Shown: positions 1-64,000 of the stretch, piece by piece
Layout of the letters: each line of letters starts with the position of its first letter
Position numbering within the stretch: the stretch's first letter is position 1
Source of the DNA: Sipunculus nudus
Taxonomy: Eukaryota; Annelida; Sipuncula; Golfingiida; Sipunculidae
Direction of reading: 5' to 3'
Length of the DNA stretch: 64,000 nt
Assembly: GCA_026874595.1 (NCBI GenBank)
Contig: CM049319.1
Coordinates: 65,092,417 to 65,156,416, forward strand
Position numbers and translations under genes: made by a program
The notes under the pieces: generated by a model
The model's database searches: none
Seen by the model: the letters and a program-made list of their open reading frames with translations, nothing else
Told to the model about the DNA's origin: nothing

Positions 1-840
1 CAAGGGATGTTCTAATCTTACCTCCTTATGGTAACCTAAAATTAGGATATTGTGACTTACATTTTGCGAGTTACAGGCTGAAAACATGATTTTGAGCACC
101 CAGTCATTCAGACTGGGCACAAATTGTATCCGCCAGGACTAGAATTTCCTTCATAAAAGATCTCCTTGGAATCTTAAATTAAGTCACGTTGCCTTTTTTT
201 CCTTTGAGCTATGGGGCTCAAAAGCCCCCCCCCCCCAACCGAATAATTAAAAAAGGTTGGTACAAAAGCTCAAGTATCTAAATAACTAATGTATTGACTG
301 CCATAATCTTTCCATGCATATTGAAATTTAAGTGTTTCATCTTTTCCTGAAGACCGGTGGCGCCACCTGGATTTTTTTTCTAATTGTTACGCATTTTTTT
401 CCATTTTGGGATCTTCAGATGAAGCAGACCGTCCGTTAACAGGGCACAAATCGTAATGGTTAGACCTGGAAACGTCAAACTTTACGTCCAGGCATGTTAT
501 AGGCAAATCTTCTCGGAAACCTTAAATCAAATCATGGTCACCTATATTTCTGGCCAAAATCACTTTAAGCACCTAGACAGTCAGACTAGGGTACAAATTT
601 TACTGTTGGACCTGGAATCTTCTGTCTTGATATCCAGGGATGTCGGCATACAAAAAGGCTAGATAATATGGGAATGGCTGGACATATTATCAGGGAACTT
701 TTTCTTCTTGTTGATTTTGAAGAACTTTAATTGCAACTGTTGAATGGGGATACCACCTAAAACATTTGGCATTGAGATGATAAAATTCCTTTTGTGAATG
801 TCTTCTTAGTCACCTGAGCGTCATAACCCATGGGCCATTT
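1..840 (+). repeat. Partial family-1/family-3 repeat element
   Basis: Fragments of family-1 monomers (CCGGTGGCGCCACCTG near 356-371; 'gttaacagggcacaaatcgta'-type text near 436) mixed with family-3-like sequence, ending in the family-1 distal end (GAGCGTCATAACCCATGGGCC, degenerate) about 816-838. It starts before the window. Confidence 0.6.
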
Positions 841-2913
841 TTTACTTCAGTGTTAAAGTATACATTTAGCCCCCGAAGCAGGGATAAAGTCTTGTATATA
901 TTGTTTGATTTTTTTATATATTCTGTCACAAGAGACATGTATACATGTCTTTATAGTATATGACACCTTTGAGATAGACTTGGCCTGGTTTCTCGAGTCC
1001 TTGCCTCCGAGTCAGAGAGTAAGTCCTAGTTCTGAACCCTCGAGTCCAAGTCCAAGTCCTAGTCCTTTCATACTTTACTCGAGTCCTGACCGATCTTGAG
1101 CCCTACTTCCCTGATAAATAGTTAATTGTTTGGAAACTCCTTAGTAACCAACCCTGATCTTGTAAGAAGGTAATGATTATCATTACAAAAATCTTACATT
1201 TGATATTTAAAAATATGTTATTTTTTTACTCTTAGCTAATTATTTTGGCATGAGACCATTCAGAACGTTACAATTGTACCCACAGTCAGCAAAAGCACTT
1301 CCCTAACCATTTGCTTGAAATAAGAACCTATAAGGTGTCAGTTAATCGCTCCGTGAGAACGTACCTTAGGCACAGCGCTCTCTGTCACGTGGTTTGGCGT
1401 TTCCCTGTGGTTCTCTGTGCCAACAAACCATCATTTTCGATCCTGGACAGACTTTGGCAGTATGACTCACCATTATTGAACGAACATATCTCCACGGTTT
1501 CCAGACAAAACCTTAAAGTTTACAAGCAGCATCATTCAACGCCCCTGACAGTTGACATCAAACCATTAACCTCTCATTTGTGTTGTTATGCTTGACTAAT
1601 AAAACGTAATTTCCGCCGCGCAATAATATATTAATTAGACTTGTACCCTGAACTATAAAGGCCCGTTAAGTCCAGCCATGCGTAGACGTGAATAACCTCT
1701 GAAATGTCCCAAACGGCGACAGACATGATTAGATCTCTTGATATGGGCCACTTTCCTTCCGGTCGATATTCTACGCACAATGGGCCACAATAAGCGTGGA
1801 CGTTCATATAAATATTATAAGCCTAAATTATACACTTTTAATTCCCTGCCGTTTGAAGGGAGAACTAATAAGAGGTCCACGTCTGTCTGTCCGTCCCATT
1901 GTCCGTCCATCCCTCCGTCCCGCCACATTCTTTCACAGAATATCTCTAACATCCCTGCTGCTTTCTTCGCCATAGTTTACAAGCGTACTCAGCTCATGAC
2001 TGGCATGTGATAATAACCTGTAGATGGAGGGATAGGGGTGGGAGATAACTCGAGGGGAAGGGTACCGGTAATCAAAGTTGGGACACCCCTCCCCCATCCT
2101 TGCTAAAAGGTGGGGGATATATACCCCAGCCTCCCTGAATTGACGCCAAGTATTTTGAATTTAAAAGTGGATCTTTCCAATGTTTGGGGAAATTTGGGTA
2201 TCTCTGATGTCACACTCTCTTAATGTCACTCACATGGCGGGGACTATTTATTTGTGCCTCTAGGCTCTAGTTTTATTTGTGGGTCTGAGACTACCTTTGC
2301 TCTCACACATACCCTATCATCCGATGTATAAATAACAAATATGGCTGCCATTGTGCCTTAGACTGTCACTCTTCCAGGTTTACAAATATAGCCTTGAGAT
2401 CCTTACCAAGTTAACATGCCATGCTTGACATATCGGAGATAAACGTCCTGTCAAATATACCAATCTAAAAGATAAAAAACACACACACACGAAAAACTAT
2501 CCAAGGTCTGAAGACACTTAAATATAGTCTCTCATCTGTGTCGTATGCCGCTCCTTCGGTCTCTTTCTGAAGGATGGTCTTAATCTCTGGAATATAGAGT
2601 TTTTTGTGAACTGGTGTGCACATGAGGCTGAATATCCTTAAAATTTCAGTTACATGGTCAGTAGTGATAGGCACATCCCTTCACCACAGTGTCAGAAAAA
2701 AAAAAGAAAAAAAAAATTCTAGCACTTTAACAGACAATATCTCACCTTTGATCTACACAATATCTGCATAAAAGTTACAATTTGTAAAGCTTCTCCTAAA
2801 TGGTTCCCCATTTAGCCTTAAGATCAGATATGTTTGTATTGGGCATGTGATTAATGCTTGCACACACCATAATATATTTTTCGAATTGGCGTACCGTTTA
2901 TTTCCTAAATTAC
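841..2913. other. No gene recognised
   Basis: Short ORFs only, none with family-like sequence or splice context. 960-1100 is rich in AGTCC/CGAGTCC words also seen at 55620-56050 in the opposite sense. 1880-1920 holds a (GTCC)n-like stretch. Confidence 0.4.
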
Positions 2914-3036
2914 TGCAGGGGCGGATCCGGGATTTCGGAAAAGGGGGTCCAACCAAGGAGGACTAAAAAAAACCTGAAATTGAAAAAAAGGGTGCGGTGG
3001 ATGAAAAAGAGGGGTCCCCCTGGATCCGCTTCTGCA
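2914..3036. mobile_element. Short MITE-like repeat with GGATCC-containing inverted ends
   Basis: Ends TGCAGGGGCGGATCC and GGATCCGCTTCTGCA are inverted repeats with two mismatches over 15 bp, about 123 bp apart, enclosing purine-rich sequence. Related fragments occur at about 17285-17484, 17733-17860 and 18775-18840. No coding capacity. Confidence 0.5.
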
Positions 3037-3060
3037 CTGCACACACACATATAACCATAC

Positions 3061-3063
<3 letters not shown>

Positions 3064-3122
<59 letters not shown>
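3064..3122. repeat. (TA)n microsatellite
   Basis: Pure alternating TA run. The - strand ORF that reads Ile-Tyr repeats through it is an artefact. Confidence 0.95.
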
Positions 3123-3123
<1 letters not shown>

Positions 3124-4288
3124 CAGCAGTCTGATTCTGTTCAAAATGTGCAGGACAGGTGTTTCCACAGCTTAATATAAAACACTCAATGTAATAGTTC
3201 GAGAACTTAAATGTCATCTGTGTTAACGGACATTTATTCCCAGTAGCGACATCTGTAGGCAAATGAAACTGATTGGCCGGGTCAGTTGTATAAAAAAGAG
3301 AGGTCATATTTGGATTTGATCTAAGATGATTTAACTTTAAAAAAATACCTCATCTCTAGGAATGATTCACCTGTCACATTTTCAATTTCACTTTACAAAA
3401 CCTAGGATGCTGAACTTTTGACCAGAAGACAGCCGGTGTGGCGAACATCCACATGTTTAATTTAATTTTCGCCCTTCAACTTCAGTGAATCTGACCTTGA
3501 CCCAGAATAGTTCTGTGATATTAATCGGAGGTCATTCCCACTGAAATCGACATCGGGGTATCAAAACCACATGTGAGCTCGAAACTTACAAGACCATATC
3601 CAGATGTGACACTGAAATTTACAAGTACTTTTCAGGTCCCTGGAGGCACCTGCATGCACGGAGTACAATTTGTCAAACGCTGTCATTTAAACTTCTAGCT
3701 CTGGTATAATCTCTCCTTTAAATAAATATAAAGGTTAGTATGAAACTGTATTGAACTACATCAAGTATATATAAACTTAAACCTAGTCTAATGTGTTCTT
3801 TGTAGTGATATATGTATTAATGTAATTTACATATATTATGTATTTTATTATTATTAAATAATTAATTGATATGAGTTGCATTATTATAGGCACTATGGTA
3901 AAAAAAATGTAATATTAAACTGCATGATAATAATCCAAAACTGTTTTTTTCTCTGCTATGTTGAGTTTTTACTTGAACTTTTAATTTTAAAGTTTGTTAA
4001 AATAAAAAAAATACCATTTTTCACATTTTTTTCAAATTTATATAGATTTCATTAAAACCGGCATTAATTGGAGGGGTCTGTACCTTAATTTGAAGATAGT
4101 TTTTCATCTAAAACATATAAGTCTTTGAGAAGATGATATTATATATATGTGCTTCGTGTTTTTAACAGACAGTGCTCTTATATTGTTTATTTTGTGGTAT
4201 TAAAAATCTGAGGCATTCTTTGAATAAGGTACAGACTGGATGAACATTCACACACTTCCATCTATAGCAAATCTCTACGCCCTCCTCA

Positions 4289-4321
<33 letters not shown>

Positions 4322-4336
4322 GAACGGTTTAAGTGT

Positions 4337-4580
4337 TAATATAACTGTTAACACATTTACAAAACCTAGCAGCGGAGTTTCTTTTGACGAAGCGTCTTGT
4401 AACGTTTGACTTTTATAACGGCAGAAAAACTTAGGGTGCAAAGGTCACTAATATATATGTTAATATAACTGTTAACACATTTAGGCTACATAACCTAGCA
4501 GCGAAGTACGTGTGATGATGCGTCATGTAACGTTTGACTTTCATAACGGCCGAAAAACCGAGGGTGCAAAGGTCACTAAT
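4337..4580. repeat. Two-copy tandem duplication, about 122 bp, upstream of the tetraspanin
   Basis: Both copies run from 'aatataactgttaacacatt' through 'gtaacgtttgact' to 'gggtgcaaaggtcactaat', with scattered differences. The second copy contains TGATGCGTCATG, a CRE/AP-1-like core. It ends about 600 bp upstream of the first coding exon. Confidence 0.7.
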
Positions 4581-5160
4581 ATATATATATATAATATATT
4601 TATTTACTTGAGTAAACAGGTATTTTAGTACAGTCATGTTTATTAGGTCCCAAACAGACACAACTTGTCATTCCCAAGACGAAGTCGTTTGTCATCTCAG
4701 GCAAGAGCTTTATTACTTAAAGCCTTTTTATATGAGTTAGCTCAGAAACAGACTATGGGGTCACATTAGAACACATAGAGTAAAAGCAGAGACCTTAGCG
4801 CTAAATCAAGATTTGGTTCCCTGTAGATAGAATCAGAACAATATATTTTTTTAACTTTGAAGGAAACCCACGGTGACCACACACGGTGACGGTGTTTCCT
4901 CCAGAGATCGCTTTTATCAAAAGCTCTGTCGCCATGCTTTTATATATTTTATTTTCGATTCAGAGCATTCTGGTTTTCTGATTTCGGTCCGTGAATACTT
5001 TAAATCAACTAATTCTTGTGGACAACCTGTTTTTTTATAATGATCATTTTTTATTTGTTAATTATTATTATTATTTTAATTATATCGATTAGAAAAATGT
5101 TTCCTTGTCTATACTCGTTCGCTCATTTTTACCAAACATTTATTCTGTTCTCCCCTTTAG

Positions 5161-5249
5161 AGGCAAGTGTTTGACTTTCAAGAATGGCAGCGAGCACGGG
5201 CGGAACTATTGCAAAACTCATTCTCATCGTCTGTAATGCAATATTCTTG
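5161..5249 (+). CDS. Tetraspanin exon 1 (start codon, half of TM1)
   Basis: Coding starts at ATG 5184 (M-A-A-S-T-G-G...) and runs 22 codons to donor GT at 5250. A good acceptor (tctcccctttag) ends at 5160, so 5161-5183 is probably the end of the 5' UTR and a non-coding first exon lies further upstream. It encodes the N-terminal cytoplasmic residues and the first half of TM1. Confidence 0.88.
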
Positions 5250-8200
5250 GTAAGAAACCTTTAAGTAAGATGATAAGATTGTTTACTTTAACGATAAGCC
5301 CGTTGTACGAACGAGGAGGATGGTAAGTACACAATATTTATGATGCACTATTATGAAGTCTTCTAGTGCACAGCTTACGGTGTTCAGAGCAAAAGTAACT
5401 GTTGATCACACATTATGACAAATTCTTAATGCTAAATTAGAAATCCAGAAAATTTGCATTAGAGGCCCTGCTGAGTTCCAAACCGGACACTTTTAGCTCT
5501 TAAGTTCAACGCCTTGACCCAATGTTTACATTCTTGAAACAATATCCTTATAGCCTTATTCACATAGTTAATTTCCATATTACATCAAACAAACATATCG
5601 ATATGAACACTATTTAAGAATTATAAACTAAACTGAATAATTATTAAAACTTCATCGATGATGCTGTTAAGACTTACTGTAACCCCCCCCCCCCCCCCCC
5701 CCGAAAGGTTGACAATATTGGAAATGTAGTTGACTGCAACAAAGAAAACATTATAAATGCCATCTTACATTATTTAAATATACTTTAACGACTTTTTACA
5801 ACAGTTTTCCGTCTTTTAGCTCACTGGCTTGGCGCTACTTGCAGTAGGCACATGGCTGATCGCGGATGCAACAAGCTTTCTGAACACTTTTGATATTCTA
5901 CGAGAGATGGTTGCAGCCGACAGATATCTGTCTTACGCCGCTTACGTCATGATAGCCACAGGAGCTTTCGTCATCATTGTCGCTGGTTTTGGTTTTTTCG
6001 GTGCCATCAGTGAAAACGTCTTCCTTCTCTCAGTAGTATGTTCAGTGTAATATGTGAAATAATTAACATATAATCCTTTAAATATCTGTAAAGATATCTG
6101 TCAAGATTAATCTGTAATATTAAACTCAGAATAATCCAACCTAGATAGCAGTAAACCGACAAGTAAACAAACGGTTATGCGCACTCGGTTACAGACGTAG
6201 GTCTTTAATAAAGCTTATTTAAAGATATAGTCAGTTATATGGGAAACAGAGAAGGTTAGGCATGTCAAACATAGGGTAAGATATCTTTTCTTAATGATTT
6301 TCTAAGAAGTCCTCAACACAACTTCTACTGCCATTCCGACGCTTATGCCATGCTTCCAATATGTCGTTTATTTCCAATATGTCGTTTATCTCTGAGTTTT
6401 CTTTTCACCCAAAATAATATTGAATTTTCTCCACAGTACATCTTCTTGGTATCTACGGTGATGACCTTGATGTTCGCTTGCGGGATTCTCGGGTTGATCT
6501 TCAGAGATAAGGTACGTTTTATGTTGCCATAACAACATGACATTCAGGTTTTTATAAAATAAACTTTAAGAAGCCTACGAGTCATGACACAAGTCATAAA
6601 AGAACACTCATTTTAAGGGTCGGGTCAAAATATTTGCTGTGTGGCACTGTTTGACATCAGAGGCTTTTAAGATCCTGTTTTATCTGCTAAATAAAGATAA
6701 AAATTTGTAACACAAAATTTTTGGTGGTTACCCTGGCGGCGAGAACTGAAGTTTGTAGCAGTTTCAGCTACTGCAGTTTCCGCTCTCAAGCCGTCATGGC
6801 GGACGGAGAGACAAGCCTTGCTGCATGAATACACTTTATTCAACTGTGAATGGAATAATTATTATTTTCCCCAACAGAATAACGTCACTTTTTGTCTAGG
6901 CCCAGGAAAATGACAGTTCGACAAGCAGAAGAAAATGAACAATTAGAAAAGGCGTGTACATCTACTTATACTATAATTGGCCCGAACCCTATAACTTGTA
7001 TCGCATTTTTACGTCTTTAGTTAATAAACAATTGGCCCTTAGGCCATGACGCTCACTTAAATTTGACTGGTTGCTCATTTTTTAGCTCAGCTGGCTGTAA
7101 GTCATCTGAGCTATAGCGATCACCCTTTGTCCGTCGTCCGTCTGTCTGTCTGTCCGTCTGTCTGTCCGTTAACCAGGCACAAATCGTAACCACTGGACCT
7201 AGAATCTTGTAACTTGAGATTCTGAGAGGTCCATAAAAAATCTCCTTGGAAACCAGAAATTAGGTCTCTGTTACCCATATTCTTTGAGCTATGGGGCCCC
7301 AAAGTACCTCCAGAATAGTCAAAAATTTCATACAAAAACTTCAATATCTCATTAACTACATCCCTGATGGTTATGATTTTTGGCACACATATTGATCATG
7401 AGATGTTCCATCAGTTCCTGTAGACTGGTGGCGCCACCTCTATTTTTTCGATTTTTTACGAATAGTTTTCTCTATTTTTGAGACCTTTAAAAATGTGAAC
7501 ATCTGTTAACAGGGCACAAATCGTAAAGACTGGACCTAGAATCTTCATTCTTGACACAGTGAGAGACCTATGAAAAGTCTCCATGGAAACCTGAAATTAG
7601 GTCTCTGTTACCCATATCTTTTGAGCTATGGGGCCCCAAAATACCCCGGAAAATAGACAAAAATTTCATACAAAAACTTCAATATCTCATTAACTACATC
7701 ACTGATGGTCATGATTTTCGGCATACATATTGATCATGAGGTGATTCATCAGTTTCTGCGGACCGGTGGCGCCATGTGTATTTTTCGTTTACTTACGAAA
7801 AGTTTTCTCTATTTTTGAGACCTTTAAAAATGTGAACATCTGTTAACAGTGCGCAAATCGTAAAGACTGGACCTAGAATCTTCATTCTTGACACAGTGAG
7901 AGACCTATCAAAATTCTCCATGGAAGCCTGAAATTACAAAACTGAAGTATCTGAACAACTAATGCAGAGATCACCATAATTGTTTGCATGGATATTAATC
8001 ATGGAGTGTTTTATCAGTTTCTGCAGACTGGTGGCACCACCTGTATTTGTTCAGCTTTTTTAACGAATTTTTTTCTCTATTTTTGAGTCCTTTAAAGATA
8101 TGAACATCTGTTAACAGGGCCCAATTCATAACAACTTGACCTAGAATCTTCATTCTTGACACACAGGGAGAACCATGAAAAGCCTCCATGGAAACCTGAA

Positions 8201-11200
8201 ATTAGGTCTCTGTTACCCATATCCTTTAAGCAGTATGGCTCCAAAATACCCCCCATAATAATGAAAAATTTGATACAAAAACTGCAGTATCTCAATAACT
8301 ACAACACTGATGGTCGTGATTTTTGGCATACATATTGATAATGAGGGGTTCCATCAGTTTCTGCAGACTGGGTGTGCCACCTCTATTTTTTCAATTTTTT
8401 ACGAATTTTTCCCCAATTTTTGAGACCTCTAAAGAATAGGTTATCTGTCAACAGGGTACAACTGGACCTAGAATCTTCATTCTTGTCATGCAAGGAGGCC
8501 CATGAAAAGTGTCTGTGGAAACCTGAAATTAGGTCTCTGCTTCCCATATCCTTCAAGCTATAGGAGTCTGAAGTATCCCTCAGAATAATGGACAATTTGA
8601 TACAAAAGCTGAAGTATCTAAACAACTAATGCAGAGATCACCATGATTCTTTGCATGCATATTGACCATTAAAACTTTTTATTAGTTTCTGCAGACTGGT
8701 GGAGCCACCTGTATTTTTTACGCATTTTTTCTCTATTTTTGAGATATATAAATACAGACACAATCTTGGCCTGTTGGTTAATCTGTTTGATGCTTCAGTT
8801 GAATGGGTATATACTACCATTCAGATGATAAAATTTCCTTTTGCGAATCTCTCCCCATTCAGCTGAGCGTCATGGCCCATGGGTCACTTGTTTATCAATG
8901 TTATATATCGTCTGTGAGAACAGCCTATGGGAAATAATACTATGTTGTAATAACTGATGGAATATAAAAATTTTTTTTTTGGACATGTATTATAAGAATT
9001 AACTGACCTAATGTCAGGATTCAGAGGACACTCTCTAAGGACACTCATTGTTTTACAATAGAAGGTTCAAAGGAAAATAGATACAATTTGTGCCCTGTCT
9101 GTCTGGGTGCTGAGAATCATGTTACTGATTCGTAGCTCGCAGAACATAGGTAAACAAGAACTTATTTCAGTGTTTCTAAGGAGATGTGCCTAGGAACTCC
9201 CCTGGATGTTAAGTTAGAAGAGTTTAAGGCATATGGATACAATTTGTGCCTTTCTCTGACTGCTGAAAATAATGCTTCTGAACAGCAGCTTGTAGAATAG
9301 AGGTCACCGTGATCATAGGAAATAACTGGCCTGATTTCAGGATTCAAAGGGGACTTGCCTTGGACCTCCCAGGCCTTTACAAAAGAATATTCCAAGTGAA
9401 ATAGATACAGTTTTTAGAACACTCTAGGCCTAATGCCTACAGTTTGTGCCCAATTGATATTTAGGGTGCTAATGTAACATATTTTTTTCCTATGGGTCAC
9501 AGAATATAGGTCACAGTGACCTAAATGCATGTTTCCAACGACATTAGCCTTGGACTTCTCTGCATATAATGTTAGAAGATTATAGGCCTAATGGTTACAA
9601 TTTTTGCCCTGTCCGACTCGGTGCTCAAAACCATGGTTGCGGCCCTTAGGTCTAATAATAGTTTAACATGACCTAATCCCGGGTTTCCAAGGAGATTTGC
9701 GTAGAACTAACATGGATATTGCGTGAAAAAGATTCTGGGCATAACAGATACGATTTGTGCCCATCTGAAATTCAGTGTGCTCATATAATATCGTTTTCCT
9801 GTGGGTTGCAGAGTACATGTAAGCAAGATCTAATTTCAGGTTACCAAGGAGAATTGCTTAGAACCTCCCTGGATCTTGTGTTAGAAGACTCCAGGCCTTT
9901 CAGATACAATTAGTGCCAGTCTAACATAAAAGGTGCTCACATGACATTCCTAAAGGTCGCATAGGTCACAGTAACCTAAGTTCAAGTTTCCAAAGACATT
10001 TGCCTAGGACCTCCCTGAATGTTATGTTAGATGATTTTAGGCCTTATTGGTCCAATTTGTGCCCGTCTGACTGGCTGATGCTCAAAATCATGCTTTCGGT
10101 CAATAGGTTGCAGAATAAATTGGTTGCATGACTTAACTTTAGGTTTTAAAGGACTTCCCTAGGACCTCCCTATTAAATGTCATGTTAGAAGATTCTAGGC
10201 CTAATGGATACAATTTCTTACTGTCTGGGTACTCATATGTCATATTTTCCTAAAAGGTGGTAAAATATATATCACGGTGGCCTACTTTCATGTTTCCAAG
10301 GACATTTGCCAAGAATGTCCCAGAATGTTAGGGTTAGAAGATTCTAGGGCTAATGGATACAATTTGTGCCCCGTCTTACTGTCTGGGTCCTCAAAATCAT
10401 TTTTTTCTGCTCTTAGGTCGCAAAATATAGATAATCATGACCTTATTTCAGGTTTAAAGGACATTTACCTAGTACCTCCCTGAATGTTACGTTAGAGGAT
10501 TTTAGGGCTCATGGATACAATTTGTACCCCGCATGTCTGTCTGGGTGCTCAAAATCATGTTTTCGGCCCCTTACGAAATATAGGTCACCATGACCTACTT
10601 TCAGGTTTCCAAGGACATTTGCTTAGTATTTCTCTGAATATTATGCTAGAAGATTATAGGCCTAAGGGATACAATTAGTGCCCATCTTACATTCAGGGTG
10701 TGCTCATATGATAAATTGTTCCTATAGGTCGTAGAATATAGGTCACGGTGACCTATTTCCAAGGACATTTGCCAGGAATCCAACAGAATGTTGGGCTTAG
10801 AAAAACTTAGGCTAATGGTAAAATGTGTTCTCCGTCTGACTGTCTGGTTGCTCAAAATCATGTTTTCGGCCTAAAGGTTGCAGAATATTGGTCATCATAA
10901 CCTAATTTCAGGCTTCCTAGGACATTTACATAGGACCTCCCTGAATGTTACGTTAGAGGATTCTAGGCCTATAATGGATACAATTTGTGCTCCATCTGAC
11001 TGTCTGAGTAGCCAAATCCTGTTATCGGACCAAAGGTCACGAAATATAGGTAATCATGACCTAATTTCAGGGTTCCTAAGACTTTTGCCTAGGAACTCCC
11101 TGAATGTCATGATAGAAGATTCTAGGCTCCACGAATACGATTTGTGCCCCGTCTGACTGTCTAGGTGCTCAAAATCATATGTTCGGCCCATAGGTCATTA

Positions 11201-14200
11201 AATGTAGGTCACATGACCTAATTTCAAATTTCCAAGGACATTTGCCTAGGACCTCCCTGGATGTGCAGTTAGAAGTTTCTAGTTCAAACAGTTGCCATTT
11301 GTGCTCTTTTAATGGACGGATGGCCGGACAAGGGACGGCAGGACGGACGAGTTATATTGTGAACACACACACACCCCCTTCTGGCGGAAACAAACATTAA
11401 GTCCAGAGCAGTTATATAAAAATTGATATTAACATTTCCCTTAAATTTCTTCACACAGGATGAAGTTAATGCGTTTACAATGTTTTCTAGATCACAAGAA
11501 CACTGGATGCCACAGCATACTGCCACATGAAGGGCAACAAAGATGATAGATGCCCACACAATGAACCTGCACCAGACAACTTCAGAAAGATTTTCAGACT
11601 TATCCAGTATACGGTTGGTTTTTATATCTTCACGTTCCCTTATTCGTACAAAGACATCTTGAGTTCATTGAACGGTCGGCAGATTGGGTCCCGTTTGATA
11701 GTTTACATGTTTCTAAATATTTAATCATAACTTGTTCGAAATATGTTACAGACAACCAGAGCCCAGTAAACGGTTCCTAGACGGGGTCTCGTTTCATGTC
11801 TTCACGTTCCCTTCTGTTTAATCATAACTGGTAAGGAATCTGCAAACAGAAAACAAAAGTCCAAGGTATCGTCTCAGAAGTGTCAATGCCTCTTTTTCTT
11901 CAGGCCTAGCGACACCTGTCGGCGGCGTATGACACTGACTTTGTTTGTTCCTCTTACAAGGAAGATTTCTCATATTTCATTTACCGGGACTAAAAGTATA
12001 CCTTACCTCTAACATAGACGTTAAATTGGGATTCTCCGGTAGTATTTGTATTTATTCGATAAATCACACCAGGATGGCTTATTTCTTCGGAGCACTGCAG
12101 GGTATTTACCTCCAATTTGTTTTCTCATAGCATTTATGTTAGAATACTGTGGTTGGCTTCATATTCGCGAATTTGAAATTTGGTATTTAAATTTTGAACT
12201 ATTCCCGAGGGTTTCATTTTCGCGATAGCACCTCTAACTTGATAAAATCTTATCACAGCTGCAGCAGTATTTGTGGTTATAATAAAATAAGAATACATTC
12301 TACAATACCTCCCTCATTTCTGTTACAGTCATTGTATGGTGAGACCTGTGTCACAGTTAACATATTCGAGGTGATGTTTTACAATAATTAATACTTGTTT
12401 GCAGGGACAGGCTCCGATTCAAGCATGTATCAGGTTCCTGATTAATAAGTCATGGTTTCATATTATAACTAATCCGTTTTTGTTGATAAATCGTCCCATC
12501 TTGTACAACCTTGCTGAAGGAACATCTTATTCCCGAGGTTTTAATATTCGCGATTAATTGCAATCCGCGAATTAAGCGAAATTTAAACCCTCGCGAAAAA
12601 AGGCAATCACAGTATATGCTTTGCAGAATTCTCCAACAGGGAATGGAAGAAAAGTGAAGCAATTTGACCTGTCCTCTCTAGCAGACGTAAATAATGACGT
12701 TTTAAATTGTTTTAGCTTTTATTAAATCCATATATTATCGATTGGCATTCACTGACATTAGCTCCAAAATCTAGAAAACTGCAAATAATTGAAAATTTAG
12801 AGTTCTGAGACTAGGTTTATCCGAAGAAATACCTGTGTGCTAATACTTTAAATGTCTGGTGAATATGTAGGTTAAACTGTGTTTATTTGTCTCTTGAAGT
12901 TTGAATGTTGTGGAGTGATGAGTCCTGGCGATTATAACACCTCGCACATGATACATCGAAACGGGGTGAGTGACAGATATTAAAATGTTTCATTAATTAG
13001 AAGCGGGTTAAGCTATCTGGTATGCCTATGTATTTGACATTCCAAGTGGCTATACTATAATTTCATAAAATAATCTGTGATTTCCTAATTGATAAGTTAG
13101 TCTGGAATTATCCAGTATTTAAGATACCGAAATACGGCAAAAAAGATGAGAGTATTAAATTGAGGATTAATTACATGCAAGTGAACAAAATTGAACCTTT
13201 TCAATTCGCGAAAATTTGTGACATTAAATCCGGCCTGCCATAGTTAGGTAAAGGATTATTCTTCAAAACTTCAAAGTGTGTTTAAATGCAGTTGTGTACT
13301 GCAGCCCAAATTGTCGTGGTCATGTTGCAAAATGAGAAGAAGAAAACCCAAATTCTCCACGCTAAACACGAAGTTTGGAGAATTCGAAAGCAATCTACAA
13401 GCAGACACAACTGCATTTGATAATTTTCCTGGTTGTGTCAGCAAGACAGACGAAAAAGCCTACTACAGCGTGGTGAGTAGTTCATTAGATTGGTACCATT
13501 CTCATTTTTTCGAAATCTTTAAACATCATGAAAATAAAGTATTCGATTATCGCATTAATTTGCACTGACAGTACATAACGGCGGGGGCTTGTAAGATTTC
13601 TTCCATGGACAACTAAACAACAAAACAAATTAAGTTTTAAAATAGCCGAAAGGTGTGTCCGCATTTGAACGTTGTTATTACTAAACTAAAACATGATCAT
13701 ACTGCCAGTCTGTGGGGGTATGTGCTTTACTAAAGATATGGATGGTTGAGGGGTACTCAACTTCGCCGGAACTTAACTACCTCCATCTCCTTATACGTGG
13801 AGACCATGCCTACTAACCGACTTGCCTAACAGCCATAGGGTGCATGTTGACTACCTAGATAAGTGATTCTATCCCCCACTCTGACCGAGCAGGCTGCCTA
13901 CTTTGCCATGCGGCATTAATGGACAAGTCCACTGATATTAAAGGAGGGGTGTATCTGTTTAAATGTATATGGAATTTCCTGCAACCTAACTAAGTTCTGC
14001 GGATTTTATGGCACCCTCTGGTAGTGGTGCATACACCACAGATAAATGGATGGTGCTTCTATTTGCGCGGCTGCGTACTAACGTCTGTTCCGCCAGTGGG
14101 CGCCCATTTGTCAATTTAAACTTAGATATGATAACACAATTTGACACGAAAGGTGATAATTCACTAAAGGCTTAGTAGGAGATGAAAAACCTCATGCCAG

Positions 14201-15340
14201 AATCATGATGTAAATTGTACAACCTTCTGGTTCTGCTGAATCTTCTATTACAGTGACGTGGCAGACATGGCTTGCTCAGCCTCGGATAATTACATGTAAA
14301 AAAAAGTATTTATGACACTAAATTACAAACAATAAGCACCTTTTTAAATGAAGTTAAACTAGAGTGTGGCCCATGACCTTGATCATCAGCTATTATTTTG
14401 AGATTTTGGAAAGAATTAGTCATTTTCTTAAAAATTGATATATTGCAATACTAAAATAGTTTGCAAGTTTGGTTTTGTTTTTTTATTGTTAATTAGGCCT
14501 TACCTTCATTGTGCCCTATTTTCTGGTAGTGATCTGCCAATATCTTCATTAATTTGCAATTTTTAGTAGGTATCCAAATGTTGAACAGACTGTCAAACGA
14601 TTGGCTTTGCCAGATAATGTTTGAGTTTCCAGAAGGGAATGGGAAATTCATATCGTATACGTAGCTTGGTGGTGGGACATTATACAAACACGAGTGAATT
14701 TATTGGTTGATTTTCAAAGATGTTCCGGTATAGGGATTCCCTTGATTCTCATGTATTTGTCTTTGATCGGAAGACTTTATATTTGTAAGTTTCTTTTCGC
14801 GTAAAACATACTGAGGAACATGTTAAAAGCAAAATGACAATGTGGGGCCAAAATATCTGAAATAATAAAAGAAAACGATCATGAATTTAATTTTTTTTAA
14901 TGGAACATGGCGCGCACGTTCACCTTATTATTTAGATACATATAATAAATAAAATGGAAGTAATATACACATTTAAGTTAAAATTACATGGTTTTATTTA
15001 CTCTTGTTTTGTTTTTAGGTTTTGTGTAGTTTGTGATAGTAATGCTACCGGTATTCAAATAAAAGGGACGATATGACTTTAATCACAATTTTTTCTTCAA
15101 GATTCAGTGTCCTACAACATAATATATATGAAGCTTAAAAAGGCTTGCCATACGTGTCATGCGCGATTAAAAGTTTCTTTATGTTCCTATCCTCTCATAT
15201 TTCAGGGCTGTTCACGAAAATTAAGGGAATGGATCAGGCGGTACGCACCAATTATCATAGGTCTCGGCCTGGCTCTTGCTGCATTTGAGGTAAGAATAAG
15301 GTACCAATATGGTACCACCTTTGCGACTTATTAATAATGG

Positions 15341-15397
<57 letters not shown>

Positions 15398-15712
15398 ATA
15401 TATAACATTAACTCATGTTATCAGCGTGGGGGAAAAGAATTAACGATGGAACGGTGATGTTTTGTCCCTGTGAAATATTTGCTTTCGCTTGACGTAACTC
15501 GTTATATTGAATCTTTTGACCCGAACCAACCACATGATCATAAAGCGAAAAGGTTAATGGCCACGGTTAATGGGTTACTTATTTCTCGTTGCTGGTATAG
15601 TTATATTCATTAAGTATGATGCTGTGTAACTTTCTGGTTTCAGATGTTCGTGATTATATTTGCTGTGTGTCTGTGCCGGACCACGATTCGGGACATAAAC
15701 AAATACGTTTAA
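5184..15712 (+). CDS. Tetraspanin gene, complete, 8 coding exons
   Basis: Join 5184-5249, 5820-6032, 6437-6511, 11491-11613, 12900-12965, 13305-13472, 15206-15289, 15644-15712, giving 287 aa with all introns phase 0 and GT-AG. The product is a four-pass membrane organiser that would sit in tetraspanin-enriched plasma or endosomal membrane. TM1 is about residues 11-37, TM2 61-84, TM3 94-115, TM4 248-276. The large extracellular loop (about 118-247) has the family signature: CCG at 162-164, a P-x-x-S-W-S-CC motif ending at C188-C189, and G-C at 224-225 and 238-239. The GFFGAISEN stretch follows TM2. A 75-nt exon coding TM3 is typical of the family. A sequon N172-T-S lies in the loop, and juxtamembrane C274/C276 could be palmitoylated. 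The tail is short (ends NKYV). The loop has eight cysteines because exon 4 adds C129 and C139 upstream of CCG. The specific paralogue cannot be named. Confidence 0.93.
5684..5702. repeat. Poly(C) tract in tetraspanin intron 1
   Basis: A run of about 18 C. Confidence 0.9.
5820..6032 (+). CDS. Tetraspanin exon 2 (TM1 end, small loop, TM2)
   Basis: 71 codons, phase 0 at both ends, acceptor cttttag, donor GT at 6033. It encodes the end of TM1 (GLALLAVGTWLIAD), a small extracellular loop of about 22 residues, TM2, and the cytoplasmic GFFGAISEN turn at residues 80-88, which corresponds to the family's G-x-x-GA-x-x-E motif. Confidence 0.93.
6437..6511 (+). CDS. Tetraspanin exon 3 (TM3)
   Basis: 25 codons between acceptor tccacag and donor GTACGT, phase 0. 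It encodes YIFLVSTVMTLMFACGILGL plus IFRDK, a TM3 helix with the usual basic/acidic end. The 75-nt length is the one commonly seen for the TM3 exon of tetraspanin genes. Confidence 0.93.
7084..8890 (+). mobile_element. Family-1 tandem-core element E1
   Basis: Starts with the hairpin head (AGCTCAG...CTGAGCT) and a GTCC/GTCT-rich stretch. It continues with five monomers of roughly 270-340 bp, each with a GGTGGCGCCACC-related palindrome (about 7428, 7765, 8030, 8371, 8700), and ends with the distal end CAGCTGAGCGTCATGGCCCA followed by TGGGTCACTTG. Lies in tetraspanin intron 3. No ORF of its own; probably non-autonomous. Confidence 0.75.
8990..11355 (+). repeat. Family-3 tandem array, about 158-bp monomers
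   Basis: Monomers recur roughly every 148-160 bp with the order: 'ataggtcacggtgaccta', 'ggtttccaaggacatttgcc', 'gacctccctgaatgtta', 'gattctaggcctaatggata', 'caatttgtgcccgtctgact', 'ggtgctcaaaatcatgtttt'. Later monomers are better conserved than early ones. The array ends in a GGACGG-rich stretch near 11310-11350, just before tetraspanin exon 4. It contains perfect AGGTCAnnnTGACCT palindromes at 9508, 10582 and 10740. Confidence 0.8.
11491..11613 (+). CDS. Tetraspanin exon 4 (large loop, first helix region)
   Basis: 41 codons, phase 0. Acceptor tgttttctag; donor cg|GTTGGT is weak, which is the main uncertainty. The peptide ends NFRKIFRLIQYT and joins directly to FECCGV of the next exon, as expected for the helix that precedes the CCG motif. 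It carries two extra cysteines (residues 129 and 139) in a polar stretch rich in K, D, N. An overlapping - strand ORF here is a shadow. Confidence 0.78.
12144..12615. mobile_element. MITE-like element with ATACTGTG inverted ends
   Basis: Left end ATACTGTGGTTGGCTT and the reverse complement of the right end (ATACTGTGATTGCCTT) agree at 14 of 16 positions. TTCGCG/CGCGAA words are clustered near both ends in mirrored order. About 470 bp, no ORF, inside tetraspanin intron 4. Confidence 0.55.
12900..12965 (+). CDS. Tetraspanin exon 5 (CCG motif)
   Basis: 22 codons (F-E-C-C-G-V-M-S-P...) between acceptor tcttgaag and donor GTGAGT, phase 0. It contains the invariant CCG of the large extracellular loop and an N-T-S glycosylation sequon. 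Confidence 0.92.
13305..13472 (+). CDS. Tetraspanin exon 6 (PxSWSCC and GC cysteines)
   Basis: 56 codons between acceptor tactgcag and donor GTGAGT, phase 0. It begins PKLSWSCC, the second conserved cysteine pair of the loop, and has a further G-C at residues 224-225. The segment after SCC is basic (KMRRRKPK). Translation past 13472 is intron read-through. Confidence 0.92.
13473..15205. other. Tetraspanin intron 6, nothing recognised
   Basis: A more GC-balanced block at about 13730-14130 stands out from AT-rich surroundings and may be a dispersed repeat, but I cannot match it to anything else in the window. Confidence 0.3.
15206..15289 (+). CDS. Tetraspanin exon 7 (last loop cysteine, TM4 start)
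   Basis: 28 codons, phase 0, acceptor atatttcag, donor GTAAGA. It begins GCSRKLREWIRR, the classic G-C-x-x-K-L motif before TM4, followed by the first half of TM4 (YAPIIIGLGLALAAFE). Confidence 0.93.
15344..15404. repeat. (TA)n microsatellite in tetraspanin intron 7
   Basis: Nearly pure TA run interrupted once by a TTTATA. A second TA-rich patch lies at 16041-16095. Confidence 0.95.
15644..15712 (+). CDS. Tetraspanin exon 8 (TM4 end, C-tail, stop)
   Basis: 22 codons plus TAA after acceptor tggtttcag. It completes TM4 (MFVIIFAVCLC) and gives the short cytoplasmic tail RTTIRDINKYV. Confidence 0.92.
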   Translation: MFVIIFAVCLCRTTIRDINKYV

Positions 15713-15958
15713 AACCAAGAGACCTCGCCATAGTTTGCTTTATATATTGCCTTGTTGTGGAGGTAGCTAAGCATTAACGTTAGTTTGCGTGTCATTGGCC
15801 GTATAGTAACACCATTACTTTCAGGGCAGAAAGAGGTCTCTTAAATAATAGATAGCGGGCCAGTCGTTTTAAAACTTCACAAAATAACATGTATCTGCAA
15901 CTCTTGTATTAGGAAATACAATCTCCCACTTTTTGCAAAGAATTCGACTGTTTTTTTA

Positions 15959-15964
15959 AATAAA
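15959..15964 (+). terminator. Candidate poly(A) signal AATAAA for the tetraspanin
   Basis: AATAAA about 250 nt after the tetraspanin stop. AATAAA is frequent by chance in AT-rich DNA, so this is only a candidate 3' end. Confidence 0.3.
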
Positions 15965-16043
15965 ATTTTGAAATCTTTAAAAGGAATTCAGACCAGTGTT
16001 GAGACATAATGTTAAAGACCAGCACCGAATGCGTCATAAGCAT

Positions 16044-16075
<32 letters not shown>

Positions 16076-16696
16076 GTTTATATATATATATATATTTAAA
16101 GACATAAATTAGTAAATATACGGCGCTGGCCATGTGTAAAACAATCGCATAAGACATCATTAAGGTCCATACATGTGATATCAAAGCATTTGTAAACAAT
16201 TATAGTTGGTTAAACATATTATATATTTATGATATATTGTATATAGTTATAAGAGTATATAATGTATTATAGATTTACGAAGAATTCACTGTTTTCACCA
16301 GCGTATAAACTTCAACATTTCCTTAATAGTATAGAACAAAGGGGTTTTAAGATCATTAGAGCTATTAGGGTTTGTTCAAGCAACGTTAGATTGCATTATT
16401 TTTGTTTTATTTCATGAATGGACCGAGACAAAAAAGTTGACAGTATACAGCGCCTCTTTGAAGTCATGCGCATAATATACTTGTCTGACAGCGGACGATA
16501 TGCAGAATTCACGCTGCGGATTATGTCTACTGGATGCTGCGTAATTGTTGTCACCTCTGCTGCTCGTGTGTTTTCTGTTAGCTTTGTTTAAGTAGTGGGA
16601 TACCTTAAATTGTCTCCTTTATTAATTGGTTATCAATGCCTCCTGTGGTCATTCAGTGACGCACAAAATATTATGTGATAAAGACAATCCATGCAG

Positions 16697-16785
16697 GATA
16701 ATACCTCTGTGTATTCGCATACAGAAGAATGGATTGCACACTACATAGATGTATTTCACTGCAACGAGCTGAAATGTGATTCAAG
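16697..16785 (+). CDS. Possible exon with Trp/Cys-containing loop-like peptide
   Basis: Open only in phase 0 from acceptor catgcag: 29 codons plus 2 nt to GTGGTA, encoding an acidic, aromatic peptide with TEEWIAHYIDVFHCNELKC. It resembles a tetraspanin loop helix but its phase-2 end does not match the next candidate (16840). Weak support; it could be chance. Confidence 0.18.
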
Positions 16786-16839
16786 GTGGTATATTTTTAT
16801 CAAAATGTAAAATATATAAAACATCCTATTTGTTCACAG

Positions 16840-16893
16840 TTTGAATACCAGATGGCGGTTTCAATCAAAAGCGGTATTACCGTAAATAACAAG
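16840..16893 (+). CDS. Possible 18-codon exon FEYQMAVSIKSG...
   Basis: Acceptor tgttcacag and donor AAG|GTATCC bound 54 nt open in phase 0. It starts F-E like the CCG exon of the tetraspanin at 12900 but has no cysteines. If real, it belongs to the second tetraspanin-like gene or to an alternative transcript. Confidence 0.2.
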
Positions 16894-17284
16894 GTATCCC
16901 ATTACAAATCAATCATTTTTATATAGAACGGAATGCAGATGAAAATAAAAAAAAATGTGGTTTGCTGAGGATAATGTCTGCATGCGATGCATTTGTAAAA
17001 TAGTGATATGACATTAATATACTTTTATATATAGGCTTGCGTGCATACATGCATAATAAAAAAATTAAATATTTTAATTACTTGTTATTGTAAGTTAACC
17101 AATAATTGTAAACATAATAGAACAATATAACTTAATTGAGTGTTCAAAAAATTTTAAACCTCAATCGACAGAAATATCAACGATCATCCGACAAAGTATA
17201 CACCACTGACAGGAATTTTATATATATGAGCATTAATACCCAGATGACACGTGTATTAATACACGGTCAACAAGATGGAGCGAG

Positions 17285-17484
17285 TCGAGGGGATTCCAGG
17301 ATTAAGAAAAAGAGGGGGGTCTAACCTAGGATGGCAATTGAAAGCCTTAAAAAAGGTCCCCTGTCTGAAAAAGCAGGGGGAGTCCAGGCCACGAAATTCT
17401 GTCTGCAACCACTAAAAAATGTTGCAGTGGATAAAAAGGGGGGGGGGGGGGGGGGGTCCGGACCACGTGGATCTGCTTCTGGAG
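17285..17484. mobile_element. Degenerate GGATCC-ended repeat fragment with poly(G)
   Basis: Ends 'gaggggattccagg' and 'gtggatctgcttctgga' resemble the short element at 2914-3036. It carries a G-run of about 18 near 17440-17457. Confidence 0.35.
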
Positions 17485-17879
17485 TCCATGGATGTTCTTG
17501 AACCATAGAGTTTGCCAGCTCCTCATACCACTATTGGGTGCCCACTGACCGTTCATACAAGACAGGACATGAACTTGAATCCAGCATGGGCTTCTCCAAA
17601 ACCAGGACACCCACCTTCGAGTTGTGCAGTTGATTGCCAAAACAGATATGGAACGAATATCTGCCATTGGTAGTCATGAAATTTCACTGTATGGCTAATA
17701 AAAATCAGGTCATGGTGAGACGGGTCAGCCACAGGAGCGGATCCCCCTCCCCCTTTTTTTCAGCCACCGCAACATTATTCTTAGGGTTTAAGACCAGTTT
17801 TGCTGCCTGGACCCCCCTTTTCCATACCTGGGACCTTTTTTCTAAGGTTTTGTCATTAGTCCAGGTAGACTCTTGAGGC

Positions 17880-18090
17880 CGTGGGTCAAGACCTCGTAAA
17901 CAAGATGGGGGCGATCAACCATAAAGTGCGAGACTCCTTGAAACAACTTTTGCGTATAAGAAAAGGCTGTGCGATCAACAAGTGCAAAGGGCCAAATTGA
18001 AATGGGAGACCTCGTTTACCTCCGAGACAGAACGGCCAAGAAGGGACAAAGCACAATGTTGCAGGCCATATGGAAGGGCCTACAGCTTTT
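17880..18090 (+). pseudogene. Gypsy-type integrase C-terminal remnant
   Basis: One frame (about 17995-18075) reads a segment with MGDLVYLRD and, later, QAIWKG, the typical GPY/F-side pattern after the integrase core of Ty3/gypsy elements. Adjacent parts are in other frames, so it is frameshifted and dead. No LTRs seen. Confidence 0.5.
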
Positions 18091-18785
18091 GACATAAGCT
18101 AGGAGGCTAGGCCTCCACTCAACTTTATCCGTTCAAAATAGGATTTATATAATACTAACATCGGGTAGCGATATTGACCCGTTAATATACAACATAACAT
18201 GTCGTGGTCACGAGCTGACATTTCAATGATTATGATGACCAATGATTATCTGCTGATATGGACGCAAACTAGGAACGGAGTGACAGAAGACAAATGATAT
18301 TTGATGCTCATAATACATACAAAAGGTCAAATGTGGTTTTACATAATATAATGACACAAGGTACTTGAGTGTTCACTTTTAACGTCCTGGTATCCTCCGT
18401 CATTATATACCTGAACAGATGACCCAAGCCTATATTGTTGTCGCCATGTATGGGGTCAGCATGTGCTTTCCTCTGTTAAGTGATAAGATAATACGCTCAT
18501 TTTGTCTGATATTTCATCTATTTATCATAAATACTCTCCTGATGAACATACCTAAAGCACAACAGAGTAACTGGCTAGTCTATCGGCTCCTGCGGACGGA
18601 GACATCATCTCATCATCATTATCACCCAATTCTGCTTAAGGAGCCCCTGGATGAGATGTCTTGACCTCTCATTAGCCAGAGGAGCTCGATTAAGGGAAAA
18701 CTTCTTAAATAAAATAATTATAAATACTGCGTCATATGAAAATGTTATTTTTCCACCAAAATGTAATTTGATGCCAGGCGCGGAT

Positions 18786-18787
18786 CC

Positions 18788-18815
<28 letters not shown>
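18786..18815. repeat. Poly(G) tract
   Basis: About 28 G in a row next to a GGATCC-containing fragment and a poly(C) run. It generates false glycine/proline ORFs. Confidence 0.9.
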
Positions 18816-18818
<3 letters not shown>

Positions 18819-19142
18819 CCCCTGCTTGCCCCCCCCCCCGCTCTCAACCAACGACATTTTTTAGACTAATCTTATGCATGGCAGGGGTCTTTGGGGTCAA
18901 GCAACCTCCCCCTCCCTCTCTTAACCAACGACCTTTATTTAGACAAAGTTTAAGCATGACACCCGTTGACCCCACCCTGCAAAAAATCCAGAATCTGCGC
19001 CTTGATGTCTCCTTCGCAGTAAATTATCCAGCCTAAACGGTTCCGATTGTCTCCCCTTCACTATGTGTTACCCTGGTTGATGGTCTTCCTAATGAAACGT
19101 GCATGACTGATTCGGAGACCGTCTCATCCGTCATTATTTTTT

Positions 19143-22100
19143 AGCTCAGCTGACTGAAAGTCATCTGAGCTATAGGGATCACCTTTTGTCCGTCGTCCGT
19201 CCGGCCGTCCGGCCGTCCGGGCGTCTGTCCGTTAACAGGGCACAAATCGTAACCGCTAGAACTGGAATCTTCTTACTTGACATCCAGGGAGGTCCATGAA
19301 AAATCTCCTTGGAAACCAGAAATTAGGTCTCTGTTAACCATATCCTTCGAGCTCTTGGGCCCCAAAGTACCCCCCCCCCAGAGTAGTCAAAAATTTCATA
19401 CAAAAACTTCAATATCTCAATAACTACATCCCTGATGGTCATGATTTTTGGCATACATATTGATTATGAGATGTTCCATCAGTTCCTGCAGACTTGTGGC
19501 GCCACCTGTATTGTTTGATTTTTTACGATTTTTTCCTCTATTTTTGAGACCTTTAAGGATGCTGTCATCTGTTAACGTGGCACAAATCGTAACGACTGGA
19601 CCTAGAATCTTCATTCTCGACACACTGAGAGGTCCATGAAAAATATCCTTGGAAACCAGAAATTAGGTCTCTGTTACCCATATTCTTCGAGCTATGGAGC
19701 CCTAAAATACCCCCCCCCCCCCAGAGTAGTCAAAAATTTCATACAAAAACTTCAATATCTCAATAACTACATCACTGATGGTCATGATTTTTGGCATACA
19801 TATTGATTATGAGATGTTCCATCAGTTCCTGCAGACTGGTGGTGCCACCTATATTGTTTGATTTATTTTACGATTTCTTCCTCTATTTTTGAGACCTTTA
19901 AGGATGCTGTCATCTGTTAGCATGGCACAAATCGTAACGACTGGACCTAGAATCTTCATTCTCGATACACTGAGAGACCTATGAAAAGTCTCCATGGAAA
20001 CCAGAAATTAGGTCTCTGTTACCCATATCCTTCGAGCTATGGGGCCCCATAGTACCCCCCCCCCCAGAGTAGTAAAAAATTTCATACAAAAACTTCAATA
20101 TCTCAATAACTACATCGCTGATGGTCATGATTTTTGGCATACATATTGATTATGAGATGTTCCATGAGTTCCTGCAGATTGGTGGCGCCACCTATATTGT
20201 TTGATTTTTTAACGATTTCTTCCTCTATTTTTGAGACCTTTAAGGATGCTGTCATCTGTTAGCATGGCACAAATCGTAACGACTGGACCTAGAATCTTCA
20301 TTCTCAATACACTGAGAGACCTATAAAAAGTCTCCATGGAAACCTGAAATTAGGTCTCTGTTACCCATATTCTTTAGGCTGTATGGCTCCAAAATACCCC
20401 CAGAATAATGGAAAATTTGATACAAAAAGTGCAGTATCTCAATAACTACAACACTGATGGTCATGATTTTTGGCATACATATTGATCATGAGCTGTTCCA
20501 TCAGTTTCTGCAGAGAGGGTGCGCCACCTCTATTTTTTTTCAAAATTTTACGAATGTTTTATCTATTTTTGAGACCTTTGAAGATGTGGTTATCTATCAA
20601 GAGGGTACAAATTGCAACAACTGGACCTAGAAACTTCATTCTTGTCATGCAAGGAGGCCCATGAAGAGTGCCTGTGGAAACTTGAAATTAGGTTTCTGTT
20701 ACCCATATCCTTCAAGCTATATGACTCTGAAGTATCCCTCAGAATAATGGACAATTTGATACAAAAGCTGAAGTATCTGATCAACTAATACGGAGATCAT
20801 CATGATTCTTTGCATGGATATTGACCATTAAGTGTTTTTAGCTCAGCTGACTGTAAGTCATCTGAAGTATCCCTCAGAATAATGGACAATTTGATACAAA
20901 AGCTCAAGTATCTAAACAACTATTGCAGTGATCACCATGATTCTTTGCATGGATATTGATCATGGAATGTGTAATCAGTTTCTGCAGTATGGTGGCGCCA
21001 CCTGTATTTTTTTTATTTTTACAAATTTTTTTCTCTATTTTTGAGACCTCATAAGATGCGGTCATCTGTTAACATGGCACAAATCGTAACAACTGGACCT
21101 AGAATCTTCTCTCTTGACATGCTGAGAGGCCCATGAAAAGTCTCCTTAAAAACTTGAAATTAGGTCTCTGTTACCCATTACCTCTGAGCTATGGGGCTCC
21201 GAAGTACCCCCCAGAATAATGGAAAATTTGATACAAAAGCTCAAGTATCTGAACAATTATTATATTGATCACCATGATTCTTTGCATGGATATTGATCAT
21301 GAAATGTTTCATCAGTTTCTGCATTCTGGTGGCGCCACCTGTATTTTTTCAATTTTTAGCTCAGCTGACTGAAAGTCATCTGAGCTGTAGGGATCATCTT
21401 TTGTCCGTTGTCTGTCCGGCCATCCAGGCGTCTGTCTGTTAACAGGGCACAAATTGTAACCGCTAGACCGGAAATCTTCTTACTTGAAATCCTGGGAGGT
21501 CTATGGAAATTCTCCTTGTAAACCTGAAATTAGGTCACTGTGACCTATATTCTTCGAGCTATGGGGTTCTGAAGTACCCCCCAGAATAATGCAAAATTTA
21601 ATACAAAAGCTCAAGTATCTGAACAACTAATGCATAAATCACCATGATTCTTTGCATGGATATTGATCATGGAGTGTTTCATCAATTTCTGGAGATTGGT
21701 GGTGCCACCTATATTTTTTTTATTTTTTACGATTTTTTTTCTCTACTTTTGTGATCTTTAAACATTTGGTCATCTGTAAACAGGGCACAAATCATAATGA
21801 CTGGACCTAGAATCTTCTGTCCTCACCTCCAGGGAAGCCCATAAAAGGTCTACATGTAAACCCGAAATAAGGTCCCTGTAACCCATATTCTGTAAGCTAT
21901 GGGGCTCTGAAGTACCCCCCAGAATAAAGATTTGGTCATATATTAACAGGGCACAAATCATAATGACTGGACCTAGAATCTTCTGTCCTCACCTCCAGGG
22001 AAGCCCATAAAAGGTCTACATGTAAACCCGAAATAAGGTCCCTGTTACCCATATCCTTCATGCTCTGGGGCTCCGAAGTACTCCCCAGAATAAAGATTTG

Positions 22101-22551
22101 GTCATCTGTTAACAGAGCACAAATTATAATGACTTGACCTAGAATCTCCTTTCTTGATATGCTGGGAGGCCCCTGAAAAGTCTCCTTGTGCACCTGAAAT
22201 TACATCTCTGTTACCCATATCCTTCATCCTTTGCGGCTTTGAAATACCCCCCAGAATAAACATTTGGATTTGTTAACAGGGCACAAATCATAATAACTGG
22301 ACCTAGAATTTTATTTTTTGACATGCTGGGAGACCCCTGAAAAGTCATCTTGTAAATCTTGAAAATAGGTGTCTGTTACCCATATCCTTCATGCTACAGA
22401 GCTCCATAGTACCCCAATGAATATTGGATGATTTTATACAAAAGGTCAAGTTTGGAAAAAGTATTTCATTCAAATTTGACATTCAGATGATAAAATTACT
22501 TTTGTCAATGTCTTCCTGGTCAGCTGAGCGTCATGACCCCTGGGTCACTTG
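19143..22551 (+). mobile_element. Family-1 tandem-core element E2 (composite)
   Basis: Hairpin head at 19143 followed by GTCCG-rich sequence, many monomers with GGTGGCGCCACC-type palindromes, two further internal heads at 20840 and 21358, and the distal end CAGCTGAGCGTCATGACCCC then TGGGTCACTTG. Several monomers carry long C-runs. The internal heads suggest nested insertion or recombination between copies. Perfect AGGTCACTGTGACCT at 21532. No intact ORF. Confidence 0.75.
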
Positions 22552-22728
22552 TTTTTTTTCATTCTCGCAGATGAGTTTTTCAGTAAAAATTATGTTTAGG
22601 TTCAGATCCTGTTGCTCAGCTGTGCAACATGGCCCATGGGTCGCAATTATTTTTCCGATGAATAATTAGAAACTAAAAAATACCATTATTGTCAAAATGT
22701 TGGCACTCCAAATCCCATATCCTGCATT

Positions 22729-22729
22729 G

Positions 22730-22799
<70 letters not shown>
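22729..22799. repeat. (TA)n microsatellite
   Basis: Pure TA run of about 70 bp. Confidence 0.95.
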
Positions 22800-22802
<3 letters not shown>

Positions 22803-22978
22803 TATACAAATAAAGGAATCAAATTTTTTCAGTCATTTTTACGACTACGTAGTTCCGTGTACCGTGGTGTACGATTATAATATTATATAACATATAACTG
22901 TTATCATAACTTATATAATATTATCAAGATGCTCACTAATATAATGAATAACAATATATATATGTATATATATACAGA

Positions 22979-23006
<28 letters not shown>
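22979..23006. repeat. (TG)n microsatellite
   Basis: About 13 TG units ending 36 bp before the candidate TM3-like exon at 23043. Confidence 0.95.
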
Positions 23007-23010
<4 letters not shown>

Positions 23011-23042
23011 TCGGTTAACGCTGCGGAAATTTCACTTCACAG

Positions 23043-23132
23043 CTACAATTCCCTACATATGAAAACTTCCTTGTCCTAATATTAGCAATTATGTTCATTT
23101 ATGCTGCTGACGCAGACATCTTTTATCATGAG
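23043..23132 (+). CDS. Tetraspanin-like exon (TM3-like helix)
   Basis: 30 codons between acceptor cacttcacag and donor GAG|GTCGCC, phase 0. It encodes YENFLVLILAIMFIYAADAD within it, a strong hydrophobic helix preceded by Y-E-N, reminiscent of the E-N before TM3 in tetraspanins. Confidence 0.42.
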
Positions 23133-25512
23133 GTCGCCTGCATGGTTACAGTGCTTCAATAGAAAGGTAGTCCCACATGTCAGAACTTCACAGATCAGTA
23201 ACATGAAATTTTTTCTACTTTTGAATAAATAATTTTATAAGTGGAGAAACGAACAGAAACAGCTGGCGGGGAAGGAAGTGGTGAGTATCAACATTTTTTT
23301 GTGATTTGATCATAATATGGCTCAGTCACACTAGGAGATACGACCATTTACGACTAGTAAAGCCTGGTCACAAACAACCTACGATTTAGACTGTCGTACG
23401 ATTTTTAGCAGGGCCACGACAGTTGGAAGCGTCGTAGATCTGGGAGAGATTTCTTTGGATAAATTCATGGAAGCGTTCACAAATATAAAATATTTGTTGT
23501 AAGACGGTCGTTGAAAATTGATAAGGGCTATCTAAGTTTAATCGTACGCTCCTCCTTCGACATTCGTATGAGGTCACTATGATGGTCGACTATCCTAAGA
23601 ATTTCCCCAATTTTCTGTCGTAGACCTGTCGTATACCTGTTGTGCGATGTATGTGACTTAGGCTTATCGACCTGCAATCGTGATAAGTCACAGACCTTCG
23701 CACGGCAAGTCTCTGCATGGTGGTCTCTGGTGCATTATTTGCAAGATGTAAGTTGTTAGTGCGATAGCCGGTGACTGCGACTGTCCCCACTGCTGTATTC
23801 TACGACTATATACGGGCGCAGGTGATCGTAGCTTATGTTGTGACTGAGCCCTCAGTTTTACCTCAGACTCTCGTAACTTACAGTGGAACTTGTTTGATGT
23901 ATGGTCGTGTGGTCTATTTATAAGCAGATTTTCTTATAGATAACCGCTCGGATATTGTTTTGCATAACAAACTTCAACTTTCCTGCTGTGATGGGGCCAA
24001 CCAATTTTGTTACTCAAAAATTCCTATGTAGGGTCTTTTGGGGACGCGAAGTCATATTTTTCTTAACACATATTCTATGAATCCTTAAACTAGATATTGA
24101 TGTGTAACGCTAAAATCGCTAGATAAATTACAAGTTCAGTGGTATGATATAAAAGATGCTTGGTACATTACACTGGGTTTAAAACCGAAATATAATAAAT
24201 CTTTTCCATCACACTAGGGACATCAGTTGGCGACAACTGGAACTGTGCGTTCGGGTCCGTTATATCGACAAAAAGGTATTTTGTATTGCGTCTTAAATGA
24301 TAAAATGAAACAAACCTATATTTTCCCCCCAGGGTCTCTGGTTTCCACCCCCTGTAGACACAATAAAATGCCATTATCTGAGCTTATCTAGTTTTAATAA
24401 CTTATTTTTTACAATCCAAATGTAAATTAATTTTTCTCAAGGCCGACTTTTGTGAAGGAGTCATTGGCATAAATCTAGTTAGACTGATCCAAATCCCCAA
24501 GGATGGCTTACAAGAACCGAACATAGAATGCGATCATTACGCAGAAAAAGGTCTGTTACAAATGGACATCTCTCAAAGATTATAATAATGTATGCCCAAT
24601 TATTGGTTGTTCCAGGAATCGTAAGAGGTCAAGGCTATCATGAGGATCAAAGGATCACCTCTGTTGATGGCAGCAGGAGTAGGAATGGCTGTTTTTCTGG
24701 TAGGATTGTATGCTTTTGCGAAGCATAAAAAATTAAAATAACTTAGGCCCCACAACCAAAATCATTGTTCTTCGGCCTGTCGGCACAAAAAAATGTGTGT
24801 GCTTTATATTTGTAATTGACGGTCGAAACAAGATATTTGTCAGCTGGCAGGTTTAGGATACAAATATGTACGACTGTTCTAGAAATTGTGCAGATAAACC
24901 ACTTGAAGTTCAATCCATCCTTATGAAACCTTTATGATTTACACTTTTGCAAAAAAAAAAAAAAAAAATAAATGTTTCTTAACGGATTGAGGCAAGTGGA
25001 CAAAAAATAATAAAACAGAGAACTTAATGCTCTTTTATACCCCCTCCCCTACAAAAAAAAAAAAGAAAAAAAAAAAAAGAAAGAAAAGAGAAATCCGGAA
25101 AAATAGGCGATTCCATATAATTATTATTTTTCTGTGTGATTTTCCTTTGAACACCTATTAATTTTTCCAATGCTTTACCGAGTAACCTTATTATCTCGCC
25201 AAAGCTAGGATCACGTGAATTTACATGGTGGTTTCGTGTTTAGCTTGGCAGATGCTCGAGGGTAGTGAATTGCTGAAAGCTTAAATGTAATGAAATTACA
25301 TTATTACAGCTGCTGACCATCATATGGTGCATATGTAAATACAGACTCCTCAGCGAGAAAGCACGGGCAGCGGTACAATGTCAAGACGTCCAATGTTCTG
25401 AAAAATCCAAGTTGGTAAGATATTTTATTTCTTATCTTTAAACTGCCGCTGTTCAAGGCGTCCAGAAAGGTTATACTTTTCAAGTGTTCAAGAGAGAATA
25501 TAGGAGAATTGA

Positions 25513-25608
<96 letters not shown>

Positions 25609-25764
25609 ATATAAGTATATAGTTAGACACATACAATGGTACCCGTATATATTATTTCATCATAATATATAAGCCCAAGAAAGCTGAGTTATGTTATAAT
25701 TCTGTATTGTCTTCAGATTGAACACAAAATGCTTGACATAGAGACGACTGCTCTAAATGGGTGA
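23043..25764 (+). CDS. Second tetraspanin-like membrane protein, 3' part only
   Basis: Best join: 23043-23132, 23242-23280, 24442-24550, 24626-24699, 25310-25414, 25717-25764 (phases 0/0, 0/0, 0/1, 1/0, 0/0, 0/stop), 142 codons in all. The first exon encodes a hydrophobic TM3-like helix. The following exons encode an extracellular-like stretch with two cysteines (A-D-F-C-E-G; I-E-C-D-H-Y). A TM helix (PLLMAAGVGMAVFL joined to LLTIIWCICKYR) is then formed across an intron, exactly as TM4 is split in the complete tetraspanin upstream. The cytoplasmic tail is about 45 residues, cysteine- and lysine-containing. No CCG motif, TM1, TM2 or start codon was found. Family assignment rests on exon architecture and the TM4 pattern, so it is moderate. 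Another multi-pass family is possible. Confidence 0.5.
23242..23280 (+). CDS. Possible 13-codon micro-exon
   Basis: 39 nt, phase 0, encoding WRNEQKQLAGKEV. The donor GTG|GTGAGT is strong but the acceptor (tttataag) has a poor pyrimidine tract. Skipping it would leave the frame intact. Confidence 0.3.
23319..23850. mobile_element. MITE-like element with perfect 12-bp inverted ends
   Basis: Left end GGCTCAGTCACA, right end TGTGACTGAGCC, an exact inverted repeat. The 532-bp interior is full of TACGA/TCGTA words and has no coding potential. It sits in an intron of the second tetraspanin-like gene. Target-site duplication not evident. Confidence 0.65.
24442..24550 (+). CDS. Tetraspanin-like exon (extracellular segment)
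   Basis: 36 codons plus 1 nt, from acceptor tttctcaag to donor AAAG|GTCTGT. It encodes a soluble segment with two cysteines (ADFCEG and NIECDHYAEK). Phase 1 at its end fits the 2-nt start of the next exon. Confidence 0.5.
24626..24699 (+). CDS. Tetraspanin-like exon (TM4 first half)
   Basis: 2 nt plus 24 codons ending MAAGVGMAVFL at donor CTG|GTAGGA. The acceptor gtaag is poor; a better acceptor at 24615 would put the TM frame out of register. Reading past the donor gives a false C-terminus (KHKKLK stop). Joining to 25310 yields a full TM helix, which is why this splice was chosen. Confidence 0.52.
25310..25414 (+). CDS. Tetraspanin-like exon (TM4 second half, tail)
   Basis: 35 codons, phase 0, between acceptor attattacag and donor TTG|GTAAGA, both good. 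It begins LLTIIWCICKYRLLSEKARA and continues with a tail containing three further cysteines counted after the helix. It corresponds in position to exon 8 of the upstream tetraspanin. Confidence 0.58.
25517..25605. repeat. (GA)n microsatellite with poly(G) interruption
   Basis: GA repeat split by a run of G near 25545-25556. It lies in the last intron of the second tetraspanin-like gene. Confidence 0.95.
25717..25764 (+). CDS. Tetraspanin-like terminal exon
   Basis: Acceptor attgtcttcag then 15 codons, IEHKMLDIETTALNG, and stop TGA. Phase 0 matches the preceding exon. Confidence 0.55.
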   Translation: MEHKMLDIETTALNG

Positions 25765-27033
25765 ACTACCACAGGATATTAATCCATCATTGTTAACTCA
25801 GACTCCCAAAGGTACTGAAGTTTAAAAAACAAAACATCTGGAAGGACAGAAATATCACAGGTGGAAGTCAAATAGAGAATATAAGAAACACTATAAGTGT
25901 ACAACAGAAGATATTTTTTTATCCTTTTCTGTCATCTATGAAAGGTGCCATACCTTTATTTTTTTTTATTCACTAATAATATATCTACATAGCCTGATAT
26001 GAAATAAAATGTATTTTTACTCAAATGTATAAATAACTGGTGTCACCATGTTAGGCCATCTAATTCCTACTGTTATTTGCGGATGAGGACGTGGTCACCC
26101 TCAGAGCATTCCTCCGGTTTCTACTAGGATGGAACTGGTCTATTTGCCACGAAACTGACTCCGGAGATAGATTCCCTCTTCGAGACTGTCCTCAGAGTAT
26201 TTTCTTGTTTTATTTTTGTACCCGTATCAAACCCTTGCCTCGCAGAAATATCGAAACCGCTCAGGGGGGATGCCATTTGGCGTACAGACTAACCTAGATG
26301 TCACATCGCATTTCACATAGCATAACGCTTGTACTTTAAATTTGGATAATGTTATACACAAAAAATGCATCCCAGTTAATAACTTGGAATTAACTGCTCT
26401 TAAAAGTTTATTATGACACAATCACATAAACAGCTAGAGTTGTTCTGAATTGTTCCCGGGTTGGATATAGATTGCTGTTGATGTATGATTCGGGGAATCA
26501 CATTCTCAATAATAAAATGTGGCAAATATGCTAATCAGTAATGTGCAAATAACATTAATCCGCTCAACCAGTAAAGTTAATACCTTAATTTATTGTTTAT
26601 TGACGTATATTGGTTATTGATGTACTTATCATATATCCACAAGGTATTATTGTGTTTAATCGTAGTTAACAGCAATTTACCTTTTTTTTGTCTGTTAGCA
26701 ACCTCAATAAAAAAAAGTTATGAAGGGATTTTTTTTTTGCAGATAGTAAGGGTAACATTGAAGGAACAATTCAATTAATTTTGGAGATAATCTTGAACAT
26801 TATGATGTTTTTGTTCAAATGATTCTTTGTGATTAGGACGAATAGTTTAGCCTTGCGGATGAGGAGAGGTATTCACAGGTATTAAAGCCCGCCTTTGTTC
26901 CCTTAAGGAAGAGCTGGCCTGTGATGCAACCATGAATCCCATGAACCATGACACGTTCCTCTTGGCTTGTGTTCATATACTCCCAGCACTTGTGGAGCAC
27001 ACGCTTATATTTTTGGCCAGAATCATATGGCGC

Positions 27034-27129
<96 letters not shown>

Positions 27130-27921
27130 GGCCTCGGACTACTTTTTTATTTTCGTATATACACGTACAGAAAATATCTGTTTGCTAAGCGACAACTATT
27201 AGCTGTGTATGCTTACAATTTCCATCTGGTAAACTTCCGTGTCAGCTGCATTTTTCGGACAATGGTAGAGTCCTGTTTTGATGGAAGTATTCACGTTACA
27301 TGTAATGAAGGTTGTTGTTCACTTCCTGGATTGATTAAAATCCCCATTTTATTGTAACTTTCGCTTATTGTTGACTTTGATGTTATATATGAATGGAACT
27401 GGAAGCTTTAGCTGCAGGAATTACGTTCATTTAATCTGATAATTAAATGCTTCCGAGTTCATGTTAAATTTTAACTAGTTATTTACAATGTGGTCTGATA
27501 CTGCCGCAGTTGTACATACTTGCGTGACAGATAATGTCAGTAATGAAGTCAATCATGTTTTTGCAATAAATATTGAAAACATACAGGGGTCATGAGTTAT
27601 ACGAGGGTCACATGTGTGTCAAGTTGTTTTCTGTTGGCGTCATCATACTTCGGTTGGCTTTTTTACGGAGGGTCATAGATTCCAGACGAAGCATCAAAAG
27701 GGTATCTATACAACCAAATATTCATGCATTCGATCAGACAAAGATAGAAACACACGGTTGGTTACTTATGTCGTGTGGAACCCCAACGACGATTTGTGCG
27801 CATGCGCTGTGGAGAACTAATCAAGTGATAAATTGACAACCAATTAGGTTCCTATATCTCTCCACCAAAGGGAAATAATCATAAAGAATTTCTCTGATTT
27901 CTATGATGGTTTTAAACCCAA
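25765..27921. other. No gene recognised; long (TA)n at 27037-27127
   Basis: The 141-aa and overlapping ORFs at 26932-27357 run through a 90-bp TA microsatellite in all frames and are artefacts. No splice-flanked exon was found. Confidence 0.5.
26003..26008 (+). terminator. Candidate poly(A) signal after the second tetraspanin-like gene
   Basis: AATAAA about 240 nt after the stop at 25764. AT-rich context makes it weak on its own. Confidence 0.25.
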
Positions 27922-28893
27922 CAAGTGACCCATGGGTCATGATGCTCAGCTGACTAAGAAGACATTCTCAAAAGGTATTTTATCATCTGAATGCCAAATT
28001 TTGTAGGTGGTATCCCCATTCAACTGAAGCTTAGCTCGGAGGATATGGGTAACAGAGACCTAATTTCAGGATTCCAAGGAGATTTTTCATGGACCTCCAT
28101 GGATGTCAATATAGAAGATTCTAGGTTCAATGGATACGATTTGTGCCCTGTTAAAAGAAAACCACATCTTTGAAGATATAAAAAATGAGTTAAAAGTGGC
28201 GCCACCATTCTGCAGAAACTGATGAAACATTCCATGACTTATATCTATGCAAAGAAGCATGGTGATCAATACATTAGTTGTTAAGATACTGGAGCTTTTG
28301 TATCAAATTTTCCATTTTTCTTGGGAGTACTTTGGAGCCCAATAGCTCAGATGTTATGGGTAACAGAGACCTAATTTTAGGTTTCCAAGAAGACATTTCA
28401 TGGGCCTCCTAGCATGTTAAGAAAGAAAATTCAAGATCCAGTTGTTACGATTTGTGCCCTGTTAACAGATATCTGCATCTTAAGAGGTTTCAAAAATAGA
28501 GAAAAAAATTCGTAAAAATCGAAAAATACAGGTGGCGCCACCAGACTGCAGAACCTGATGTAACATTCCATGATCAATATCCATGCACAGAATCATGAGG
28601 ATCAATGCAACGGTTGTTCAGATACAGGAGCTTTTGTATCAAATTTTACATTATTCCGGGGGGTACTTCTGAGCCCTATAGCTCGTCGGATATGCGTAAC
28701 AGAGACCTAATTTCAGGATTTTAAGAGATTTTTCATGGACCTCCATGGATGTCAAGATAGGAGATTCTAGGTCCAGTGTTTACAATTTGTGCCTGGTTAA
28801 CGGTCAGATGGACAGACGGACTGCTAGACAGACAGACGGCTGACGGACAAAGAGTGATCGCTATAGCTCAGACGACTTTCAGTCAGCTGAACT
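27922..28893 (-). mobile_element. Family-1 tandem-core element E3
   Basis: Reverse orientation: starts CAAGTGACCCATGGGTCATG, has three monomers, and ends with GACGGAC-rich sequence and the hairpin AGCTCAGACGACTTTCAGTC-AGCTGAACT. About 970 bp, the shortest apparently complete copy. Confidence 0.75.
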
Positions 28894-30086
28894 AAAAATG
28901 ATCTATATTATTTTGTACTTAATCTAGTTCTCATGAATATCAGTTTTTAAGTTCCTTCATTTGGCTTTCTTTCGTTGTATGTCAAACTTGCTGTATATTT
29001 TGGGACAGAAACAATAAAAAAGTTGTTCACTAAGTAAGGGTAAGATGCTATAAAATGTAAAATCAACAACAACAAATACAGAAAATGTGTTTATTCATAA
29101 CTGATTATAAAACCTGCCCAGTGTTCTGTACAATTTTTCAGACAGATGATTTAGACGATTACACTAAACTAAAACTGAGTTTCACAGCCAGTGCAGTATT
29201 GCTTGAAATAAAGAAAAAAAATGAATACAAATTACATAACAATCAATCATATTACCCTAAAAAAATTGGAATTTGTTTTCCTGTCTAAAAACCAGCTCCG
29301 TATGGAGAACAATATCTTTGAAACAGTATAATTTATCAAACTCTTCATATGTTTTTTGTTCAATAAATAGCTCACACAGAATGGGTAATCAAATAAAGCA
29401 AAGTCGTGTAAATAAAATTCAACATTAAACATGAAAATAACAAAACAGCATGCCAACAAACCAAATAATGCAATCCCGGGTCCCCTGAACAATATGTAAC
29501 ATGGAATGTCTGAAACGGTTACTCAGCAATGTGCAACGGCAACTCCTCCCATAATCTAGAAAATTGTGAAAATAAAGGGTTCAATGGCACAATCTGGGGG
29601 TAGTCTTCAAAACATCATGATGCACATAATCCGGTCTTGTCTCAATGGTTTCAGGTATAACCCTGTAATTTTTTTATTCCTCAGACCTTTAGGTACATTG
29701 GGGGGGGGGGGGGGGAGGGGGGACCCCAACCCCAATCCACCCCCGATAATGTAAATCAAACAGAATCAACGAAGCAAAAATATATGAAACTAAACAAATA
29801 ATGTTTTATTATCAATTTGCAGGGGGAAAAACGTTGAACTGAGTGAACTATGTACTTCAAGAGAATCTATGGAAAATTGAAAATTCATTGAGATTAGTGA
29901 AGAAATTAAAGATAGTAAAAGAAAAGAGAAACTTTAACGAACTATCATGTGAAAGCATTAGAAACAAAATACTAGAAATATTTTTCCCTGAAATTGAATA
30001 GGAAGAAATGTATACTACCTTAAACTTGAATGTATAGTAAAGAGCAACGAATGGACGCCACTTGTTTAAAACACTCTTGGCATTAA

Positions 30087-30283
30087 ACTTGTCCGTTATT
30101 AAGAACCAGAGACGCACATGATACCCTGTGTAGGGTCGGTAATGTACATTTAACTTGTCCGTTATTAAGAACCAGAGACGTACATGATACCCTGTGTAGG
30201 GCCGGTAATGTACATTAAACTTGTCCGTTATTAAGAACCAGAGACGTACATGATACACTGTGTAGGGCCGGTAATGTACATAC
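30087..30283. repeat. 66-bp unit, three tandem copies
   Basis: Unit contains 'ttattaagaaccagagacg' and 'gtgtagggccggtaatgtac'. Because 66 is a multiple of three, the - strand stays open for 150 codons with a repeated 22-residue peptide. No splice or start context supports translation. Confidence 0.85.
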
Positions 30284-32945
30284 AATAAAAGAAACGTGTC
30301 GTTTATCACTAGATTAGTGACAAATCAATGAGTAAGAGACGGCAACATAAACACATACATGCACTGGGTATACATAAACTTTTGTTTCTTTGGCAATTGC
30401 TAAATTTCTTTCAGAAAATGACTTATTCATTGTTAGACATGAAAAAATCGTATTCCTAAGTTTTTGAGTCTTTATCATTTTTTGTCTAAATCAAGGTTTT
30501 AAGAAATCGTAATGAAAGACGGTTTGCAATTTGAAATAACGATCTCTACTCAAAGTAGTTCACACACAGAACGAATAAACACACATCGTGTTATTATATA
30601 TGCGCAGTGATCACATATCCAGATTGAACATCAGTTCATGTATTTACAATGTTAAATGTTTACATATATACTTACATTTAAGTTTACATATTTACATGTA
30701 ACCGTGTTGAGTATTATAAATAAGACAAGAACGGCACTCAGCAAATGTTGAGCTTCGAAAAGTAGTTATATTCACACAAAATTTCCTTAAAGCATCATTA
30801 AACTTCTTATTTTCATGTATAACTCGCCTCTATTCTACATTATGCACTCGAAATACTTTCTCACAATTAACTGTTGATTAATAAAATGCTCTCCCTGTTT
30901 CTTTGTATTTTTCTTCTGAAAACCACATAATCAAATCATAATCACCTGTATTTTCTTAAAATAATCCCCCAAGGAGTCATTATCTATCAGCAGTGTTAAT
31001 TGATTTAATGAGTGCTGAATGAGTAAGAGATTAAAAACCCACAGACGCAAAACATATCTGCTGTATCATTTAAACATATACAAGGCTAAACATTAAATCC
31101 CATCTCAAAAACCATGCAGGCGTTCATTAGATATCTTACACATCCATAATTTGTCTAATTCTGTGATTCTACAGATAAATTATCTAAAAAAACTTACTTA
31201 TATCACAGTTATGTGCTAGCTTTATCACAACACAACACAAACAGTTACAGTATGAAGATGGATAACCTATCAGGGAAAGGTTGAAAAAAAAGAAAAATAC
31301 ATTGATTGAATTAGCCAATAAGAAACAATTCATCTTATTTCTGACCAATGACATTCTATTTTACATTGTGCTGAGAGACTGTCGACTGTTATTGAATGTT
31401 GACCTTCACCTCTAACTGGATAATCAAATATTCTTAATAAATGGAAACAGGAACATATTATGATACAAAGATTTGACTATCTGATTCCACATCATGATGA
31501 AATATACCTTTACAGGTTTACAAACATCCAACAAGAAACTTAAAAAAACTGTGTCTGAGACAAAATGTTCTCACTGGGTATTAGATATGAGATCTGCTGC
31601 TAGCATGGATGAATATGAAATACCCAACCTGGAGTATAATTAATTGAAGAATAAAGTTATATTTGGCACATGTGACCACACAACAATATGAAGTAAATGT
31701 TCTTAATGAACTGAGCAAATAATAGCTTAAATTAATTAACTAATTATTACACAAAACTAATCAGCAGATTTCAAGTCACCTTACAGCACCGTTATGTACA
31801 GTTTATAGGATTCTGTGATATTATCAATAGATAAAATGTAAGATTAATTGTACCCTGAAACATACATGGCACCATTACATAGCATATATGGTCATGTAGG
31901 CCATTCACACCAACTAAGTACATGAGAATACAATGACTGCAAATACCTGTCCCACTGATATCCTCTTTCCAAGTATTTCATTGTTACATTAATAAATTAA
32001 TCAAAAAGATTCTCCTATTTGTACAATTCAAATGAAATAAATACGTTTTGTAAAATTCAATATTAAAACATTAGTATCCATCTCACAGGCTATCCTGTCA
32101 TGCAGTTTATTAATTCCACAACAGAGTTTAAAATGAGGGAAGAGAGGACCTGGAACATCTATATTATACCTCCATGATACCAAATAAAGCATCATTATAT
32201 ACATGTATATACATTATACACATGAGCATGCAGGAATATTACTACAGTATATTTATGTATAGAGTTATTATAAAATGTGGAACTTCCTTGCAGAATAAAA
32301 ACAGTTCACAATAATACATGAAGTGCCTTACAACAGCACGGTCTACCTTCTCTGATCAAGGTTTTGCATCTGTATGTGAACATGGATGTTGCCATACTTT
32401 GCATATACCTAGAGTATATTACATCTAACATATGTACAAGTTTTTAAAAATATTAGTTTTACAAACAATATGTGGTCCCTTATACCATATCAGAGAATGG
32501 TCAAGAATAAGGCATTGTTTATGCATTTAGAAATATCAGACACATGCAGTATTAGATTCAGCATTAAACATTACAAGATGACTATATAAAAAATCTGCCA
32601 ATGTCTGAATATATAAAATATATAATAGTTACATTATCTATCCTTGATCTGCTAAAAATCATACTAAAGATGCTACTGTTATTATATAGTACACCAGGGG
32701 TACATCTGCAGGTCCTCAGCATTATATATTACTCTGTTGAGGATGGACTGAGCCATGTGTATAGTTGGTCTCTCAAAATTTCATGAGTCCTCAACACACT
32801 CTGTATAATATATGGTAGTTTGGTATACACTCACCGACATTTGAGTGTTTATGTGTCTTCTGTACCACCAAGTATGCCCTGTGTTAGACAACACTTTATC
32901 ATTTCCAGCACCAGAGACTCTCTTGGTTCAAATTACTATATGCTG

Positions 32946-33210
32946 ATTGGTGATTCATGTCATCTGACTGATGATCCTTGAATCTAATTGGCCATTTTAG
33001 GTCAGCTGATGGTGGATCCATACATTCTGCTCACCTTACTGCCATTCAAAGTCACCTGACTGTTGGTTCTCTTATCTGATTGGACACTGGGCAGTCTGCT
33101 GATTGGTAATCAGCATCACCTAATGATACTCCTGTATCCTGATTGGCCTAGCTCCTGGGTTATGATTGGTTGTTAGTATTACCTGAGCATTGATCCTGTG
33201 ATTTTATTGG
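32946..33210 (-). promoter_or_regulatory. Cluster of seven ATTGG boxes (CCAAT on the gene strand)
   Basis: ATTGG at 32946, 32987, 33079, 33102, 33142, 33165 and 33206, often within CTGATTGG, interspersed with CAGCTGA/CACCTGA words. It looks like a degenerate repeat just past the KIAA1549-like stop codon. Function unknown. Confidence 0.3.
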
Positions 33211-33219
33211 CTGTTTGGG

Positions 33220-33906
33220 TCAGCTGAAGGTTGCCCCAGGCATCTGTTCAGCTGCTCTTTGTGAGAGTCTCAGCAATTCATTTTTTATGGATGATACAAG
33301 GGGCTCAGCCGAAGCCCCTGGTTTCATCACTTTACTCACTATATCCAACTCATCATCAGAGCCACTGGCTCGTGGGACACGCTCATGTTTTGGTTTCACA
33401 GCACCATTTTGTTTTTCAAGCACCTTACCATCCGAAGCATTTAGACCGTTATTGTGGATAAGGTCAAGGTCAGCATCAACAGATGTCAGATGCAAAGGGA
33501 GCACCGCAGTTTCCTCTATAACATCTTTTTCCTGATGCACACCATTCACTTTCCCTGAATAACCAGAAGAATTCAGATTTCTCTTGTTCCGATGTTTTTC
33601 ACGTGCACTGGTTCCCTTTGGCGGTTTATTAAACATGCTGCTGCTCATACTAAGGCTAGTGTAATCTGTGGGTAATAAGTCTTTCTTACTCGTGATTGGT
33701 GCTGTGGGAGTGCCGCCTAGATTTGTCTCCTGCATTTTGAGCGGTAATGTATCAGACTCCGTTGAACCCTGACTGCTCATCTGGAAGGCTTGGACGGCAC
33801 TGGTTGGATGCTGACCCCTGGATGACTGTGAAGTTGCTCTTGGTTCTTCGAATGCTTGTTTCACCGATCGTATTGGTGTCTCTACAGCACCAGCCAGAAC
33901 CCTCTC
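33220..33906 (-). CDS. KIAA1549: KIAA1549-like terminal exon with conserved C-terminus
   Basis: 228 codons plus TGA, acceptor ttttatcag. A Ser/Thr/Lys-rich, probably disordered sequence ending SSIKNELLRLSQRAAEQ... and matching the family's C-terminal I-x-x-ELLRLSQ motif. Frame runs open upstream into an 18-bp minisatellite in the intron, so the longer ORF seen there is artificial. Confidence 0.92.
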   Translation of the reverse strand, partial: ERVLAGAVETPIRSVKQAFEEPRATSQSSRGQHPTSAVQAFQMSSQGSTESDTLPLKMQETNLGGTPTAPITSKKDLLPTDYTSLSMSSSMFNKPPKGTSAREKHRNKRNLNSSGYSGKVNGVHQEKDVIEETAVLPLHLTSVDADLDLIHNNGLNASDGKVLEKQNGAVKPKHERVPRASGSDDELDIVSKVMKPGASAEPLVSSIKNELLRLSQRAAEQMPGATFS

Positions 33907-36900
33907 CTGATAAAACATGATACACAGTATGACTATGAAACACAGTGTGACTATGATACACAGTATGACTATGATACACTGTATGACTATGACACACAGT
34001 ATGACTATGACACACAGAATGACTATGACACACAGAATGACTATGATACACAGTATGACTATGATACACAATATGACTATGATACACAGTATGACCATGA
34101 TATACAGTATGACTATGACACACAGAATGACTATGACACACAGAATGACTATGACTCACAGTATGACTATGAAACACAGTGTGACTATGACACACAGTAT
34201 GACTATGACACACAGAATCACTATGATACACAGTATGACTATGATACAAAGTATAGCTATGATACACAGAATGACTATGATACAGAGTATGACTATGATA
34301 CAGAGTATAACTATGACACACAGTTTGACTATATACACAGAATGACAATGATACACAGAATGACTATGATACACAGTGTGACTATGATACACAGAATGAC
34401 TATGATACACAGTATGACTATGATACACAGAATGACTATGATACACAGAATGACTATGAAACAAAGTATGACTATGATACACAAAATGACTATGATACAC
34501 AGAATGACTATGACACACAGAATGACTATATGATACACAGAATGACTATATGATACACAGAATGACTATGATACACAGAATGACTATGATACACAGAATT
34601 ACTATGACACACAGAATGACTATGATATACAGAATGACTATGAAACAGAGTATGACTATAAACACAGTATGACTATGACACACAGAATGACTATGATACA
34701 CAGAATGACTATGATACACAGAATGACTATGATACACAGCATGACTATGATACAAACATCACTAAAGATATTGTCCAGATTGATGCCCCGTGCAGAACAT
34801 GTTAAGAAAACAGACCTACCCAACCTGCAGAACCATTCCTTTGGTTTGAAGTTCAACCAAGACCATGGCATACCATAGGAACAGACTTGTTTGAGCTAGA
34901 CAGAACAAATTACCTATTCATAGCCAACTACTACACCATGGTATACATTCACACAAAAGGTAACACCACTGAGCCCAAACGGAATCTTATACACTTCAAT
35001 GAAGCAGATGATGGGCAAACATGTATTCCAACAAAATTTGTCATCGACAACAGTCCACATTACGCTAGCCAAGAATTCTCAGATTTTGCCAAAGCCTTGG
35101 GATTCTAGCACATTTCAACTTCTCCTAGAAGACCATAAGGTAATGGATTCATAGAACAAACAATTAAAACAATCAAACAAACGCTGATGAATGCAAAAGC
35201 AACAAATACTGTTATTGACTTTGCAACGCAAATCAGCAATCACCTGGAAAGCTCAGCAGAATTACTCCTGGGATGGTCTAAAGATAAAAACAGTACTCCC
35301 ACCTGAACTTGAAAACTTAATCAGGAGCAATGAAGATATTCAACAGGAACTTGTCACTCACCAGGAATCGCAGAAATATTATCATGATCAAACTGCTCTA
35401 TAGAGAGGATTTCAGCCATTAATCCCAGGACAGAGTGTGACAATTCCAGACCCAGATACACATCATTGGAAACCTCCAATTGCTTGCATTTATAGGCAAG
35501 CCAACCAAGATCATACATCGTGGAGACCACTAATGGGCATTTACTCCGATGTAACACACAGGACATCAGAAATGTACCACAGCAGCCATTTCTAAACCCT
35601 GGGAATATGTAAACAGACCCCAGTGAAACTTGACAGGAAGATGAACTTGAAAGGACAACTGACAACTCACAAGATAGCTCTGAAATTGAACCTCTAACAA
35701 AAAATCCAAGACACGTTTCATTTACCAACCCGCTTGAGCAGCCAATGCCACCATCTACTGATCAGCGTTGTACATGGTCTTGCAGAATGTTTAGAAGTCC
35801 AAATCAACTTATCCAGAACATGTAGGATCCACAGAATGGCTGTGATGTTGCTTAGTTTAGTTACAGCACATAACTGCTCATAAGTATATTGATGCTAAAT
35901 TAAGTTTCAGCACACTATTATCTGCTCATAAGTATACTGAATATAGTTAATTTTTCTTCACAGACAGCTATTGTGACAACTACCATATTTAAAATGATTG
36001 CTTGTATTTTGTGAACATGACGGTTTTCTTACATATACGTACCGCAATACAAAACATTCATTATCATTACTGGACTCTGTGATCTCTTAAGAACAACATA
36101 CTTTTATCTTTATTTGAGAAAAGGGGCTGTAATAGTACAGTAAAATACTGATCCGAGCTCCCCCGGCACACCTGTGTATCACTAGTGCTAGTCAACATGG
36201 CCGTTTTATCACAACTTGTTTTGGTGAGTTACTTTGCTGCCTTTGTGTCGCCTATATAATTCATATCACACAATAAGAAACCATCACACGTATCATCACT
36301 ATCATATACAGTACCACTATGATATACAATATCACTATGATAAGCAGCATCACTTGCATTTAATGCTCAGATACCATATACAGTATACTTTTGTATAAAG
36401 ACCACCCAATGCAGCAATATGACATCTGCTTACATGACCATAGTTCTAACTATAGCCGAGCATGTGAAGAACCAGCTACCAATAACATTTAACATGGACA
36501 TCCCCTGCAACATGACTACTTGATGGTGCTTTCAGCAGAAAAGTTAGCAGGATTTTATGGGATGTATATATTAATGAATTTTTTTAAAAGTTTATTTATT
36601 TTACATAGACTGTACAAATAGTTATTGTAATTAACCAAGATCCTATAGCTTACATGGTGGCATTCAGCAATGCCTAGTTAATATGCCACACAAACGCATG
36701 ACACAGACAAACCCATGAAACAATTAAATTTTAAACTCTACTTTTTAGTCCTTGCTAAGCAGATTTATGGTTAATTTTCATTCAATGTGACAACTCAGAG
36801 GTGGACTGGAGTTTCATTCTCTGAATAATACAATTAAAGGAAATATATAATCATTGTAACAAATAACATTATAACAGTTTTTTTATGGTGTTTTTTAAGC

Positions 36901-39900
36901 CCCCCAAAGAACATGTATAAGCTCTGATCAGACAGGCTGCATATGGTGTTGTGTACCACATTCTATCTGATTCTATTGTTTAAATCCTTGTGAATCTTGC
37001 ATGACTGTGTGGGATAAGTACAACAAATCACGTAGAGTGAATTCTCACTTGATGACCACCCCGACTACTTGGACAACTCCATTTTTTGTTCACAGACTAA
37101 ATATCATCATAAGAACCTCCCACTGACACAACCACCCTGTAAACATGACCAACCTGCATAAACGGCCACCCTGCTAACACAACTACCATGCTAAACAACC
37201 GTCCTGCTAACACAACCACCCAACTAACATAACCACCCTGACAACATAACCACCCTGCCAACATAACCACCCTGCTAACACAATCATCCCGCTAACATAA
37301 CCACCCCGCTAACACAACCACCCCGCTAACATAACCATGCACCCTGCCAACATAACCACCCTGCCAACATAACCACCCTGCTAACACAACCATCCCCCTA
37401 ATATAACCACCCTGCTAACATAACCACCCCACTACCATAACCACCCTGCTGACATAACCACCCCACTAACATAACCACCCAGCAAACATAACCACCCCAC
37501 TAACATAACAACCCCACTAACATAACCACCCTGCTAACATAACCACCCTGCTAACATAACCACCCCACTAACAGAACCACCCTGCTAACATAACCACCCC
37601 ACTAACATAACCACCCTGCTAACATAACCACTCTGCTAACATAACCACCCTGCTAACAAGACCACTTTGTCTGGTCCCACAGGTGGTCATTTTTAGCAAG
37701 ATTTCACTGCACTATTTAATTGATAAATTATAAATAGTAAAATATGTTTTTTTTAATTTTTCCTTAAGATCCTGAAGCAAATTAAGATGTACAGTCAAAT
37801 ACAATCATACTAGTTAAAATGAATGATTTAAATTTTTAGATAATGCTAGGTAACTCTTACAGAAGCTTGTGTTGGGATGATCCTTGCGGCCTCATCTGAG
37901 ACAGAGTACGGGTTTTCTGCAGGCAATCCATTATGTGTTGAGGCTTTTCCAGATGACACAAACATTGGTGTGTGTTTTGGACCTGTAAATATTAATGTAA
38001 ATATTAAAGCCTTGAAAATGTACAATATAGTTTCATACATTTGGTAAACAATGAGGAATAGAGCTTGCTGGTCCTGCCATTTTATGGTACCTTGACTGCC
38101 AGCCAAGTAATTGCCTTTTACAGGAACCTAAAGTCATAGCAGTGATTTGATTAACTGATGTAATCTGTGTCCATTTTGTCCAACTAGCTTTGCACACTGA
38201 ACATGAGGAATTCATCTGTAAGGTATACTAACTAATACCTGCTAGTAACCGAGTCATCTTGTCCAGTCAAAAAAGTACTACACAGCACCACTGTGTATAG
38301 AAAGAGATATTATGCTGACCAAAACCTGGACTTGCAGGATCATGACTCGGCTGGTTTGGGTTTGTGGGCATCAATATCTGCCACCCACAATGCACCGGGG
38401 CTTCTAAAGACACAAGCAGCGTATGTGTAAACATAGTGGAGGGTATTCCATTCAAATATGCTGGACAAAAATCGTTTCATGGCAAATTACATAAACATGT
38501 TTTTTTTTGTTGTAAGGACCTCATGGAATAATATAGTCATATTTGTAACCATCTGCATGTCAAATGTAAACAGGTGTTTCCTTACACACAACAAATTTTG
38601 ATTTTGAATTTGACAGTTGACATAAGTAGTCTGGCCATCCCACACTGCTTAACTGGAAGAGGTTCGTTTTGAGTAGAAATGATCAAACTCTGGTGGAAAG
38701 GTGAAGAGACTAATGCTTCATCAAGCTGCTGAAATCTATATGAAACTTAGATGAACCACTGGATATGTGATCAAGAACTAGTTACAGGCAAAGGGAATAC
38801 AATACATTTTACTTAAAAAGAGATAAATATTTTTCTTAAAATGAAATATGTACTTCCTAAAAAAGTAAGTTCTTTCTTTCTTCAAAGTAAAATCACAGAT
38901 GTCAGCTTTTTCCCTAAAGTTGGTTGATCTGTTTTTTAAATCAGCAATAAAGGTTTGGCGAATCTTATTCCAGGCTCAAAAGGGAACAAGAAAATGGTCA
39001 CACTCTTATGGACTATAAAGAATTGATCATTAGCACCCTCTAGTGTTCACTTTGGGAACAAATTTTGTATAACATTCACTCTGCAAGCCTTATAAAAAAT
39101 CTAATTAAGTTCTTATTCAAAGTCTTATTTGTACATTCTTTTGAAAAATGATTATTCTAAAATGTGGATAGATTTGTTCAATAAACAAGAGGTGACTCTT
39201 TCAATCTTATGTACAAACAAAATAAACTCTCTTTTTTGTTGCATCTGAGCAGTTTTAATTATATTTTGACAGTGATAATTTAAATCAAGCTGAGAAATAA
39301 CTGCATCACTACAAACAAATGATGAAATAAAAAAAATTGTTTCATATCAAGTGAAACAGAGATTTTTTAGTGTCCCCATGTTCGAACAATAAGTTTCTGT
39401 CATTAATATTGAAATATTTCTCAAGATATTGAAATCTTAACAATAAAACAACTTAAAAGTGTTAGCAAACAGAAAACTTTGTGGTACAGTAAATCTATAA
39501 ATTTTAATAATCCATATCATCACATAAAAATTTTATAAAGCATGCAGAAAAAAAATGCTTTGGACCATGATGACTGACCGCAGTAGAGGCCTGACTAGTT
39601 TATAGATACAGTCATAATAAATGTTGTTCACTGTGCACATGTACTGGTCATGATAGCTTGTTATATAAACAAAACATAATCCTACCATGGTGTGCAGTCT
39701 CTCTTTGGGTTGAACCATGTACCTCTGTAGATCCCTCACCATCACTGTGGATACACAGAAAAAAATAATCATTAAGTTATTCTGCAAAATCTGAAGGGAA
39801 ATAATAAAAATTAGTAATCATTGTTCAAATACACCCCCAGAGTCACTGGAACATCATAGGATGGTTAAAGATAATAATTATCACCAAAACCATGCCAGAA

Positions 39901-42119
39901 CAACTGGTCCCCGGTTAAATCAACAAAGGCAATATTTCATCCAGTGGCAGGAATTGGTTGTAAAATCATTTCAATGACTGAAAGACAGAAAATGAAGGAT
40001 GGTCGACAATTAATTAATTATTTTATGTACTTTCTATATTACCATGAAATATATGCTGTACATAAATTTATCTGAAATACTGAATGAGTAAATTAAGTCT
40101 ATCATCTACACCATTAAGATAACAATCAGTTTGTCCACACGGATTAGCTGAACAAGGTTCAGTTTTAATGTTGTTCATTATTTTGTGCCCTGTCCTCCTA
40201 ATATCCTTTAAAGAATTAAAATATTTTATCTGGATAATATAAATTCTTTGGATGTCCATATTTTATCATTTGTGATCTATCAAGCCAAAATGTGACAAAT
40301 TTAATTGATTATGAAAGAAAACAACCAATCATCGCTATAATTGATATCCAAGGCAATATTAAGTGCCCTTGAGAAAGAGGGCCATTTTTCCTGAGGTAAT
40401 TCTGCACATAAAACAACGCATTCAGTGGTGATATTATTCTCTTCCAATGGTACCTAAGTATATATATCCATGCTTTTAAATTTTTTTATAATGATGTGTC
40501 AGTAAAATACCATCAGTATTTAATTTTAAAGACTAATTTTAACTAACCTACTCCATGAATTAGTTCTAAAAAAAAAAGATCTTATGGGGCCAATATGCCT
40601 TTGTGTGCTCATTTGGCACTCGTGAATTAAAAACAATACATTTTTACTAAGTTCATGCAAAGAACTTTTCACAACCAAAAGTTGGTACCTCAGGTGGCCC
40701 TGGTTAGATAAAACACTAAAAATCTGTCAAGAAATAAAGGGAGAAGATTTTTTTTGTAATATAAAAAAAGGTGTGCATGAATTTGCATAATCAATGAATT
40801 TTTAAATAAAAAAACCCACACCTAGCCCCATCAGATTGAGCAAACAAGACTCAAAATCGTTCAAGAAATAAAAGAAGAAGAAGCTGTTATGTGATTTGTT
40901 GAAAAACGCAGGACAAACATGTGACGCCACATCACCATCATGATGACATCAGCTCAATGGGCCTATGGCTGGATGATCTAAAATCAAGGTGCAAAATGTG
41001 AATATGTGTATATTAAGGTCAAATCTGAGGTGTTTTGTGATTATACAGGTAATGTGCTAAAATTCTAGTGTGCATGAGTGCAACTAGTACTGGCAACCAG
41101 TGAAGATTTCATGAGACAGGTGTGGGACTCTTTTAAATTGCAAATATCATGATTTACAGTAATAACTCAAATGCTTATCAGTGACATCTAGTGTTCATTT
41201 GATGAAGCAAGGCAACTCCAAGGGATAAGTTAATAATGGAAAATACATTTGTTTATCATGGCAAAAAGATGTAGGCTAAACAAAGGTATGTGATAAAACT
41301 GATGGTGCCATGACAAATTTTAAGAAAACAGATTCAACTACGATTCTTTACACCAGGGTAAAATGTGTAAAATCATTCAGAATAAGCAACTGCACCACAT
41401 CGGCGAAACTTCATGTTATGGTGTATTTTGAGGAAATTTTAGAACTGCACAATCTTGTAATCATCTCTCTCTTCATCTCTCTTTTTCAACAGACAAGCTT
41501 CCCATGGGCATGTTTTCAAGGATAAAATGAAAAAAAACTGCTTTGTTTAAAGGACACTTGAATCATCTGAAGTAAAGTTGGAGCCAGTCTACAAAAAAAA
41601 ATTTTGAGCTGCAACAAGCCATGCAATTAAAATGGTGCACCACAGTCAACAATGCTGCAGGGAAGCAGTCTAAAACATTACAATAACAACAAGTTAATAT
41701 GAGCCAGGAGGCCAGGTAAAGGACTGAAAAATTTGTATTACATTTCATGCAACAGCATGATAACTATTTGGAAGACTACAGTGGAAAGAACACCTACAGG
41801 TCACATGGTCCTATTAATATTTATGAAAACTACCTTATTAATATTTCATTTAACACTGCAGCCTGGACAATGATTATCAGCAGTGATTGATTTTTTTCCA
41901 GCTTTCAGTTGGATGGCTAGAGACCAAAAATTTCATGTGGAAAAATAAAATTTTATGCAATTTTTCAAAGACTATGGAAAATTGAATATTCTCTAGACCA
42001 AAATTTGGTGCTCTGGAATAACTTTCCACATCAGTTGACATTAGCAAATATTGTGGAAAAATATGAACACCCAAATTTTGTATTTCCTGTGAAAATAACA
42101 GAAAAAAAATAATAAAAAA

Positions 42120-42175
<56 letters not shown>

Positions 42176-45100
42176 ATCAAAATTAATTTTCATACAGATA
42201 ACACATAGGTAAAATTAATAGGACCAATGTGACCACGATCTAAAACCTAGAAACATGCAGGTACACTACAGTTAGGGATCAGCAGGATAATAATACCTCT
42301 GGTACCCAGTAGGTCTCTCCCCATTGTCTACAGAAGTTTGTTTACTGGATGGTCCCTTGGAAGATGGTCTTATTCTATTTTTTCTCCTACAAAATAATTC
42401 AGCTTTAACGCAAGAAGCACCTGGACAAGAAGCTTGATAGGATCCCTAGAAACCAGAGAAACAAAATAAAGAACTACCACCTTTCTAACAACATAATAGT
42501 ATTGTTTACTGACGCTAGATGTCACCACTGTGCAACACTAAAAATCTCCAAAAGCAGTTCTGTTGACAAGATGACAAAAAATCTTCAACCTTGCCATCCT
42601 TTCAATTATGGAGAAGTTTTCTAAATCATCATCATAAAATAAATCAACGATGAATTCCATATATTTTAACTGTATTAATTATTATATCTCAATAAACATT
42701 AAGTGAATGTATTTTTAGTGAAAGACTTGTTTCAAACAGCAAGTGGGGTGCAGAAAAGTGATATTTACAGCTGTCATCAACAGTTTGTACAAAGACAACA
42801 GTGTCTGTGGTAAAAGATGAAACAGTTTTGTTAGTAAGCATCATAAGAAGACCTGTTTGGAGAGTGAGAACTCTTTTATGTATGGAGTGTCATCTGACCT
42901 CTTGCTTGGAGGTCTTATGAGTGAGAATGCATCGTCAAGCAGTGCATGCATGCGTTGCCGTGCATCTTGCAGTGATTCTTCTTCCTCCGTATCCGTGGTG
43001 ACTGTGTCTGTGGCAGTGACCGTGTCACTTTCATTCTGTAAAAACACACACAACAAACATGCAACATGCAGTGTCTATAAATATATGTGAACCTGAGTTA
43101 ACATATAAAGTAATTTGTGAACAGATGGCCTCTGGTAACTTTACCTTTGACCTCAATATTGATAGGATTCTTCAACTATTTGCAGGTGAGCAATATGGGG
43201 AAGATGGAAGGTTTGGAATGAAAATTTAGGCTACAAAACCATCCATAACATTTTTAAACAAGGCCTACAGGCCTAATGCGAACCTGTGCAAAGTTTGGGA
43301 GTATGAATGGAGGTTTATTTTTAAAATTTAATATTGATCCTTTTAAGTCTTGCATATCTACCTTAGTCATTATGATTTCAGCAAAATGGACTTTTTTGAC
43401 CTGCAAGTTTCAGTCTAGGACATTTTAAAACTAGAATATCGGTAGTCGACAAGCGACTATGTGTATCCACAGAAATCAGAGTGGGACGGGTGAAGTGAGG
43501 AATGGATTAAGTGGCAAGGGGATAAGAGTGAGGGGTGATGCATATTAGCATGGATGTCTGCAGGGTAAACATGAATGTAGGTGGTGCCACCTGTCATAAA
43601 ATCAAGAAAATTGTCCAGGATGTATAAACCTGCAAAATTTCAGGTGGATAAGTCAAACAACTGCTGAGATATGAGTGATTTTATCCCAAGGCAGATGAAC
43701 AGATGGACGGTGTTCATAAGTGGTTGCAGGTGGGGCCACCAGTTTTGCTTATGATGAAGAGCTATGTGAGATCTATATACAAGCAAAATTTTGGCGTAAT
43801 CGGTCAAACAGTTCCCGAGATATGAGCTTGGATGTCTGCAGAGTAAACGTGAATGTAGGTGGTGCCACCTGTCATAAAATCGAGAAAGCTGTCCAGGATG
43901 TATAAACCTGCAAAATTTCAGCTGGATAAGTCAAACCACTTCTGAGATATGAGTGATTTTATCCCAAGGCAGATGAACAGATGGACGCTGTGCATAAGTG
44001 GTTGGAGGTGGCGCCACCAGTTTTGCCTAAGATGAAGAGCTATGTGAGATCTATACACATGCAAAATTTTGGCCCAATCGGTCAAACAGTTCCTGAGATA
44101 TGAGCTTGGATGTCTGCAGAGTAAACGTGTATGTAGGTGGCGCCACCTGTCATAAAATCAATAAAGCTGTCCAGGATGTATAAAATTGCAAAATTTCAGG
44201 TGGATAAGTCAAACCATTGCTGAGATAGGAGTAATTTTATCATAAAGCAGATGAACAGATGGACGCTGTGCAAAAATGGTTGTAGGTAGCGCCACCATTT
44301 TTAGTGTATGTTATAAAGCTATCAAAGGGCTACATTTGTGCAAATTTTTCAGCCTGATCGGTCAAACGGTTCCCGAGATATGCAGGTTTATGTGTGGAAA
44401 CAGACGCACAAATGGACGCTGGGCAGCTAGGAAAGGTCAGAGGTCAACCAAAAATGAGGGCGCAGCAGTTTACATGTGACCTGATTATAAACCCGATTTG
44501 CTTAATATGCAAACCAAGTTTTTTAAACAGTTGAAAGATATAGTTCCAATAATCTGGGAATTCTGCATCTAAACATCGTGTCTAGACGTCTAGACACTGT
44601 GTCTAGACGTCTAGACTCATTGTCTAGACACCCCCCCCCCCCCCCGAGCCAGGTCAGTTGCCATGGTGATGTCTGGAACCCGCCTGTTTGTACTGAGTGA
44701 CCTCTTGACTTGGCTGCTGAAACTCAGAATTGTTGTCAAATCTGTTTTCAAATACAGAAAGCCTTTTTCAATTGGCTACAATGCTTTTTTAAAACTGTAT
44801 TTACCTAAGCTATTCTTATAAAATTGGCAGAACCCTACCATAGAATAATTCTTGTAAAGTTTAAACCAATCAGCTTAACAGTTTCATCATAAATCAGTGT
44901 ATAAGCTAGAAAAGTTTAAAATTACATTTTCGCTTGTAAAAAACACATCAATGTAGGTGGCGCCACCAATACCTCAAAATCATATATGACATATGTGACA
45001 AACATTGGTATAAAATTTGGTGATTATAGCTCTTGCCATTTCTGAGATTTTAATTCTAGTGTGCTTTTTTGGACAGATGACTAAGTTCAACCTCCTGTAA

Positions 45101-48100
45101 CTCGGCCAAAAATCTCTGAACTGGAACCATTCAAACAAACTTGAGAGAGATTGTTCCAGGGATCATTTCTGTGAAATATTGGATAATTTGGCTGGACAGT
45201 TTCAGAGAAGATTTTTAAAGGTTTTTATGCTTTTTCTCTATAAAATCTAAATTAATGCAGATACCCAATAGTAAGCTCCAGGGCACCAAGTTTCACATGT
45301 GACTAATTCTTACATGCAATTTGGAGGTGCTAGCTCTGACAGTTTCTGACTTACAGCCATGGATGGCGGAAAGCCAGCCCTGGACAGCTGACGGCTGACG
45401 ATGGACGGACGACGCTGGGCCATCGCATAAGCTTACAGGTTCGCTAAAAAGTGGTTTCTGGGACCCTGACCTTTGGTCTTGTGACCCAAAAATTAACAGG
45501 GTTCTTGCTTTATTAGTTGCAATCCATATGTCAATCCAAATTGCAGATATCATCTTGAAACAAATTTGTGGATGGACGAATAGACAGACAGATGCTAAGA
45601 TGAAAAGACAGAAGGACAAGGTGATTATTATAGGGCACCTACTTATGATCGATAGATGAAACACAAGAGACACTGGATGAAACCTTAGCTGAGAAACTGA
45701 TATGATTGCTGTCATTTAAGTCTCAAAATTGGAAAAATAAAATCATAAAAATTAGAAAAATACAGATGGTGCCAGCAGGTTTCAACACGCTTGTAGTGTG
45801 ACCAACACTGATATGGCTGTATCATAATAATGCTGCCAATTCCTAACAAGTGACCCATGGGTCATGACGCTCAGCTGACTGGGAAGAGATTCGCAAAAGG
45901 AAATTTTATCATCAGAATGGTAGTATATACCCATTCAACTGAAGCATCAAACAGATTAACCAACAGGCCAAGATTTAGTCTGTATTTATATATCTCAAAA
46001 ATAGAGAAAAATGTGTAAACTTTTAAAACTAGAATACGGGTAACCTACAAGTGACTACATGTATCTGCCAAAATCGGATAGTGAGGCATGGATTGAGTGG
46101 CAAGGGGAAATAGAGTGAGGTATGTTGCATATTAGCATGGATGTCTGCAGCCTAAATGTGTATGTAGGTTGTGCCACCTACCACAAATCCAGAAAGCTGT
46201 CCAAGTTGTATACACCTGCAAAATTTTAGGCAGAAAAGTCAAACCACTACATGTATATGAGCGATTTTTGCCCATGGCAGACAAACAGACAAACACTGTG
46301 CAAAAATCTTTGCAGGTAACCCCTCCAGTTTTGTGTATGATAAAGACCTATGTGAGATCTAAACACATGCACAATTTTGGCCCAATCGGTCAAATGGTTC
46401 CTGAGATATGAGCTTGGATGTGTCCAGCGTTAACTATAATGTAGGTGGCGCCACCTGTCATAAAATCAAGAAAGCTGTCCACGATGTATAAACCTGCAAA
46501 ATTTTAGGCAGTTATGTCAAACCACTACAGAGAAATGAGTAATTTTAGGCCACGGCAGACTAACAGACAGACGCTGTGCAAACATTGTTACAGGTGGCGC
46601 CACCATTTTTTGTGTATGTTACAGAGCTATCAAAGGGCTACATTTGTATAAATTTTATTTCCTGATCGGTCAAACGGTTCCCGAGATATAAGCTTGGATG
46701 TCATCAGCGTGAACGTGAACGTAGGTGGCGCCACCTGTCATAAAATCAAGAAAGCTATCCTGGATGTATACACATGACGAATTTCAGGTGAATTAGTCAA
46801 TTCACTGCAGAGATATGAGTGATTTTAACCCAAGGCAGATGAACAGATGGACACTGTGCAAACATGGTTACAGGTGGCGCCACCATTTTTTGTGTATGTT
46901 ATAAAGCAATCCAAGGGCTACATTTGTATCAATTTTATTTCCTGATCGGTCAAACGGTTCCCGAGATATGAGGGTTTATGAGTGGAAACAGACCCACAAA
47001 TGGACACTGGATAGAGAGGAAAGGTCAGAGGTCAATGCAAATTGGTAAGGCACCAGTTCACATGTGACCCGATAATAGGTGTCAGTTTGGGAAAAATCGG
47101 TCCATTAGTCTCCGAGGAGCTCTCTGGAAACAAACGCCGCGGCGGCGGAGGAACTCGGTCAAAAACATAGTATCCGCAAAACTTCGTTTTGGCGGATACA
47201 AAAATACAGGTGGCTCCACCAGTCTGCAGAAACTAATAAAAACACTTAATGGTCAATACCCATGCAAAAAAATCATGGTGATCTCTGCATTAGTTGTTCA
47301 GATACTTCAGTTTTTGTATCAAATTGTCCATTATTCTGAGGGATACTTCGGAGTCCTATAGCTTGAAGGATATGGGTAACAGAGACCTAATTTCAAGTTT
47401 CCACAGGCACCTTTCATGGGCCTCCTTGCATGACAAGAATGAAGATTCTAGGTCCAGTTGTTGCGATTTGTACCCTGTTGACAGATAACCACATCTTTAA
47501 AGGTCTCAAAAAAAAGAAAAAAATTTGTAAACATTTGAAAAAAAAAAATAGAGGTGGCACACCCAGTCTGCAGAAACTGATGGAACAGCTCATGATCAAT
47601 ATGTATGCCTAAAATCATGACCATCAGTGTTGAAGTTATTGAAATACTGCAGTTTTTGTATCAAATTTTCCATTATTCTGGGGGGGAGGGAGGTATTTTG
47701 GACCCATACAGCTTAAAGAATATGGGTAACAGAGACCTAATTTCAAGTTTCCATGGAGACTTTTCATGGGTCTCCCTGTGTGTCAAGAATGAAGATTCTT
47801 GGTCCAGTTTTTATGATTTGTGCCCTGTTAACATATGTTCATATCTTTTAAGGTCTCAAAAATACAGAAAAATTTCGTAAAAGAAAACGAACAAATACAG
47901 GTGGTGCCACCAGTCTGCAGAAACTTATGAAACACTCCATGATCAATATCCATGCAAACAATTATGGTTATCTCTGCATTAGTTGTTCAGATACTTTAGC
48001 TTTTGTATCAAATTTTCCATTATTCTGAGCTGTACTTTGGAGTGCCATAGCTCAAAGGATATGGGTAACAGAGACCAAATTTCAGGTTTCCTTGGAGACT

Positions 48101-51100
48101 TATCATGGGTCTTCCTGTGTGTCAAGAACGAAGATTCTAGGTCCAGTCGTTACAATTTGTACCCTGTTGACAGATAACTACATCCTTAAAGGTCTCAAAA
48201 ATGGAGAAAACAATTCGTGAACATTGAAAAATACAGGTGGCGCCACCAGTCTGCACAAACTGATGAAACATCTCATGATCAATATGTATGTCGAAAATCA
48301 TGACCATCAGTGATGTAGTTAATGAGATATTGAAGTTTTTGTATGAAATTTTGACTATTCTGGGGGGTAATTTTGGGCCCACTAGCTCGAAGGATATGGG
48401 TAACAGAGACCTAATTCTGGTTTCCATGGAGACTTTTCATAGGTCTCTCAGTGTGTCGAAAATGAAGATTCTAGGTCCAGTCGTTACGATTTGTGCCACG
48501 CTAACAGATGACAGCATCCTCAAAGGTCTCAAAAATAGAGGAAAATATCGTAAAAAATCAAACAGTACAGGTAGCGCCACCAGTCTGCAGGAACTGATCG
48601 AACATCTCATGATCAATATGTATGCCAAAAATGAAGACCATCAGTGATGTAGTTATTGAGATATTGAAGTTTTTGTATGAAATTTTTTACTATTCTGGGG
48701 GGTACTTTGGGGCCCCATAGCTCAAAGGATATGGGTAACAGAGACCTAATTTCTGGTTTCCAAGGAGATTTTTCATGGACCTCTCAGTGTGTCAAGAATT
48801 AAGATTCTAAGTCCAGTCTTTATGATTTGTGCCTTGTTAACAGATGTTTACATTTTTAAAGGTCTCAAAAATAGAGAAAAAAATTCGTAAAAAAATCGAA
48901 AAATACAGGTGGCGCCACCAGTCTGCAGGAAGTGATGTAACATCTCATGATCAATATGTATGCCAAAAATCATGACCATCAGTCAAGTAGTTAATGAGAT
49001 ATTGAAGTTTTTGTATGAAATTTTTGACTTTTCTGGGGGGTACTTTGGGACAACATAGCTCGAAGGATATGGGTAACAGAGACCAAATTTCAGGTTTCCA
49101 TGGAGACTTATCATGGGTCTCCCTGTGTGTCAAGAACGAAGATTCTAGGTCCAGTCGTTACAATTTGTACCCTGTTGACAGATAACTACATCCTTAAAGG
49201 TCTCAAAAATGGAGAAAACAATTCGTGAACATTGAAAAATACAGATGGCGCCACCAGTCTGCACAAACTGATGAAACATCTCATGATCAATATGTATGTA
49301 AAAAATCATGACCATCAGTGATGTAGTTAATGAGATATTGAAGTTTTTGTATGAAATTTTTGACTATTCTTGGGGGTAATTTTGGGCCCCATAGCTCGAA
49401 GGATATGGGTAACAGAGACCTAATTTCTGGTTTCCATGGAGACTTTTCATAGGTCTCTCAGTGTGTCGAAAATGAAGATTCTAGGTCCAGTCGTTACGAT
49501 TTGTGCCACGCTAACAGATGACAGCATCCTCAAAGGTCTCAAAAATAGAGGAAAAAATCGTAAAAAATCAAACAGTACAGGTGGCGCCACCAGTCTGCAG
49601 GAACTGATCGAACATCTCATGATCAATATGTATGCCAAAAATGAAGACCATCAGTGATGTAGTTATTGAGATATTGAAGTTTTTGTATGAAATTTTTTAC
49701 TATTCTGGGGGGTACTTTGGGGCCCCATAGCTCAAAGGATATGGGTAACAGAGACCTAATTTCTGGTTTCCAAGGAGATTTTTCATGGACCTCTCAGTGT
49801 GTCAAGAATTAAGATTCTAAGTCCAGTCTTTATGATTTGTGCCTTGTTAACAGATGTTCCCATATTAAAGGTCTCAAAAATAGAGAAAAAAATTCGTAAA
49901 AAATCGAAAAATACAGGTGGCGCCACCAGTCTGCAGGAAGTGATGTAACATCTCATGATCAATATGTATGCCAAAAATCATGACCATCAGTCAAGTAGTT
50001 AATGAGATATTGAAGTTTTTGTATGAAATTTTTTACTTTTCTGGGGGGTACTTTGGGGCCACATAGCTCGAAGGATATGGGTAACAGAGACCTAATTTCT
50101 GGTTTCCAAGGAGATTTTTTATGGACCTCTCAGAATCCCAAGTTACAAGGTTCTAGGTCCAGCGGTTACGATTTGTGCCTGGTTAACGGACGGACAGACG
50201 GACAGACGGACGACGGACAAAGAGTGATCGCTATAGCTCAGATGACTTTCAGTCAGCTGAGCTAAAAAATCATGCACTAGGACCACATATCATGCATAAT
50301 AAATTTTGACATTTTACAATCGCAAACAATGTGATGACAACTCTGTTAACTATGGTGTCACAATGATGCAGTGATGTCACATGGTGGCAAAAGTGATGTC
50401 ACAATACTGTCACATTGGTGGTAAGGTGAGGATATTATATTGTAACAGAGACAGAAACATAATATCACAAGGTATATCACAAATGCTGTCCCGGTCAGTG
50501 TGATGTGATAACATGTACATTTACTGCATTAATGTGGCTTTGTCAGAAATATGGTAAACAACTGTCACATTGTGGTCACGGTGATATCACAAAATATAGT
50601 GACAAGGTTTCATGCAGAACATTTTTCCTTACAAGCTGATGGAGCGCTGTAAATAATGCTTGCGTCCTCCAGTGAAAAGCATGAACGCGTCCTCAATGAG
50701 TCGGTGAAGCCTGTGTATGGCTTCGTCCCAGGGGTCAACGTAATGACTCTCTAGCTCCGGTAAATGGTTCATATAATCCCAATAACTGTCATCCTCAGAT
50801 TCCGGGAAGTCAAACTCATGCGCTACTTTATTTTGCTGCATTATAAATGACAACAATATGCACTCAATGCAAATTAGAAATGTTGGTAAATATAATGTTT
50901 ATTTTGCTCACAGATTTTCTTGAGAGAAAAGGTAACACTGAATATGTTTGGTCAAACAAAATTTAAGAACAAGTGACCCAGGGGTCATGATGCTCAGCTG
51001 ACCAGGAAGACATTGACAAAAGTAATTTATCATCTGAATGTCAAATTTGAATGAAATACTTTTTCCAAACTTGACCTTTTGTATAAAATCATCCAATATT

Positions 51101-54100
51101 CATTGTGGTACTATGGAGCTCTGTAGCATGAAGGATATGGGTAACAGACACCTATTTTCAAGGTTTACAAGATGACTTTTCAGGGGTCTCCCAGCATGTC
51201 AAAAAATAAAATTATAGGTCCAGTTATTATGATTTGTGCCCTGTTAACAGATGACCAAATGTTTATTCTGGGGGGTATTTCAAAGCCGTATAGGATGAAG
51301 GATATGGGTAACAGAGATGTAATTTCAGGTGCACAAGGAGACTTTTCAGGGGCCTCCCAGCATATCAAGAAAGGAGATTCTAGGTCAAGTCATTATAATT
51401 TGTGCTCGGTTAACAGATGACCAAATCTTTATTCTGGGGAGTACTCCGAAGCCCCAGAGCATGAAGGATATGGGTAACAGAGACCTAATTTCAGGTTTCC
51501 AAGATGTTTCATGGACCTCCCTGCATGTTAAGAAAGAAGATTCTAGGTCAAGTCATTATGATTTGTGGCCTGTTAACAGATGACCAAATGTTTAAAGGTC
51601 TCAAAAATCAAGAAAAAAATTCTTAAAAAATCAAAATACAGGTGGCACCACCAGTCTACAGAAACTGATGAAACAAGCCATTATCAATACAAATGTGGAC
51701 AATCATGGTGATCAATGCATTAGTTATTGTATCAAATTTTGCATTATTCTGGGAGGAACTTCCGAGCCTCATAGCTGAAAGGATATCAGTAACAGAGACC
51801 TTATATCAGGTTTCCATATAGACTTTTTATGACCGTCCTTGCATGTCATGACAGAAGATTCTAGGTCCAGTTGATATGATTTGTGCCCTGTTAACAGATG
51901 ACCAAATCTTAAAAGGTTTCAAAAATAGAGAAAAAAAACTTTAAAAAATCGAAAAAACACATGTGGCGCCACCAGTCTGCAGAAACTGATGAAACATCAT
52001 GATCAATATCCATGCAAAGAATCATGGTGATAAATGCATTAGTTGTGGACAATCATGGTGATCAATGCATTAGTTATTGTATCAAATTTTGCATTATTCT
52101 TAGGGTACGTGGGAGCCCCATAGCTCAGAGGATATAGGTCACAGTGACCTAATTTCAGGTTTCCAAGGAGAATTTTAATGGACCTTCCAGGATGTCAAGT
52201 GAGAAGATTTCAGGTTCAGTGGTTATGATTTGTGCCCTGTTAATGGACAGACGCCCGGATGGCCGGACGGATGACGGACAAAAGGTGATCCCTATAGCTC
52301 AGATGACTTTCAGTCAGCTGAGCTAAAAATTGAAAAAATACAGGTGGCGCCACCAGAATGCAGAAACTGATGAAACATTTCATGATCAATATCCATGCAA
52401 AGAATCATGGTGATCAATATAATAATTGTTTAGATACTTGAGCTTTTGTATCAAATTTTCCATTATTCTGGGGGGTACTTCGGAGCCCCATAGCTCAGAG
52501 GTTATGGGTAACAGAGACCTAATTTCAAGTTTTTAAGGAGACTTTTCATGGGCCTCTCAGCATGTCAAGAGAGAAGATTCTAGGTCCAGTTGTTACGATT
52601 TGTGCCATGTTAACAGATGACCGCATCTTATGAGGTCTCAAAAATAGAGAAAAATTCATAAAAATAAAAAAATACAGGTGGCGCCACCATACTGCAGAAA
52701 CTGATGACACATTCCATGATCAATATCCATGCAAAGAATCATGGTGATCACTGCAATAGTTGTTTAGATACTTGAGCTTTTGTATCAAATTTTCCATTAT
52801 TCTGGGGGGTACTTCGGAGCCCCATAGCTCAAAGGTTATGGGTAACAGAGACCTTATTTCAGGTTTCCAAAGAGACTTTTTATGGGCCTCCCTGCATGTC
52901 AAGAGAGAAGATTCTAGGTGTAGTCGTTACGATTTGTGCCCTGTTAACAGATGGCCGCATCTTAAGAGGTCTCAAAAATAGAGAAAAATATTGGTAAAAA
53001 TCGAAAAAATATAGGTGGCGCCACCAGTCTGCAGAAACTCATGAAACACTCCATGATCAATATCCATGCAAAAAATCATGATGATCAATGCATTAGTTGT
53101 TCAGATACTTGAGCTTTTGTATCAAATTTTCCATTATTCTGGGGGGTACTTCGGAACCCCATAGCTCAAAGAATATAGGTCACAGTGACCTAATTTCAGG
53201 TTTACAAGGAGAATTTCCATAGACCTCCCAGGATATCAAGAGAGAAGATTCTAGGTCCAGTTGTTATGATTTGTGCCATGTTAACAGATGACCGCATCTT
53301 ATGAGGTCTCAAAAATAGAGAAAAAAATTCGTAAAAATAAAAAAAATACAGGTGGTGCCACCATACTGCAGAAACTCATGAAACACTCCATGATCAATAT
53401 CCATGCAAAAAATCATGATGATCAATGCATTAGTTGTTCAGATACTTGAGCTTTTGTATCAAATTTTCCATTATTCTGGGGGGTACTTCAGAACCCCATA
53501 GCTCAAAGAATATAGGTCACAGTGACCTAATTTCAGGTTTACAAGGAGAATTTCCATAGACCTCCCAGGATGTCAAGTAAGAAGATTCCAGTTCTAGCGG
53601 TTAAGATTTGTGCCCTGTTAACAGACAGACGCCCGGACGGCCGGACGGACGACGGACAAAAGGTGATCCCTATAGCTCAGATGACTTACAGTCAGCTGAG
53701 CTAAAAACCTGTTAGAGACATAGGTCTGTAGTGTCAGTTGATCATTTTAACAAAACAGTTCAGACCTACAGAATTACCCTATACAGGGGTACATTAATTA
53801 CCTGTATAATATGGAGGTCTTTCCTTGCAGTCAAAATGATTGAGTTGTTCACAAAAAATTACAACAATATCCATATAGTACCAGCTAAAGTATTAATTTT
53901 ACCTGCGAGTGTATATAATTTGGCACAATATATATAAATAGATATATACTGATCGATGCAGTTAGAAGTGACCAAACTTGCTATATTGCCAGTCCTTGAC
54001 TTAAACATGGTAATTATCTAAATGAATGACTTGGTTTAATGCCGTTAATGGCATCCAGTGAATCAGGCCCCCCAGGCTGGACAGCTGCAAATTCATTTGC

Positions 54101-57100
54101 AGCATACCAGGGGCAAAGTTACTAATTATAAGTTTCATGCTACAGGGAGTATATAGCTCCCAAAGCTTGGCACATATGTAGACAAACATGTGTTTAAGGG
54201 TGAATAAACCAGAAACAGCTCTCATTGGCTGATCCTTTGTTCAGCCTATTTTGTCTATGGGGTGATAATGGGTTAGTCCACTTTGGTGAAAAAGGGGTGG
54301 GTGGGTATCTTAAATAGCATTACTAATGTCCAAGCTGATCTAACATACCTGAGGTACGGCTCTCTGGGTGGCAACTCTTTGAGGCTGTATGGGAGAGAAG
54401 TTGGCACTATCTGTCGTCGGACCGAACATGTCACCCATCTCAAGGCTCTCCTCTGGTCGGTTCGCTACCTCCTGGTGACCTGTTCTCTTGTGTGGACGCT
54501 TCTTTTTCTTTTTCCTAAATAAATATCAACATCATGAACTTGAACCTTTGAGCCAGTCCAGGTGTTAGAGTATTCAGCATATATGATTATTAAAACTACT
54601 TAATGGAAGATATTTGGTTTCAATAAGAAACAGCAAATTTCAGCCCTGACATGACCTTCTTTCAATTATTTAAATGAAGAGGAAATTAACTGAGCGCCTG
54701 TTTGGTATCCAGGTTTGCTTCAGTTTTAGAGGCACATCACTGTGTCATCATGCTATTTGTATTTATAATTTTAAAGTTCATATTTTTTTACGAATGGTAT
54801 TTTCTCCTCGTAATAAAGTTTAGGAGAGGGGTCTGTGGTAATATGAAAGGGATGTTCCTTGTTTACTAGAACTGTGTGGAGTCCTGTGAAATTCTCTTGA
54901 GACATCATCCTGGAGTATAAAAAGGGGCTATAAGGGAGGCTTTCCACTTACTGAGATTATTGTGGCATTTATTTGCTGGTGTTAATATAACATTACTATT
55001 TTAGGCCTGCATGATGTTTTCCTTATGGACACAAGAAGAAAATCATCTTGAAATGGATTTAGAGAAAAAGGATGTGAAGTTATTTGACCAAAAAGAAAGA
55101 GTACAAAGTTGTTTTCTATATTAGTATAATACTTTATACTAACACAAAATATACTATTTGCCTTGTCAGAGTGGCATGCCATCCCAAAGTTGAGAAATGC
55201 TTTGTAAATCTTAATGAGGATACAAATATTTTTGTTATTTTTTTACACCTCATGCCCTACAGGTACACTGTCAATTAAAATAAACCAGAGTGAATGTTAT
55301 ATATGACTGTGTTCTTTCAAACAACACCTGCCATGTGCAATAAAAAAATAGTTAAAAATCAATAAGCAAACTGGTTAATTATATAATTTCTGACTGCATG
55401 AACACTAGCATATTTCACAAATGTTGGTGAACTTGTACATATCACAGGAAATGACTCAAGTCATCACAGAGATGGGATTTACACTAAGGTTTGTAGTTTC
55501 ACTTATATTCTTTTGTATTATTTCATCACTTGTAGCATAAAACAGATATGTACATGACATCCATGCTGTGATTACCAGATGTTTACATGACATTCATGCA
55601 ATAGGATGGACAGGGATGTAGGACTCGAGTCATCATTTGAACTCGAGTCCACTTTTTTAGGGAATTGAACTTGGACTGGAGGTTCCTGGTCTTAGACTTG
55701 TCCAGTAGAAATAAAACAAAGTGCCATGTGCTAAGTACTAACAGAATATTGCAAATAATAACATTATATATACCAAACTTTGCTCAGCATCAAGAGAATA
55801 ATGTGATTAACCATTTTAGTAAAAGCACGTGTGAACTAACTTTTAAATGTACATGATAATCTGAAAATTTCCATTTCAAATTGTTTTTAAGGATATTTGT
55901 ACTGAACTTGGACTTGGTTGCAAAATGACTTAAGACTTGAAGAAAGTGGACTTGGACTCCAACCTCAAGGACTCAGACTTGCACTCGAGCAGCCTGGACT
56001 CAGACTTGCAACTGGATTTGGATGATGTGAACTTGACTATGTCGTTGTGGGTGGATGATTGTTTCATTGCAGTTTTCTGTATGACTTGTGTTGAGACTCT
56101 AGAAGGCCTTCCAGTCCAATATGAATGCTTATTGAGTCATATTCAAGGCTACTACAATGCTGTATAGTTATAAGCAATATAAAGATTGCAAATATATGAA
56201 TTAAGTTAAATGAACAGGAACCAACAAACCTAGGTTGCTGGACAAACACATCAGGCATCTCTTGTTGTGACGGTGGTTCACCGAGGATGTTCTCCACTTC
56301 ATCCTGGAACTGTTGGTACGATGACTTACTCTCCTCACTCTCTCCTGTCACAAACAATTAAAGCTTTGTTATTAGCAATTATGATGCCAGGTTAGTGTCT
56401 ATATTTAACTGTCAGTATGTGTTAATGATATGTTTTTGATTAATTTGAAGCATTTGTAATTGCGTTTAAATTCACCAAGTTGGATTTTAACCCAACCCTG
56501 AGGTGCACACTAAATGCTTCAGTTGGTTGCATATCTATTTTTCGAATTGAATTTCAGATGTTTGTTCAGATGTAAATGCATATTTAAATGTAAATTTTTG
56601 GTTATATACAGAAAACAATGTTCAGGTGTAATTCAGGTGTAACAGAAGTCATACCTTACTCCACTTTTGATCTAGTAAACACACAGTTAAATTATGCCTT
56701 GGATCTCATATGTGTGTGCAATGTTTAAATGTGTATACATTTAATATATGTACCACCTGATCGTTGTTTCCTCATGGATCGTTTCCTTGCCCTCTGCTTG
56801 TTTCTCCAGCGCTCAATATCAGCCTTCTGCTGCAGTGACTGTCGCAACTAAAAAATCAAGACAAAATCCTTAGGCTGCATGAAAATGTATCACAGTTGTA
56901 CAGAGACACTTGAGATGCCAAGGAAACAAGAAATAAGATATAAACCAAGAAAATGTACAAGACCTGCTGAAGACATAGAAAAGAAAATATGACAGAAAAA
57001 AAAACAAGATATTAAGCAAGGATTTATGATAAAGGCTGATGTGAAACTGAGATAAACATTCACAGATTATTTACCCAAAACATATTGATATGTTAATGAA

Positions 57101-60100
57101 AAGGTAAATATAAATTAATTTCAATCAAGCTTGGAAGCAAAGAAGTTGCCATTTGGGGATCCTTAAACTTTATCAGTAGAAGTAGTGTATAGCTTAGGTG
57201 AGGCCATAATAATGCCTGGATCTCTCAGCTTAATACTTCATTTAATTTGAAATTTCAGGGGAACTCTCGCAGAAATTGATGGCAAAGACCTCATTAGTGG
57301 AAATGTGGAAATGAGGAGTATTTGTCTGTCTTTCCCTCTGTCTGTTAGAAATATAGAGCCTTTAGCACAATGACCTTATGTGCCATCCCTGTCCTGAGTA
57401 TTTGAGGCATAGTCACTAAACTGACAGCACCGATGCTTTCATCATGAGCTATACAAGGTTAAGTTAAATATAGATGAACTTGATGCATTTTTCAAGGTCA
57501 CTAAGGGAATCTTGCTGAAATGATGTTTGTAGAGGCACAGTCACTAAACTCACACAATTTTGATGCATCTCATGAACGGCTAGGTCATGATCAAACCCGG
57601 ATGAGCTTATCACAGTTTTCAAGGTCACAGGCATCATGTTTGTTACTCAAATTACCCTTATCAGTCCTTTTAAGAAGTGTCTCTCAAATTTCCCAATGGT
57701 TTTAAAAACCTTTCCTGCAGATAGGTATAGCAGTGGGCTGCTGGCCATAAATGGTACAATTTTTTGTTCATTCTTTAATCATATGCAAATAGGGGAACCA
57801 TTGTGTCATGTGACCTAACGATCAATGATCCCATGTCAGCTAATACATGACCATGAAAGGAGGGGGACAGATCAACTTTACTTGTTCCTTTTGCATCAAG
57901 CCATATATTCACGTATTAAACCAGCCCTATTTTACATATATTAATGGTGATTCTGACCTCTTGGTCTCTGCTGAGAGGTTCTTGTGGCTGGCCAGCCACT
58001 AGTGGTGTCTGCACTACAGGTGGTAATTTAATGGCATGTGTGGTGGTGCGAATCTTCACAGGCCCAGCAGGGGGCGCTGTTGTGTCATCAGGTCTGTTAA
58101 AATCATCATCTGAAATTTAGAAAATACAGAAATTCACTAAATGTACAAAAATACATCTTGAATACAGATGAAGATTGATATGTTGATAATACAATTTTCA
58201 TAATTTAAGAAATTTTAATCAATCATTTAAATAATTAAATAATTTTAGAAAATATTACTAAGCTACATATTCAGGGCTTCTGCCGATGTAAAAAGACTGT
58301 CCATTTTCTTGTGAGTGAAGCAGAATAGGCAAAGGCAACAGGGGTGGTGGGGGGGGGGGGGGGGTTAGTTGTGGGAGGGATGTATTCCCCTCTCATGATA
58401 TAGAAAATTACAAGAAATCAATGTTGAAAGAACAAATGTTATGGAAAATTCTTTATTTTTTCTTCCACTTGACATGTTTTTAAAATATATATAAATATAA
58501 AGAAAATTTTCTCTCAGCTTCTGTATTATAGTCTCAAACATATACATGCACATATGCTTCAAATTCTTTGAAATCTTGTTTTTGTTTGTATTAAACACTG
58601 ATAGAAAGCAATACATTTGTTACTTTGTTTTGTTTACATTAATCTGTAAAAACAGAAAAACTTTTTGTCACAGTTAAAGTGAAATAATGATTAAAAATTC
58701 AATAAAATTCTTAAAAAAGCAACCACCTTCCTCTGCTGGTCCAACTGTTCCCATCTTCTGTCTCTTGGTGCTGCTGTCTCTCTTAGGACCATGTGACCTA
58801 CTTCTTGATCGACCTTTCCCCTTTCCAGTTCCTTTGGATTTTCCATTTCTACTGGCCATCAGTTGCTGGTCTTCCTGTCTCTCAAAGAGTTCTGACCCCG
58901 CCCCCTGCTCTCTCATTGGCTCTCTTGCCCTTGGAGGTTTTCTGGGAGGAGCCTGTTCTTGTTCATATTCCATGTGATCTCTTCTTGGAAGCTGTCTGTC
59001 AGTACCCTGTTTTGACAAACCATTTTTCTCTGGTAAGGCCCTCCCCTGCCTGTCTGATGGCAGACGGCCATTTCTGCCTTCCTCCATGTTCAGTTCTGTC
59101 CTTGCCACATCAAAACCCTGTGAAAACCAATAAGTTAATAAACTTTCTGCAAGATAATTTACAAGAGTTATAATAAAGGGTAAAGAATATGAAGAAAATA
59201 TATAATATTTTGTTCTCCTGAATGCAATTAAGTATTACTAAAAAACCTAATGAATTATTTTATTATTATAATGTTCCATGCCACCAGTTTTCCCAAATTC
59301 AGAGTAATTTATACATGAAGCAAATGGTTTAGATCTTCTACAAAGGTTGCAAAAAGCAGCTTGGATCCTTCATATCAGTGAACAACAATGTTATCCGTTT
59401 AACCAGATTATCCTTAATGTTATAAAAGTTTCATAGCCCCAGGTGCCCCCTCATACTGGATTGCTGTGATTTTCTTTTCTTTTTTTCTTTTAACCTTTTC
59501 TGCCAGAAGACTCACCCTTATAATCAAAAGTAGTGACTAGTATGAAGTGTGACAAAACAGTACAAAGTTACCAGTTTCAAGAGCTCATGTGACCAATTTT
59601 CTGTAAAGACTTTTAATATTCAAAGCATTACAACTTACTTTTTCAAAGCTTAGCTTTCTAACTTTATATCATGAAGTAAAATTAATAAGTATCTGAATTG
59701 TACAATTACCTTGAAAACATAGCTTGTGTTATTTAAAGGTTTACAACTTACTTTTAACTAAACCCTTTTATTATAAGGTACCTTTTATAAGAACCTGTAT
59801 TGTATATTTATCCTGAATCATACAGCTTGTGTTACAACTTCCAACCCCAACCCCCCTCCAAGGTGTAGCTTTCTATCATTATATCAAGAAGGAATTGTTT
59901 ATAGTATCAGTATTGTACATTTACCTTAAATTCTCATTTATTTTAATTTTCAGTATTGTACATTAACCTTGAATTCATATTTATTTTAATTTTTACTATT
60001 GTACATTTACCTTGAATTCAAGTTTAAGTTTCAGTATTTTACATTTACCATGAATTCACATTTATTTTAACTTTCAGTATTGTACGTTTACCTTGAATTC

Positions 60101-63100
60101 CCATTTGTTTTAAAAAGCCTCCCCCAAGTGTGATGCACTCAAGATACAAATATAACCAAGTGTTTTGCACTCATGACACATGACTGTTCCATGGGGATAT
60201 CATATCTACATCACTGAATTGTATGAAAGTTGTATACCAGCCCTGTAATGCCAGGTCTGAAATGTCTGCTTTGTCCTGCTTGTTGTTGTTTTCCCAATCA
60301 CATTCCAACCCGGTTTGAAAATGATGAAATAGTCATTCAAAATGGCAAAGTTTATGGTAAATGCCAAAAATCCTGTCTTAATCCTGTTTCTCGCATACAC
60401 CTTTCAAAGTCATGACAAATATGTCAGATATATGGTTTTCTAGTGAAGTTAAATAGAATAAGACGCTTTTAATAGGTGTGTTTAATTCTCACTACAAGCC
60501 AAGAATGATCTTTTAAGTGTCAGTATTGTTCATTTACCTTGAACTCCTGCTTATCAGTATTGTACATTTACCTTGAACTCCTGCTTATCAGTATTGTACA
60601 TTTACCTTGAACTCCTGTTTATCAGTATTGTACATTTACCTTGAACTCCTGCTTATCAGTATTGTACATTAACCTTGAACTCCTGTTTATCAGTATTGTA
60701 CATTTACCTTGAACTCCTGTTTATCAGTATTGTACATTTACCTTGAACTCCTGTTTATCAGTATTGTACATTTACCTTGAACTCCTGTTTATCAGTATTG
60801 TACATTTACCTTGAACTCCTGTTTATCAGTATTGTACATTTACCTTGAACTCCTGTTTATCAGTATTGTACATTTACCTTAAACTCCTGTTTGTCAGTAT
60901 TGTAAATTTACCTTGAACTCCTGTTTGTCACTATTGTACATTTACCTTGAACTCCTGTTTGTCAGTATTGTACATTTACTTTGAACTCCTGTTTATCAGT
61001 ATTGTACATTTACCTTGAACTCCCGTTTATCATACTTGACAAGCTGTGCTCCCTGTCTGGGACTCTGCTGTGACCTAGGAGTGGTCTTTCCTGTCTGGTA
61101 TGACTGCGGGGCTCGGGTACATTTGAAGTAAATAAACAGCACCAGCCATACCAGCAGCACTGCTCCAGCAATGCTTCCTATCACAGCCCCAGCAATCCAG
61201 GCCCTGTTTTCTACAGGAGGTGGAACAGTCGGAGGAATGAATGCTGCAAGTACAATAACACAGTTTTCAGAACAAGGGTTTCATTTTATCATTTTTATGA
61301 GTAGGGTTTGGTGCATTTATGTTTGTTGTCCAGTTTATGAGCAGGGTTGGACTAATTAATGTTTGTTGTCAAGTACACATACCACAAGTACAGGTGCACA
61401 ACCAGGACATGAATGCAAGTCTCCTTGAGGGCTGAGTCAAATCCAACAGAGTGCAAAAGCCCAGGACAAAATCATCCTTACTTCAAAAGTCACAGAAAAT
61501 ATGATATTTTGTTACTTTAGCAATGGTACTATCTTTCATATTTGAATCTCACATTTGATCTTACATTATCATGGGTGAAACAGGAATGAATTAACTCTTC
61601 AAGCCACTTTGATATCGGACTTCATCTTGTATGTATAGTGCATGGAATCAAACTCAGAAGTGCTATTAAGACTTGCTGTGGAACCAAGTGGCCAACATGA
61701 ACAGAAAATTACTCTACAAGTGATTTCAGATACCTGAAAATCATGTGGTGCTTCAGGATTGCTAACCTTGGTGTGTCCTGCTTAAAACAAGTATGCTAGA
61801 CAGATTTTGTGGAGACTCATTTTGTCGCCTTTTGCAAATTTCAAGGGTTTTATAATTAAGTCTTTGCTACTTACGTTCAGCTCTTACAACTACCACATAG
61901 CCAAGTTCAAGGGCCATTTCTTGGTCGCTGACAGTGTTGAGGGCAGCTACGGCTTCAGCAGGTTCAGTCAGGTTGTCATGCCTCAAAACGTAGTAAACTA
62001 ACTCTGTGTTGGTGACGTCAGAGGGATTCCCTCCAAATGTGTTCCAGCGTGTTATGTTTGTCATCTGTAATTTCATTAGAAGATCATGGGAATAGGTGCA
62101 TTATATAAGGATTTTTTAGCCATTGGAGCATAAAGTGCACTCACAATTTCTGAGAGTAAGTATCAACTTATATTTATTAAGTTCATATTCCACTGCTGCC
62201 ACCATAAGATATTTCTTAAACAGAATACCATGTTACATATAACTTCATATAAAAACTTTGGAGTGTAGGTTTTAATCCCACCACTAATATGCGTTGACTT
62301 AATTGTAATGTTACATGTAACATCAACAAGTGTTTCAGAATGTGGACTTGATCCCACTTCTACCACCATGTGATAATAACCTAACATGCCATATTACAAA
62401 TTACTTTATTTTGCAATGTTGAACTACTATGTGTGGTAGAGGTAGCTCCACTAAATCATAACCCCTGACTAGCTCATGTTTGGGGTGACATTACAAGATA
62501 TCAAAATTGAAGTTAACCATGAACAAAACAAAAGTTAAGATAAAATGCGTTGGGTCAAACAGTCTAATCCTTCTGCATACTTGGATAGCATATAACATTT
62601 CAAAGAAACATATCTTTGCTAGACTAATAAACTAATGGCATGTGGTTCATGGGTATGTAAAGCTCCACATGAAACATCCAAATTTCACCTGGGTGATCAT
62701 AGGTGGCAATGTTTGGAAGTTCACTGCTTCATGTGGATGTAGTTCTTCTGATCTGACTGTAACTACTTTTGATGCCATCTTGTAGTGTTTTGAAATGATT
62801 GTAATTTCATGATCAATCATCAGTAAAAATTGGTTGTCCTCTTAATTGACTGATAATCGCAAATAATCAGTTGTTTAGACGTATGACCTTTTGGAACAAA
62901 TATAGAACTGTACATCATTTCAACTGATATGTAGGCGTACATTCAGGCTAATTATGTCACTTTTACAGCATACATGTCTACATAGTAACTTAGGAATTAA
63001 GTAATTTTAGTAAATGCAAACTTCTCTAGTTTGCTTGCACAATGTATATAAAAGCACATATTTACTATTCATAAAGCCTAAGTCACATGCAAAACTTTGC

Positions 63101-63539
63101 AACTGATTATGGCACTGCAAGATCAATCATCAGATCTTTGACATCAACCCAACCAATCATTGGTAATAATTGATCACTATCATCTAGTGTTATATGTCTG
63201 TAATTCCCTGTGACATTCTATCCAACATAACAAAGGAGTTATGACTCAGATAAACTCTAAGCATCGTAATATTACAAATAACACATTACAAATAAACAGC
63301 TACAACTATGACCTAGTCTGTCTATCAAATCAACTGACCGTGTGTACTCACTTGGACCGTAGTATTATCCACTTTGACTGCCCTTTTCTGACGCTGTCCT
63401 GTGGAGCCACCATCTGCATTTTCTTGTTGTTGACTTCCTTGTCTCTGGTAGCCACGTTCATACAGACGAGCAAATGACCATTCCATGCGGGACCGAAATT
63501 GTAACAGAGTTACATTTTGATTGAGAGGCACTTTAATCA
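33220..63539 (-). CDS. KIAA1549: KIAA1549/KIAA1549L family membrane protein, 3' part
   Basis: Single-pass type I membrane protein. Join (descending) 63539-63352, 62064-61875, 61243-61014, 59117-58727, 58109-57958, 56847-56757, 56344-56230, 54514-54349, then 50835-50633 or 43035-42899, then 42386-42297, 39744-39686, 37982-37861, 33906-33220. All junction phases agree; 893 aa with the first alternative, 871 with the second. The order is: SEA-like membrane-proximal ectodomain, TM helix, then a long cytoplasmic region with basic and low-complexity stretches. Recognition rests on motifs I recall from the vertebrate family: GFD-x-A just after the TM, a basic R-N-K-x-R-x-R-A-K-R segment, D-A-R-Q-x-M-H-x-LLDDAF, and the C-terminal ELLRLSQ. 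Invertebrates are expected to have one gene for the KIAA1549/KIAA1549L pair. Vertebrate members are poorly understood; KIAA1549 is known from fusions with BRAF in pilocytic astrocytoma and from retinal disease. The 5' exons lie beyond the window. Confidence 0.92.
33917..34756. repeat. 18-bp minisatellite beside the last KIAA1549-like acceptor
   Basis: About 46 copies of 'tgactatgatacacagta' with base variants and a few 1-4 bp length changes. It begins about 10 bp from the splice acceptor of the terminal exon. The period is divisible by 3, which leaves several frames open on both strands (YDYDTQ on +, HSHTVC/IVILCI types on -). Confidence 0.92.
34757..35640 (+). pseudogene. Ty3/gypsy-type integrase remnant
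   Basis: Fragments in two or three frames show, in order, a C-x-x-C zinc-finger end, the first catalytic Asp in GTDLF, the second in VIDNSPHY, a Glu in an F-I-E-Q-T-I context, and a longer downstream region with the W-K-x-Q and Y-H-D-Q patterns seen after the core. Stops and frameshifts break it in several places, so it is inactive. No LTRs recognised. It sits in the last intron of the KIAA1549-like gene, in antisense orientation, immediately after the 18-bp array. Confidence 0.75.
35641..37120. other. Intron sequence, nothing recognised
   Basis: AT-rich intron. Around 36290-36350 are weak copies of the ATCACTATGATA-type words related to the 18-bp array. Confidence 0.3.
37121..37668. repeat. 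17-bp minisatellite
   Basis: About 32 copies of 'ctaacataaccaccctg' with CCCCA/CCCTG variants, in the last intron, about 190 bp from the donor of the preceding exon. Strongly strand-asymmetric (C/A rich on +). Confidence 0.92.
37861..37982 (-). CDS. KIAA1549: KIAA1549-like exon before the last
   Basis: 2 nt plus 40 codons, acceptor atatttacag, donor TCT|GTAAGA. Encodes PKHTPMFVSSGKASTHNG, then ENPYSVSDEAARIIPTQAS. Phases match on both sides. Confidence 0.8.
37983..39685. other. KIAA1549-like intron, nothing recognised
   Basis: AT-rich, only short ORFs without splice context. Confidence 0.35.
39686..39744 (-). CDS. KIAA1549: KIAA1549-like short exon
   Basis: 1 nt, 19 codons, 1 nt; acceptor gtatccacag, donor CATG|GTAGGA. 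Encodes DGEGSTEVHGSTQRETAHH. Accepted because both phases fit its neighbours exactly; the peptide itself is low-information. Confidence 0.7.
39745..42296. other. KIAA1549-like intron with (TA)n at 42123-42170
   Basis: AT-rich. A pure TA microsatellite near 42123-42170 is the only recognisable feature. Confidence 0.4.
42297..42386 (-). CDS. KIAA1549: KIAA1549-like exon: Ser/Lys-rich
   Basis: 1 nt, 29 codons, 2 nt; acceptor attttgtag, donor CAGAG|GTATTA. Only the phase-2 reading is open (RKNRIRPSSKGPSSKQTSV...); the phase-0 reading stops after GAG AAA AAA. This fixes which upstream splices are productive. Confidence 0.82.
42899..43035 (-). CDS. KIAA1549: KIAA1549-like alternative exon B (LLDDAF helix)
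   Basis: 45 codons plus 2 nt, acceptor ttttacag, donor AAGAG|GTCAGA. A Thr/Asp/Glu-rich lead (TDTVTTDTEEEE) then SLQDARQRMHALLDDAFSLI and RPPSK. This is the closest match to the vertebrate D-A-R-Q-x-M-H-x-LLDDAF motif. The further donor CAG|GTCTTC would put the next exon out of frame and meet a stop at once, so it was rejected. Confidence 0.85.
43433..45440. repeat. Family-2 tandem repeat, block 1
   Basis: Begins TTTTAAAACTAGAATATCGG. Monomers of about 280 bp carry 'aatgtaggtggcgccacctg' and, about 130-150 bp later, 'aggtggcgccaccagttttg', with 'gttcctgagatatgagctt' between monomers. Palindromes or one- to two-base variants at about 43568, 43727, 43857, 44006, 44136, 44284 and 44956. Right end is less clear, near a GACGG-rich stretch. 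Confidence 0.75.
44580..44629. repeat. GTCTAGAC palindrome cluster
   Basis: GTCTAGACGTCTAGAC at 44580-44595 and 44601-44616, then GTCTAGAC at 44622-44629, followed by a poly(C) run of about 16. Each 16-mer is a perfect palindrome. Confidence 0.9.
45847..50263 (-). mobile_element. Family-1 tandem-core element E4, interrupted by family 2
   Basis: Starts CAAGTGACCCATGGGTCATG, ends with (GGAC)n-rich sequence and the hairpin AGCTCAGATGACTTTCAGTC-AGCTGAGCT. The first monomer is broken at about 46020 and resumes at about 47200; the gap is family-2 block 2. The rest consists of ~336-bp monomers. It lies in the intron between alternative exons A and B of the KIAA1549-like gene. Confidence 0.78.
46021..47199. 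mobile_element. Family-2 element, block 2, inserted into E4
   Basis: Begins TTTTAAAACTAGAATACGGG, like block 1. Has about four monomers with GGTGGCGCCACC at 46443, 46594, 46724 and 46874, and ends in a 30-nt hairpin GTATCCGCAAAAC-ttc-GTTTT-GGCGGATAC at 47170-47199. Beyond it the interrupted family-1 monomer continues. Confidence 0.72.
50264..50632. other. Unique intron sequence next to alternative exon A
   Basis: Rich in GATGTCAC/GTGATATCAC words, otherwise nothing recognised. Confidence 0.3.
50633..50835 (-). CDS. KIAA1549: KIAA1549-like alternative exon A (IEDAF helix)
   Basis: 67 codons plus 2 nt, acceptor ataatgcag, donor CTT|GTAAGG. An acidic, Tyr/Trp-containing segment (ESEDDSYWDYMNHLPELE) leads to WDEAIHRLHRLIEDAFMLF and a basic end. 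The helix is equivalent to LQDARQRMHALLDDAFSLI of the exon at 42899. Phases 0 in and 2 out equal those of that exon, so one or the other can be used but joining both breaks the frame. Confidence 0.82.
50970..53702 (-). mobile_element. Family-1 tandem-core element E5 (composite)
   Basis: Reverse orientation copy closely resembling E2: distal end CAAGTGACCCAGGGGTCATG, same short monomers next to it, an internal head ending at 52324, and the final hairpin head ending at 53702. ~336-bp monomers with palindromes at about 52343, 52679, 53017 and 53350. Perfect AGGTCACAGTGACCT at 52136, 53177 and 53514. Confidence 0.78.
54349..54514 (-). CDS. KIAA1549: KIAA1549-like exon: polylysine segment
   Basis: 1 nt plus 55 codons, acceptor atttatttag, donor CAG|GTATGT. 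Begins RKKKKKRPHKRTGHQEV, a strong nuclear-localisation-like basic run that has a counterpart in vertebrate members, then an acidic/Pro segment. It ends phase 0, which both alternative downstream exons accept. Confidence 0.9.
55620..56050. repeat. ACTCGAGT/GGACTTGG-type degenerate repeat
   Basis: Words such as GACTCGAGTC, ACTCGAGTCCA and GACTTGGACT recur and produce a false Asp/Leu/Ser-rich ORF at 55937. Related, complementary words occur at 960-1100. Confidence 0.5.
56230..56344 (-). CDS. KIAA1549: KIAA1549-like exon: YQQFQDEVENILGEP block
   Basis: 2 nt, 37 codons, 2 nt; acceptor tgtgacag, donor CCTAG|GTTTGT. YQQFQDEVENILGEPPSQQE and PDVFVQQPR correspond to the family segment in which a Q-x-x-I-D-x-I-L helix is followed by P-S-V-F-x-x-P-R. 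Confidence 0.9.
56757..56847 (-). CDS. KIAA1549: KIAA1549-like exon: conserved basic helix
   Basis: 30 codons plus 1 nt, acceptor ttttttag, donor CAG|GTGGTA. LRQSLQQKADIERWRNKQRA then RKRSMRKQRS, aligning with the conserved L-R-x-K-x-x-I-E-x-x-R-N-K-x-R-x-R-A-K-R block of the family. Confidence 0.9.
56848..57957. other. KIAA1549-like intron, nothing recognised
   Basis: No repeat family or exon seen. Confidence 0.3.
57958..58109 (-). CDS. KIAA1549: KIAA1549-like exon: Pro/Thr-rich linker
   Basis: 2 nt plus 50 codons, acceptor aatttcag, donor GAG|GTCAGA. Encodes DDFNRPDD, then VKIRTTTHAIKLPPVV and QPQEPLSRDQE. Similar position and character to the Pro-rich linker before the basic segment in vertebrate members. 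Confidence 0.85.
58347..58364. repeat. Poly(G) tract
   Basis: Run of about 18 G with one interruption, in an intron of the KIAA1549-like gene. Confidence 0.85.
58727..59117 (-). CDS. KIAA1549: KIAA1549-like exon: cytoplasmic, GFDVA and basic/RS region
   Basis: 130 codons plus 1 nt, acceptor ttttcacag. Opens GFDVARTELNMEEG, equivalent to the family's GFDFA motif immediately after the membrane. It is followed by low-complexity charged sequence, a Pro/Arg patch and a KGKGRSRSRSHGPKR stretch that could act as a basic or phosphorylated module. Confidence 0.9.
59908..60110. repeat. Diverged ~43-bp repeats related to the splice-site minisatellite
   Basis: Five copies spaced about 40-44 bp of 'cagtattgtacatttacctt' followed by 'gaattcatatttattttaa'. 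They share the 'agtattgtacatttaccttgaa' core of the 34-bp array at 60522-61031, so appear to be an older expansion of the same unit. Confidence 0.75.
60522..61031 (-). repeat. 34-bp minisatellite containing the TM-exon splice donor, 15 copies
   Basis: Exactly 15 units without indels (510 bp). The unit on the gene strand reads GATAAACAGGAGTTCAAG followed by GTAAATGTACAATACT. The highest-coordinate copy overlaps the real exon end (GATAAACGGGAGTTCAAG then GTAAAT, exon end 61014); the other 14 lie in the intron just after it. Confidence 0.95.
61014..61243 (-). CDS. KIAA1549: KIAA1549-like exon: transmembrane helix
   Basis: 2 nt plus 76 codons, acceptor acttgcag. Pro-rich juxtamembrane stretch (FIPPTVPPPVENRAW), TM helix IAGAVLLVWLVLFIYF, stop-transfer KCTRA, then a polar region ending YDKREFK. 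The donor FK|GTAAAT lies inside the last copy of a 34-bp minisatellite; read-through into the intron gives VNVQY then stop. Confidence 0.93.
61244..61874. other. KIAA1549-like intron, nothing recognised
   Basis: No repeat family or exon seen. Confidence 0.3.
61875..62064 (-). CDS. KIAA1549: KIAA1549-like exon: SEA-like domain end
   Basis: 63 codons plus 1 nt, acceptor attacag, donor C|GTAAGT. It contains TNTELVYYVLRHDN and EMALELGYVVVVRAE, matching the family's pattern of L-V-Y followed later by MAL-x-LGY. Sequons: N-I-T, N-L-T. Confidence 0.88.
62065..63351. other. KIAA1549-like intron, nothing recognised
   Basis: AT-rich with short ORFs lacking splice context. Confidence 0.3.
63352..63539 (-). 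CDS. KIAA1549: KIAA1549-like exon: ectodomain with RQKR site
   Basis: 2 nt plus 62 codons (phase 1 start, phase 0 end), donor CAA|GTGAGT, acceptor atctttcag. The peptide has sequons N-V-T and N-T-T, an RSRMEWSFARLYERG helix, a Gln-rich linker and then RQKR|AV, a furin-type R-x-K-R site. This is the most 5' exon in the window; an upstream exon ending in phase 1 must exist outside it. Confidence 0.85.
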
Positions 63540-64000
63540 CTGAAAGATGAAAAGTTTTTAACCACATTTAATTTTACAACAACCGTATATTTATAAAAAA
63601 TAATGCAAGGCACTCTCCATGGCTCAGTAGTCTTTGGGGGTTGAGGAACCACTGACTTTGCATTGGCCACTACAACTACTCAGTCTACTCTCATAGCCAC
63701 ATTGGGGAATGAGCCCAGATGGCCATTGGAGGGAGCCAGGCTTGTTACCACATGTGTAACCACATAAATCCCTTACGTTTGAATGGCTAACATGTAATAA
63801 GATATATCTAATACACCATAAAAGTAAACACAAAATTGTGCTACTGTTCTGCTACAAAAAAAAAATTAATTAAAATAAAAAGAGACATATGGCACATGAA
63901 GATTCAGGATAGGGGAAATGCAGTACATTCCTCGGGCAAAGGACATTGGTCATTCTTACAATACATAGACAAATATAATTTCTGAACTAGTAATTATTTT
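63540..64000. other. KIAA1549-like intron, continues beyond window
   Basis: No further upstream exon seen before the edge. The first exon in the window begins in phase 1, so coding sequence must continue outside. Confidence 0.4.

Follow-up and report, generated by a model that had tools for sequence, protein, structure and literature searches.

A minisatellite spanning an exon-intron border repeats the splice donor of a transmembrane exon in a KIAA1549 homologue of Sipunculus nudus

Which donor does a spliceosome use when the donor itself has become the unit of a minisatellite? The question is raised by a locus in a window of 64,000 nucleotides from Sipunculus nudus (GenBank assembly GCA_026874595.1, contig CM049319.1, positions 65,092,417 to 65,156,416; positions given below are those of the window). 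Repeat detection and unit comparison resolved positions 60522-61031 of the minus strand into exactly 15 head-to-tail units of 34 bp, each joining the last 18 nt of the exon 61243-61014 to the 16 nt with which its intron begins. Their consensus is GATAAACAGGAGTTCAAG|GTAAATGTACAATACT (bar, position of the splice donor). The border of the exon itself forms unit 0 (61031-60998), and units 1-14, which follow it without a break, carry decoy donors. An earlier note on this DNA had described the unit as exon end plus intron start, with the exon boundary among the 15 units; this is correct to the base, and the donor-bearing array is confirmed as real and accurately described.

The units differ from the consensus by 0-2 bases, with units 5-9 and 12 identical to it and one or two differences in units 0-4, 10, 11, 13, and 14. 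Most differences thus lie towards the ends of the array and the inner units are homogenised, as in ordinary minisatellite turnover. AG|GT is kept in 14 of the 15 units (unit 1 reads AA|GT), and the exon's unit 0 has a G where all 14 other array units have an A. A short TGAYA occurs both where the exon's unit begins, TATGATAAAC, and beyond the last unit, TACTGACACT, and this match at both array ends would be compatible with slippage. By motif similarity only, the consensus unit (e.g. 60996-61019) contains TGTACAATA, which resembles Pumilio/FBF binding sites, and CTGAT or CTGAC, a branch-point-like motif, occurs where units join.

When six exons of the minus strand were joined in phase, one open reading frame was obtained, and a profile search with the joined protein identified the host gene as a homologue of KIAA1549 (UPF0606, PF12877) with 81.2 bits versus a cut-off of 24. 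The match forms one stretch from residue 45 to 405 of the protein and from 170 to 509 of the profile, and spans the membrane region as well as the cytoplasmic part. The exon model, including the exon border in the array, was inferred from phase, splice consensus, and the PF12877 profile and is not RNA-based. It starts with an upstream exon placed by phase and splice sites, the in-frame part of which (63352-63537) was used, and a second upstream exon (61875-62064) matched by the profile. These are followed by the transmembrane exon (61014-61243) and, placed by phase and profile, a cytoplasmic exon beginning with GFDVAR (58727-59117), in which the donor AAG|gtggtt is modelled with the least certainty, and downstream exons at 57958-58109 and 56757-56847 (LRQSLQQKADIERWRNKQR...). 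A later exon, probably 43035-42853, matches positions 649-674 of the profile at 16.8 bits, below the cut-off.

The transmembrane exon is bounded by the acceptor ttgcag|CATTCA and the donor TTCAAG|gtaaat (last exon base 61014, donor GT 61013-61012) with the phase kept. It encodes the transmembrane stretch (highest 19-residue Kyte-Doolittle mean of 2.69) plus 37 residues beyond it, and joins in phase to 59117-58727 as ...DKREFK|GFDVAR.... The Kyte-Doolittle maximum, the in-phase model, and the PF12877 match bear out the previous assignment of the copied donor to a transmembrane exon. Pfam searches with single exons gave nothing above cut-off, the best being PF12877 at 23.5 bits versus 24 with the open frame of 61875-62064 alone. 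The transmembrane exon by itself matched other membrane families in Pfam only weakly, and when the membrane region was searched against PDB sequences, three chance-level matches resulted (best E 0.89).

A further array adjoins a putative splice site in the same window. On the minus strand, about 46 copies of an 18-bp unit (33917-34754) end 10 bases before the acceptor of the open frame 33906-33220, adjoining the splice site without spanning it. The 884 bases preceding this frame contain 44 occurrences of ATAG, which ends in an acceptor-like AG. By eye, the open frame looks like the last exon of the same KIAA1549-like gene, ending ...ELLRLSQRAAEQMPGATFS*, and has no Pfam match alone. In the intron before this putative last exon, open frames of the plus strand (34806-35403) resemble, again by eye, a retroelement integrase fragment.

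The consequences of decoy use were evaluated by conceptual translation. Joining the exon through each decoy to the next exon gave an in-frame VNVQY* in 14 of 14 cases, as claimed previously, and among the 15 donors tested only 61014 leads into the next exon with an open frame. All decoys give the same stop because the in-frame TGA (60996-60998), which is reached if the true donor is unused, lies within 18 nt of the intron's start; the same truncation would therefore follow from any read-through of the true donor or from intron retention, with decoys or without. Since the premature stop precedes several exon junctions, decoy transcripts would be expected to be targets of nonsense-mediated decay.

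In the modelled pairing with U1, the true donor reached -6.8 kcal/mol and 12 of the 14 decoys were equal to it. The decoys at 60980 (-3.2 kcal/mol) and 60674 (-4.1 kcal/mol) are weaker, which refines the earlier description of 14 near-identical sites. Among the six older copies of the unit farther downstream in the intron, three reached -6.8, one -6.6, and two were weaker (-5.3 and -4.1). A value of -6.8 is not rare, as 103 of the 3748 minus-strand GT sites of the window, the array's own included, attain it. Substitutions gave no sign that copies are kept as donors, in what is a weak test with few events and low power: in the six old copies, 4 of 54 sites of the donor 9-mer had changed versus 6 of 90 other core sites, and in the array, 2 of nine substitution events, counted by hand from the unit alignment, fell in the donor versus 2.4 expected. 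The donor bases are accordingly without special conservation by these counts. RNA structure hiding the decoys was considered and is without support, as the predicted folding of the array is little better than that of 30 shuffled sequences (z -1.15).

The intron also holds older copies of the unit. A search of the window for the 24-nt core TTCAAGGTAAATGTACAATACTGA, allowing up to three mismatches, gave 21 matches, with none in 100 shuffles, and all 21 lie within one intron: 15 in the array, five at 59907-60097 (minus strand, spacing 43, 38, 43, and 43 bp), and one at 59692-59715 (minus strand), the most diverged with 3 mismatches. The core search hence recovered the five or so older copies mentioned in the earlier note together with a sixth that it had not listed. 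The stretch that holds the sixth copy (59715-59651) aligns at 80% with 59930-59866, and self-comparison revealed that the intron is also duplicated at a scale of about 65-115 bp.

The two sides of the unit are unequally preserved in these older copies. The five match the first 16 nt of the intron at 15-16 positions and the last 18 nt of the exon at 13-14 positions; in the sixth copy, 8 of these 18 match. On the exon side, the 9 nt next to the border are clearly shared, and the first 9 nt match at 5-6 positions in the five copies and at one in the sixth. Homology of these first 9 nt is uncertain because a match of 5-6 of 9 is reached by 1-6% of sites in the rest of the A+T-rich intron. The better preservation of the intron side could reflect constraint, or the first exon-side bases may be non-homologous. 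The G that sets the exon's unit apart from units 1-14 is present in three of the five older copies.

The source of the unit was sought in the whole assembly (1,426,538,692 bases, 1.43 Gb, in 153 contigs). A 27-nt core gave at least 20 matches at up to three mismatches, and 20 of 20 lie in this intron (15 in the array and five older); the counts are lower bounds, and the sixth old copy exceeds three mismatches on 27 nt. The reversed core, used as control, had no match in the 1.43-Gb assembly. Because the core was found nowhere else in the assembly, the unit was most likely made locally, within this intron. A dispersed or mobile repeat as the source was rejected, the 27-nt matches at up to three mismatches being confined to the intron. 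By DNA similarity, the array and its older copies were recovered together with one further hit on a different contig (L003, 68% identity), which proved to be an unrelated 32-bp minisatellite sharing TGTACAATACTG; a single full-length array locus was found in the assembly. A scan of a viral collection for the unit gave no matches and is uninformative.

How readily an array comes to lie on a splice site by chance depends on the repeat coverage assumed. With one 42-base row (7128-7169) excluded, tandem repeats with a period of at least 10 cover 23.6% of the window and 9.4% of the span 54349-63539, and one of the 16 exon ends tested (eight putative exons) lies in an array. With random placement, at least one of 16 ends would fall in an array with a probability of 0.99 at the coverage of the window or 0.79 at that of the span. 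In 20 sampled 10-kb stretches from two contigs, arrays of 15-100 bp with at least five copies cover 1.04%, and none of their 11 TRF rows (seven distinct arrays by reading) had a donor-like consensus. The overlap of an array with an exon border is thus uncommon per gene, the chance for 16 ends being 0.15 at 1.04% coverage, but is expected somewhere in a large genome. The window also contains arrays with a period of about 330-470 bp (7128-8719, 19190-21309, 47200-50219, and 52324-53625), some of which adjoin short TGTC, CCGTC, or GACGGACA repeats. Presumably, these arrays resemble the core arrays of Helentron-type elements.

We consider it likely that the array is a border-spanning minisatellite of the kind termed 'mirage' in amphioxus, a neutral by-product of local tandem duplication, and that the exon's own donor is mainly used. 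A 34-bp piece comprising 18 nt on the exon side and 16 nt on the intron side of the transmembrane exon's donor would have been duplicated in tandem inside the intron, and slippage or unequal exchange would then have multiplied the unit; the diverged copies some 1 kb downstream may stem from earlier rounds of amplification. The spliceosome would mainly use the 61014 donor, with the 14 copies silent or leaking a few VNVQY* transcripts that would be degraded. Against neutrality, nothing in the donor bases explains why decoys would be ignored, because 12 of the 14 pair with U1 in the model as well as the true site does, and their silence cannot be assumed because two downstream units serve as donors in human IFI6; the low power of the constraint test and the better preserved intron side of the five older copies also weigh on this side. 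Use of the decoys at a meaningful rate, the array setting the share of unproductive or membrane-stub transcripts and copy number tuning output, is nevertheless unlikely. The modelled U1 pairing, the one stop reached from all 14 decoys, and the two used units of IFI6, as given in the relevant part of PMC4526556, would argue for it. These points are opposed by the donor bases, which lack special conservation, by amphioxus mirages, reported without splicing disturbance in the passages concerned of PMC3087553 and PMC3902484, and by the position of the stop before several exon junctions, from which decay would be expected. The suggestion in the earlier note that the array tunes U1 binding or sets the isoform ratio is possible, with support that does not go beyond the anatomy. 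A more specific form of it appears very doubtful, namely that a mirage outside amphioxus, in a membrane-protein gene, would serve as a copy-number dial: every additional donor would raise the VNVQY* share, and the repeat number, which would change between individuals or even cells, would set gene output or how much full-length protein is made relative to a short-tailed membrane stub.

The direction of copying might also have been the reverse, an intronic repeat coming first and the exon end with its donor being one of its units, by a shift of the border or exonisation. The poor match of the older copies to the exon over the first 9 exon-side nt (5-6 of 9, and 1 of 9 in the sixth) and the larger-scale duplication of the intron would fit this order of events, which we nevertheless regard as unlikely: the core was found only in this intron and hence is no dispersed repeat, the reading frame runs through the border (GAGTTCAAG|GTAAAT) into the next segment of the family, and the exon's G in three of five older copies fits the exon state as the older one. 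An assembly artefact in the copy number or in the array itself is extremely improbable. Tandem arrays are often mis-sized, and PMC3087553 reports a draft assembly in which an amphioxus mirage had been put together wrongly; here, however, the units carry distinct variants in order, and the assembly is one of long contigs (68 Mb for this one; 153 for 1.43 Gb). As a clean case, probably outside the group for which such arrays were named, the locus lends itself to studying how the spliceosome chooses a single donor when a dozen pair equally with U1, and how readily splice signals multiply through tandem duplication; regulation is not shown by the array alone.

The closest known structures are the mirages of amphioxus genes, described in the pertinent passages of a 2010 globin paper as tandem repeats spanning exon-intron borders (PMC3087553). 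In these passages, RT-PCR suggests normal splicing, copy number differs between haplotypes, and mirages are proposed as a source of new introns (PMC3087553). The genes named in the corresponding parts of two papers are Adh3, with units of 10-72 bp, the globins BflGb6 and BflGb9, and troponin C (PMC3087553, PMC3902484); the 2013 paper, as far as its text on repeats goes, repeats the finding of no disturbance for Adh and troponin C and mentions similar repeats in PGBD5 (PMC3902484). The array in S. nudus shares with them border-spanning units, a true border that is one of the units, and a repeated splice signal, and its 34 bp fall within the unit range of Adh3. It differs in its host gene, a KIAA1549 homologue, in being known from the DNA of one assembly, and in lying in a genome of 1.43 Gb, larger than the roughly 0.5 Gb of amphioxus. 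By analogy, copy-number variation between individuals is plausible here as well. General literature searches returned PMC3087553 only, and the amphioxus-directed ones are no test of whether mirages have been published for other animals.

The human gene IFI6 (6-16, G1P3) is similar in that splice donors are provided by the units of a minisatellite at the end of an exon. Its unit is reportedly about 12 nt long, and additions are said to stay in frame. According to the portion of PMC4526556 on this gene, splicing uses two downstream repeat units as donors, so that three mRNA species encoding different isoforms arise, and Turri et al. 1995, judged by its title as cited in PMC4526556, PMC2572611, PMC3618361, and PMC2915984, described an IFI6 minisatellite providing multiple splice donors. 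In contrast to the isoforms there, the 34-bp unit leads to one stop from all 14 decoys in conceptual translation. A further parallel is the Rogers model, in the form in which PMC3087553 cites it, where introns are gained when AG/GT sites are duplicated in tandem. The AG|GT duplicated in tandem here is the raw material of that model, whereas no new intron or exon is seen and the repeats lie inside an existing intron. The array belongs to a kind of structure already known from lancelets and a human gene and probably harmless, and is probably a mirage outside amphioxus, in a KIAA1549 homologue.
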